Source: Tribonema minus (lineage: Eukaryota > Sar > Xanthophyceae > Tribonematales > Tribonemataceae). Taken from it: DNA of 64,000 nt. The stretch is from the NCBI GenBank assembly GCA_017506865.1, contig JAFCMP010000020.1, positions 310,001 through 374,000 on the forward strand. The letters are read 5' to 3'. The notes beneath the pieces are model-generated. The model was given only the letters and a program-made list of their open reading frames with translations. It had not been told where the DNA came from and searched no databases. The first letter of the stretch is position 1. The number at the start of each line of letters is the position of its first letter. The position numbers and the translations under genes were made by a program. Positions 1-64,000 of this stretch are shown one piece after another.

Positions 1-3
1 CTT

Positions 4-3000
4 CTATGTAGTGTTCGGAAGTGGCTTTGTGCGCAGCGCCACGTGGAGCGCTGTGGCGCCCCCCTGGCTGAACCCCACCACCACCACGCGTTGCGCGGGT
101 ATCCCCTTGGCCTGCGCGCACACGCACGCCACCCACACACTCTCACAAATGTATATATAGTGCAGTGAAGTGTCCGCACTTTGATTGAACTGACAAACGC
201 CCAAATATATGCACACTCTTATTAACAGCACCAAGAGTACGGGTGTCCCAGGAGGGTTGCATGCAATGGTCGGACCTTCACATGTATACCTTTGAATGCA
301 GTGCTCGCAGCTTCACCAGCAACACATGCGGTGATAGTTCGGGGGTTTTGAGTGGCGCTGTGTTAACAAAAAAATGCGGACTGCAGGCATCAGCGATGTC
401 AGTGCTCGGCGGTCTATTTTATCTGCATGCAGAGGAGCAGGCATGGCTCGGTTTCGTAACTATGAGGCAGCACTTGTATGTGCACGTAGGTACACATCCT
501 CTCAAGAGGTTCCGACCGAAGTTTTGATACCAACTTCTATGTTGAACTGTACAAAGTATTTTTTAAATTATCAGACCCCTTTCCATGATCGAACAACATC
601 AATTATCAAACGATACTTCAACGAACTTTTGAAGTATTGATTATCGCAAAGTGCGTTGTCAATCTGCAGCACGTCTCTGCAGTGATGACTCAGAGTCAAA
701 ACCATGTCTTCGTTGATAGGTCTGCAGTCAAGTAGGGCTGAAGTAGGTGGGGTTGCGCTAAGGAGGGTCGGGTTGATGCAAACCTGAAATCAGGCAAAGC
801 GCCCGCACGCTCTCCACAGGCCTCCTGCATCGACGCAAGCCGATGGGCACGGGCCTCGACGATGCGCTCACCACATGCGAGCAGCGTCTCACAGCCGTGC
901 GTGAGGCCATCGGCACATGGAAAGGGAGCGCATCAAAACGGGTGACTGCCTTGTGCGACTTCATGCGGTCCCAGTTCCCTGACATCGTGGCCGACAACAT
1001 CCTCCAGGGCATACAGGGTCACCTCACCGTGGAGTACATCCTGAATGCACTGGGACCCCACCGCTACCACTCACACAGAGCTATCAGCGACCCCATCGAC
1101 CCCTGCGCCGCGCCCTGCTCGGGCTTCACAACAGTGGGGGGGCGACACCGTCGCCAACAATAACAACAGCATCAGCGTAACCAGGTGACAGTGTCGGCAA
1201 CTTCAACACCTCCAGCGGCGGCGAAGGGGGCGAGGGGTCGCTAATGGCCCTGTGGGAGTGGTATCGGTGGGGCTCCAAGGCAGCGAGGATGTGCTCCACT
1301 GTGGAGTGCCCCTGCATGCCCTGTAGGATGTTGTCCGCCATAATAATGCCTGGGACCTGAAACTGCATGAAGTCACTTAAGGTACAACCCAAAGGGACAC
1401 TGGGCCGCTTTTCCCTAAGATGTATCGCCATCGCAGCAAGTGTGTGCTACTACCGTAGCTTACTATAGACGGGTCTGCTTACGACAAGTGTGGCTGCATA
1501 GATAATCGATGCACTGTGTGATGATCCACCAAGAAGACGTTTGGCTGAGATAAGCAGTTTAACAACACCAATATAGTTTGATGATCAACATCGTTTGATA
1601 ACCGATGATCGCTCGATATCATTGAGTCATCGGACTAGTTTCAATCGGTACTTGATGCAATATCACACTATCTTCATCACTGAGTTGTTTCAATTCAGTC
1701 GGAGCCTCTCATCTTCACGAGGTGCTGTTGATTCAGCCGTGATTCTACAGTGCCCTCAGTGTTGAAGCATCAGCCACATTGAATGATACTTCCTGCTCAG
1801 GCACGAAATGTTGTGCATACCTTCTCACTGTCGATGAGCGCCTGAATCCGCGCCGCGCTCTGCTCGAACCCCTCCTTATCTTCTTTGGAGGTTTCATCCA
1901 GGCCGTACACATCCGTCCAGCCAGGCATCATGAAACCCCCGTTGAGGGAGATGGGGCGCGTCGGCGCCGTCGGCAGGATGAACTGCAGCAGCGGCAGCAG
2001 CAGCGCTAATCTCAGAACATGGAACCACATTATCGACATCGTGTGGTGCGGCTCTTAAGAAGCCTTAGTATGAAAAGCGCATGGCTGCGCGCTAGGCTTG
2101 CCACCATTCAGAACTCACGTGAGCCGGCTGCGCACCTCATGGCCACGATGCAAACCTGATGTGATATCGACTACGCGCGAACCCCTGAGTTCACTGCAAC
2201 ATTGTGGTCGTGTTACTGTGTGTTCAGCTGCGCACTGCCAGATCTCTGGCAAGCAACACAGATCTGTCTGCAGAGCATCGTCAGCAGCACAGATGCGCTC
2301 ACCAAAGTGGACAACGGCACCATAGTAACAGTACTCCGCACAGAGGGCGTGCAGTTGTGTGAGTAATCAACATCGCAAAGCAATACCTTGTGCAATGTGA
2401 AGGCCAATGGTTCCCAACATCTCAAAGTAATACCTTGTGCAATGTGAAGGCCAACGCTAGTATTGCAGTGCATCGGTCACAAGTGGCCCGTAGTATTTTC
2501 AACTACTGCATCCCCCACTAGGCCGGTCAGATATTCTTGATCCTCGGTAAATGCCGGGGCGCATCAGTGGTGCACGAAGCGGCTGAGGTAAGGCGGCGGC
2601 AGCAGCATTGGGGGCACCACCACAGGGCTCAGCAGCACTGTACCTGCCGGTAAAGAAGCTGGCGAGGGCAAATGCGTGTGCGGAGCGTCACACATGCTTG
2701 AAGTTGTACATGATGCGTGTGAGGAGCGTCACACATGCTTGAAGTTGAACATGCACTTCAAGGCTTGATGTGCAGAATGACTAGTACCGTGCCGTGGAAA
2801 TCGAGCAAAGTCCCAGTGGGGTAGTCTATGGTGGGCGCTGTACCAGGCTTCTGACACACAGCGCCAAACAGTTGGCGCTCGCTGATGATTGTGGGTGCCT
2901 CACTGAACCAGCAATCATCGACATCCTACTGGGCCTCATGAATCACAAGGGGTCGCAGGGCGTGGCACGCCATCGCAGCGCTTGCGCCAATCTTGCATGT

Positions 3001-4850
3001 ACATACTCTTAAGGCGACAGTGCTAGTCGATGCCAGAGTCTGCGGTGGCACGTGTGCCGAATGCTGAACAACTGTTGTGTAACAGGAGTAGCTTAAGTGC
3101 TGACCGCCCACCGCAATCGGGCAGAGCGATCTTTTTGAGACCTACGTTTACACAACCGTATTGGGGGTGCGCGCGTTGATTTGCATGCTACCATGGTGCT
3201 GGAATCTACTTCGAAGTACGTCAGTTGCTCTGAGTGGCGATGGGGGCGATTCAAGTGCCCTGAGTGACATTTCAAATCCAAAACAGCATCACACTTCACT
3301 AGCAGTACCGCTAAACGGTTTGTCAAATGGTTTGTTGGAGTGAGCACCTTGGTATTGTCCAGCTCCAGGGCTGGCATGGCTCCCGCCCATCCCTGCCACA
3401 ACAACAAGACAAGCAAACCAAGAAGTGAGCAATGTAATGAGCATTCGGCTGGCGATAGTGTTCTATTGCTGCCACATCTACATGTGTCAACTGCGGCCCC
3501 AAGATTATATCAAGTTTACTCCCACTGCAGGACGATCGCCAAGAGGGCTTGGGCGGCTGTCTTCCGGGCAGCATCGACATGCTGACAATAATCACTATAA
3601 ATCCAGTGCTTGTGCCCTCAAGCTTCACGAGGTGTGCTTATGAGACGCGCTCATCTGAGCGTTGTGATGCCTCACAGCTACATGTTCCATGGCAGCATCG
3701 ACATCATGACAATAATCACTACAGATCCAGTGCTTGCGTCTTCAGGCTCCACGAGATGTGCTGATGAGACATAGTCACCTGCGCGTTGTGACGCATCTGC
3801 CTACATGTCCCAATTCTACAATTTGTTCAAAGCAAGCAGAAGGGCCACCTGGTGTACAAGGTACAAGTCAATGAGGAGTACCAAATCATAATGCTAATCA
3901 GCGCGAATCCAGTGCTCGTTTCCTCAAGCGTCACAGATTCTGCTGATGAGATGCACTCATATTGGCGGTGTCATCCGTCATACCTCCATCCCTCAACTCT
4001 ATGCCTGATGTAAAGCTAGCAGATAGGCTGCCTGCCAGTGCGCAGAGAATCAGAAGTGCCTGCCATGCCAGTCTATGATCTCAAAGTACGCGACTGTCCA
4101 CAGCTGCACTCAATCAACAGAGGTCATGCAGCCGCTTGCACTGTACAACGGCCCACCACCCACTTGATTATCCTATTGCACTCTTTGACAAGGTGTGGTA
4201 CGCCAGAGTGGGAAGTGAGAGTTATGGCACGAGAATTCGCAAAAGGACTGCATACATGTACACAATGTGCATGCAATCGCGTGTTGAAAATGCTGTACAT
4301 TGTCACAAGCAGAATTTCTTTCTTCGAGCAAACGTCAGGGAGCTCGCTACTCCATTGCATCTTATAGGACGGCTGGTGTTGGCATCTATACTGAAGCACG
4401 CATGCCATTATTCAGCAAGTAGACACTGGCATAGTGGAATTCATACAGTCGACTGCATTTACGAGTAATGTGTCATAGCTGCTAGGGGGGCAGAGCATTA
4501 GCTATTCAGCACTGAATAAGTGAGTCTCTGTGCCGAGATGGGACATTCAGAACACTCACGTCGGCGGTGTCGCCCAGACCGTGCATCCAGATCACCACGT
4601 TCGCGTACTTCTGGTCCGCGGGCATGATCACGATGCCGTTGCCGCCATTCCCATCTCCTCGGCTGCGGGTCAGGGTCATCTTGGTCCGCTGTTGTGCAGC
4701 AGGCTGCTGGTCTCTGCTGCAGGCGGGCTGACCAGTTGCGGCCGCGAGACCGTTGAAGTGGCGGCGAACAGCTAACCTCTGTGCACAGACCGCTGCTCTC
4801 AATGCCATCAACAGGGAGGTCACCAGAAGCACGTGACGTCCTCGCATCAA
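4..4850 (-). CDS. Acyl-protein thioesterase / carboxylesterase (APT1 family), partial at the window edge
   Basis: Members of this alpha/beta-hydrolase family remove palmitate from proteins or act as lysophospholipases. Three exons are visible on the minus strand. Exon 1 (4850-4560) ends in VVIWMHGLGDTAD at a gtgagt donor. A middle exon (1982-1821) reads FILPTAPTRPISLNGG, then MPGWTDVYGL and IDSEK, ending at gtatgc. A third exon starts at 113 after a cag acceptor and carries AKGIPAQRVVVVGFSQGG with the nucleophile serine in GFSQGG. Exons 2 and 3 join in phase 0. About 15 residues between GDTAD and FILPTAP are not accounted for, so one small exon in the 2.6-kb gap is missing from my model. The catalytic Asp and His must lie left of the window. 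The third exon meets an in-frame TAG at 4-6 unless it splices at a weak gt near position 47. The first ATG gives MMRGRHVLLVTSLLMALRAA, a possible signal or anchor; the Met of MTLTRSRGDG is the alternative start. Confidence 0.85.
961..1370. repeat. Imperfect inverted repeat with about 130-bp arms
   Basis: The arm at 961-1095 (plus) and the arm at about 1235-1370 (minus) encode the same stretch: FPDIVADNILQGIQGH on plus and VPGIIMADNILQGMQGH on minus, both continuing to PHRYHSHRAISDP. The spacer is about 140 bp. It lies in the third intron segment of the thioesterase gene. It may be a fold-back element or two inverted fragments of a dispersed coding element. I do not recognise the protein. Confidence 0.7.
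2390..2755. repeat. Two short direct duplications in a thioesterase intron
   Basis: A unit of about 43 bp containing aataccttgtgcaatgtgaa occurs twice at 2380-2460. A unit of about 50 bp with gagcgtcacacatgcttgaa occurs twice at 2683-2750. Both pairs are nearly identical, so they are recent. The second pair carries the recurrent CTTGAAGT word. Confidence 0.7.
3570..3965. repeat. Three copies of a roughly 122-bp repeat in the thioesterase intron
   Basis: Units start near 3570, 3692 and 3880. The shared core is gcatcgacat, then gacaataatcacta, atccagtgctt, a tcacgag-like stretch and gctgatgaga. The first two are adjacent and about 85% alike by eye; the third is more diverged. No coding signal is convincing here. 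Confidence 0.65.
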
Positions 4851-4985
4851 GCCTCAGATCTCTCTGATTTTTTTCTGAAAGATCAAGTGTGAAGTGCAGT
4901 TCGAACCTCAGAAACGGCGACCGTTCAACTCCAAGGATGGATCCTCTGCAACGAGGGGCAGCAGGCGCTTGAGAGGGCCAGGGGA
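4851..4985. promoter_or_regulatory. Shared divergent promoter region
   Basis: Only 135 bp separate the outermost ATG of the thioesterase (minus, 4850) from the signal-peptide ATG of the EGF-like gene (plus, 4986). Both transcripts therefore probably start in this interval or inside the opposite 5' end. I see no clear TATA box. If the thioesterase uses the downstream Met (MTLTRSR), the region widens to about 310 bp. Confidence 0.55.
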
Positions 4986-7900
4986 ATGCATTCACTGCAT
5001 ATGAGGCGGGCGCCGCTGTTGCTACTGCTAGGGCTGCACCTGATCTGGGAGACTGCAGCTGACCGTGAGTGTTGCTTACCTTACAGTTATTGCGTGTTTG
5101 ATGCGAAAAAGATACAACCACGGCAAGCAGACAAACAACACATGCGCGTTGTTGAAATGCAACATTCTCCTTTGTGGTTAAAGTGGAGGTACAGCCACTA
5201 AAAACGACTTGGCGTGCAGCAAACATTTGTGTTTGGCAGCACCTCGAAAGCTCAACATGAATCGTATGTGTGTGGTCGATAAGTTTCCGAGCCTGTGTTG
5301 CCCCTGCCCGAAGTAATCAGTTGTTTCACGCTCAAAATGAAGTAGGTGAAGTAGGTGAGTCGGCGTGGCAGGGCCGCCTTAGACGGAAAAGACGGTCAAA
5401 GACGGTACAGCCCGTCTAGATGCCTCAGACGGACGGCGGGCTAAGCCGTCTGCAATCAAGACGGTTTGTGGGACCGGCTCGGAACTCTATGATCAAGCAG
5501 ATGAGCCAGCATTCACGCTTGGAGGGCACAAACAATCAGAGAGCATACCGGCAAAATTGTCATGGCTGGCCGGTTTCAAATCATCAATGGTGTCTCCATC
5601 CACCCACATCATTCTTACGTGACTGTCCAGTTCTCTGGCTGCATGGGGAAATTTTTTCTCGAGCGTGTGGCACGGTGGGTGCGCTTGTGCCGCTGTCAGG
5701 CCATCCCAACCAGAAAGTGGTGGTACATGCACCTTGCTGCAGCAGCATCGCTGAGTTGCCGCAGCCAGTACCTGTCACAAGCTCTCATCAGCACAACGAA
5801 TGCGTCACGAGCTCCCGTCAGCACAACGCATGCTTGCAGGCCATACGAATGCAGCAGCTGCACAGAGCATGCAGTTCCCACTGCGACTGGCCAAACTGGG
5901 CCAAACTTCAATGTACCATTTGCCGCACGACGAGTTGCATTGTTCCTCCTGTGCAATCGTGTCCAGACTTCATTGTGCAGGGCTCCCTCCATGCTGCATC
6001 TCCTCCAAGTGCCACAATGCGCGCCACTCCAAAACTGTTTACGCGCCACCATGATGGTGCTCTAGCAAATGCTTCTGCAACATTCATGCTCTGCACACTT
6101 TGCCTGTGAACCGCAATCCCAATGCTGCTTCCGATGCAACCCTAACTCTAACCCAGAGTGCGCATCAGCCGACACGAGGCAGTTGAAGGCTGCTGTAGCA
6201 GCAAGTACGTGCGCACTGCCTGACCCTACCACCCACGCCCGCTGCGATCCCGCTCCGCGAACGCGCACCCCTCTCAGAGTTCTACCGCCCGCCACAAATG
6301 CACCCCATGCATGCATACCTCACAGTTCTACACAGCAGCCTCAGCGCACCGATCCAAACCTCAGCATGCGCCGCAGTCACACGGTGCTGTGGTGGTGACT
6401 ACCGTCATGACAGCCGTGCTCGGCACACCCAGACTACATACCGCGCAGCCTCAACCCCGCTTCCCCAAACGCGCACCCCACCTCAGAGTTCTACACGGCA
6501 GCGCTCAGCCTGAGCCCCTGTGCCTCCGCCGCCAAGTGCGACTGGGCGACGACCGTCAAGCTGCAGCCGCCGCTGCAGCTCGCCTTCACCTTCAGGGTCG
6601 ACGCCGTCATCAGGGCCGCGGACACGCTGAGTGTGACGCTCCCGCGCTTCTACGGCGCCGCGGCGGCGGCGGGCGCGACGGCAGCGCTCAACGTGTCGCC
6701 GTCGCTCACGTGGTCCGCGCTGTGGACGGAGGGGACTTATGCGGACGCGAATCCGTACGCGGGCAGCCGCGTGGTGTTCACGTACCGCGCCGGCGGCAGG
6801 TGCGTATGGAACTGAATTAACGATTGCAGAGCGCTACTAGGTGACAAGGTTAGCGCGACGACAGCGCTCAACGTGTCGCCGTCGCTCACATGGTCCGCGC
6901 TGTGGACAGAGGGGACTTATGTGGACGCAAATCCGTATGGTGATAGCCGCGTGGTGTTCACGTACCAGTATATGTATGTATGTATGGAAACGAATCAAAA
7001 TATCGTAGAGCTCTAGTAGGCAACAAGGTGTGGTTTGCCGTCAGTGGTTAGCGCGACGGCAGCGCTCAACGTGTTGCAGGGGCAGGTGTGTGTATGTATG
7101 TGTGCGTAGCGTTGTGACGCTTGCGCATACTACTTCAAGTGCGGAGCGAGCGTCTGGGTGCTGTAAAGTTCAAGTGTCGCAGGGCGTGACTCGGGTGTCG
7201 AACATGTGACGGCTTGCCTGCTGAAGCGCGCCAGAAGCTTTGGTTGCTTCCGTCCTTGGGCAGCTGGGGCAGGAGCTCTTCACAAACACTAGACGAAAGC
7301 AGTTCTTGGGGGGTGGCACCGGCCCAACTGCGGACCATCACAGCTGGTTGTATGCACTGAAGCGACCATATCTGTCGACGTACTGCACTGGTGGTCGTAC
7401 AGTGTATGCACGCCGCACGCTCGATAATCACACAAACCGTGTGCATTTGGAACAATGTGATGTGCTTCATTAGGGGAGGTATGACTAAGAATACCTCGGA
7501 GTGCTTGAAGTTTAGCTCTCTTACAGAGCTCATTAGGACCAGTAAAGGCACTTGTGTGCATTACGCGGACATTGTGCAACTTCTACCGCCTGTAATCTGT
7601 TACATGTCTACATCTAAGAAGCCTCGACTTACCTCACATTTTGCATCTAGCACCTTGCCATGTACTTCATAAGCCAGCCCTAAGCCCACGATTTGCATTT
7701 GGCATCTTGCCATGTACTTCATGTGGCAGTGCTAATAACGTATGCTGTAATTCCTGCCCGATGCGCGCAGCGACTTGGCCGCCAACACCACCGTGTCCCT
7801 GCGCCTGGACAAGGACAATGGCATCAAGGTGTACTGCGGTTTCGAAAAAAATTGGAGAGACATAACGGTTGCTGCGGTGCTGGCGACGACCATCGCCGAT

Positions 7901-10900
7901 ATCCAAGCAACGGCATTCACTTCCGTACCGCAGGTATGCATTTAGGCCGAGGCATTGCACTGCCAAGTACGGTGTGGTACACTGCGGATGTTTATTGCAT
8001 TCATTTTTGCGGGCCTCGTGTCGAGTTCCTGGGTCATTTTGGCTGCACCACGCGCACAAACCTGCGCAGGCTGGCTCGAGTTCACCACGAACAGCATTAT
8101 TCTGAAGTAGTTTGCGGTCGTGAAGGCCTGGCGATTGCTCTTGCGATGCGCGCTCTGATGATCATGATGGTTCCAGACTTGCTGGCCTGTGCCAGTGCAT
8201 GTTCAGGCCGCAGCACTGGGCAATTCGCTGTCGCAGTCTGTTGAAGTTGGCAGTGCGCAATGCGTTCGGTGGTGGTGATGTCCACTAGCGGTGGCGGGTG
8301 CTTTTCAATTTGAGCGTTGACACCGTCACACTGCTCAGCTGTCCATTGAACCTGTCAACTCCTGCTGGTGACCACTTTCTCTCCTAGGCTGAAGAGAAAT
8401 GTACGCACACTTTGGCAGCATGTGCGGTCGCCGAGCTGTCATGCGCTTGCCGCCGTTCAAGTGACGTTTGCGCACTGCTGGGCTGTTGCTAGTGTGTAGT
8501 GATGCTGCACATGCCGCAACATGTTCGGACAAAATGCTGACACAGCTTTGGGCGGTGCTGCTACTGTTTCTAACCTCACCCATGCATTCACCACAGCTAC
8601 TGCGAACCGGTCAAAACATTGCCCGAAACGAGAGACGGTCGGCATGCCAAACAAAACTTTGTGTAGCCATGTGTAGTCGCCCGGAGAATCTCACGCCTCG
8701 CTGACAGTGACGCGCAGCTTCCTCCGCATACCTGCAATCCTTCCAATATTTGCCTTTTCATAGATTGGCGACGACTGCCCTAACCACTGCTCGGGGCATG
8801 GCACCTGCAATTACTGCCGCAATGTAAGTCGCGTGAACTCAAACTTCAAGTTGATGCGGATCTTGCCGCCCTTCACGCACGTTTCCTAACATTTTACTGC
8901 TTCTTGCACGGTTAGGTCACTCTGAAGCGCTTACTCTGCATCATGCGCCGCTGGTGCGATGTGTCGATGCTACATGTGCTCCCGCGACTCCTGCTGCGAT
9001 CCAAGTTCATATGCAGCAGCGCTCATCTATACAATCCCATGGGTGTCAAGGCCAAGCGCGCTCACCGTCCAGGATTTGAATAAGTTGTGACCGTCACGCT
9101 GTATGTTGGATCTGCTGCGTCACCATTGCCAGCCATGGCAGCAAGGGCAAGGACGTCACCTGATGCCTTCATCATCTGAGTGCCGCCATTACTTCAAGTG
9201 CACACAATGCAGACAATATGTACTTCTACTCATTTAGCTCATGTGCGCTACCTGCCACAGTGAATGCTTACAACCCTCATGTCAAGCTGAGCATGAAGTT
9301 TTATGGCTTGTGCTCCCCCAGACATTGCCCCCATGTATGCTGCAACTGCACTCTAAATCGCCCACATTGACCCCCCCTGTCAAATGAAAGTGCACTCAAC
9401 CCCCCCCCCCCCCTGTCAGACCTGCGCGTGCTACGAGGGCTTCGGCAACCTCGCCACAGACACCCTCGAGGGCGGAGCCGCCAGCGCCGACTGCTCGCAG
9501 ATGACGTGCCCCCGTGGCCGCCCGTGGTTCGACGCCACGCTCATACGCGGTTCGGCGCTTGCGGTGAGCAAGGACGCGAGTGGAGCCGTTGCGCACGCCG
9601 ACCAGGAGTGTTCCGGGAATGGCGCCTGCGACAGGGGGACGGGGGTGTGCATGTGAGCTGCTCCGTCCGAACCTGTGTACTTGTGGGGCTTGTGTACAAC
9701 GAGACAGAACATCCTTCAACGTGAAAAATGAATGCAATGGAATACATGAGAGTAAGTTTATGTACACAGCTCACGGTAAGCAACGACGCGGGCGGCATGG
9801 TGGCGCACGCCGACCAGGAGTGTTCCGGCAACGGCACCTGTGACAGGGGGACTGGGGTGTGCATGTGAGCTTGTACTTGTAAACAATGGTGACCGTCATG
9901 TGTAAATTTGGTGCATGTATTTGGACTGTGCACATGGGTACATGGCCTCTGTTGACTTAAGGTGAGCAGGAACGCAGGCGGCGCGGTCGTGCATACCGAC
10001 CGGAAGTGGTTCTGGGACGGCGCGTGCGAGGGGAGGGGGGGGGGATGCATGTGAGCAGCTGCGTTCGCACCTTACAAATAATATTCTTTGTCAAGATGGC
10101 CATCATGATCAACTCATATGGTAAATTACATCGGACTATGCATGTACACGGCCTTCATGTACACGGCCTTCATGACTTCATGTTGAGCAACGATGCGGGC
10201 GACGCCGTCGCACACGCCGACCAGAAACAGTGTTCTGTTTGCATGACCGCCCGCCGTGATATGCACCTCTTTATTCATATACTTCTATACCTCTACATGC
10301 ACACATACTATGTATGCGCAACCCTGTTCCGGAGTCCTGACCGCCACAGCCCCCCCCCCCCCGCCACCCCCCTCCCCCCTGCAGGTGCAATGCGCCCTTC
10401 ACCGGCGACGCGTGTCAGCGCCGCCGCTGCCCCAATGACTGCAGCGGTCACGGCCGCTGCCTCAGCATGGCCGACCTGACGGAGGAGGGTGCTGCTGAGC
10501 CGCTGACACGTGCGGCAAACGCGTACGGCCCCGATGATGTCGAGGCCTGGGATGCGCAGCTCACATTCGGCTGCCTGTGCGACAGCTCGTGGCCTGTGGG
10601 ACTGGGGTCGGGCGAGACGCAGGTTGGTGGTGATGCTCAACGGTACCGACTGACACTGTGGATAATGTGTCGGTGATGATGCTCAACGGTACGGATTGAC
10701 ATTGTGGATTGATGTGTGTAAACAGGGAGGCGCAGCTCGCATTGGATTGCCGCTGCGACCGCGTGCGGCCCGACAGAGACTGGACGCAGGCAGGTGGCGA
10801 TGATGCTCAACCATGGCGTCCCGCAGCTCACATTCGGTGGTGATGCTCACAGCATTGCTCGGTGCATTGTGTTCACTGAACACTTTGACAACTCGCCTTG

Positions 10901-12290
10901 CGAGACACCAACACGGGCTCAGCCGCCTCGCAACGCACTGCGCCGAGTACCACTACCGTACTATAAAATGCTGCAATGCGTCAAAAGGGTTCACAGCAGC
11001 AATGCCGCTGTTGTAACCTGTACCGACGCTTTTGCCGTTTCTGAACTTTTACTTCAACCTTGCAGGTGGCCGAGTACTTTGGCCCCCACTGCGGCCTCAT
11101 CCGCTGCCCCAGCGGCGACGACCCGGAAACCACCGTCAACGAGGAGAACTGCGAGGGGAAGACCCCCCCCGGCGGGGCAGAGGTGGGGGCGGCGGGCAAC
11201 AAGTGCCACGTGGACTGCGCCAACAGGGGTGTGTGCGACTACTCGCGGGGCGTGTGCTCGTGCTTCACGGGGTGAGGAAATGTTGCACAAACTACATACT
11301 TCCAAGTACTTTGTAGTTCCGACCTAGTTCTTGAGTGGCAAGCCGGCGTTGAAGTGCCATTGTGATGGGCATTGCGGAATCGGCGCCCGCCGCGCGACAC
11401 TGAAAAGGAGAACGAGGCAGGCGCTGAGCGCCCACTCCCGTGTGCACATGACGGCATGTGCTGGCACCCGACGCTAGGCGCCCTCGCCTGATTTTGTGCA
11501 TCACCAACTGATCCCCGACGCTCTGTGTGAGATTGGCCTCAATCGCTCAGTGCGGCGTGCAGCTGCTGGGGCGACGGCTGCGCCTGGCGTACTGCGCAAA
11601 TAGTCACCAAGATGGCCAGCAAGTGATTTGCCCTGTTCCTGACAAGAAAAAAAAAAAAGGACCCCTTTCTAATGCTGGCTGTAGCCCTACCCCTGGCACT
11701 GTAAACGGTTGCAGCGCCGCGTGAGCGGAGCGTGCTGGACTACTCTCTTGCCTGATTCTCGTGATCAGACCTTACTACTTCGAAGTACTCCTGCGCTGCG
11801 GCTAATGCAAAGACCCGAGTTCATCATGGCTTGCTCATGGCCCATCCCATCGTCACCATGCAGCAAACCCTACAGACTACCTGACGCTCTTATGCCCGTA
11901 GAGCTGTCAGAGCAGCAATTGCACGGTGCGGCAGGCGCAAAGCCCTGTCTCTGACCGTGAAAACCCTTAAGGAACCCCCAATGGTGAATGCAGTTTAGGT
12001 AACCCCTTGGCTGTAGGCAGCTACTACTACAGCGACAACTGAGCCTGGCCCTGGTGTGCCCCCCGATCCTAAATCCTACCCCCAATCGCCCCTCTTTGTT
12101 GTGGACAGTGACTGCGCCTGACCCCCCCCCCCCCTGCTGACAACCCCTGCTGCCAAACCTCCCCCCAAATGCCCCTCTTGTTGTGGACAGTTACTACGGC
12201 GACAACTGCGCAAAGCGCGACGTGCAGGCGCCCGGCGGGCAGGCCGGCAGCTGGATCAAGAAGGTCTCCAAGAAGAAGAGGAACAAGTGA
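4986..12290 (+). CDS. Secreted EGF-like repeat protein (algal CPNxCSGHGxC family), 8 exons, 463 aa
   Basis: Exons: 4986-5064, 6487-6799, 7771-7933, 8764-8823, 9420-9652, 10385-10622, 11066-11271 and 12191-12290. Every junction has GT/AG and joins in phase, giving 463 codons and a TGA stop. Exon 1 is a signal peptide (MHSLHMRRAPLLLLLGLHLI, then WETAAD). Residues of about 27-185 form a beta-rich head with no cysteine array. Then come EGF-like modules: CPNHCSGHGTCNYC, CACYEGFG, DCSQMTCPRGRPW, ECSGNGACDRGTGVC, CNAPFTGDACQRRRCPNDC, CHVDCANRGVCDYSRGVC and CFTGYYGDNC. The tail is basic (KKVSKKKRNK). The order of cysteine modules matches a family that is expanded in stramenopiles and some other algae; its members are extracellular and of unknown function. 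Introns 1, 2, 5, 6 and 7 hold truncated copies of adjacent exon ends. Long C tracts form the pyrimidine tract before exons 5 and 6. Confidence 0.88.
5385..5470. repeat. Cluster of AGACGG/CCGTCT hexamers
   Basis: Within about 80 bp of EGF intron 1 the word gacgg, or its complement ccgtc, occurs about eight times in both orientations (for example agacggaaaagacggtcaaa and cagacggacgg). Dense subterminal hexamers of this kind are known at hAT transposon ends, but I found no transposase or terminal repeat here. Confidence 0.5.
6250..6350 (+). repeat. Two truncated copies of the acceptor and start of EGF exon 2
   Basis: The real exon 2 begins at 6487 after cgcaccccacctcag with AGTTCTACACGGCAG. Copies lie upstream at about 6264 (gcacccctctcagagttcta) and 6316 (acctcacagttctacacagc). 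They keep the splice acceptor but diverge after about 25 bp. Confidence 0.7.
6853..7078 (+). repeat. Truncated copies of the 3' end of EGF exon 2
   Basis: The stretch 6853-6967 repeats about 110 bp of exon 2 (GATAALNVSPSLTWSALWTE in the parent), still readable as TTALNVSPSLTWSALWTEGT. It ends near the former donor. A second, shorter piece at 7047-7078 repeats only agcgctcaacgtgt. Both lie in intron 2. Confidence 0.8.
9774..10245 (+). repeat. Three degenerate copies of the 3' end of EGF exon 5
   Basis: The parent segment (about 9561-9655) encodes VSKDASGAVAHADQECSGNG and ends at GTGCAT|gtgagc. Copies are at 9774-9869 (HADQECSGNGTCDRGTGVC intact and donor kept), 9960-10053 (more diverged, donor kept) and 10183-10245 (only the first half). 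Divergence increases with distance from the exon. They could act as alternative exon ends only if acceptors exist; I infer that they are non-coding duplicates. Confidence 0.82.
10640..10860 (+). repeat. Degenerate copies of the 3' end of EGF exon 6
   Basis: The exon 6 piece gcgcagctcacattcggctg (10555) is echoed at 10730 (gcgcagctcgcattggattg) and at about 10821 (ccgcagctcacattcggtgg). They are interleaved with four copies of gatgatgctcaac-like sequence derived from the start of the intron. Confidence 0.7.
12008..12120 (+). repeat. Copies of the acceptor and start of EGF exon 8
   Basis: The true acceptor is ttgttgtggacag followed by TTACTACGGCGACAACTG (12191). Upstream echoes are gcagctactactacagcgac plus aactgagcc (about 12018) and ctttgttgtggacagtgact (about 12094). 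Confidence 0.7.
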
Positions 12291-13749
12291 AAACAAGACA
12301 GAAGAGCTGCAAGCCTCCCTTCAGCTTGGGCCGGGCGGGGACAGACGTATCGGCCCTGACTTCAACTGTTACCCTAAGACTTCAACTGTTACCCTAAGCG
12401 CACTTTCCTCCGCGGCGCCATCGCAAAGCTACGGCGGGTTTGATTCAGGCATATGGAGGCAGTTGTGATGGAGAAGAGAGCGGTGAATGTTTGAGTCAGG
12501 CACATGACCAGCTCAGTTATAAAGGAAAGTGAACAATCATTGTGGGTAGCTGAGCACGCGAGGAAACTGTAGCTAAGACCACAGTATGGGAGCGCAAGGC
12601 ACGAAGCAGGGTGAGCTGCCAGACGCTCCGTGGTTGCGGCGGAGCGGTGTGACAGTCATCTGCTGAGCCATGCTGCAATAGACGGCAGCTCTAGGTGCCT
12701 GATGCCGCAGTTTGTTGTGGTGTCATGTGCTACGGACTATTGGTTACATTGTGTGGAAATGCATCTGATCATATGTCCACGTCCACCGGGCAAGGGCGTG
12801 TCGGTGCGCTGCGCCCGCAGGCCTGAGAGAAGGAGCGGTACCGGTGCCTCACAGCCCGCACATACTTCCACCAAGTACTTTGGAATGGCTTGACCTGGAC
12901 GAAGACGCAGCGTCTGAGCCGTGAGGCAGGCGCAGCTGAAGTCAGTCACTGCGTGCATCCTGGCTGCATTTACGTGGTGAAGAGCCTACCTCTGTTCAAG
13001 GCTTGATGATATAATGGCAGAGTGGCGGACAATAAGCTCTCTAATGTACTTCGAAGTACGACCAAAGCGTCCACAGAGGTTTTTCAATGTTGTGTGCAGC
13101 CTTGTGGCCATTGCGAGGCTGCCTGTGTTGTTATTGTTGCAATGAGCATGCTCTGCAGCACTGCCTGTCGTCAGTGTTCAAGTCAGCCCAATTTTTGGTT
13201 GCTTGATACAGGCTTTACCGAAGGATGCTTGCGTTGTGAAACTGCAGCATACAGCACTCGCTGGTCGCACATACTTGCGTTGTGAAACTGCAGCATACAG
13301 CACTCGCTGGTCCTACATACAAGTACTTGTAAGTGTTCAGCTTATTTCTGGTCTGCTGCATCAATCCCATTCGCATCGTGCGTGCACCTTTTTAACAGTG
13401 CAGCCTGCAGTAATCTGTGTGCCACATTGTGTGTTCTGAAATATGCCAGTTGATGGTGACACGAGTGAGACAGGCCAGAGATAGGGCAAAGCTGTCCCAC
13501 TGCTCAAAGCGACGAAGCAAGCGCACAGTGCCACAACACAATGACAAGCATGGCCAAGCAATCATGGACGTGCTGTGATGGTAAAGACAGGTGCACAAGC
13601 AGCATCACTGCGGCGATGAGTGTAGACACTAGCGTTCATTTGACAAGGCGGTGTGTGTGTGCGTGTGTGTTGGCATACGGATGGCGAGCACTCTGTTTCG
13701 CCCAGCGTACAACTTTGTACACTCTCAGGATTGCCGCACGTTACGACGA
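12291..13749. other. Intergenic, no gene recognised
   Basis: No convincing coding stretch was found. There is a duplicated ttcaactgttaccctaag (12361 and 12381), a 47-bp direct duplication at 13226-13315 (cttgcgttgtgaaactgcag core) and the 12-bp palindrome tacttcgaagta at 13047. Confidence 0.6.
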
Positions 13750-14502
13750 CTACCCTGTGAGACTCAGGTATGCGTTCCAGATAATTGCTACGGCATTTCC
13801 GAAGAGGGTGCGTAGCTCCACCGGAACATAGTTGAAGTTTATGATCTGAGCTGCTGTCCATACCTTCCAGTTGGTGAGCAGCGCCTGCTTATATATGCCC
13901 CTGCTCGCCTGCACCGCCGCCCCCAGCCTACAGTCTTGCAGCCACCTGAGCCCGACCAGCGTTAACGCCAGGTATGGCGGCGTGAGCAGCAGTCTGTCCA
14001 AGAGGATCTTGAACAGTATCACCTGCCGCCCGCCGCTAAGCTTGCTCCACTTGCGTGCAATCTTTTCTAGGGTCCCATACCAGAAGTGAAACACGGGACC
14101 ATTGACCACAAGCCCAAACACTGTGAAGGCCCACAGCCTTTTGAGCCGCTCCCGCTGCGTTCCTGGCCCCGCTTTCCGGAGCTGCGCCCCTATGAGCTCT
14201 CCTATCGCTCCCATGCAGGCTGCAGTGATGGCTTTGGTCTTGAGAGGGTCTGTGATGAGAAGCGCTTGATAGCCCTTCCAGTACTGCACGATGCAAGAGG
14301 GCTTATGGCTGCTGTCGCATTTTTCATCGACAGCCCCTCCGCCACTGCCCGCTGCTTCTTGCAGGTCGCTCATGGCTGTATGCGGTGCGATCTCAGTGAT
14401 CTCTGGCAAGTTGCCAACTGCCACTTGAAGTTCGTGATGAAGATTTTTTTGGGGTAAAGCAAATTGGTGTGAGAGCGGTTTTGCAGCAGCAGATGATACC
14501 AT
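13750..14502 (-). CDS. Mpv17/PMP22 family membrane protein
   Basis: This is a single-exon ORF of 250 codons. The family comprises small four-helix integral proteins of the inner mitochondrial, peroxisomal or plastid membrane, thought to form channels. Residues 68-250 carry the family signature from start to end: YQALLITDPLKTKAIT, then a GPVFHFWYGTLE motif, LDRLLLTPPYLALT, NWKVWTAAQIINFNYVP and a WNAYLSLTG ending just before the stop. The first 65 residues are poorly conserved in style and could be an organelle-targeting extension. A downstream start at the Met of MSDLQEAAG is possible. Its outermost ATG overlaps that of the LRR gene on the other strand. Confidence 0.92.
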   Translation of the reverse strand: MVSSAAAKPLSHQFALPQKNLHHELQVAVGNLPEITEIAPHTAMSDLQEAAGSGGGAVDEKCDSSHKPSCIVQYWKGYQALLITDPLKTKAITAACMGAIGELIGAQLRKAGPGTQRERLKRLWAFTVFGLVVNGPVFHFWYGTLEKIARKWSKLSGGRQVILFKILLDRLLLTPPYLALTLVGLRWLQDCRLGAAVQASRGIYKQALLTNWKVWTAAQIINFNYVPVELRTLFGNAVAIIWNAYLSLTG

Positions 14503-15769
14503 GCAATCGCCTCAGCAACAGCCAAGGCGGTCTGCGCGCCACGACCAGCTTGTCAAAGAGGTTTTCAGCGTGCTGGCTCATCGGAGCATGCTCGGTATGT
14601 CCGGATGGAGCCTGTCGAAGGCTATGCACAGGGACGTGAAGCCTGTTGTGGCGCTGCTCGTTCTTGGGCCGCACGGTTCTCCGACAGCAGCTGCCGCGTT
14701 CGCCAGCAAGCATGTCGTCCATGTCAAGCTCCGCGGACGGTTCAAAGTAGACCCACTGCGCGTTGCATGGCAAGAGTCTAGCTTCCACAAGACAGTCTGC
14801 GTGCTCACCTTAGAGGCGTATGATGGGGCAGCGCTTGCGCACCTGCCACGCAGTCTGCAGCAGCTCCACATCGGATGCTGCGATCCCGTGCGCGTGCATC
14901 ACACGCTTCACGCCTTGAGCGAGCCAGGCGCTGCCCCAGCGCTGACGTCGCTCTCGCTGCACAGCTGCAAGACGCTCAGGGCTCTGCCGGATGCGCTGGG
15001 ACAGCTGATGACGCTCCGCGCGCTGTCGCTGAGCTGGCTCTGGGTGCTAACGGCCCTGCCCGAGACGCTGGGCGACCTCGCCGCGCTGACCCACCTCGAC
15101 ATCTCCCACTGCAGAGCGCTGGTCACCCTGCCGCAGTCGCTCGGCGCGCTGCGCGCGCTGACGTCGCTTTCCGTGCGCACGTGCCACGCCCTCGCCGCGC
15201 TGCCGGACTCTCTCGGCGCGCTCCCGTCGCTCACGGCGCTCGCGCTCGAGGAGCACGGAGCGCTGACGCGCCTGCCGGAGACCCTGGGCCAGCTGGCTGC
15301 GCTCAGGACCCTGTCGCTGAGCTACTGCTGCGCGCTCGCGCGCGTGCCGGAGTCGCTGCCACAGCTAGGCAGCCTCACGGCACTCAACCTGTTCTGCTGC
15401 TGGGCGCTGCCGTGCCTGCCCGCGGCGCTCGGGCGGCTGCGCGCGCTCGCCGCGCTGCGCCTGCGCCGCTGCACGGCGCTGCGCGCGCTGCCCGCCTCGT
15501 TTGGCCAGCTGCGCGCGCTGACGACGCTCGACCTGAGCGAGTGCGGCAGGCTCGCGGGGCTGCCGCGCGGCGTCTCGTTCACGGACTTCCCTGCGCTGCG
15601 GCAGCTGGAGGTGGCGGGGTGCCAGCAGCCGGTGTCGGCGGCGGCGGACGCGTGGAACCGCGCGCGGTGGCGCCGCGGCGGCAGCAGCGCTCAGTGCGCG
15701 GCGCCGCTGCCGCCGCGCGCTGCCGCTGCTGCTGCTGCGGGAGTAGATATGGACGTCGCCGCCGCCTAG
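14501..15769 (+). CDS. Leucine-rich repeat protein, 422 aa
   Basis: From about residue 140 to 355 there are nine regular repeats of 24 residues of the form LxxLPxxLGxLxxLxxLxLxxC (for example LPETLGDLAALTHLDISHC and LPQSLGALRALTSLSVRTC). This cysteine-type LRR resembles the LRR part of plant resistance proteins and algal LRR proteins. There is no NB-ARC, kinase, signal peptide or membrane segment, so it looks like an intracellular binding protein. The tail (residues 380-422) is Ala/Arg rich. The first ATG overlaps the Mpv17 ATG; Met at 14588 (MLGMSGWSLSK) is a sensible alternative start. GC content rises sharply in the repeats, which are internally similar at the DNA level. Confidence 0.85.
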   Translation: MQSPQQQPRRSARHDQLVKEVFSVLAHRSMLGMSGWSLSKAMHRDVKPVVALLVLGPHGSPTAAAAFASKHVVHVKLRGRFKVDPLRVAWQESSFHKTVCVLTLEAYDGAALAHLPRSLQQLHIGCCDPVRVHHTLHALSEPGAAPALTSLSLHSCKTLRALPDALGQLMTLRALSLSWLWVLTALPETLGDLAALTHLDISHCRALVTLPQSLGALRALTSLSVRTCHALAALPDSLGALPSLTALALEEHGALTRLPETLGQLAALRTLSLSYCCALARVPESLPQLGSLTALNLFCCWALPCLPAALGRLRALAALRLRRCTALRALPASFGQLRALTTLDLSECGRLAGLPRGVSFTDFPALRQLEVAGCQQPVSAAADAWNRARWRRGGSSAQCAAPLPPRAAAAAAAGVDMDVAAA

Positions 15770-17577
15770 AGGACTGCGGCACGCGGCTGCAGTGCGTGTG
15801 CTGCTGCAGCTGAGCAGTGGCGGCGGGAGGCGGTGCGGGGTCGAGCGCTGCTGCCAGTGCGCGCGGTGGAGCGCTGCTCGTGAGAGGACTACGGCCTGTA
15901 GGCGCCACTGCGCGCAGCTGGTGGGTGTGTGGCGATGTGCATGCGCGCACGCTGTTAGCCGAGCAAAAGCAGCCTGCGCGTTCCGCCGCGCCGCGTTTGC
16001 AAATGGGACCGCACTGGCGGCCAAGTTCGATCCGGCCGTGTTCGCATCGGATAAGACCTGTTAAGACAGGCAAAAGCAATGTATGTAGGCCGCCTCCGTG
16101 CGGCGAGAGCGCTACAAGTCGCATGCGCTGTGCGGCAGACGGAGCCATCGGCAGCTGCTGCTGTGCTGTACATAGCGGTAGGCGCGACTGCTGCTGGAGC
16201 GTTGCAGATGTATACCTACCCAGTGGCCATTGCACCACTGTGTGCCTATATATCAGGACATCAAGGGCTGAGGGATCAATCGCCAGGTCATCATCATCAG
16301 CAACGCCAAATCCTCATCTGAGCTGGACATGTACATTCTCCGGGCTGCATGTAGCACTTTCGATGACGTGCAACTTAGAAATGACTGATGTACATAGTCT
16401 CAAAAATAGTATACCTTTGGCATTTGGCACTGGCAGCCACACACGGCAACATCAATTGTAAATCACAGGGCTTCCGCTGCTTAACACATTGAAATGGAGT
16501 GTCAGACTGCGGGTGCTTCATGCTGCTGAGCTGCTGCTACTGCTGCCGCACACAATGTATGCTCGTTGTGTGCTTGATCTTCCTGCAATGCAGCTAGGCA
16601 GTTGTGTTGCTGCTTCGCTGTAGGGAGTTCACCACAGTTTTGCCTTGCACATTGACCAAAGGCGCGTGTACTGTGAGCTGGACGGTCAACAGCCTCTCTT
16701 GCGCACACAAAATGTGGATTGTTAACCTGCTGTTCACTCGCTCTGGGCGCGACACAAAAGCCTGATGTCCATCAAAGTTAGCATTGGGGGGCCTATTGTC
16801 AGCGCCATTGTTATGCTGATGGTATTGCCAGCAAGCGCGCTCTGCACCGGTTTCTAAAGTAAGTACACGTGTGTTGACCATTCAGAAATAGCATCGCAAC
16901 ACTAATAGAGGGACAGAGCAAGGCAGGGCCATGGCGAGGAACCCATCACCAGCTTTGTACAGTCTGTGCACATTAGATGTATTTCACTTAAAAGAACACA
17001 AATGCTGGCAGAAAGCAGTACCATGCAACGCTGACGTGAACACCCCTGGAGGCCCCTGTGCCGATTCCCGCGTATGCCCATCAGACGCCTGTTGAACGCG
17101 CTAGTTGAGCAGTTGCACCGCCCGGCAGCTGCGCAAGGAGTTGAAGTGCGTGCGACCTGTGACCCTGAGCCACGGCAGTTACACTCTGGTAGGAAAGCTG
17201 CCCGTAGGCAACAACTGGCTGAATGTCAAGACCCTGGCCGGCCACATCCCCTCCCACTATAGTCCTGATGAGCCAAAATGGATGCGCTGCGCACAGGAGG
17301 AGTCTGCGGCTGCAGCGCCGCCGCGCCGGCAGCAGCTGCTCAGGCCTCACTCTCACCCCGCAGCAACGCTCAGCGTCTGCAGCATCGCTCAACAGCAGCG
17401 CCCGTCCAGAGCAACCCGCGTTAACACGCACCAAAAAGACGCACGAGAGGCGCCGGCAGCAGCGCAGCAGCAGCAGCAGCGCTGGCGACGCGCTCGCCGC
17501 AGCTGCAGCAGCAGCACGCACTCAGCCCCCCCCCCCCTCCCAGCGCGCCGCGCCCCCCCCCCCCCCCCCCCGCCCCC
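15770..17577. other. Intergenic, no gene recognised
   Basis: Open frames in 15.8-16.5 kb look like GC-rich read-through. A short plus-strand stretch near 17.1-17.3 kb (GKLPVGNNWLNVKTLAGHIP) looks protein-like, but it has no recognisable family and no clear exon borders. 17.52-17.58 kb is C-rich 3' flank of the PRL gene. Confidence 0.45.
17527..17577. repeat. Long C/G homopolymer runs next to the PRL stop codon
   Basis: On the coding (minus) strand the stop codon is followed almost at once by a run of about 20 G, then a second run of about 11 G. Such RNA can form G-quadruplexes. Other runs of 9 or more C/G lie at 9401, 10352, 12121, 18298, 46970, 55281 and 56469. Confidence 0.75.
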
Positions 17578-17840
17578 TCACATGACGGCGCACGTGCCGC
17601 GCCGCCGGTGGCGCGTCGGCGCGTAGCGCTCGAGGTACGTGAGCTGCTTGCGGTTGATGGCGCCGCGGCGCCGCTCGCGGATGTACTCGACGGCGTGGAT
17701 CGGGTCCATGCCGCTCTCGATGAGCGCGATCGCGACGAGCACGGGCGCGCGCCCGAGCCCCGCCACGCAGTGCACGGCGATCGTCGGCCCCCCCCCGCCC
17801 CCCTCCGCGCCGCCGCCGCTGCTGCCGCCGCCGCCGCTGC

Positions 17841-17871
<31 letters not shown>

Positions 17872-18763
17872 GCTGGTTCCCTGGGCCGGCGCAGCAGCGC
17901 CGCCGCCGCCGCGGAACGTGACGTCGACGACATCGAGCCACTGGTTGATGATCTCCTGCGGCGGGGCGTCGCCGTCGGGGTACTCCATGTGGTGCATGTC
18001 TATGCCCGCGCGTGTGACCTCCTCCGCGGGGTACGTGTCCTCGCACACGCGCACCATGCTCACCACCTGGCCGCGCAGCGGGGAGGGGGGGGGGTGAGCA
18101 TGGAGAGGGGTCTGCGGTGTCCTTGGTTGATTATGATGGCATGGCATCGGCTTTGATCTGGAATGAGATTTGATGGATTCCTTTCGCTGGGGAACTTGAC
18201 GCGTGTGTGCACCGTGGTCATTGCAACGTGCGCCCCAAGAAGATTTCAAAGGAGACCTGTGCTCATGCTTCGGCCAGGACAGCTGTGCGGTGCGAAGGGG
18301 GGGGGGGTGCTCACATTAAGCCATTGACTTGCCATGTCGGTCTTTCAAACCATACTTGCAGAGATAACCAAACACCGTGAAGATGATCTCTGCCCACCAC
18401 ATGTGACGCATAATCGTTGATGCAGAGTATACTGAATAGGCCTGCAGAATTGCAGCCGCGAAAGCAGTGCGCACGGCCAGCAAACCACAAGTTCACGGTG
18501 CCTCCATCACGCGACCGCAGCGCCTTGCGGCATGCCAGCGACACAAGCGACGAACAGAGTGCGGCAAGCGTCTTCTGTTGAAGTTTGGGATTGTTGAAGT
18601 TTGGGCCTCTCACGTTGTGGCGCTTGCACTCCTTGAGGTAGAGCTGCAGGTTGTGCGCCTTGGGCGCGTCCATGATGAGGAAGCTGAGCTTGCGCCCCTT
18701 CTTGTTGGCCCACTCGATGAGCGACGGCCGCGTCGCCAGCGACGTCGCGTGCACCAGGACCAT
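17578..18763 (-). CDS. PRL-type (PTP4A) protein tyrosine phosphatase, 2 exons, 212 aa
   Basis: PRL phosphatases are small, prenylated, membrane-attached enzymes. Exon 1 (18763-18614) encodes MVLVHATSLATRPSLIEWAN to CKRHN and ends at a gtgaga donor. Exon 2 (18066-17578) starts after ggccag with VVSMVRVCEDTYP; the junction is phase 0. The P-loop reads HCVAGLGRAPVLVA, the exact PRL form with Ala after the Arg. The general-acid loop is YPDGDAPP. RRGAINRKQLTYLERY is also diagnostic. The protein ends in CAVM, a CaaX prenylation box preceded by Arg residues. A Gly/Ser insert of about 45 residues sits just before the P-loop, where other PRLs have a few residues. The ATG lies in a good context (ggcggccATGg). 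The intron of 547 bp has a C-rich acceptor tract. Confidence 0.93.
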
Positions 18764-19600
18764 GGCCGCCGATCCGCCGCCTGAGCACAGTGTGCGCGGA
18801 AGCGGCAGGCGTGGAGCGTCACTGATTGCGCTTTGACAAGGTGTGGGCAAGATTCGTGATGAGGCGCGGCGCATGCGAATTCACGCGACTCTCATTTGTG
18901 CGTGGAATGTGCGGCGGGTGTCGCATGACTGGCGCCGTGCCGCCGCCTGCACCAGTCAAGGTGTTGAAGTTAAGCTGTTGAAGTGCGACATCGCTGCAAG
19001 CTGATCACGATGAGCGACGGCCGCGTTGCCAGCGACGTCGCATGCGTCAGGACCATGGCCGCCGATCCAACCCTGAGCACACGGCGTGCAGGCGTGGAGA
19101 GTCACTGATTGCACTTCGCCGCAGGCATGGAGCGTCACTGGTTGCACTTCTGCAAGGTTTGTGATGAGGCGCGGAGCATGTAGATGCGCGCGACTCTCGT
19201 TTGTGCGTTGGTGAGTGTGCGACAGGTGTTGCATGACTGGCGCCGTGCCGCCGCCTGCACGCCAGTTAAGCTGTTGAAGTTAAGCTGTTGAAGTGCGACA
19301 TCGCCGCGAGCTGATCTCGATGAGCGACGGCCGCGTGGCCAGCGACGTCGCGTGCGCCAGGACCATGGCCGCCGATCCGCCGCCTGAGCACGCGGCGTGC
19401 GGGTGGCCGCAGGCATGGAGCTTCACTGATTGCGCTTGTACACGGTTTGTGATGAGGCGCGGGCCATGTGAACGCACGCGACGACGCTCATCCGGGCGTT
19501 AGAGTGTGCGGCGGGTGTTGCACGACTGCCGCCGCCGCCCGCATGCCAGTTGAGCTGTTGAAGTTCAGCTGTTGAAGTGCCACATCGCCGTTACTTGATT
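18711..19600 (-). repeat. Three tandem units of about 305 bp containing the start of PRL exon 1
   Basis: The segment that encodes MVLVHATSLATRPSLI is repeated upstream of the gene at 19012-19061 (MVLTHATSLATRPSLI) and at 19317-19366 (MVLAHATSLATRPSLI). The upstream flank is repeated too (the ccgccgatccgccgcctgag region and the ttgtgatgaggcgcg region). In copies 2 and 3 the reading frame leaves the PRL sequence just after SLI and soon stops. They also carry a doubled gttgaagttaagctgttgaa word. These are truncated first-exon copies with their 5' flank, possibly extra promoters. Confidence 0.85.
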
Positions 19601-21406
19601 GAGGTGGAGGATGAAGGGCGAAGGTCAATCAATCATATCTTGAAGGCATTTGTGTCGCTGCTCGGCATGGCCAGGTGAATGGCGCTATGTCACTCAGCAG
19701 CATGCGCATGCCGAGTCTGCAGCAATGTAGCCATCTGCACAATGACAAGGCCCGTACACCCTCTGGCGTCACACAGCGGTATGTCACTGCAGGGCCGGTC
19801 TTTTGAAGCGCACTGATACATTTGGTGCACCACACCATGCTCTGATTGTCAGTTACAATCTAGCTGCCGGCCAGTCACACCTGCTCAGGCCCGCAACGCA
19901 GCTACGGGGTCAAGGAAGCGCTCGCTTAAACTTGCACCTTACCAGCACACTGATTGCAGAGGTCTGCTGTGGTGCGCAGCTGCTAGGCTGCAAAGCTTCT
20001 GTGGTAGGGATCGCTGACGCAAAGTGCCTGCTGCGTAAACTGTCATCTATCCTGATTGTGGCTCCACAACAGTGAAGCCTACACACAAGTAGCAATCTGC
20101 TCACAATGTGAGTGAGCACGTGCTGCACTGATGGCTCAAAGCGCATGCGCACAGCTGGCTTGGGTGTGCATGGTGTCGCTGCCTGATTAAACCTCAGTCG
20201 CCTGCAATGCACGATTGCTATAGGTATGATCAGGACATTCGACGCTGATCCGTTGCAGAACACTTGATGAAACATGTTGGCAACATAACGGCAGGTGCAA
20301 CCAACGCATTGCGCGCGACATATTTGCCAGCACACCATATGCAAAGGAGGCATGCGCAGCCAACACAAATGCTTTCCTTAGCACTGCGTTCGTGCAGCTG
20401 TTGAGTGCGCAGGACTATGTAGGCCGCAAGGAGTCTCCGACGCACATCTCATGGTAGCAGCATGCTCGTCATCCCATCGATACCAGAAACTACTTCAGTC
20501 CCCCGGGGGCAGTTAGCGGATGCCGATAGGCAGTCGGTGCCACAGCACAGGCGCGGCTTTCCCGGTTCCGGCCCTCAGATTTGACCCGCGGCGTTGCGTA
20601 ACAGGGGCTCACCTTACAGCGTCTGAGCCCTGCCCGTGACAGACACGAAGAGTTAAGCACCAACGCTTCCTTCTCTCCTAGCCAGGCTCCCTGCTGCCTC
20701 CTCCGCACCGTCCAATTATCGGCGTGATCCCTGCTGGAGAGGCTCCCTTGACACCGGTGCCAACGACCATCAATCAATAGAGGCTGGGTGGTGCCGCGGC
20801 CCCCCTGAGTGCAGGCAAGACTCCACGGCGCCGCCGCCTGCTGCTCCCACCCTGCCTTCGCTTTGCTACTCCCGCGCCACGGTTGCTGTGTGAAGTTGGT
20901 TACGAACTTTTAAAAAAACTTCAAAGAGCGGTTGTGAACGGTCGATCAGAGAGAGAGAGGAGAGAGACGTCTGATCGACGCCAGAGCAGCACAGTGGCTT
21001 AGGAGGCGGCGCAGGTAGTACATGAGCCAGAGCAGCAGCGCTGGCGTGCAGCGAGCTTTTGCAGTACTCGAGGCTACTCAAGGCTACTCTAGGTGAGATT
21101 GGCGCTTGCATAGATCCTCAGAGCGGTGGCGCGTGCCTATCGCACAGCGACAGGATTGAGATTTTGTAGCAGGCTGACATTAGTTGGTAAGTTAGAAACT
21201 CAGCACGCCATCACACGCACGTGTCGCTTGCCAGCCGCCGGCGGACGTTCGGGCTGACTGACACTTGCCGACTTTGCACCTGGACAGGTGTGCCAACTGA
21301 TATAATCACTCAACCTGGATTGCAAGGTGTACACGAGTGCTAATCTCGCCACTCATGTATTCCTGGTGCTGGTGCAGGTCTGACAGCATCTACAGCGAGA
21401 CACAAC
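19601..21406. other. Intergenic, no gene recognised
   Basis: Scattered short open frames lack family features. A GC-rich block at 20.49-20.85 kb has no tRNA or rRNA match that I recognise. A purine stretch gagagagagaggagagagac at about 20949 precedes the Ala-rich gene. Confidence 0.5.
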
Positions 21407-24400
21407 ATGATGGCGCTGGCGCCAGCTGATGAAAACGCGGCTCTCGTGCTGCTCATGCTTAGTGACACAGAACTGTGTGATGGAGTGAAACACAATCTGG
21501 AGCGCCGCGGCACGCAACAGCAGTATATGCAGATCTACTCAGAGAAGCTGAGCAGGGTAGAGCTGCTGCGGAAAACAGTGTTGAGCGAGGCACAATGCTT
21601 TTTTGCAACAGTCGACCTTGTCCTGCAACTGTGGCGGAGCCAGAGTCCCACCAGCACCAGATCAGCACACCTCAGCGCCTTGATTGACACGTGCAAACGT
21701 GCCATCAAAGGGGTATTGGAGGAGACGTGCAGAGCAAGGCGGCTGTACATGCTTGCGCAGCAACAGAATGAGTTAATCACCAAAAACATGTTCGAGCACG
21801 CTATCACGGGTGCTGTTCGCAATTACGTAGAATACGTCTCCGCCTGGATTGCCATGCGAACGACAGAGGCAGACCTAGTGGCGCACTGCACTATGGGAGA
21901 GCAAGCAGCTCCTGCGCCAGGGGCTGCAGCAAAACTCGCTGCTGCAGAAGCCGCCACCGCCGCAACAACTGCCGCTGCAAAGGCTGAGGCGAAACGGCAA
22001 GCAACGGCTGCTGCGAGGCAGCGCAAGGTCGCCAAGCAAGCTGACAAGAGAGCGAGATTGGCGGCTCAAAAGACGACCAAACTGAAGTCACAGCACAAGG
22101 ATCAAGTGCACGCACCAGCAGATGCTGAACTTCAAGTTGAGGGGCCAAGGGGACGGGCACCAAGGGCCCTGGGGGGTCAGCCGCACCGCCTGGCAACCGC
22201 TGGGCGCAAAGCGGTGGTCATTGCGGGGCACAGGACAGCAGCAACAGCTGAAGCCGATGCACCGGCAGGAGCAGGCAAGCACGCCAGGAGGCAGGCCTCT
22301 GCAGCAGCAAAGCGTGCCAAGGGGGAGGTAGCAGCAGTGGCGGCAGCAACGCACAAGGGGGAGATGGCAGCCGCAACAAAGCAGGCGGAGGTGGAGGCAG
22401 CAGCAGCCAAGCAAGCAGGAGCGGCGGCAGCAGCGGCCAAGCAAGCAGGAGCGGCGGCTGCCGCCGCAGCGGCAGCAGCAGCAGCAGGAAAGCAAATGGA
22501 CCAGGAGCTAGCACAGCAAGCGAGGGAAGCAGAGGAGCTAGCAGCTGTAGATGAGCAAACAGAGGAGCAGGCAGTCGCAGCACAGCAAGGCGAAGCAGCG
22601 GCCACAGCGGCATCGAAGCGGAAACAAGACGAAGCAGCAGTCACTGTGGCGGCGGCAGCAGCAGCAGCGCAGGAGCAGGCAGCAGCCGCGGCAGCAGCAG
22701 CAAAACAAATGGAGCAGTTGGCAGCCAAGCGAGCGGAAGTGGTGGCGACAGCAGCCACTGCCGCAGCAGCAGCATCCGTGGCAGCAGCAGAACGCGCGGA
22801 GCAAGGGCAGGCGGGGGCAGCACAGCGAGCGAAGCAAGTTCAGGAGAAGGCGGCAGCGGCAGCCACTGTAGCAGCAGAGCACATAAAGCAAGATGCAGCA
22901 GCAGCAGCGGCGGCGGTTGCAGCGGCGGCGGCGGCGGCAGCAGCCAAGCAGCAGGACTCAGCAACTTCCGCAGCAGCGGCAGAGGTGGCAGGTCAGCAAG
23001 CAGAGGAGGATGCAGCAGCAGCAGAGCAGGCGGAGGACACAGCAGCGCAGCGAGTGAAGCAAGCAAAGGAGAAGACGGCGCTGATAGCAACGCAAGCTGA
23101 TGAGCGCACACCAGCAGCAGCAGCCAAGCGCGTAGAGGACCATGCGGCCACTACTGAGAAGCGGCGAAGGAGGGGCAGCGCTGAGGGTCCACGAAAGAAG
23201 CAGGCGGTGACAATGTCGGAGGCAGGGGCAGGCATCGCTGTGGAGGGGAATGGGGCTGCTGAAAGCGGTGGTATCACTTCAGACACTGTGGTAAAGGCTC
23301 TGGATGCGAGGACAGCAGGTGAGATGCCACCACGCAAGTGCTCACTGACAGTCGTGTAGTTGTGTGGATGCCGCACATGTGTATACATGCAATGAAGCTG
23401 CCTGTTTGTGGAGACCCACACAGCGTACGAAACAGATTGGGCATCGCCACATTGAGCCTGCTCACTTGAACTGTCAGCAATTCTGTGCCTGTGCATCATG
23501 ATGTTGCAGGGCGCTCATCTCGCCCAATTTGGTCGCCTGACTCGTGTCCTCAGTTGGAGGCAAACTCGCGGTCATTTCTGTCCGACGCTGGTGGTGAACC
23601 CCTGTTTCACGCCCTTTTTTATTACTGTAAAATGTTTTGCAAACAGCCCCTGACCACACACACTTTGGCAGTGCTCACACACATGAGACCTCAATGACAT
23701 GCTGCTAATGACGAATGATTTCATTGTTTGTGCAGGCGGAAGCGGCCTCCTAGTTGACGTCACGGGTCCCAGAGCTGCCAAAGCTGCTGCAGCTCAGCGC
23801 ATACATGAGACCATTGCGGGGGCCACCACCACACAGTCACAAACCCCCACACTCAAGGCCCCAGCCAAGGCACGCCAGCTGGTGACCAAGAGGGCGCATC
23901 ACCCCAAGGTATGCGCTGCTTCATTTTCTGCCGATTGTCATGGCCATGACAGTTGTGACTGTTGAGAAATTGGTGCGACAATTGTCATGTATGGTCCGAT
24001 GGTCGTTGAACCACTAGTCCAACATCAAATCCGCTTGTAGTTCATTACGTTTTGAATCACCTTTTGGGGGTGACAACTGGAATGTATCTGTAGATACAAT
24101 CATATTTTAAACTTAGAAAATCTTGTTGTGGCCATATTTGTATTGTTATTCTGACATTAGTTTGCAATAATCTGACTCATCAGATGTAATTGTGTTGTTG
24201 GTGCTATCTGGCACATTTCAGCCAACCCACGTTGTGCTTTTGTGTAAACAATCGTTCTGGAGAAGCGTACTTATCTTACTGTCGTGCTGCGCTTCATATG
24301 TACAAACTGCAGCTACTTCTCTTAAAATCAATTAGTATACCGGGCGCCACCTAACTTCAAGTTGTTTGGTGTTCTCACTTAGTTTTGTTGCATATTTCAC

Positions 24401-25560
24401 ACATATGAATGTATTGCGGTTTCGCGGATGCAGCACAGTGTGATCATTTACATGATACGCTGGTGCACCTGCCTGTTACATGTGTGAACCATGCATCTCT
24501 TTCAGGAGAATTGCTTGGCACACACCAGCACTATCAGCTTGCACAACTGTTACAGTTCAGAGCACTCCTCGGGATTATACACTACCTGCCAGTAAATTAA
24601 ATGTGGTATACATGTAGGAATACCTCTTGGCGTAGTTCTCAACTCTTTGAAACGCTCTGCCTCATTTTAAGTTGTAGCCAAGTACAAAGTGAACGCAGGA
24701 AGTTGACATGAGTGCACAGCTCATGCAGCGGACACGCCTTACTTGTACATAGTAGGTGCGGTGGTGTCAACAAAGCTGACTGTGCTCTCGCCATGAGTGA
24801 GCGGTCCTTGATTGGCGCTGCGAGCTGCTTGTGCCAGATTGCTGCAGAATGTGATGAAGCACCCCCTTTGCCTCCCGCCCATGAACCCAAATGGACACAC
24901 CTCCACCTCACCATTGTCACAATTGAAGTTGAACCCTAAAGCATACAATGATTTAACACCGTGACCTGTATTTCCATTGGCATTGAGCTCTAGGCTCACG
25001 CTGTACGCATTCTTACACTGTTGGCAAGCGCATGCTCTCTATTAGTGGCAATCGCTAAACATGCCTTTCGTTGTGAGAGTCCAAGTGACACTGTGCGCGT
25101 CTTTCTTTCGGCGCAGGGCAAGATCGACCCGGTCCATGGCAGGCTGCCTGCGCGACATACGCCTCGTGCTGCTGCGGCCCGTGCGAAGAAGGCAAGGATT
25201 CATGGGGTGAACGCGGCACTCAGTCTTGGTGCACAAAAGTTCACACTGGGGGAAGTGATCGAGGTTGATGGACAGGGATGGGGTATCGTGGGCGTCCGCT
25301 TTGAGGCAAAAATCGTGCACATTGACAACAAGCGCAAGGTACTGCTTGTGGTGTATCCCAGTCAGTTTGTCACCCCGGATCAGCGTCGATACTACAGTGA
25401 CAACATAAAGGAGTTTGTTGAGGTGTTCAGAGGTGACCTGCACCTCCATGAGAAGACAGGCATGGACACCTGGGACGCTATGGTCGAGCAGGTGTATGAC
25501 TTACCATTCGATTCCCCTATCATCGTGGAAGGCGGCGGGCTTGACCGAGTGTCAGAGTGA
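21407..25560 (+). CDS. Ala/Lys/Glu-rich coiled-coil protein with a conserved carboxy-terminal domain, 3 exons, about 842 aa
   Basis: Exons: 21407-23318 (donor AG|gtgaga), 23736-23908 (tgcag acceptor, gtatgc donor) and 25117-25560 (gcgcag acceptor). Both junctions keep phase. Residues 1-160 form a helical globular region (LLMLSDTELCDGVKHNLERR). Residues 165-610 are a long low-complexity helix of Ala with regular Lys, Gln and Glu (AAKQAGAAAAAA style), probably coiled coil. Basic patches include EKRRRRGSAEGPRKK, a plausible nuclear signal. Exon 3 is ordinary sequence: LGEVIEVDGQGWGIVGVRF, then VLLVVYPSQFVTPDQRRYYS. The latter has the look of a Tudor- or SH3-like barrel, but I cannot assign a family. 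If intron 1 is retained, the protein ends at 23359 with 650 residues. Confidence 0.7.
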
Positions 25561-26280
25561 CCAAGCGTATTCAAGTTGCCAGGAGATGGTTGAAGTTCTA
25601 CAACCATGCCTTGGCGGAGGAACATCAATCAAACAGTGTCTCTGGGCAATTAACTTCAACTGAAGCAGCCTGAGGGCTGACCAGAGCAACTTGTGTATAC
25701 ACAGCGAAAGGTAGCGCCAGAGTAGGCAGCAGTCACGGTGGCTTGTGTGGAGTGTTTCGTGGGCTTGTATCATATAGGCCTCATGTGCGCCTGGTCGTAA
25801 ATGTACAGCATGATGTGTAAAGTGTACTGACGATATGCATCTACAGGGCCCCCAAGAAAGCCTGCAGCGCTGATTTGCACGCAATTAATTGCAGTCGCTG
25901 CATGCACATGCGTGGACTGCCCCGAACATTCACTGGCAATGTGCATGATACAGTCACAGCTGTGCACAGTGTGCCATTGCATGCATGTACACCCTTGCTT
26001 TCAAGTTGCTTTATGACCGCGGCTGATGGTGCATTGCAGCATTGAGCACCCTGCTGCTGTCATAATCAGGACACATGTGCACGTTGTCGTCGCCTGTCGT
26101 CGCCTGTATTACAGCTTAGTATGAGCTTGTAACACCTGCAGGCATGGCCATGCGCCAACCCAATTGCATCTGATTCAATTGCACAAATTTGACTTTCCAT
26201 GTGTCCTGTGCAAGTGATCTTCGAAGCACGCGCACCCGATCACTTTTGAAGCAGTTTTGCAAGTACAGCGATGTTTTAAT
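25561..26280. other. Intergenic, no gene recognised
   Basis: This is AT-richer sequence downstream of the Ala-rich gene. There is no coding evidence on either strand. Confidence 0.5.
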
Positions 26281-26289
26281 GTGAGACAT

Positions 26290-26680
26290 TTTTTTGCAAA
26301 ATGATTGTCACAACATACATGTAGACTCTGCTAGCAACTGATTTGTGAGCTTGGCATCAACCGTGCATCTGGGGTTTTCACTTTGCGTTGCCAATTGTCA
26401 CAAGTTACATGTAGACTCTGGTATAGCATTCGATAAATGTTGCTTTGAAGCTTGAAATCAACCATATTTTAAACCGTGCATTGGGTTTTCGTGCCCTACG
26501 CAAGAAGAAAAACAGTACAGAGGACATTTTGCGATGGCGTTTGGCAGATCGCCAGTGCATTGAAACAGTTTCAAGTTGTCACACAAGAAACATGTAGGTA
26601 CACGCAGATTCCGTACAGCAGCATCAAGTTAGACCATCATCTGGGCTTTTTCGCGCCCTGAGCGAGAATTAATAAAAAGT
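26290..26680. repeat. Three diverged copies of a roughly 110-bp dispersed repeat
   Basis: Units at about 26306, 26395 and 26575 share the order ttgtcacaa..acatgtaga, gcatcaa and a gggtttt/gggctttttcgcgccct ending. The last copy ends in tgagcgagaattaataaaaa. The same unit recurs at 55390-55475 and 56013-56130, so it is dispersed. The sharp end at aataaaaagt suggests an element terminus. Confidence 0.7.
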
Positions 26681-27298
26681 TCAGGGCCCATCATGGTGAC
26701 CTTGGCCTGCATGAAAACTTTGAGATGGAGTCTGCGTGGAGCTGGGTGGCCCTTAGAAGGGTCTGTCTGTGGGGGGAGAGTCTTGCAGCTTTGTTTGGTA
26801 TCCCTGCTAGTGTGTGGGGGACAGTCGCTTGCGGATGCTTTGTTGGGGGTGATATGGGAGGCCCGGTGAACCACCGTCCCGCTCATCAAGGAGGCGATGT
26901 TTTGCTTAGTTATATAGCCTTTCTTTCTAGCATCAGCGCCTGGCGCCCAGTGACTCCCTCTGCTTATCTTTATGATATCGGGGTTCACGTAGATAGCCAC
27001 AATCTCCAGTTCAGGGCCCATTATGGTGACCTTGGCCTGCATGAAAACTTTGAGATGGAGTCTGCGTGGAGCTGGGTGGCCCTAAGACGGGTCTGTCTGT
27101 GGGGGGAGAGTCTTGTAGCTTTGTTTGGTATCCCTGCTAGTATGTGGGGGACAGTCGCTTGCGGGTGCTTTGTTGGGGGTGATGTGGGGGGCGGGGTGTG
27201 GCGTGCAAGCTTTGCATGCTACGTCCAAGAGTGAGAACAAGGCGACACACCTACAACATGGCATTTCCACAGCCACAAGTGGAATATAATAAAAGTAC
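26681..27298 (+). repeat. Left arm of the outer inverted repeat, built of 330-bp tandem units
   Basis: The unit starting tcagggcccatcatggtgac (26681) restarts at 27011, a period of 330 bp. The arm ends with ggaatataataaaagtaca near 27298. The same sequence in reverse complement is at 37192-37955. The plus frame is open through both units and encodes a 110-residue repeat (WSWVALRRVCLWGESLAALF). I do not recognise this protein. Confidence 0.88.
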
Positions 27299-27466
27299 AC
27301 GCTGGTAGCAATGTACTGCGTCACCCATCTGGGCGTTCTGCGAAGATCATCGCCCCTCAAGCTGTTACAGTTTTGGGTATGCACCTTGGTTAGCAAGGGT
27401 GCATACCACCAGGGAGTTCTGAGTACCAGGGGGTGCTTTATGATGTCACCACTTGGGGGTATTCTC

Positions 27467-27648
27467 CATATTTGGGCCAGCCTGGCCCAAATATCTCGTG
27501 GGCCAGGTAGGCCACGTCATCCGCTGAGAACTGCGCTGCTGCCGCACCCCGAAGAGACACTCATTGTGCCCCAGCAAAGCGCCCCTGGTGGCGTACGACA
27601 GCTACTACACTAGCTGTTGCACCAGCAGAGCGTTGGCGGATGGGGCGA
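27467..27648 (+). repeat. Left terminal inverted repeat of the MULE
   Basis: It pairs with 36420-36590. The first 27 bp form a near-perfect palindrome around ggccagcctggcc. The match continues through ctgagaactgcgctgctg and gtggcgtacgacagctacta to gcgttggcggatggggcga. Confidence 0.85.
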
Positions 27649-28707
27649 AGCCTACAGAGCACGTTGGAGTCATCAGGTGATGCCTGGCAGTCGCTGCAGC
27701 TCTCCAGTTGCGTATCCTTCCCGTGCATCATGGCATTGCCTTGCATGTCGGTCTGTATCGCCTGTGCGAGCCTGGAGCAAGTCTTGTTAATCACAGTTGC
27801 CTCAGACGCAAGTAAGATGCAGGGCGCCAGCTTTCGCTGGCAGCCGAGGAGTCGAGGGCAGCACGGGAGTTTCACAAACTTCAATCGTTGGTCTTTCGCG
27901 TTTCTACTGATGTTGTTTCTGCCTTTAGCGTGTCTTCTTGCTACATGACCATGAGGTTTTAACTTATATTAACACTCGTTTTTCTTACATCGTCGAAAAT
28001 GTATGGGCTTTGGGTGGCTTGGGGCCTCTAATTCCTTAATGGCGACTGCTGCAGGACGCTTCCATAAGCATCATGATGGCGCTTATCCTGCGTGTGATGT
28101 GATTCATTGAGCATCTTGTTGGCAGTTGAAGGTGAAGCACTCAGCATTGTATACTGGTGCAGAAACTAGTTCGGGCTTACTACCAAGAAACCGCCAAAAT
28201 ACTTTGCTACTGCCCCCCCTGCTAGTTTGATGTGCCTCAAGTATTTAGACGTTGAACAATTTCCTCGTGCCATGCAGTGTTAGATTACGACTGCCTGGAA
28301 AAATCAGTGGTGTCCTTTGCCCACGCCTGAACGCATGGCGCCTTCATGTCTGAAGCCATCTGAATACCAACCCCTGACAGCGCCGGTGCCTCTATGCACG
28401 CATGCATGCGGCGATGCACCTGCCAACGACGCACTGCAGCCGCATTTTCAGCGCGCTGTGCGAGAGGGACGACAGGGACGTGCGCGACAACAGCAGCAGC
28501 TCAGCCGTGCTCTCAACGCTTAATGTGGCGGCGCTTTCAGGCGCGCATGAGTCGGCAGCAGCGACACCACGTTCATGGTCTCAGCGCCAGCAGTGGCGGC
28601 GGTGCGCGCACGCGATGGGAGTGTGCATAACAGCCGTTGCGGTTCAGCCGCGTGCACAGCATAACGCCTTTTATGGCACTTGTATCGCATGGCGGTACCG
28701 GCGATAC

Positions 28708-29004
28708 GTGCTTAGAAGGCAGCGGCGCCAGTGCAGCAAGCGCGGTGCGTCGCTCCAGCTCCTCCACGCACTCGCCGAGCAGCGCCATGCCTGAAAGGCG
28801 TCGGCGTCGGCGGCGTGCGGCGCGCTGCCGCCGCCGCCGCGCGCGAGCGCGTGCCAACGCCGCAGCATGCGCCACAGCTGCGGCGTGGCGTCGAGGCCCG
28901 GCGGGCGCAGTGCCGTGCAGCGCGGCGACCTTGCGCGCGATGGCGGCGCTCGTGCGCGGCTCGCGCATCTGCGCCGGCGTCAGCGTCTGCGCCTCCAGGA
29001 ACTC
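28708..29004 (-). pseudogene. Choline/ethanolamine kinase exon fragment, frameshifted
   Basis: Minus-strand reading after a cgccag acceptor gives EFLEAQTLTPAQMREP, then IARKVAALHGTAPAG, which matches the kinase pattern EFxxGxxLxPxxMxxPxxxxxIARxLAxLH. The next expected block (LDATPQLWRMLRRWHALAR) is in the +1 frame after an extra G near 28895. A later block (LLGECVEELERRTALAAL) returns to the first frame. The exon would end at a gta donor at 28708. The catalytic HND exon and the 5' exons are absent nearby. It lies inside the MULE terminal repeats, so capture by the transposon is the likely origin. Confidence 0.68.
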
Positions 29005-30297
29005 CTGGCGTCGAGCAGGCGGGCCGGGGGGGCGGGTGCTCTCGACGGCAGCAGAAGAGGCGGGGGCGCATACGCCTGAGGAGCAGCAGCGCCTGGCACG
29101 GCACAAGGTGCTGCTCACTTGATGTAATCAAGCGCGGACGGGCGTGGCAATGGCACGCAGCCGCCAGACACTTCAGCAGCAGGTGTTCCAAAGCTGCGCA
29201 ACACTAGCGCAGCTGTTGTGACTCCCACCAGCGATCTGGCTGTGTGCAGCACATAGCAATGTGCATGAGGGGCATGCTGCAGCAGGTTTTGTCCGACAGG
29301 TGCATCATGAGCAGCTTGGCTCATGATGCACCCTCAGCTGCGTCAGTTGCAGATGGAAGCGCGTAGCATGCTGGACGCTTTCAACAATTGTGAGCATGCC
29401 TTGGTAAATGGTGGCACGTCAGCTGTGGCTGTGGCGACGTTTAATAAATGTTCGAGGCTTTACTACCAACACCTACGCTATACTATGAAGTATAGTTGTC
29501 CAACATGTTTCGTCATCCACGTATGACTCTGTCTTGTAGGCTCTTTTGACTGTTGACGCTTGATGCATGATCATGATGCTTACACATGAGGTTTCTTGTG
29601 CATGATCATACCTTCCCTGTTGATGCTTGATGCATCATGCTTACACATTAGATTTCTTGTGCATGCTGCACACCTTCCTGTTGGTTGCTTCATTTGAAAC
29701 TCGAAAGGTTGGCGATATATATATGTATCACGCAAACATTATGAACTTGCGTGTTTCGCTTTGCAATGTACATGAATCAATGCAAATGGCCAACTCGGGT
29801 GCTGGTACACGGGTGTGTGTGCTCCCATCGCACATTGGACAAGCATCAAATTGAATGATCGCACATTGCTGCCCGTTTGATTGTGGCTGCTGGATTATTG
29901 AGCATACATGTGGTCTTGTTGCGCCAGCATCCATCCACACAACCTTACCCTAAATCTTGACACAATCATCACCTGTGCTTTGGCGTGCAATGTCCCAAAC
30001 AGCTGACGTGAACCACTTCATGCTACATGCATGTATACGAATGCCTCAGAGGGTCTCCAATGAGAGTGTAAATTGTGTGCACGCACACATTTGCAGAGCG
30101 AGCTCATATTCCTATCACATGCATCACATGCACACCCATGCATCTGATGGAAGCCGAGCGCAGCATTGACAAAGCTGTCTGCAAGACAGTTCAGATCATG
30201 CATGATCATCTTAAGGGCAAAAACACAATCTTGCAAGAAAGATGAATGCATCAGAGATGGAATGCCAATGCAAGGAATATATTGCACATGCAAGCGT
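29005..30297. other. Non-coding MULE interior, 3' of the transposase
   Basis: There is no gene. A direct duplication at 29545-29670 (gatgcttgatgcatcatgct and atttcttgtgcatg words) and AT-rich sequence lead to the transposase stop codon. Confidence 0.5.
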
Positions 30298-33200
30298 TTA
30301 GGTTTTCTTCTTCTTACTGGGGCCAGCTGTGCTGCTCCGTGCCCGTTTCCCCAATACTTTCTGTGTACGCCTCTGCCTGATGAGTGGGTCATGGACATTG
30401 CCTGCTACTCTATCACGTGCTACTTGGCTAAGGTACTTCATCAGTTCCACCGCCTCCTGAGGTGGCAATGACTTAACATCCGCAATGAGATTCTTGGCAA
30501 GTCCCCAGATTTGGGCATGCGCTATGTCAACGCTCAGCTGCTGAGGCTCATCCACCCCCATTGCATCCCAGTCATCGCATGCTGCAGCCCCCACACCAGA
30601 TGCGGCAGCTGCAAATTGCCTTGCAGCAAGCGCCACCACTTTTGCTAGTACTATCTCTGTACCTTCACCAGTGAGAATGCAGGCTGCCGCCTTCACACGG
30701 GAGGGGTGGAGCCACCTCGAGTGCGTGTTGCGGAAGATACACTCTGCAGCTGAGCGCTGCACGCGTGAGCATTGTGCGACAGTCGCCGTGGTCAGCACTG
30801 GGCTTGCCGCAGTCGCTGATGCTGCCGCCGCCGCCGTCGCTGGTGCTGTCGGCGGCGCCGCTGTCGCCGGCGCTGCGTCCATGCTGTGCACAAGCGGCGC
30901 TGCTGCCGCTGCTGCCGCTGCCGCTGTCGCCGGCGCTGCCGCCGCTGCTGTCGCCGGCGCTGCGTCCAAGCTGCGCACAAGCGGCGCTGCTGCCGCTGCC
31001 GCTGTCGCCGGCGCTGCCGCCGCTGCTGCTGCCGCCGCTGTCGCCGGCGCTGCGTCCAAGCTGCGCACAAGCGGCGCTGCTGCCGCTGCTGCCGCTGCCG
31101 CTGTCGCCGGCGCTGCCGCCGCTGCTGCCGCCGCCGCTGTCGCCGGCACTGCGTACATGCTGCGCACAAGCGGCGCTGCCGCCGCTACTGCCAGCGCTGC
31201 TGTCGCCGGCGCCGCGTCCATGGTGCGCCCAATGGCAGGCGGCGCCGTAGCAGCTCGCACCACTGATGCCGCCAGCGCCGGCGTCGAAGTCCGTCGCGAG
31301 CACACAGTCAAGATGTTTGTGCTGGGGCTTGCTTTGCGTGCACTGCTGAGCACCAGCTTTGCGTCCGCCGCCATGAGCCCTTGAAGCCTGCGCCCATCAA
31401 TTGCGGTGACAGAGTCACCTACATGAATGCGCCGGCTCTCCTCCGCTGGCAGCAGAGCCCCTGTTGATTTGTTGCGAGTGAAGCTGAGCACTGTGACCGT
31501 GTTGTCCGTGAAGCCGAGCTCAACTCCAAGACTCTCTCCCACCATCATGCGCAGTGATACATCATGCGTAGTGTACGCTTGAAGTTGAGTAGCACCGCCT
31601 GTGGCTGCCGCTGCGCTGGATGCTGCTGTTCTGCTGCCGCTGCTGCTGCTGCTGCTGCGCTGCCGCTCCTCCGCGCCGCTGCTGCATTGCTCATCTTCCT
31701 CGCCGCCGCTGCTGCCATCGTCCGCGCCGCCGCTGCGCTGCCCCTCCTCCTCACCACTTCCGTTGCCCCCTTCACCAGGCAAAACTGTCACTCGCGGCAA
31801 GCACGCGAGGACATGGCGGCACAGCATGCCTGTCCGCATAGTCTCCAGGCAAGTGCACAGCGCAGCTCCTGAGGCAGTTATCACCACAGAATGGCACGAG
31901 CGGCCAAGAGTGGAAGCTACAGAAAACCATTCCTGTGCGCCAAACGCTGTGTAGTTGTCTGCGATGTCTTGCAGCATGCTGATGCTTGCTCTGTGATGAT
32001 CATTCTCGTCCAGTGCTGCATCGGGCTCAGCCTCCACGGCCCACTCTGCAAGCAAAGAGCACATGCCATCATGCTTAGTCAGTGTGAAGTGGAACACAGT
32101 AACCCGTTGTGCTTGCTCCACTTTCACCACTTGGTGCGCGATAGTCGTCACTTAGTGTCTATTGAGCAGCAAGGATGCTGCTGTTGCCTGCCAGTAACAA
32201 TAGTTTTGAACGACAGTGTCAGAAGTACGGCCAATGTAAATGTGATGATATCAGAGATGACCACACATGTAACACATGCCTAAACTAGTTGCTAAGCTGG
32301 TCGCTGACACCAACAAATTTTGTGTTGTGCAGCCTTTCGTTTGACCACACACAAAAAGCATAGCAATCTAATTGAGCACTGATGTGGTGATGATCACTGG
32401 GGTCGATATATGCGCTCAAGCCGCTCTGGACACGCTGCTCCTTGTATGCAATGAGGTTGCAAGACTGCCACTATTGAAGTGAAAAACTTTCTAGCTAGCC
32501 TAATGACCCGAACCGTTGATGTTGAAGTTAGGAGTTCATGTTACCTACTTGAACAGAAACTCAATTGGAACTTTTTGAAGCAAAAACAAGCTGCTGAACA
32601 TCAATTCTTGGTAATTGTACAACTCCTGTTTGCATGTACCTGAGGTGTCGCAGTGATCCTGCCTCGCCAGCTCAACATGATAGCGCGCAGCAGCTCCAAC
32701 TTCCTGAACGAGACACGTGAAGCAGTGCAGCGTCCCGTCCTGCTGAGCGACGTCCAGAAGCGGCTGATAGATGTTGCGAAGCGCTGCATCCACGCCTTTG
32801 AGCGCTACGCCATATGCCCGATTTGTGGCCTTGTTGTAGAGCTGGTCTTCGGCGCTGTATCTGCTGGTGATGCGGTCAATGGTGGTCTTAAGGACGCAGA
32901 GGGTGCTGAGCTTGTGAAGCTCAGATTTGATCTTGGCGAAATATCCCTCACACCGCTGGGTAGAGTTGATCCCCAAGGTGAGGACGCCGATGCGGAAGTA
33001 GAATGCCCACCGCTGCCGTATGGGGTAGATGGTCGTGTTCAGGTACTTGACAACATCGGCATCGGCTTTGCCAGCACTCGCAAGTGCACGGTGAAGTGCG
33101 GTCCAGGCGCGCTCAAAGCAAACCTCCGTGGGTGCCCTGGATGATCGATGCAGACACTTCTTGAAGACCTGCCAATGGCATCGAGGTGTAAGTGAACTTC

Positions 33201-36126
33201 AAGTTGATGAACACTGCAGCATTGAAGCTGTATCAGCCAGTGCGGCAGATGCAAAGATAAGGCCTGCATGGGTGCATAAAATACTATTTTGTACATTATC
33301 GTGGCACAGCAGCAAAGGACAATCATGATGGTGGCGCCACACGCACATTCATTTTGTGACATGTTATTTGACCGATGATGTTGCGCTGGCAATATCGCAA
33401 CATGCGTGTTACTTGAATGGCCATTGCCATATTGGGTTCTGTGAATTGCTGCTGCAGCGGTCTGCTTGGTGTGGACCGAACATGCATGAGTGAATGAGCC
33501 TCCATAGCATTGCAATGTGTCCATGATGGCTTTCTGCTTTGCAGCACGCTCCAACCCAATGCTGTTGATGGTACTACCGCTGGCAGCAATTTAGAGCCGT
33601 GGATGTCAGGTTCATTCACGCTATATCATTTAAAACATTTGAGTATGATATTTTACATACAGATAGCATGCGCGCAGTTTGCAAAAAATTTCTCTACGCC
33701 ACGTTCACCAAGGTCAAATACCTCAATGCGCGCATCACCATTCCGAATTGGCAACTTCAGAGTAAACATTTGCCATACATTTGAGTATGTTAATTTTACA
33801 TACAGATAGCATGAGCGTAGTTTTCAACGTGTTTCCCTACGTCACGTTCACCAAGGTGAAACACTTCAATGCGTGCATCACTTCCGGATCGGCAACTTCA
33901 CCTTCAAGTTGAACATTTGCCATACGTCACACGGTTTTCAGCAGTATGTAGAAGAATAACCCCTCCCACGCAGTCAAAGACGGGGAAAATGAATATTATG
34001 AGCCCATGTTGCAATGCCTACGTGAACTGAAAATCATGCCCCAGCTATGCAGTAATGCAACATCAAGTCAAGCGGGCAAGCAAAATTTGCACTTGCCTGC
34101 CATGTTGAATCGCCCAGCTTCCCCTTGAGCTTCTCCTTCACATTCTTGACGAAGTGCCACTCGCAGATGAGGTGCACTGTTCCTGGCCAGGAAAGCCCCA
34201 TGGCAGCTTCCGCAGCAAAATCCCTGCAATGGAGGTGAAAAGCAGATGTTGCATGCGCATGTGAGACGGCTGTGCGCAAGGCGGGCTACTGGGCACACTG
34301 ACAATGATATCATTGACATCCCCACCATAATTCGCACACCTGTCTGTGAAGCACACACGAGGGTGCTTGCCGTCCACCATTTTCACGTAGTGGTCAAAGA
34401 ACCACATGAATGCCTCTGTGTCCTCCTTGTCCAAGACTGCCTGGCAGAAGAGTCGTGTCCTGTACACCAAGAGCGCCGCAGTGAGTCGCAGTGAGAAAAT
34501 GAATGCATCGCTCAGCAACATGCAGTCAATTGTTAAGAACAGTGAAAAAGCAGTGTAGTCCATCAGCATTTGGCAGCTATACAGTATCGCTGACTGCCAT
34601 GTCAATCACTGCAGTTTGGTGACGGCATGCATTCAGCATTATTACATACTGCTCACTTGCTCTCGCCGTTCACTCCAACGATCACGCTCAGTGGCAGGCC
34701 ATACTTGGTGGTGCCAAAAGTGCAGTCCTGCACAGGCGGCACAAAAGCATAGAAGTTGAGCGGAACATGATGTGTTGTCATTTCGTCATACAGCGATAAT
34801 TTCCTATGAGCCGTTGATGACCACCTCCATCATGGTGTGCGAATGTAGCTGAGCCAAATCATTTGGGCAAATATGAGTTTCAGTATGCACACTGTGACCG
34901 CATTGGTGCTGGGTTTTCCAGAGGCAGCTGCTGATCAAGTAGTAAGCGATGACAATGACACGGTGACACCAGTCAATTGCAGCGCACTGGCAATTACATA
35001 CAGTACATCGTCAAAATATTCAGACCATGGGGTGGCAAGAGGGACAAAGTATACTGCCTTAAGACTAGGTACGTCATGATGCTGCATGAGTTGAGTGCAG
35101 CAGCCATTGAAGCATCACCGGTGCAGTAACAGCAGCATACCTGTTGGACTACATCTAGGCCAAAGTCCTTAGCGGCTCGACCTGCTCCTGAGTAGCCCAA
35201 AAAGCGCGCCTGAACGTGCAGTCCTCCTGAAGGTCGTATGATGCGTATCCTCCGTTGGCCTTCACCTCGCAGAGCGCTGCGGATGAACTCTTTGCTATCA
35301 CCCTTGGTGAATGCAATGCGTGCTCTGACGTCAGCTTTTGTGTTGTTCAGCAGGGCGAGAGCTGATTGATCAAAAACCGCTGTGAAGTCACCGCCGAAAT
35401 GATGAGTCACGACAGTCTGCTGAAGCACCTTGCCACTCATAGTTGGTGCGGCACTCCAGTTCCTGACGTTCTGGATGATGTCATCTGTGAGGTCTTCCCT
35501 GGTGATGATGCGACCTGTATTACCAGGTGGCGCCACCGGTTCAGTCATGGCACTCAGCGCGTGATTGTGGCCCTCGTGGAATGATGTGAGTTGGGAAATT
35601 GCCCATGGTGGCTCGTGGCTGGCATTCTGGCATGAGTTCTCATCTGGTGCTATGTGCTGCTCCTTTGACACTGACTGTTGTCTGAGCTTTACAAGCCACT
35701 TGCACTCGCACTTGATGCATGTGCTTGCGACTGCACGACGCTGCGCTTCTGGGTGCGTCTCTGAGCGCTTGCGAGGTGGTTTGTCAGCACAATGGCAGAT
35801 AATCCAGAACAGAGGAGGGCTGCGTTGTTTGCTCTTGCAGTATACCTTGAAGCCAGCACTGGCAGCATACGTCTGCACCGCATCGATGGCATGCTGCCGG
35901 GTTGCAAACAGCCTGCTGTTGAGGTCAGCACAGACCTGAAAATGGCGAGGCAGAAAACAGCAAAGCTATCAGGCAGGGATGCTGTACAGATCAACGCAAG
36001 TATTGCATTACAGACAGGTATATACACTCTTTAACAGAGGAACCAGACACGTACCTCAGCGTCTGTCACGTTGTGGACCGCAGCAGTCTGTAACGAAGGC
36101 GCTGACAGCTCCTGGAGCTGTTCCAT
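30298..36126 (-). CDS. MULE transposase with FAR1-like, DDE, SWIM and PDZ-like domains, 7 exons, about 1188 aa
   Basis: Exons on the minus strand: 36126-36055, 35935-35141, 34727-34657, 34459-34340, 34223-34097, 33168-32640 and 32150-30298. All join in phase; the fifth intron needs a GC donor (CAG|gcaagt). Exon 2 has the FAR1-type start (SRLFATRQHAIDAVQTYAAS) and a zinc-ligand region (CIKCECKW, then HNH). The catalytic triad is complete: D in DCTFGTTKYGLPL, D in CFTDRDFAAEAAM and E in GINSTQRCEGYF. HLICEWHFVKNV is the usual MULE motif. The SWIM finger reads CTCLETMRTGMLCRH. Next comes a PDZ-like domain (LGVELGF, then RIHVGDSVTAIDGRRLQG), then imperfect Ala-rich repeats with LVRSLDAAPAT, and a basic KKKKT end. 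FAR1, DDE and SWIM are usual for MULEs; PDZ is not. The frame is intact, so the element may be, or may recently have been, active. Confidence 0.88.
33639..33935. repeat. Tandem duplication of about 145 bp in a transposase intron
   Basis: The unit catttgagtatgatatttta to aacatttgccatac occurs at 33639-33780 and 33778-33930 with about 85% identity by eye. Each contains cacgttcaccaaggt. It lies in the intron between transposase exons 5 and 6. Confidence 0.75.
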
Positions 36127-36419
36127 CTCAGGATCTGTGGCGCCACAACAGGAACTGAATTCAGCAAAAGCGAATACGTGTTGTGCTCACGCAGGATTCA
36201 AGCGCATACTTATAAATGTACGTAACTTGATGCGTTGCTTGGTGCTGTGTGCTACACTCAATGGTGCACAAGCAACTTGTCCAACGTGAACACACAGACA
36301 AGCAGTAGTGCGGCAACGACAGTTGGCGCAGTGAGAGGTGCATTTCGCGTGACGCCGCACCTGGAGAGCTGTGGCGGTCGCCAAGGCCTCAAAAGTTGTC
36401 AGTGTATCAAGCTCTGCAA

Positions 36420-36590
36420 GCCTCGCCCCATCCGCCAACGCTCTGCTGGTGTAGTAGCTGTCGTACGCCACCAGGGCGCTTTGCTGGGCACAATGAGTGT
36501 CTCTTCGGGTGCGACAGCAGCGCAGTTCTCAGCGGATGACGTGGCCTACCTGGCCCACGAGATATTTGGGCCAGGCTGGCCCAAATATGG
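36420..36590 (-). repeat. Right terminal inverted repeat of the MULE
   Basis: This is the reverse complement of 27467-27648. It lies about 290 bp upstream of the transposase ATG, so it may hold the promoter. Confidence 0.85.
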
Positions 36591-37191
36591 GCTTCGGTAT
36601 TCTAAGGGGATTGTCAAACCCTAGCCCTAGGAGCTTCTAAACAGATTCACTTGTCTGGTTGGCTGGAAAGCAAGACTGAGAGCTTCCTCCCACCCACATC
36701 CTGGGCCGGCCGTCTACATAGGCTGGCTAGGGTCACCAACATCAGGCAATCTATGCATGACATTCTGTGTGACATTCATCCAGTATCACTCCTACATGAA
36801 TCATCCCCCTGGTCAGCATGCATGTTGTATGTTAAAAAGCGACATACAGCACATGTGCTTAAAAGCAAGAGTTTGTGTTGGCAAGAAGTGTGGTGTGCAA
36901 GCTTTAGCATATGCATATGCACTGCCGCATAATATGCAGTATCCTTGACTTTCATGAGCGACCTTGACAGCCCCTCCCTACCAGTAGCTATAGCGTGCGG
37001 CAACTTTACGTGACCGTGCTTTGCAGGGTGACTTCTTCTTCAGTAGCAAGTCCACCTGATGGTATTAATCAGGTCTGCATCTGCACTTATGATCTTGTAT
37101 TTATAGCAGCCCCAAGGTGGGCTTGATGCGTTGGATAAGAATGCAAAAAACTAAAATCGGACGGGCCCTTAGAGCCCTGCGTTGCAGGCTT
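36591..37191. other. Spacer between the MULE and the outer right arm
   Basis: There is no gene. The corresponding left spacer (27299-27466) is shorter and not alike, so the inner and outer inverted repeats are separate layers. Confidence 0.5.
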
Positions 37192-37955
37192 GTACTTTTA
37201 TTATATTCCACTTGTGGCTGTGGAAATGCCATGTTGTAGGTGTGTCGCCTTGTTCTCACTCTTGGATGTAGCATGCAAAGCTTGCACGCCACACCCCGCC
37301 CCCCACATCACCCCCAACAAAGCACCCGCAAGCGACTGTCCCCCACATACTAGCAGGGATACCAAACAAAGCTACAAGACTCTCCCCCCACAGACAGACC
37401 CGTCTTAGGGCCACCCAGCTCCACGCAGACTCCATCTCAAAGTTTTCATGCAGGCCAAGGTCACCATAATGGGCCCTGAACTGGAGATTGTGGCTATCTA
37501 CGTGAACCCCGATATCATAAAGATAAGCAGAGGGAGTCACTGGGCGCCAGGCGCTGACGCTAGAAAGAAAGGCTATATAACTAAGCAAAGCATCGCCTCC
37601 TTGATGAGCGGGACGGTGGTTCACCGGGCCTCCCATATCACCCCCAACAAAGCATCCGCAAGCGACTGTCCCCCACACACTAGCAGGGATACCAAACAAA
37701 GCTGCAAGACTCTCCCCCCACAGACAGACCCTTCTAAGGGCCACCCAGCTCCACGCAGACTCCATCTCAAAGTTTTCATGCAGGCCAAGGTCACCATGAT
37801 GGGCCCTGAACTGGAGATTGTGGCTATCTACGTGAACCCCGATATCATAGAGATAAGCAGAGGGAGTCACTGGGCGCCAGGCGCTGACGCTAGAGAGAAA
37901 GGCTATATAACTAAGTAAAGCATCGCCTCCTTGATGAGCGAGGTCACGGCTCACC
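37192..37955 (-). repeat. Right arm of the outer inverted repeat, with 330-bp tandem units
   Basis: This is the reverse complement of 26681-27298, extended by a further half unit. In the minus frame it is open across all units (part of a 321-codon frame ending at 37256) and reads the same 110-residue repeat as the left arm. Unit-to-unit changes are often silent in this frame (CTC/CTT twice, TTA/TTG, CTT/CTA, AGG/CGG, GGA/GGG), with few replacements (H/Y, A/V, V/M). It ends about 600 bp upstream of the alcohol dehydrogenase ATG. Confidence 0.85.
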
Positions 37956-38562
37956 GCAGGCTGCAAGCCTGACAAGATATTGCCATTTACCGCTGCGAGT
38001 AACTTGTGGTTGGTGCCGTGGCGTGCAGCCGACTCCGCTTGCTCTCCAAGCACGCCAAGCCGCTCCCTGTCCCTCCTCCGCACGCCAGCCAGGGCTTCCG
38101 AGACACCACCACACGTTTGAAGTTCTCTCGAAGGGGCTACGCACGCTGGCATCACCTGGGGGCCGCTGGTGCTAGCTCCTGCAAGCCCTGCAGCCCAGCC
38201 CACCCACCAAACCAGCCGCATTCGCTGCCACGCCTTTCGGCGTTAACGAGCTTGGGACGCTGCCTGTGTTCAGTTGTACTTGTACTAGACTCATGGGGGG
38301 CAGACACAGCGGCACCCAGTCTGAGCCACACCTATCGTAGCCGATGTCTCCATCTCTTGAGCGAAATGCACTGTATGTGTCAGGTCTGCATACTGGCCGA
38401 CTGCCGCGGCTACAGAAGATGATCCGATCATTGCGTCATCTGACGTGCATCCTGTCTGGCCGAGAATTTCGGATCTGTCCTTTGCTCTGCTCGCTGCTGT
38501 CGGGATACACATCCAACAGCCAGTGATAGCGGAGCGGCTGACATCCAGTTGGAAAGTCAGCG

Positions 38563-41500
38563 ATGGCGCAAGCAAAGATGATCGCTGCTGTGGTGACAGA
38601 GCCCAACAAGCTGGTGTTTGAGGAGAGGGCGATCCCGGAACCGAAGCAGGACGAGGTCGTGATACAAGTGAAGGTCAGTCGAAGAAGTGCGCGCGGTGTG
38701 CACCATGAATGCAAGCGCAGGCAGCTCCGCCTGATCTGATATTCACTGTATATCCCTCATTCGCTTATAGGATGTCTCGTTGCTTAGTACATCAATTTAT
38801 GCGACTTCTGACGCCTCAATTGTGCTGGCCCTCCCTTCCATGCTGCAGGCGACGGGACTGTGCCACAGTGACTGCTTCGCAATGACAGGTAAGCTGCTGC
38901 CAGCAGCAAACTGCTTGAAGTCTGACCCACACCTGCTTCATGCCGGCCGTTCTGTCAGATTCTGCGATCGATTGATCATGTTTTCAGGGCGACCGACGTT
39001 CCGAGGCACATGCGTGCAGCGCCATGTATGATTGCACTGTGATGTTGGTTGGTGAGCAGTGCGCAAACATCGGCGACAGCTTGCCGCAGTGCTACGAAGT
39101 GCTTGGTGCATGTCAGTTACAGCTGCACTCATATTTCTGCTTGACTGTTTGCCTCTGGCAGCTGGATTTCCCGGCATCAAGCTGCCGCTCGTACCTGGCC
39201 ATGAGGTGAAAAGCTGCTCAAAATGTTGCAGTACTTATGTAGTAACACTTACCAGTACTAGTAACACTTACTTTGTGTGCACATCAAGTTCACATTTGAC
39301 ATTCATTATGATCTGTATACCTTTGAAGTGCAGCATAGCTCCAGACTATAGCCCTGTATTGAATACATATAAACTTCGAAGAGTATGAGTTGAAGGATGA
39401 TGGTAAGATGACAAGCCTGATCAAAGGTGCAAACACAAGGTTACTTCATGCAGCCCTGGCAAATGGGCGCAAACCCCGGGGCACTTGCAAGTGGTAGCGT
39501 TGTGCCCTTCCTGGGTGTTTGAGTTATTATGCAAGCAAGCGCAAGCAAGTGCGCGATACCTTTGCTTCACTCGGACTGCTCTGGCAATCACGAGTTCAGC
39601 CGGTCCCATGACGTGATGTCAGTGCAAACATTCCCCGTAGCAGCGAAGTGAAACACGATCATGATGCTGCTTGCAGTGGAGCGCAGCGGAGCACTGCTGC
39701 AGTCAGAGATGATGACTCGGAGGTGCGGCTTCTCCACTGAGCTGTAGTCAAGTGCGCCCGCAGCGGCAGCGGCATCGCGGGGATTCAACGCCAGCATTTG
39801 GAGGTTTGCACAGCGTGTGCGGTACGTATACTTCGAAGTACATGCGGCTGTGCTTGGATTTATAGAGCGGCGACGCACCTATTGACGCGGAGCGCACGAT
39901 GTACACTTGAAGTACGCGCGTCAACTGTGATGGCGCACCACATTTTATGTGTGTATCGTCTGTCTGAACAGAGGGCACTGCGATCCTCCTTTGGCGATAC
40001 ATACCCATACCTCTTGCCTGTTCGGTGAACGCCCTGTGGCAGCTTGAACTTCCGTGGCTGCGCGACGGCGGCGACGCGCATGAGCACTGACGCCTGGCGA
40101 GATGCACAACCTTGTAGGAAGAGTGCCGCCACTCTCTCTGGGCTCTACGAGCACTGTGATCGGCAGCGGCTAGCGCAACTGCTAATGCATGAGGACATGC
40201 GCGACCATGTAGAGACAGCGCGCGCAACTTCATTGCGATGACGGCACCATGCTAGTGGCCTCCCGCTGCTCATTACTCATTGTGCGCTGCTCATTGTGCG
40301 CTGCGAATGGCAGGTAGCTGGGGTGATTGTGGCAGTTGGCCCGGGCCACCGGACAGCGGGCTGGAAGGAGGGTGACCACGTGGGCGTGGGCTGGCTTGGA
40401 ACCTGCTGCAACGAGCCAGTGGTGAGTCTTTTGTTGAAGTATGTGGGTGTTGAAGTTTAAACCAATCATGTCGGCGTGGGCTGGCTTGGAACCTGCTGCA
40501 ACGTGCCAGTGGTGAGTCTGTTGTTCAAGTTGAAGTGAGTCTGGTTTTGAAGTGAGTCTGTTGTGAAGTCTGTGGGTGTTGAGGTGAAATGGGGTGACGA
40601 CCACGGTCGCGTGGGCTAGCTTCCTGCAACAAGCCAGTGGTAAGTCTGGTGTTGAAGGGTCTGTTGTGGAGGTACAGGGCTGTTGAAGTTGAAGTCACAG
40701 GCATGACGGCAGGCGTCTTGATCGCAGCCACGTACCAGCGAACGTGCACAGTCGCGCGCTGTTGCAATGAGTTAGTGGTGAGTCTATTTGTGTTGTAGCA
40801 CTTGAGGCAATTGCAGCTGAAAGTGCAGCTGCGAATCGCGTTGTCGTGGCATGGCTTTAGACGCCTTGCGAAGTGAGCCATCGGTGGGTCATCTGTTGAA
40901 GTTTGTGGCCTGAAGTTGGCACCTCATGTAAGTGTTGTTGCAGTTGGAGACCTCTGAAGGTGAAGGTGCATTCGCCATGCGCCATGAAGGCATGCAGAGT
41001 ACACATGAACTTCAAATTGCGCCGGAGGTACTGTTATTGAGGTACCATTGCCTGTGTGTTTTGACATGGATCACGCGGTTGTTAGAGCTCAGCTGCTGCG
41101 CACCACTCAACGCAAATAGAGTGCAGAGTTCGCGCGTGGGCACACGCATCGTGCCACCAGCCTGAGTGCTGCCACCGACATCATCCTATACATACTTCCA
41201 AGTTTTATTTATAAATGGTACACTCAGAGCAGCGCGTCCTGCAGCAAACCTTCGATTTTGACAAGTTGTGTTCGCTGATCAACTTGAGCACTGCCGTGAT
41301 GTGGCTCAGCAACATCGAATGCGCGCTGGCAGAGACAGTTGACGAACGTAGGACAGCTGCGGTGCACGCATGCTGCGGCAGTGGCCCTGCGCACGCGTGC
41401 GTCTGTAATAGGCCGTGGGGCAGGATGTGAGCATTGTCGTGAGAACGTCTCAGCAGTGCAGGCGTGCAGGCCCCTGGAAAGTCCAGAGCGCTGATCAGCC

Positions 41501-44500
41501 GCGCGTTTCGCGAGCAACACAACTGCTGTGCGCATACGTCGGCAGCACATGCGTGCACACAACGCTGTGCGGGTTGGGTGTTTAGAGAGTGGCATGATCT
41601 ACACACGTTCATCCGCAGTGCCGCGCTTGCTTGCGGGGATGGCATCGTGGCACTGACTTGGGCAAGTATATACTTAGGTACAGGCCTCGTGTGTGCCGCC
41701 GGGTGCATACCTTTCACTGAGAGCAGGCGCGGAGTGGCGATGGTTCAGCTGTACCGCTTTCGACGCCTAGGATCAATCCCTGATTGTGCCCGCTTCACGG
41801 AATACCCACATTCACATTGCCCAAGCCTGCATGCGGTATGAGGTCGTAGTGAGGCATAGTCGTCATTGCAAGCTACCCTATGTGCAGATGCTCATGAGGA
41901 GGATGCCACTCTGTGATGCCCTGTCATACTTTCTGTACCCTGTCTCTTGTCAACATGTCACATGAGCGTGTGCTGAGCCACAAGCGTCACTTGCAAGCAG
42001 TCACGCGCCAACTACCAATCCGATGCGAGCAGCACCAATATCCACCAATGACGCTGGTCGCGCTTGTCAGCTCTCACCGTCTCAACGCTCAACTCTACGC
42101 GCTCGCTCGCTGCTGCAGTGCGAGGCGTGCACTGCGGGCGACTTCATCACCTGCCCGAAGATCCGCGTCACCGGCATCCACAACGACGGCGGTTACGCCA
42201 CGTACATGGTGAGCGCTGTGACATAGCACTGGGTCGTGCGCGGCAGCACGCTGCGTCAAGCAGCGCGCAGTGCACCTCTGGTCAGAGTATCTGGCAGTCT
42301 TGATGCTGCGTCAAGCAGCGCGCAGTGCACCTCTGGTCAGAGTAGCAGGCTGTGATGGATCATCATGTTGGGGCTGATGTGAGCACTACGGCACTCGTGT
42401 CGGGAAAGCCGGCCACGCTTGGGGTTAGGGTCAGGGTGAACCTGGCATAACCCGAACCCTTGCGATCACCCTAACCGGAACGCTATGCCGTACTGCCAAG
42501 CGGCAGTGGGCTGGCACATGAAGTTGCCGCGTGGGCATGCCATCTCGTGCGTGCGCGTGCCCGAGGGCATGGACTTCGCGCTCCTCGCCACACTTGCGGA
42601 ACCAGTGAAATTATCATGCGCACGCTGGGAGAATGCACAGCCTTCACACACCTTGACCTCAAGTACTTGAAGTTTTCATGAAAATCGCCCTGCCCGTTGG
42701 TGAAGGTGGCGCGCGGCGACTCGTGCGCGCGCATGCCCGAGGGCATGGACTTCACTCTCCTCGCCACACTTGCGGACCACCTGTACTTTTCATGCGCAAG
42801 CTGGGAGCGCACGGCCTTGACACGCCTTTCCTGTACATCACTGATGCGCACATGACTGATGCGCAACCATTGATGAAATGCCTTGCTATCATTGAAGGTG
42901 GCGCGCGGCGACTCCTGCGCGCGCATGCCCGAGGGCATGGACTTTACGCAGGCCGCGCCGCTGTGCTGCGCCGGCGTGACGGTCTTCAACGCCCTGCGCC
43001 ACAACGTGCGGCCCGCGGGCGCCCTCGTGGCGGTGCAGGTACGCGCAACAGCGTGTTTATTTTTCTCACTGCACCCAAATGTTTGGGTGTGGAGCTCTCC
43101 CTCAAATCACTTCAGACCACATGTGTGGGACAACCCAGTGACAGGTGTTACTGATGCCTCATCGCTCAAATGGCTGTTGTTGATCACTTCGGTTGAAGCG
43201 TAGTTGAAGTGTCTCGCTCGCTGCTGCAGTGCGTGTGTAGGGAAAAAATTCAAAAGATGGTAGAGCTCCAGGTGACAAGGTGTGGTTGGCCGCCAGTGCC
43301 TTCCACCAATAACTGTGGTCGCCGCTGCTGCAGCGATTGGGCACGAGTCAAACAGTGCCACCATATCCACATGATATTTTGCAGCAAAGTCGATCACATT
43401 GATGAAGTGTTCTTGCTTGCTGCTGTGGTGCGTGAGCCACTGCTCAGGCGCTGCGGCGCCTGCTCTGATGGTTGGGTATGTATGCGAGGTCTGAGCGCTG
43501 CCATCGGCGCGCACCGATACCTGCCTACTACTGCAGTGCAATATGCACAGTCAATCCTTACAGCAAGCAGCGTACAACATTCTTTCTTGGCTGCTGGCAG
43601 GCTGTTCATTACCAAACCATGTTCTCTGCGTTCTGATGCAACTACTGTAGTGAACAGCAATCATAAGCACGCGTAACGACAGTTTCTGCTCGCTTCTCAC
43701 TTGCCATTCTACTCAGCGAAACGCGCAACAGCATGACGCAGTAGGCCCTCAGTCAAAGTACCTCCATCGTGTCTGCATGCGTGAAGTTATGTACTGTCTG
43801 GTCCACGTCGGCATGGTTTTCACATACACACTATTTGCCTCAATTGCACAGTATTTGTCAGCAGCACTCGCATTTTGTCCGTTTGTTTGCACTACCTAGG
43901 GTTTTCTGCTCACGCCAAACTGGCTTCCACACACACACTGTTTGCCTTGTTTGCAGGGCATTGGTGGGTTGGGCCACCTGGGCATCCAGTATGCCTCCAA
44001 AATGGGCTACCGCGTCGTTGCCGTCAGCCGTGGCAATGCCAAGACGGAGCTTGCAATGAGCCTTGGGGCACACCACTACATCGGTATGAATCGCTTGGCA
44101 CTGCTGGCCCACAGCCCATGTGCGAATATCACGGACCATGCTTCCATCTTACAGCATATATTTATCAAAAGTTCTCCTGCAAGTGTTGATGACGAGAGTC
44201 CATAGTACTTGTATACATATCCGCAGTGTCACGAAGGGCTTGCCATCACTGCAGGCTCACACCTCATGAAAATATGTAGCCCTGCGATTGCAAGACTCTC
44301 AGCCGATCCCCTCATGCACCAGCACGCTGCTCGTCACTGCGTGCCGCTCGCGCATCGCAAACATCACATCAGTCGCAGACTCCACTACTGCACGAACCTC
44401 TTCACGCATCACGGTGCTCGCCAACGGTCACAAGCTCGCCGCCGTTTGCGTGATCGCCGTCGCTTGCGCACAGCACGCAGCTAAAAACCCGTGTCACCGC

Positions 44501-46689
44501 AGTTACAGATTCTCAGCTGACCTCCTCATGCTTCATGGTGTTGTTCACCACCGCCCACCGCCTATATGCTCGCCATCGCTCCCGTGCATCAGACAGCAGT
44601 CACAGATCCTCAGCCGACCTCCCCACATCTTCATGGTGCTCACCACCACCCACCGTCCACGTGCTCTCCATTGCTTGCACGCATCAGGCAGCTGCTACAG
44701 ATTCTCAGACGACCTCTCCACACCTTCATGTCGTTCACCACCACCAACCGCTTTCCTGCTCGCCATCGCTCCTGCCGCCCATCAGACAGCAGTTACAGAT
44801 CCTCAGCTGACCTCCTCACATGCTTCATACAGTGTAGTGTAGTTGTTCACCACCACCCACCGCTTCCATGGTTGCCATCGCTCCCGCCGCGCATCAGACA
44901 GCGAAGCGGGCGACGTCGCAGAGTCGCTGCAGGCGCTCGGCGGCGCGGCCACCTTCATGCTGTTCACCACCACTCATCGCCTACATGCTCGCCACCGCTT
45001 GCCACCGCTTCCATACTCGCCCTCGCGCGTGCGCATCAGACAGCAGTCACAGATCCTCAGCTGACCTACCCACCACCTACATGCTTGCCATCGCCTATGT
45101 GCTTGCCATCGCTCGCGCCGCGCATCAGACAGCGAGGCGGGCGACGTCGCGGAGGCACTGCAGGCGCTCGGCGGCGCGGCCATCGTCCTCGCCACCGCGT
45201 TCAACGCCGCTGCGATGACCAAGCTCATCAACGGCCTCGCGCGCAATGGCGTGCTCATCGTGCTGGGCGCGGACCACGAGCCCATTGAGGTCACGCCGCT
45301 GCAGCTGATCACGGCGCGCAAGAGCGTGCAGGGGCACCCCTCGGGCACGGCGCGCGATTCGCAGGTGCGCAGATGACGCTTCTTTCTGATGTTTATTTCG
45401 TTGGGTACTGCTTCAAGAAGGCGTGTGGCGGCTATAGACTGGTGCTTGAGCCGCTGCTGCGTCCGATAGAGGACACGCCGCTGCAGCTGATCACGGCGCG
45501 CAACAGCGTGCAGGGGCACCCCTCGTGCTACGCGCGCGACTCACAGGTATCTACTCAGAGCGCTTCTTTTGTGTGCGCTGATGTCTGATTCAAAGACGTT
45601 GCTGGTGCTCAGAACCGATTTTGTGTGTGGTGATGTTCATTTCATGACGTCATTGAATAACTTCAGTGGGTTTTTGATGGGTAAAGTAGCTGTGTTGCTG
45701 CTGCGTCCGTGATGTTTTTTTGCTTCAAGCTGATTTGCCGCGTGTAGTCGCGCCGCTGCTTCTGGGCATGCGTGTCATGTGGACGCGCGAGCACACGTCT
45801 GCGCGTGATGCATGGTGTGCTGATCATTCGCGATGTGTGAAGTGCCCACCAGAGACAAACTACAAATGCGAGGTACTCTAAAGAACTTCTTCAAGCGGAC
45901 ACTGAATGATTCATGCCCCAGCAAATGTGTCATGAGCGTTGTGCATAGTTGTCATTGTGGCAGGTGTTCAGTAGTGTAGGCATGCCAAGCGCGCACGCAC
46001 TCTGGAAAGGATGACTTTCACTAAATGCTTGGGTGCACATGGCTGCAGTACGATGAATCTAATGGTCATGGTCGCAAGTACTGAGGGGGGTAGCTTAGGC
46101 TCAGCTGTTGGAGTTTGGCATCATGTCTACCAACTGTAGATTTTGGGTGCTGGCTGCATTGACATGCCAAACATTGGCTCCCTCTCTTGAGGCCTTTGTC
46201 CTTGGTATTGAACAGAAATGCTGCGCAAGTGCACACGATTTTTGCTCTACTCTAGGTCCACAACAACGCACTTGAGCTGTCCTACTCAGTTGCTAACTTT
46301 TGAACTTGCACGTTGCATATGCGTTGCACACAATGATAATGTTCACTGACGTGCAAATACTATTTGCCAAAATAGCAAGGTTTCACACTTGAGCTTTGCT
46401 TAATGGTCAAATGAGTGCGATAGCCGGCACATTGTGTAACGCACCCCTCGCACCAGCGCTGCTGGATACGCATTTGGGTTAACGTCAGCCACACGCCCTG
46501 TCACTTAACAGCGCTGACATACCTCTGTGCGGTCACGTGTTGCGCGCTGCGCAGGATGCGATGGCGTTCGCGCAGCTGCACGGCGTCAAGGTCACCACCA
46601 AGATCTTCCCCTTCCCCAAGGCCAAGGAGGCCTACGATGCCATGATGGCAGGCTCGTTCCGCGTCGTTCTCGACATGACCCAGGAGTAA
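38563..46689 (+). CDS. Zinc-dependent alcohol dehydrogenase (MDR family), 9 exons, 343 aa
   Basis: Exons: 38563-38673, 38849-38888, 39162-39205, 40314-40421, 42119-42208, 42898-43038, 43957-44083, 45129-45364 and 46555-46689. All junctions are in phase, and 343 residues is the usual family length. The enzyme oxidises alcohols or reduces aldehydes. Catalytic zinc ligands are Cys in ATGLCHSD, His-Glu in LVPGHE and Cys in LCCAGVTVF. The structural-zinc cysteines are [18 protein letters not shown], with a slightly wide first spacing. The nucleotide fold is [17 protein letters not shown] followed by VVAVSRG; Ser rather than Asp at the strand end suggests NADP(H). The final exon reads [19 protein letters not shown]. 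Introns 4, 5 and 7 and the DNA after exon 8 hold truncated exon copies. It starts about 600 bp downstream of the outer transposon arm, so its promoter may be transposon-influenced. Confidence 0.93.
40462..40650 (+). repeat. Two copies of the 3' end and donor of ADH exon 4
   Basis: The parent end (40379-40428) is gtgggcgtgggctggcttgg to gagccagtg|gtgagtct. A near-identical copy with its donor is at 40470-40519. A more decayed copy (gcgtgggctagcttcctgca, then ccagtggtaagtct) is at 40607-40648. Both are followed by gttgaagt words. Confidence 0.85.
42240..42350 (+). repeat. Direct duplication of about 58 bp in ADH intron 5
   Basis: The unit ctgcgtcaagcagcgcgcag, then tgcacctctggtcagagta, occurs twice, at 42250 and 42306. 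The copies are identical over at least 39 bp. Confidence 0.8.
42530..42790 (+). repeat. Two copies of the acceptor and start of ADH exon 6
   Basis: The true exon 6 starts at 42898 after gaag with GTGGCGCGCGGCGACTCCTG and encodes [15 protein letters not shown] copy at 42706 has the same gaag acceptor and reads [19 protein letters not shown]. An older copy near 42543 reads [19 protein letters not shown]. The two copies share a 3' part that is not exon sequence. Confidence 0.85.
44505..45128 (+). repeat. Tandem array in ADH intron 7 with repeated acceptor-like sites
   Basis: Five units of about 95-140 bp precede exon 8. Each contains ttcaccaccacccaccg-like, gctcgccatcgct-like and catcagacagc-like blocks. 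The last block equals the real acceptor catcag|acagcg. Sites are at about 44588, 44684, 44782, 44895 and 45036, with the real one at 45124-45129. The copy at 44895 extends about 55 bp into exon sequence ([14 protein letters not shown]). Confidence 0.8.
45450..45560 (+). repeat. Copy of the 3' end and donor of ADH exon 8
   Basis: The sequence repeats the last 80 or so bases of exon 8 ([18 protein letters not shown], then ARDSQ|gtatct). The parent has SGTARDSQ where the copy has SCYARDSQ; Gly-Thr is the family form, so the first copy is the working exon. Confidence 0.82.
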
Positions 46690-48345
46690 GGAGTGAAAAC
46701 TCGGCGCCTCTTAAAGTTCGCTGTTCATCCGCCGTTCCCGCTCAGCTCCCTTTGTGAGCCTCCACAAGACCTATCCACTCCCCCCATGGTCTCCTCGAGG
46801 TAGTAACATCCCAGTTGTGGGGTGCATGTACGCAACTTTAAGGCCGCGGTTCGGCTTCCCCGACGAACAGCACAGGTGGGACAGAAGAGGGAGGCTTAAA
46901 TTTTCGAAAAGTTCACAGAGAGCTGCATGTTTCTTCGCTATCTATCGGGAACCTTGCGCATCAGCGCAGGGGGGGGGGGGGGCTTAGAGGGGCTGTGCAA
47001 TCTCCGGGACCCTCTTCCACACCTAATGCAGCAAGCGTTTGATTTACCATACAGCGTCCGCATATGTGTGTTGCATCTGTCAACAAATTTGTTGCATGAG
47101 CTGTAAGTGGCCGATTCACACACAGGTCGGCTCGCTCTCTGATGCCATGCTCCTATTTGCACATGCGCTTCTCAATCGAATAGTGACTGTTCATCGAAGC
47201 ACGCCACGCCTTCGTGGCGCACCTCAACTTTCATTTCAGTGCAGATGCATCACAGGCACCCTAGACTACTGAGCAATGCAGTTGACTTGCGGCCATTTTT
47301 GTGAGCGCTGTTGTACAGTACATGGTAATGGTGGCTTGTGCAGTGATTGCTACATACTGCCTCACCAATCAGACAGCCCAAGCGCCTGTCTGAGACAATA
47401 TTCCAATATGTGCAGGCGTACAAGGGTTCGCGGAGTTCCATAGGGTGAGAAGGTCAGTATATGCACATCCGGTATTGCCGCTTGCAAACAGCTGGGAAGA
47501 CGAGCGTTCATATTGTTGCGAACTTGGGGCTTGACCCTCCAGGCGTGGCTACGACAATGCTCGGGGTGACTGGTGGTTGTTGGTTGGCTGGCACTGGGCA
47601 ACAGTCGCTGGAGAATGGCAACTTGCGTGCAGCGATATTGACCACAACGTAGGCATGGGTGCTGCCACTGATACCATTGTGGGCGGCGCGTTTGCAACAC
47701 CAACAAAAGTGCAGCTGCTCACCTGCATGGAGTGATGCTTGCAGCGAACATGAGGGTTGTATAGTATGCAGACACACTTCTCAATTGTTGACGGCAGCAT
47801 GGGATGCGCACAGAGACCATGACAACAGTGCTCAGATGAGAGCATTTGCACAACACACAAGAAGAGCAGTGCTGCGCCCTGGCGCCCGCAGGCCAATGAG
47901 TGCAGTGCAGTAAGACCAGGTGGCGTGCTTATGCCTCGTCAACATGATTGTTCAAGTGTGTGGATTGTGCGGTGCAGTTACTGACAACAGTAGAAATGGC
48001 TGATACTTATGACGTGCGCCTGCTCTCTACCAATTCTGCAGAGGTACTCTCATGGCGATTATAGTCCTGTTGGCATATGCCAGCAATGCGCGAGAGGCGC
48101 AGCTACATGTCTGAACCATAGATGCGGCGCAAATGGTGACGTGATCGTTCAATGCTCGCAAACAGCTGCTCACGACGCGTTTCATGGGAGGCTTCACGTG
48201 AAGTGCATCACCAGCGCGCACCGAGCACATGCTCGTGCGTAGTACCAGTACCTCTCAGCACAACCCACTCTGAGCAACACACACATATCGTGAAACCTAC
48301 AGTAGTTGCATTTCCTGTCAGCACATGCATCGTCCGTCGCCGCCG
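46690..48345. other. Intergenic, no gene recognised
   Basis: This is 3' flank of the ADH gene, followed by sequence without coding features. A run of 14 G lies at about 46969. Confidence 0.5.
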
Positions 48346-49903
48346 TCACGACAGCCGCGCCCGCTTGGCTGGCGCAGGGGGGCGCTCCGCCGGCGCCACC
48401 TCGCTGCACCCCCCGAACGCTGCGCACACGAGCAGCCGGTCCGCGACGCAGCCCAGCCCGGCCTCGGCAAAGTCGCCGGGCGTCGCCAGCGCCAGCCAGT
48501 GCGCCTCCTCGACGTGCCCGCCGAGCAGCGCCCACAGCGCTTCTGCGATGCGTGTTGACTCCGCCTCCGTCATGCCGGGGTCCAGCGCGTGCGCGAGTTC
48601 CCAGTGGGACTGCGTCGCCGCCGCCGCCGCCGCCGCCGCCGCCAGCGGCGCCTGCGGCGGCAGCTTCACCGCTGCGGCTGCCGCCGCCGCCGCTGCCACG
48701 GGACCCTCGCTGCACAGCCGCTCGGCCGCTTCCGCCACGAGCCGCGCCGGAATGCCCCACGTGACACGCGCGCCGTCCCCCCCGCGCAGCGAGGCGAGCA
48801 CTGCGGGGGTGAGCACGGCGCACTGGACAGGCGTCGTGAAGCCGGCGCGGCACAGCGCGGCAGCGAGCGCGCGCGCGGCCGGCCGCTCTGGTGGCACGCG
48901 CAGCGCCGCCGCAACCCACCCTCCCACGTCAAACGGCGCCGCGCCGCCGTCGCCGCCGCCGCAGCTGCCGCGAGACGTGTCTGTGCCAGCAGTGTTTGTG
49001 GCGGTGCCTGCAGCTGTTGTTTCAGGCTTCACAGTTGTGGTATTGAGCACTGCTGCTGCCTGTTTCTGCTTCTGCGCTGCTGGTCGCTCCGCGGCTGCCG
49101 CCGCCTCCGCTACGGCAGCTACTGCGTCGTCCTGCTGCCGCCTGACCACCTCAAGGGTCACTGACTTTGGATCTGGCTCTGCCACGGACGCTGCTGGCGG
49201 CGATGTTGCCGCCGACGGCGACTGCTCAGGGCCTCGATTGGGTTGCTTGGCTGCGGGCCGTTGCCTTGTCGACTTTAACGGCAGCTGGTGCCTCGCACCG
49301 CTCCATGGGTTGCTCTGCGATGAATACTTCTGCCGCAAACTGGATCCTGTTTCCTCCAATGGTCACCGCTCTGAGCACTGACTGCGCTGCCACAGCTGGT
49401 TGCGGCGGCGGCGCCACTTCTGCGGCTGCCGTTTGCTGCCGTACTGACGCCGCAGATGACGCTGAAGTATGCAATGCTGCTGTGACTGCGTTGTCGGCGC
49501 CCACACGAAGGCGGCAGCCAGCAGCAGCGGCTTCAGTGCCGGAAGTTGACGCAACTCTGAACAACGGCGGCACTGCTGCAATGCCTGTCACGCTACCGAG
49601 GCGCACATCATTGCGGTGTGGCGAGCTGACCTGCCTTGTCACCTCTGGTGATTCTGCTGCAGGAGCTGCTGCTGGGCCTGCCGGGAATGTCGGCAGCAGG
49701 GCGAACTGCCGGAACTCGCAAGCGGTGCGCCAGTGGTAGCCGCAGCGGCGGCTGGCAGCGCAGAACTGCCTGAACTCACCAGCAGCGCGGTAGTGGCAGC
49801 GATGGCGGCGGCTGCGCCAGGATGTAGCCCAGCCAAGGTGTTGCCTTGCGGGTCAGTAGCTTGGTGCTGCTGCTGGTGCTGGTGCTGGTGCTGCTGGTGC
49901 TGG

Positions 49904-49938
<35 letters not shown>

Positions 49939-50679
49939 GTGGTGGTGCTCGTGCTGCTGCTGCTGCGGCTGCTGATGGCGCTGCTGCTGCTCCTGCTGCT
50001 GCTGTTGCGGGGGCTGCACAGCCTGCAGCTCCGCCATCTCCACAGTGCCTGCAGCACCGCTCGGGTCCTCATCCTCAACTTCATCTTCCAGGATGTCACA
50101 ATCCAAGTCGCTGAGCACTGCATCCGCATCTTCGCCAGCGGTATGGTCAGAGGCTGTGCGGTCTACGAGCGGTGTCGCCGCCGAATCGTAATCCTTCCTC
50201 GATAGCATACGGATTGCGGTGGCAGTGCCCATGCTGCTACTGCTACTGCCGCCGCTGCCGCTGCTGCCGCTGCCGCTGTCGTTGCCGCTGCCGCCGCTGC
50301 CGCTGCCGCCGCTGCTGCCGCCGCTGCTGCTGCCGCTGCCCTGAGCGCCCCCCTCAGCGCACTGATCCGCTTTGATGCCTGCGCCGTCAGCCCCCACGGT
50401 GCGATCACGGGGCAAGCCAATACTTCTCAGCCACACGGCTTGCGTATTGCGTAGCCGCTGTCCGTCAGTGCGCTCCCACAGCAGCCGCGTCATGGGCGCA
50501 TCGTCCGTAGTGTCGGCCTCAGTGATGATGACGTAGTCGAGGCACGTGATGCCGCCACCCCTGTACGAGATGATGCAGTCCGTGGCGTCAACGTGGAACT
50601 CGTCCAGAAGGTGACGCACCACTTTTGGCAGCCTGTGCAGGCACCAGAAAGCGGTGGAATCGGCGATGACCGACTTCAC
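48346..50679 (-). CDS. Low-complexity nuclear-type protein, shorter paralog of the 57-64 kb gene
   Basis: The 5' part (50679-49639) begins in mid-gene after an ag acceptor (VIADSTAFWCLHRLPKVV). It has DAPMTRLLWERTDGQRL, then AVWLRSIGLP, a Ser/Gly tract, an acidic patch (SDLDCDILEDEVEDEDP) and a Gln/His tract. The 3' part (49359-48346) has a helical domain ending WGIPARLVAEAAERL, a poly-Ala stretch, LDPGMTEAESTRIAEALWAL and a basic PAKRARLS end. The two parts are in different frames, so an intron or a frameshift lies between about 49.64 and 49.36 kb. The same modules in the same order occur in the downstream paralog. The WGIPARL region recalls a SAM-like helical bundle, but I cannot name the family. 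The first exon is not identified. Confidence 0.65.
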
Positions 50680-51239
50680 TTAGAATTCTATTACAGAGAG
50701 CTAACGGCGGGTTCTCATAAACATGCATGCTGGCCGGTTTCGTCAATGCCGGCAAAAACTCTGTTGGCTCTACCTTCATGGGTTCTAAGTAAGTGGAGCA
50801 CTAAACAAACAAGCAGAGAGATGGAATCAGGCATGACTCATGAGTCATGTTATACTGCGCAACAATCGGCCTGGCACATGCTGCGCACAGTCGATGCAGG
50901 AATGGCAGATGATGCGTCACTGCGTAGTATGCTCTGCGACGCCACCATACATCCTGTCATGGGTATCCCGCCACTACTGACAGCAATATGTAGATGCTTG
51001 CATGACGTCATGTGATATGGCCATTGTCACACCTGAGCCTTACTGTGTGGCTTACTAGTGGTGTGCGCGTGCAGGTGGATTCGACACCTGTAATGGTCGC
51101 AGGTACTACAGTACTTCATCAAAAGGCAGCATGTGCGTCTCTGTTTCTTACACAGACTCATGGACTGGTGTGTGTCGAGTCCCGAGGGAGGTCGGGTGCT
51201 GCGTGTGCGTTCCCAGAGTTTGAAACCTCTGCAGCAACC

Positions 51240-52371
51240 TTGTCTGCACTGTGCTCTTAGCAGGACAGCGACTCAAGAGCGCAACATCAGCTCCCACACA
51301 GCCGCAGCGCGAACCCCACCTGGACGCGATGGCGCACTGCAGCAGGCCGTTGCGCACGACGGCCTGCGCCTGCGACTCGTTGAGCAGCGCCAGCAGCGGC
51401 CGCAGCGCCTCCAGCGCTCCGCACACGCACGCCTCGCGGTCCCCCCGACTGGCTGCGCCCTGCGCACCGGCCAGCGTCCCCTGGCCGAGGATGGCCTGCG
51501 TGAAGGGGTTGTTGAGCCCGCCCGAGCCCTTTCGCAGCCAGCGCGCGCCGCCGCGGTGGTCGCCCTCCCGCACCTGCGTGTGCCTGAGGGGCACCACGTG
51601 GCGTATGCGTACGGCGCCGCAGCCGAGGTGATGCTCAACCGAGGTGCTGCTTATGAGGACCAGTCTGTGGGCTCATTGGATTGTGATGGTTGTGCTAAGC
51701 TGCATGTGACAAGTGGGCTCGACTTGACAATGGGCGCGTGCGAGGTCTGAACGCCTATCATTGTCAAGCATAACATATCAAGCATGCAACATTTGATTGT
51801 CGCTGATGCAGGTGCTTCGTGTTCGAAGGATTGCTTCTGCTGATAGCATCACAAGTGCGTGCTCATATGTAAGATCCATCACACGTTCAGGTATTCTACT
51901 CCTGCAGTGACTCGGACGCTCAGGCTGGCCTCCTGAATGACATGTTAGGCACAAGCTTGCATCGCCATCAGGCACGGGCGAGATGCTGGACATCCACAAG
52001 CTACTGCTTAGCTGACTTGTTTCCATGGATCCTACCAATCCACCCAGACATGCATGCACTCGTACTTGCAACAGTATGCTTTTAAGCATGTTTATGGGCC
52101 ATAGCCCACATACATACCAGTCCGCAGGGCGCTCTTTCACGAGGTCGACCAGCAGCGAAATGCAGGGCACGTCGCCCCCAAAAGCAGCATTGCTCAGTAT
52201 CCACCGCCTCTCGCGGAGCGGCTGCCACCACAGGTTCAACGCGCAAAGCCCAGCAGGATCCAGAAGCTTCAGCTCATCAACGCACGCCAGCAGATCGTGC
52301 TGGTTGCCCGCTCCGGCTGCGTTATATGCGCGTACGTGCAGATCTTGCCTTATGCGCCGGATCGCAGCCAT
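51240..52371 (-). CDS. Unrecognised two-exon (or longer) gene
   Basis: Exon 1 (52371-52118) starts MAAIRRIRQDLHVRAYNAAG, has WWQPLRERRWILSNAAFGGD and LLVDLVKERPAD, and ends at a strong gtatgt donor. This region has an ankyrin-like rhythm, without a full repeat. A second coding stretch at about 51630-51300 reads VVPLRHTQVREGDHRGGARW, NNPFTQAILGQGTLAG and ALRPLLALLNESQAQAVVRN, like one armadillo-type helix pair. I could not fix its acceptor or the 3' end. The two parts probably belong together, given strand and spacing. Confidence 0.45.
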
Positions 52372-52876
52372 GCTGTGGCAGGCAATAGGACGTAGCAGTG
52401 AAGGTTTCGGATGGGCTGATGCTACGCGATCGCTGCATGATGGCGGCTGCTCAGTATCGTGAGCAACAGGTCGCGCGTTGTCGGGAAGCTGAGAGAGTGG
52501 TGCTAGATGCCGAGGTGGACCTGAAGGCTTCATTGAGCCGTCACACGACAGCGATCAACAATGGGAGGCTTTGTGTCATCGTGAGCAGGCACGCCGTAGC
52601 ACCGCATCTCTGCCGCATGCTGGCTGGCGAGGATACTTGATTGATTCGGACACGGATTCTCGCGTCAAACCTGCATGTCTGGGCTCACCTTGCCAGCAGC
52701 TCTCCTCGCGCGAGGCCTCAAACGCAACCTTTCATCAAAGCAAAGCCGCCTGCACACAGCCTGGGGTTTCGTGTTCAACCGAGAGCTGACGTGCCAACCT
52801 TGAACCTGAAGTTGTATATTATGTCCTGGACCGCATGGGCTGCGCGCACGATAAATCGGGCTTGCAATAACTAAAT

Positions 52877-55267
52877 CTACGGAGGAGCCGGCGGTTCGGC
52901 GCTGGCCGGCGAGGGCCGCGGCACTTGCAACAGTGCGATGCGGCGGTAAGCGCTGACGTCGCCATCAGGGGCAATGACTGCGTTCCAGTTGTCGATCACG
53001 ACACGTGTGAGCGCGCGCTGTAGCGCGAGGGAGGTGCGGCGGCGCCAGAAGGCAACGCGCTGCGCGAGATTGTAGCTGCCCTGCGAGCTCTGCTCGGCGA
53101 GTGCGTGTAGCAGCGCTTGGGTGTCGCGTGACATAGCGCCGAAGTGGTCAAAGGCTGCGGAAAATAGGGTGTGTGTAGTGGGGTCCAGGGCCCCTGAGAC
53201 TACGTATGTGTCTATCTTTTCCTGCGAAGCCGATTCAAGCACGCGCTGCACATCGCGCGCGCCCCCCTGAGCCTGACGGAGGCGGGAGGGGCATGAGCTG
53301 TCACGTATGGTGACGTCTATGCAACAAGCTACTTCAAAGCCGCCGCGCAGTTTAGTGCACCGGCCTGCTGCTACCGCGTCGGCGCTCGGCTGCACTTTAG
53401 GGACTGGAAGGCAGACCTGGTTGCTGCCAAAGACGATGTCCATGAACTTGTTGAACCCGTGGCGCGCCGCGTAGCGGCGGAAGGGGGCAAGGGTGTCCCG
53501 GTCGAGACCGCGGAGGTGGGCCACCTGCTTGAGCATCTGAAAGAGCGCGTCTGCGAGCAAGTTGTGTCGCGTGACGTTAAGCCCTTGTGTGCAGCGGCGC
53601 AGGTGGGCACCCGAGTCCACTGGTCTATGGCACTTGGGGCACCGCGCCGCAGCGGGGGCGGGGCGCTCCACGCCCAGGTGGCGCCGCAGCGTCTCGCGGA
53701 ATTCCGGCGGGGACATGGTCTCCGCTGGGTCAGTGCTCGGCAATTGCGCCAAGAAACCCATGGCCCCCTTAGAGGCGCCGCTGCGCCACGCCGCGACTGC
53801 TTCCAACGCATTTGCTGCTTCAAGCCGACGCAGCTGCGTGGCGGCGAGCGCTGCGTCTAGCACCCGTGATAGCGCCGCTTGACGCCGCGGCAGCACGGCG
53901 GCCGGCGGGGCCTGGGCAGAGCCTGGCTCGCGCGCCACCGCTGGCGCAGCAGCGCGGCGCGCGCCGGCGCGAGTCCGCATGCCCGGCCCCGCAGCTCCGC
54001 CTGCCCGTTGCAGCAGATCGCGCAGCGCCCGCCATGCGCCGTCGTCCTGGCGCCAGTCCTGGTACCAGACCGTGGGCAGGAGCAGTGCGAGGGCCGCTGC
54101 AGCCTCATCGCTGCCGCTGCGCAGCTGCTGCAGGCAGGTAGCTATCTGGGTGAAGGTGAAGCCATAGCGGGCATGCTCTAGGACGCGGCTGCGTGCCGCC
54201 ACTGGAAATGCCGCCAGTGCCGGCCCCATGCACTCGAGGGAACGTGCAGCAAATGCGGCACATGCACGGGGCGCCGCGCCCAGCACGCCAAAGCCACCAC
54301 TCCCCAGCCGCAGATGCACGCGTACCTGCTGATGTGCTGGTAGCGTCACTGGGGCCTCGCCACCCCAGTCGGCGCCGCGTACCCATGCCACTGCCGCCGC
54401 CCACAGAGAGGGCGGCGCCGCCGCCGCCGAAACCGCCGGCGGGCCGCGGCAATCGTCACCCGCCGCCGGCGCGCGCTGGTGGGCCGGCGGCGTAAGACCC
54501 GCCGATGGCTCCTGCGCCAGCGCGGCCACGGCCGCTAGCGTGATGGCGTCGAAGCGCCGTAGCTCCTCGTGCGTGAGGGATGGCGCTGTATTGCGCGAGA
54601 CATGCCCTGCGCGGGCGGGGACGGCAAGACGCAGAATGGAGAAGGCAGCCTGCACATCCTCCATCTGCACAAGCTCCGCAACCAGGCGGTCGGTGCCGGG
54701 GGCACGAAGGGTCGCCGCCACTTGCGCGCGCACGAAGCCCTCGGTGCCGACCGGCACCCCCATCAGCGTGATGCCGTCGTCACATACTGGTACGGGGACA
54801 TTGGCGGCGGCAAAGACGGCGGCGGCGCGCTCGCGGGCGCCGCCTGAGGCCGGCACCACCGCCGCGCATTTCGTGACGTTGACCTGAATGTTGAGCTCGC
54901 TCAGCGCCTGTTGTATGAAGCAGAACGCGCGGCCAACGTGGTCGAGCACCGGCGCGTCACAGCTGGGCGTCATGATGGTGAGGTCATCGAGGTAGCCCGG
55001 AAGCGCCAGTTGCGGGAACTTGGCGCGGGCAGCCACCATGGTGCCGCGCAGTGCCAGCGCGAACAGCAGCGGCCCCAATGGGTCGCCCTGCTGCACGCCC
55101 TGTTGGGAGAGGATGATGGCGGCGTCGGCGTGCCCATCTAGGCCAAATTGTAGCCAAGGGGCCCGGCCGGGGCCGTAGATGTGCTCGACCTGAAGTTGCA
55201 GTTGTGTGCAGTGACTCGGGTTACACCACACTTGATTACATGTGGTAAAGCACTTGTTCATGACCAC
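52877..55267 (-). mobile_element. Non-LTR retrotransposon ORF: reverse transcriptase plus R2-like nuclease region, 5'-truncated
   Basis: The ORF of 796 codons starts inside the RT domain. GVQQGDPLGPLLFALAL is RT block 4 and LALPGYLDDLTIM is the catalytic block 5; the fingers blocks upstream are missing. The carboxy end has a zinc knuckle (CPKCHRPVDSGAHLRRC), an RHN motif directly after it (TRHNLLADALFQML) and VACCIDVTIRD. This arrangement is known from restriction-like endonucleases of R2/CRE-type elements. The expected PD is MD here (FMDIVFGSN), so the nuclease may be inactive. The 5' truncation is typical of target-primed insertion. The frame is otherwise open and GC-rich, so the copy is fairly young. 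Confidence 0.85.
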
Positions 55268-55339
55268 TCATATATGTCCACGGGGGGGGGGGGGGGACAT
55301 GGAGGAGGACTTAGGGGAGGATCCCGAGATGCCATTTGG

Positions 55340-56130
55340 CGGCGGCGGCGTTTGAGTGGTTGTCGTTGAGACACTTTCAGAAGTCACACGACATGCAGAT
55401 TCCGTACAGCAGCATCAAGTTAGACCATCATCTGGGCTTTTTCGCGCCCTGAGCGAGAATTAATAAAAAGTACATTAAAAAGTACATTCAACATATGTAC
55501 ATCCACAAATATGACCACACACACACAGAGGCTTGTGCAAGTAGCATTGCCTCTTCGGTGGAGAGGGGAATGAGAGAGAATGTGATAGACCTCCTCCCCT
55601 CCTTCCCACACACACACACCGCAAATTTAGAGACCTCAGGCCAAACATGACTTTTTTTAGTGGATTGTCATTCAAGGCAACATGTGACATATGCTGAGGT
55701 GCCAGCACGCCATTGAATTCTCAGTCTGGTCGCACAAAACAGCCATTGGCATAGTCAAGGGTGCAGGTAAACACCAGGAGGTAGCATTGATCACGTAGAT
55801 ACCCCTCAATGACATGGTTGGATCAATGTCTCACTAGGGTCAGGTAACGCTCATTTTGTCCCATGAAAATGACATTTGTTCATCATCATCTGCAAGCTCT
55901 CGCACTGGCCCTCGTCCATGCAGACACAGTCCGCCAATGCTGTTGCTGCGCTGGAGAGCACACAAGAGGTGAACACGCCATGAACAGGTCAATTCTTGTC
56001 AAGTACATACTTTTGAGTGGTTGTCGTTGCGACACTTTCAGACTGTCATACGACATGTAGATTCCTTACAGCTAGATGCCAATCATCTGGGCTTTTTCGC
56101 GCCCTGAGCGAGAATCAATAAAAAGTACAT
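55340..56130. repeat. Two more copies of the 26.3-26.7 kb dispersed repeat
   Basis: Units at 55353-55472 and 56010-56130 begin tttgagtggttgtcgttg, run through gacactttcag and gattcc, and end in ctgggctttttcgcgccctg and aataaaaagtac. The 55.4-kb copy matches the 26605-26680 copy almost base for base over 75 bp. Confidence 0.85.
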
Positions 56131-57089
56131 ACTTCAAATTTGTCAAGTACGTTTTTTTTGCACAATTTGCTGTCGATAAATTCTTGTCAAGTACGTGCTT
56201 CAACTTCATCAAGTTCAGTGTTTGCTGTCTTGCCTCGACCGTAAAAGTATAGATGCTATATATTTTGGTCCATTTCTCGCCTGCTGCAATATACTCAAAA
56301 ACGCCCCTATGTCTAGTAGGATATATCTTGAGTGTCTTGACTTGAAGTGACGCAGTAGTACGAAGAGATCTACAATGGCGAATGCCGTCTGAATTAGCGC
56401 CTCACTCTCCGCGTCGGCCTCATCCGCCCTCTCTACTTCGCTACCTGGGATGATTACATGACACATGCGGGGGGGGGAACTCCAAAGTTCATGACCACTT
56501 GCACACTTCTGTATGCGACTGCTTCATATTCTGCAAATTCTTTAAGTGTGGTGACGTAATGCATCTCCACTGTGCTATTGTAGCAGGACTAGGGCTCTTC
56601 TGCGCATGACACTGTAGCATTTGCATACTGTAAACAGCTCTGACCACTGCAACGAAGTTGTGCGCGCCAGCGCAAGAGAAGTTGTCGAGCTTTTGGCCGG
56701 TTTTCAAATAGCGTGCATGCGGTTGCTGCCTGTCGTGAATTCAGCAGCTCTTGAGCACCAGCCAATAATGAGCAACGCTGTTGCGGTACACAATGTATAT
56801 GAGTGCCGCAATGGTACAAGCACACATATCAACGCGAGCGCATGGTCACAAAGGCAAACAAGGCGAGAGACAGAGTTGGCTCACAAACTACAAGTGGTGT
56901 CATGGTACAAGGACACAAAGGAGTATGCTTGGCAACTTGAAAGTTCGCTGCATTACCTGGCTACTGGGGCTACTGTTCCGCCCTCATTGTGGCAGAGTTA
57001 CCGCACGTGCCAATTGATGCACATGCGTTTACAAGCACCAAGAATCTGCGCGCTGTCCTCATTTACTGTTGAGTGTGTGACTATGTAGG
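56131..57089. other. Intergenic, no gene recognised
   Basis: This is AT-rich spacer with a short G run (about 56469). No coding evidence was found. Confidence 0.5.
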
Positions 57090-57399
57090 CTACGACTGCA
57101 TAGTGCGCGCCCGCTTGAGGGCGCGCGGGCGGCTCGCCGGCGCCCTCTCTGTGCGCCACTCTACCCCATACGCAGCGCAGATCAGCTTCCTCAGGCCGAG
57201 CTGGTGCACCTCCGCCTCCGCAAAGTCCGCCGCCGTGACATGCCTCAGCCAGTGCACCTCCTCCACATAGCCGCCCAGCAGCGCCCACAGCGCCTCTGTG
57301 AACTCGTCGCTGCGCGCGTCCGTCATGCCGGGATTGAGAGACGCCGCCAGTTCTGCCGGAGTGTTCGGCAATGAGGCTACCTCTACCGTTGAGGCAGGT

Positions 57400-57434
<35 letters not shown>

Positions 57435-57948
57435 TGCTGCTGCTGCTGGTGTTGGCACTGGCGCATTTGGCGCAAGTGGCACCCCAGCCGCCGATGGCAG
57501 CGGCTCAAGGGCGCCAGTCCGCAGCTGCTCCGCCGCTTCCGCCACGAGCCGCGCCGGTATGCCCCACAGCAGGCGGTCGCCATCTTTATTGCTCAGCAGC
57601 TCAATGTTGTTGGCGGTGAGGAGCGCTGCCGTCTTGCACGTGTCAAAGGCCTCGCGGCGCAGCGCCGCCGCGACATCGCTGACCACCGTGCGCGCCGCAG
57701 AGACGTGCAGCGCTGGGGCCAGCCACTGCTCCAGGTCGAACTGCACGAAGCCCTCGCCGCTGCTGCCGCCGCCTTCGCTGACCGCTTTGACGCTTGCGGC
57801 TGCTGTTGACGTTGAAGCTGTTGAAGCAGCAGCCGAGCTGGCACTGGATGCCTTGAGCGCACACTCCAGTGCCGGCGCTACAGCCGCAGGAGCAGCGGCA
57901 TGGCCTTCTGTTGGGTTGACTGTCGACTGAGTGGCTACTGGTGCACCA

Positions 57949-57980
<32 letters not shown>

Positions 57981-60900
57981 GGCGGCAGCAGCAGCAGCAG
58001 CAGCAGCACCACAACCGGTAGCAAAGGCGGACCCTGCATCCTGCTCTGCCGCCACCTCTGGTGCTGAGTCACTGCCCACGCTCGATGCCAGCACGCTCGC
58101 AGCCCCTCCATGCTGGCGCTGTTGAGATTCTGCTGCTGCGCCTGATGTTGCCGCTGCGTGCGCTGCTTCTATCGCATGCTGCGACGGCGCAGGCATGCCC
58201 GCAAGCGGCGCGCTGCCATGGCTGCTGCCACTGCTGCTGTCGCTGCTGGTGCGCTGGCGGCTTGAAGCTGCTGCAGAATGCATGGCCGCATTGTTGTCTT
58301 CTGGGCGGAGCCGCTTGCGGGATTCCGTGTCATGGCTCAGCGAGAGAGACCCAACGCCCTCCCCTGCCTGCTGACCTGGATCGGCAGTTGCTAGCGTCGT
58401 GCTGGCAAGCACTGCTGCCACCGGAGCATCCGCTGTGGCTGCTGATGTGGGAGCTGGCAAGGCGGCCCGCATCGTGCTTGTAGCGGGCGCTGACGTCCCT
58501 GGCTGTGCCACTGCCGCCTGCATCGCTGGCACCACCACTGAAGGCATCCCTGCCACAAGAGATTCTGACTCAGGTGCATCAGAGTGCGAAAAGGCATCCG
58601 CGCGTGCGGCAGCCAACCAGGGCACAGCTGTCCCATGGCCAGCCGTACTTGCGATTGGGCTTGCCGCTCTGGCCGGCGCAGTGGTAGTGGCCATAGCTGC
58701 AGACACCGCTGCTGCCTGCGTGCGTACCGGCTGTGCTGGTGCTGTTGACGCTGACTGCGCGCTAGCTTGCTGTACTGCTGCCGTCGCCGCCGCCTGTGCG
58801 CTCACCCACTGCGCTGCCGCTGCCGCAGTTGCGCTCGCTTGCCGATCTGTTGTCACCGCTGCCGCCGGCGGTATCTGCTGCGCAGCAGCTGCCGCCGTTG
58901 GCTGCACACGTGCCCGCCGCGCTGCTGCTACTGTTGCCGCAAGTTGCACACTTGCTTGCTGTGCTGCTGGCGCCACTGCCGGCAGCGCGCTAGCTTGCTG
59001 TGCTGCTGCTGCCACCGCCGCCCATTGTGTGCTCGCCCGCTGCACTGCCGCTGCTGCGGCCGGAAGCATGCTTGCTTGCCGTGCTGTTGTCACCGCTGCC
59101 GGCGGCGGTGCCTGCTGCGCAGCGGCTGCCAACGTTGCGGGTTGCACACTTGCTTGCTGCACTGCTGGCGCCACCGCTGGCAGCGCGCTAGCTTGCTGTG
59201 CTGCTGCTGCCGCCGCCACTGGCTGTGCGCGCACTTGCTGCACTGCCGCTGCCATGGCCGGAAGCGCGCTCGCCTGATGTGATGTCGTCACTGCCGCCGC
59301 CGCCGGCGGCTGTGCCCACTGCAATGTTGCTGCCGCCGCTGGCTGCATGTTTGCCCCCTGCGCTGCTGCCGCCGCCACGGGTTGCACACTTGCTCCCTGC
59401 GTTGCTGGACCAGGTGCAGCCGCTGGCAGCGTGCTTGCTGGCAGGCCTGCTGGCACCGCTGCTGGTGGAAGCTTGGGGATGGATTCCACTTGCTGCTGTG
59501 CTGCTGCCGCGGCTGGCTGCACGCGTGTTGGCTGTGATACTGCTGCCGCCGCTGGCAGCCCGCCCAGTTGCGGTGTTGCTGTTGCCGCCGTCATATGCCG
59601 GATTGCTGATGACGTTGTTGGCTGCGCACCGTTTTGCCGCGCTGCTGCCAGTGTTGGCGCCATACCTTCGCCCGTGGGCTGCTTTACTTCCGCTGGCAGA
59701 GCTGTGCGCTGCACTGCCACGACTGCTGGTGTTGGCGCATCTGCCCGCTGCGCTGCTGTCACCGGTGCTTGCTGCATGCCTGGTCGCTGCGCTGCTGAAA
59801 CTGCAACTGGCTGTACACCAGATTTCTGTACTGCTGCAGCCAACTGTGCTTGTTGCACTGCGGCCGCCGTTGCTGGAGCCACATGTGGCTGTTGCTGAGC
59901 TCCGATGAATGCTGGCTGCGCATTCGCGTGCTGCCCTGTTGTCGCCAGGCTTGGCAAGCATCGATCACAAGTCCACGGCTGCCTGCCTACTTTGCGCGCA
60001 AGCCCCTCTGGACTGAGACAGTTGTTGTGAAAGGAGTGTTTACACGAAGCGCAGGCAACACGGCCGCTGCGTTTCTTTTTTTTTGTGAAGCAGCCGCACA
60101 CAGCGCATGGCGGCACCACAGCGGCAACTGGGGCTGACGGCGACTGCTGGCCCACTGCTGCTGAGCGTTGAGGTGATGACGCAACTGCTGCTGCTGTTGC
60201 TGCTGCAGCCGCTGCCGCTGTGGGACACTGGGGCGCTGCCTCTAGCGCAGCAGTGCAGCGTGCAGCTGGTAGTGCCGCTGCTGCAGGTGGTGTTGTTGCT
60301 GCTGCTGTTGGTGCTGCTGATGATGTTGGTGGCAGTGCTGATACTGCAGCAGATGATGCCGATGCAGGATCTGGCGGTGGTGCTGGTGATGGTGATGCTG
60401 TTTTTGCTTGCGCTGCCTGTGTTGGCGGCACTTGGGGCAGTGCTGGTGCTGGTGTTGGTGGCAGCGATGCCGGCGTTGCTGTCGGCGCTGGTGCTAGCGC
60501 AGCGGCTGCAGATTTTGCTGCCACCGCACCAACATCAGGGACTGCACGGCTCGCACCCGGTGTCGCCTGCGCCCTTGGACCTGCTGAACGTGGCTGCCAC
60601 AGACTCTGAGCTGAGCCTGTTGCCACTGCTGGTGCTGCAGGCATTGCCGCCGCCGCCGCCGCCGATGTTGTTGTTGGTGGTGCAGCAGCAGCTGCTGGCG
60701 GTGGTGGTAGTGGTGGTGCTACTACTGCTGCTGTTGCTGCTGGTGAAGTCTGCATTGATGCTGCGGATGTTTGTGGTGAAGGTGCTGTTGCCCCAGCAGT
60801 CGCAGTGTTGCTTGCTACCACCGCAGAAGGGCAAGGTTGTGACGCCACAAACGTGTTGCGTGAAGCAGCAGCATATGCGCGTGCTGCCTCCATAGCTGAA

Positions 60901-61268
60901 ACCCAGCGGCAGCGTACTTGTGCAGCATCGGAAGCAGCCGCCGCAGAGATGGTCTCTGAGATGGCGGCCGCCTTTGATGCAGCAGCCTGCACTCCTGCTT
61001 CTGCAGCAGCTGCTGCTGCTGCTCCTGATGTTGACAACGGCAATGCTGCTGCTGCTGCTGATGATGACAGAAATGCTTTGGAAGCAGCCGGCGATGCAGC
61101 GGCACGCACTTGAGCTGCTGCTGCTCCTGATCTTGACAAAGGCAATGCTGCTGCTGCTGCTGATGATGATGATGGTGATGATAACGGTGGTGCTATGGAA
61201 GCCACCGCTGACGCGGCGGCGCACACTCCTGCTGCTGCTGCTCCTGATGTTGACGACGGCAATGCTGC

Positions 61269-61300
<32 letters not shown>

Positions 61301-64000
61301 GTGCTGGTGCTGGTGCTGGTGGTGGTGGTGGTGGTGCTGACGACAGCAGTGCTTGCGCCGGCGGCGGCCATGTTACTGCCGCTTCACTGGATTTCGGCAC
61401 CGGTGATGGTGCTGCCATTGCTGCTTGCGCCTTCGCCGGGCGCAGCTGATCGGCGACGGCAGGAGTAGCTGCAGACGTTGTGACAGCAGCTGCTGCGGCT
61501 GCGGCAAATTTGCTGAGGCTGATTTGGTGTGCGGCTGGTGTGGCGATTGGTGTCGCCAGAGCTGCGCGCGCTCCTGGCATTCCAGGACCTGCTGCAAGTG
61601 CATGGGGCGGCAATGGTGCGGTGACCTCTGTGGGTGCAGCAGATGCTGCCGCTGCCGCCGCTGCTGCTGCTGCTGCTGCTGCTGCTTGCGCTGGCAATGG
61701 TGGTGGTGCCGGTACTGCTGCTAGTGCTGGCACTGGTGATGATGGCAGCGCTGCTGCCGCTGCTGGTGCTGCTGTCCGCATTGACAATGCGGGTGTAGCT
61801 GGCGTCTTATTGATAGGTGACGACAAGGCGCATGTCCGTGCTGCTTGGGCCTCGGCAGCTGCCCCTGCACCTGCCGCCAAACCTGCGGCTGACCGTGCAG
61901 CGTCTGCTGCTGAAGCTGCTGCTGTCGACGCCGCCAAAGCTGCTGCTGCTGCCGACGCCGCCGCCGCAGCAGCTGCTGCTGCCGATGGAGTTCGAACAAG
62001 CTTCAACTTCCCCCTTGAAGAAACCGGAAATGGCGCAGCTTTTGTTGCCGCCGCAACGCCAGACTTGTCGGGGTGTACGATGATCATGCGGCTGGTGGAG
62101 AGCGCTGCTGGTGCCGACACTGGCGTAGCTATTCCTGCCGGCGTTTGCTGCGCGTTCCTGTGCCGCAGGCGCGCTTGCCTGCAGCAGCGCTGCGCCACTG
62201 CGTGTGGCGACGCCGGCAGTCCTGGCATGTTTGCCAGGCTCCCTGTCTTGCAGGGCAGCGGCAGAGCTCGACCTTCTGGTGCCGACGCTGTCGAACGTGC
62301 TGAGCATCGGGGCGGGAACGGCAGCATCGCCACGCGCCGTGCCCACTGGGTGCATCCACGCCTGGCTCGCCCAGTTGGCGCGCGCGAAAGCGTGCACCTG
62401 CGACACGCTGTTGAAGTAGTGCAAGTCGAGCACATGCTGCGCGCTCGGGACGAACACGCCATTCTTCTCGCAGAACGGCATGCCCGGGCGGCAGTAGCAG
62501 ACGCCGCCGCACTTGCCTCTAAGGGTCGTGCTGAACCAGCCGCAGGGCTCCAGGTGCCGCGCCCACAGATGGCCAAACCTCTCCGGCGGGCCCTCTGCCG
62601 CCGCCGCTCGCAGCGCTGCGCCGCCGCCAGAGCCACGGCCACGACCGCGGCCTGACCCGCGGCCAGGGCCTCGGCCAGCGCCGCGGCCAGCGCCGCCACG
62701 ACCGGAGTCACCGCCTGCACCGCTGGCGCCGCCGCTGCCGCCGCTGCCGCCGCCGCCGCTGCGGTCACCACCGCCTCCGCCATTGCTGCCGCCACTGCCG
62801 GCGCTGCTGCCGCCGCCGCCGTTGCTGCTGCCGCCGCCGTTGCTGCCGCCGCCGCCGCCGCCGCTGCTGCTGCCGCTGCCGGCGCCACTGCTGCTGCCGC
62901 CGCCGCCGCTGCTACTGCCGCTGCCGGCACTGTTAGCGCCACTGCCGCTATCAGCACTGCCGCCGGTGCTGGCGCCATTGCCGCAGCTGCGCGAGCCACT
63001 GCTGCAGCCATAGCGATCACCAGCACAGCTCTTGACCACGACGGCCAGCCGCGCTTGCTTTGGCGCCGACGCTTCCGCTACTGCTGCTGCTGCTGCTGCC
63101 GCTGCTGCCATAGCTGCTGTCGCAGGTGTGCTCGTTGCCGCCGTGGAGTGGGAATTGCATGCCGAATCGGCGATCGCGCCATCTTCCTCTCTGGCGGAGG
63201 TGCCAGCTGCAGCGGCATCATGCACTGAGCCGCGCACAGCAGTTGCTTCCCGTGCGCCCCGGCCTGCAAACGCCTTGACCATCGGAGACACGCCGTCAGG
63301 TGCTGCTGTCACTGCCGGCACGTGTTGCGGTGTCTTGGCGTGCTGCGATGAAACGCCAGACGCAGCGACAGCGCATGTGACTGCACGGTCTGCTGCTGCC
63401 GCCGCACCTACTTCCTCGCAGCATGCGGCTGCAGGCGACTGAGCTGTCACTGCTGCTGCCGCATAAGGCGCTGCTCCTGGCTGGTCAACGGATGGCGGCG
63501 GAGGCAGCAGTGGCGCAGCAGCAGCAGCAGCAGCAGCAGTGGACGGCTGCTCCTCCGCTAGCAGCCCTGGAGGACAGGGCTTGCCCTGCTCTCCGGCCTC
63601 CTGCCGCGGCGACCGTGGCTGCCGCCGCTGCTGCTTCCGCTGCTGCTGCTGCTCCTGCTGCTGCTGCTGCTCCTGCTGCTGCTGCGGCTGCTTTTGCTCC
63701 TGCTGCTGCTGCTCCAGCTGCTGCGCCGCTGCCGCCAGCTCCTCCTCGTCGACCTCAAAGATCTCCACGTCCGACTCCTCAGGCGCAGCGCCCCCGCCGC
63801 TCGCCCCGCCGGCGCCGCCGCCTTCGTCATGTCGACTGCTCAGCACGCCATCGCCGTCGAGCGCCGCGTCGGGCGGCGGCGGCAGGCCGATGCTCCTCAG
63901 CCACTCGGCGTGCGAGCCGAGCATGCGCCGCCCGCCCGTGCGCGCCCACAGCAGGCGCGTGATGGCGCCGCGGTACCTGTCGTCACCGTTGAGGTACGTG
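57090..64000 (-). CDS. Large Ala/Gln-rich PHD-finger protein, partial at the right window edge
   Basis: The gene enters from the right in one frame (64000 to about 62.0 kb): GAITRLLWARTGGRRM, then AEWLRSIGLPPPP, an acidic block (SDVEIFEVDEEEL), a Gln tract, a Ser/Gly tract and a small domain (HLEPCGWFSTTL, then VCYCRPGMPFCEKNGVFVP). It continues in another frame from about 62.1 kb (SRMIIVHPDKSG) to the stop at 57090, about 1600 mostly Ala-rich codons, so one intron lies near 62.1-62.3 kb. A PHD finger lies at about 60110-59950 (CAVCGCF, CASCKHSFHNNC and WTCDRC), implying histone-tail binding. The end has WGIPARLVAEAAEQL, LNPGMTDARSDEFTEALWAL and a basic SRPRALKRARTMQS tail, as in the 48-50 kb paralog. 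Nuclear or chromatin function is inferred from the PHD and basic patches only. Confidence 0.75.

Follow-up and report, generated by a model that had tools for sequence, protein, structure and literature searches.

The closest described systems are the FAR1/MULE/SWIM elements, such as the Jittery and MuDR groups. According to a survey of MULEs across eukaryotes, these carry a MULE DDE domain, a SWIM-type motif and terminal inverted repeats, and target-site duplications (TSDs) range from 8 to 11 bp (PMC6446971). The element described here lies in a window of 64,000 nucleotides from Tribonema minus (contig JAFCMP010000020.1, positions 310,001 to 374,000)—the window being the whole stretch of DNA that was analyzed. 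It likewise has a MULE domain with a candidate DDE triad, a SWIM-type motif, terminal inverted repeats and a weakly FAR1-like N terminus, and its TSD of 10 bp falls inside the published range. Compared with the groups of the survey, it features additional parts after the SWIM finger: a PDZ domain; an Ala-rich linker; and a conserved C-terminal region. The groups table lists SET, OTU, PMD, PHD, FAR1 and zinc fingers and no PDZ, and in the main text the term "PDZ" occurs zero times and neither "algae" nor "Chlorophyta" is found (PMC6446971). "PDZ" is equally absent from the examined text of PMC5745447, although one occurrence is indexed for that paper, and none of the titles and beginnings of abstracts listed from the open-licence literature concerns a transposase with a PDZ domain. 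Pack-MULEs also take up pieces of host genes, as described in the survey; they have lost the transposase (PMC6446971), whereas the PDZ in the window is in frame with an intact-looking transposase and is kept across families.

Compared with canonical PDZ domains, namely those of MPDZ (2iwn) and APBA3 (2yt7), the PDZ in the window has its elements in the same order, with the Leu-Gly loop early, the GDxxxxIDG turn following and a helix late. It differs by sitting in a transposase and by a first residue of the ligand-groove helix that varies among families. PDZ domains typically serve as scaffolding modules that recognize the tails of proteins, and the Leu-Gly loop is their carboxylate-binding loop.

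The transposase gene is an unbroken model of seven exons on the minus strand (30298-36126), with the ATG at 36126 and the stop codon ending at 30298, and encodes 1153 residues. The exons were mapped by splice motifs and homology, not RNA; all six introns end in AG, with five starting in GT and one in GC. The seven exons in one frame of the original prediction stand. The domain order is a FAR1-like N-terminal region, MULE, SWIM, linker, PDZ, linker and conserved C-terminal region (Table 1). In the first 665 spliced residues, the MULE family PF10551 is matched over its full profile length (E=1.2e-19, 71 bits vs a cut-off of 27.6), and ZSWIM1-3 RNaseH-like is matched below its cut-off (E=0.0015). 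The DDE triad, FAR1-like region and SWIM finger had been predicted as all present. A candidate triad is found, consisting of two Asp in the MULE domain (DCTFG and FTDRD) and a Glu in RCEGYF, which by their motifs are the presumed catalytic residues; the Glu motif is kept in three of three aligned families. The SWIM motif CxCx9CxH is there, though the Pfam SWIM profile has no match in the window copy and matches two relatives weakly (E 0.06 and 0.08). The FAR1 match (PF03101, E=0.2) is below cut-off and suggestive at most. The expected Ala-rich tail is Ala-rich—46% Ala over residues 831-1035, a stretch that overruns the linker by 38 residues—but it is a linker ahead of a conserved C-terminal region rather than a tail. 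This post-PDZ linker is variable between families and Ala-rich in family A. The C-terminal region is common to other families, as far as the fetched DNA and frames extend, and had no match in a Pfam search.

Table 1. Positions of the element, its gene and its domains in the window, and contigs of the split-frame subfamily
Feature	Position	Strand	Remarks
MULE element, family A, ~9.1 kb	27466..36596	.	one gene found, minus strand
Left terminal inverted repeat	27466..27712	+	84 bp at 99%, then weaker
Right terminal inverted repeat	36356..36596	+	
10-bp target-site duplication, right copy	36597..36606	+	first 7 bases persist on left at 27459-27465
Exon 1	36055..36126	-	start codon at 36126
Exon 2	35141..35935	-	N-terminal region, weak FAR1 resemblance (PF03101 E=0.2)
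Exon 3	34657..34727	-	MULE domain start, presumed first catalytic Asp
Exon 4	34340..34459	-	MULE domain, presumed second Asp (FTDRD spans exon 4/5 junction)
Exon 5 (GC donor)	34097..34223	-	MULE domain end
Exon 6	32640..33168	-	conserved core, presumed catalytic Glu (RCEGYF 32938-32955)
Exon 7	30298..32045	-	SWIM, linker, PDZ, Ala-rich linker, C-terminal region, stop
SWIM-type zinc-finger motif CxCx9CxH	31813-31857	-	sequence motif
PDZ domain, residues 729-823	31291-31575	-	profile searches, shuffled control
Ala-rich repeat linker, PDZ to C-terminal region	30769..31290	-	composition, family comparison
Conserved C-terminal region, terminal basic stretch KKKKT	30301..30768	-	family comparison
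Split-frame subfamily copies	C25, C33, C47, C146, C257, C334, C368, C464, C501		

The element is an autonomous-looking Mutator-like DNA transposon, as judged by its sequence. Its exact ends were derived from ten other copies, which start with CGAACCCCATATTTGGG and finish with CCCAAATATGGG(C/G)TTCG; the outer terminus is CGAACCCCATATTTGGG... and its inverse, placed between 10-bp direct repeats. The left junction of the window copy is 9 bases shorter than in the other copies, lacking 6 bases of the terminus and 3 of the target duplication. Both ends are readable in eight copies besides the window. The 10-bp TSD is perfect in 7 of the 11 copies examined, the window copy being counted in the 11; the other four are the window copy with its altered left junction, an imperfect one on C84, and those on C62 and C508, of which one end each is in the fetched stretch. 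The family has multiplied recently: a DNA search with 1 kb of exon 7 (30298-31298) gave 45 matches in the genome (158 Mb, 554 contigs), of which 17, window included, are full-length at 99-100% identity, two are partial at 96 and 92% and two are full-length at 79%—copy counts that are lower bounds. The leftover matches are shorter or weaker, many of them within the Ala-rich repeat. Exon-7 frames of 614-617 residues are found in ten copies, and family A looks recently active.

A long inverted repeat farther out (26678-27302 and 37188-37812) was considered as the ends of the element and rejected, the end regions of seven other copies having no match to it. Since the ends of the copies do not match it, this outer repeat belongs to a different, abundant repeat that the MULE entered by transposition. 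The repeat (26678-27302 and 37188-37956 in the window) is matched at least 44 times in the genome over 621-625 bp, with an identity of 98-100% and the two of the window included. It is inverted about the MULE in the window and arranged in tandem on C554 with a spacing of about 1.1 kb; the right flank of the C508 copy carries it as well. A second element gene in 27466-30297 was also rejected: open frames compared with a family B copy on C159 matched patchily, several with stops. A Choline_kinase Pfam match in the same interval (E=0.0022, below cut-off) was taken as chance.

The PDZ was studied in an alignment of residues 729-823 of the window transposase and the corresponding segments from six further families, which are 41-51% identical to that of the window. 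The alignment has 24 invariant columns, including the Leu-Gly of the loop (Leu16-Gly17, seven of seven families) and the GD...AID of the turn. Searched against the PDB, its profile matches MPDZ best (E=3e-7, profile positions 2-79), followed by APBA3 (8.2e-7) and PTPN13 (5.2e-6, positions 3-89). Of the best 60 of 108 matches with E up to 1, all but one—a ribosomal protein at E=0.14—are chains that we take to be PDZ-bearing by their names. At the level of single members, PF00595 matches all seven (best 4.9e-6), PDZ_2 six, PDZ_6 five (best 3.2e-7) and DUF6288 four (best 0.007). A column-shuffled control of the alignment gave no PDZ in Pfam and two unrelated chains in the PDB (E 0.40 and 0.43). 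The HMM search of the residues after SWIM, proposed with the original prediction, recovers PF00595 in each member, with the window copy by itself at 18.9 bits below the Pfam cut-off of 23.2; the PDZ of family I exceeds that of PDZ_6 (27.8 vs 27 bits). The structure prediction that had likewise been proposed did not yield a PDZ fold. An AlphaFold model from the single sequence, built with no alignment, is poor and uninformative (mean pLDDT 46.6), and a Foldseek search with it returned no PDZ among the best 50 of 538 matches.

The order SWIM–PDZ is found across diverged families of one lineage. Genome-wide, 68 loci were found with the PDZ query (69 matches), 67 with the SWIM query (69 matches) and 68 with the core exon query (90 matches); for the core exon, each locus was represented by its first row. 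A PDZ match lies within 1 kb of SWIM at 66 of the 67 SWIM loci; the exception, on C533, is at chance level (E=0.08), so that all 66 SWIM loci above chance have an adjoining PDZ match. Within 5 kb of the core, a PDZ is found at 65 of 68 loci. At two of the three others (C13:269610 and C529:315747), the 3 kb that were read contain no SWIM and no convincing PDZ; the third, on C28, runs off the contig end. Two PDZ loci come without SWIM: a long open frame on C531 that is not a MULE, and a short frame on C290. MULE-domain matches below cut-off are present on C74 and C18; because these contigs have no PDZ match in the genome-wide searches, it may be that a single lineage holds the fusion. Beyond this genome, viral contigs gave no confirmed match to the PDZ or the core, and prokaryote genomes gave no confirmed match to the core. 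The chlorophyll-binding-protein family has 92 matches in the genome, which points to a photosynthetic eukaryote, and a search for three tandem TTTTAGGG units gave no match.

A tree of 16 PDZs of the same genome, seven from MULEs and nine others, places the MULE PDZs in one clade (ultrafast bootstrap 89), and the PDZ of C531 joins them against the other eight with a support of 93. When two host stretches (C257 and C28) are added, both groupings stay and their support goes down to 60 and 61. Host-type sampling comprises ten PDZs besides that of C531, drawn from a set of 52 PDZ_6 matches in which MULE copies are counted as well. The PDZ and core trees concur on C-D, on F-G, and on A-C-D vs E-F-G, the last with 57 in the core tree. 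The pattern is consistent with a single uptake of the PDZ from a host-type source followed by co-inheritance. The domain is short, and the trees lend this single event moderate to weak support. A single capture before the families split, with inheritance alongside the transposase from then on, is what we consider probable, at a confidence slightly lowered because of the wider tree. Outside the MULEs, the PDZ query has a single clear match in the genome, the PDZ of C531 (364268-364522). This PDZ lies at the end of a 791-residue open frame of an apparent host gene that gave no match in MULE and SWIM searches, shares 36-43% identity with the seven MULE PDZs and exceeds the PF00595 cut-off. For this frame, Pfam shows PDZ families alone and the PDB gives PDZ domains plus weak, probably composition-driven matches; our guess is that the gene is a Rav1/DMX relative. 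It is a possible donor or recipient of the domain.

Selection was judged by dN/dS from a simple counting method in 12 family pairs. In eight of them (A-C, A-D, A-E, A-I, E-I, F-G, C-E and B-C), the PDZ has a dN/dS of 0.18-0.37, similar to SWIM, values that are rough because most of these pairs have diverged strongly at synonymous sites; two further pairs, A-F and A-G, have reached saturation there. These ratios support long-term constraint on the PDZ, which stays recognizable across families with a core dS of about 0.8-1.2. In the recent pairs, the PDZ stands at 1.56 (A-B, the B copy having a stop in the PDZ) and 0.83 (C-D), compared with 0.28 and 0.33 for the core—a hint of relaxed or changing selection, decayed copies among them. 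In nine copies of one subfamily the frame is split, with SWIM in a part of 171 residues and the PDZ in one of 259; in the one copy compared with an intact relative at the DNA level, the PDZ shows a single-base frameshift. Six copies in the same group retain a frame of 420 residues. Family C has a shorter frame of 311 residues in four copies, and the one that was read has an intact PDZ and has lost the C-terminal region. Since the nine split-frame copies multiplied, spread does not strictly require a PDZ in cis. Either they were moved in trans by intact relatives, or the PDZ and the part downstream of it may be dispensable in cis.

The PDZ-like module that had been expected behind SWIM is borne out by the profile searches together with the shuffled control, by the adjacency of the two domains over the genome and by the low dN/dS in two-thirds of the pairs; the two recent pairs count against it. 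The transposase very probably carries a genuine PDZ domain behind its SWIM finger, and the fusion is old. An unrelated region that happens to resemble a PDZ would agree with the sub-threshold score of the window copy and with the poor fold model, but it would leave unaccounted the match to solved PDZ domains with the same order of elements and the recurrence of PF00595 and PDZ_6 over the families against a negative control; we regard it as highly improbable. A captured host fragment with little or no function, akin to a Pack-MULE capture that stayed in frame, has more to be said for it. MULEs do acquire fragments of host genes, as stated in the survey (PMC6446971), the split-frame subfamily reached its nine copies, and the PDZ changes fast in A-B and C-D. 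Against such a passenger, the domain is still recognizable at the core divergence given above, evolves under apparent constraint in most pairs and adjoins every SWIM locus above chance, which makes an idle fragment improbable.

The PDZ might also be genuine and internal, that is, a structural or multimerization module for assembly of the protein with no outside partner. That it stays at one position, after SWIM and ahead of the C-terminal region, in the compared families would fit such a module, as would the agreement of the PDZ tree with the core tree and the presumed ligand-groove helix, which varies by family and has Lys or Glu at presumed pocket positions where many PDZs are hydrophobic. 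The invariant Leu-Gly of the loop is instead what peptide binding would lead one to expect, given its role in carboxylate binding, and the flanking linkers differ in length; we rate a purely internal module as rather unlikely. For a peptide-binding tether as such, we put the chances at about even. From what is generally known of these families, cutting and joining of DNA would fall to the MULE domain, and the SWIM finger would probably assist in DNA binding. The PDZ, on flexible linkers, would bind a peptide—a C-terminus or an internal loop—belonging either to a host protein or to a partner within the transposase complex and would tether the transposase to chromatin, a cofactor or another subunit. 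Such a tether would aid where or how efficiently the element inserts, not the DNA chemistry itself. Chromodomain tethering by some retrotransposon integrases follows a comparable logic; here, a peptide-binding module would take that place. The protein ends in KKKKT in family A and KKPKS in family C, which do not resemble the usual ligands of PDZ domains; for this reason, self-binding via the C-terminus is not favored. The putative role in targeting or partner recruitment raised in the original prediction is plausible, and the explanation as a whole—an autonomous-looking MULE with a host-derived PDZ as a peptide tether of putative role—is the one we lean toward with modest confidence. A narrower version, by which the one captured host PDZ has since been used to recognize one specific host nuclear protein by its tail, thereby steering or licensing insertion, is tentative and less likely than not.

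If the PDZ recruits a host partner, the element would be a natural peptide-guided transposase and would open a route to asking how DNA transposons choose partners or sites. The presence of recent intact-looking copies and diverged families in one genome makes comparisons of copies, ligands and insertion sites feasible.

The window contains further open frames. On the minus strand, 52880-55267 is an open frame of 796 residues that matches the reverse transcriptase family PF00078 (E=9.5e-8) and may be a fragment of a retroelement. An Ala-rich open frame of 1995 residues (57093-63077, minus) features a PHD-like finger at E=4.3e-5 (23.9 bits vs a cut-off of 24). About 220 residues at its C-terminus are 43% identical to part of a 338-residue frame several kilobases off (48349-49362, minus), and the region common to both has no Pfam name. 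The interval 13753-18315 holds likely host genes: a member of the Mpv17/PMP22 family; a leucine-rich-repeat protein; and an open frame whose dual-specificity-phosphatase match is below cut-off.
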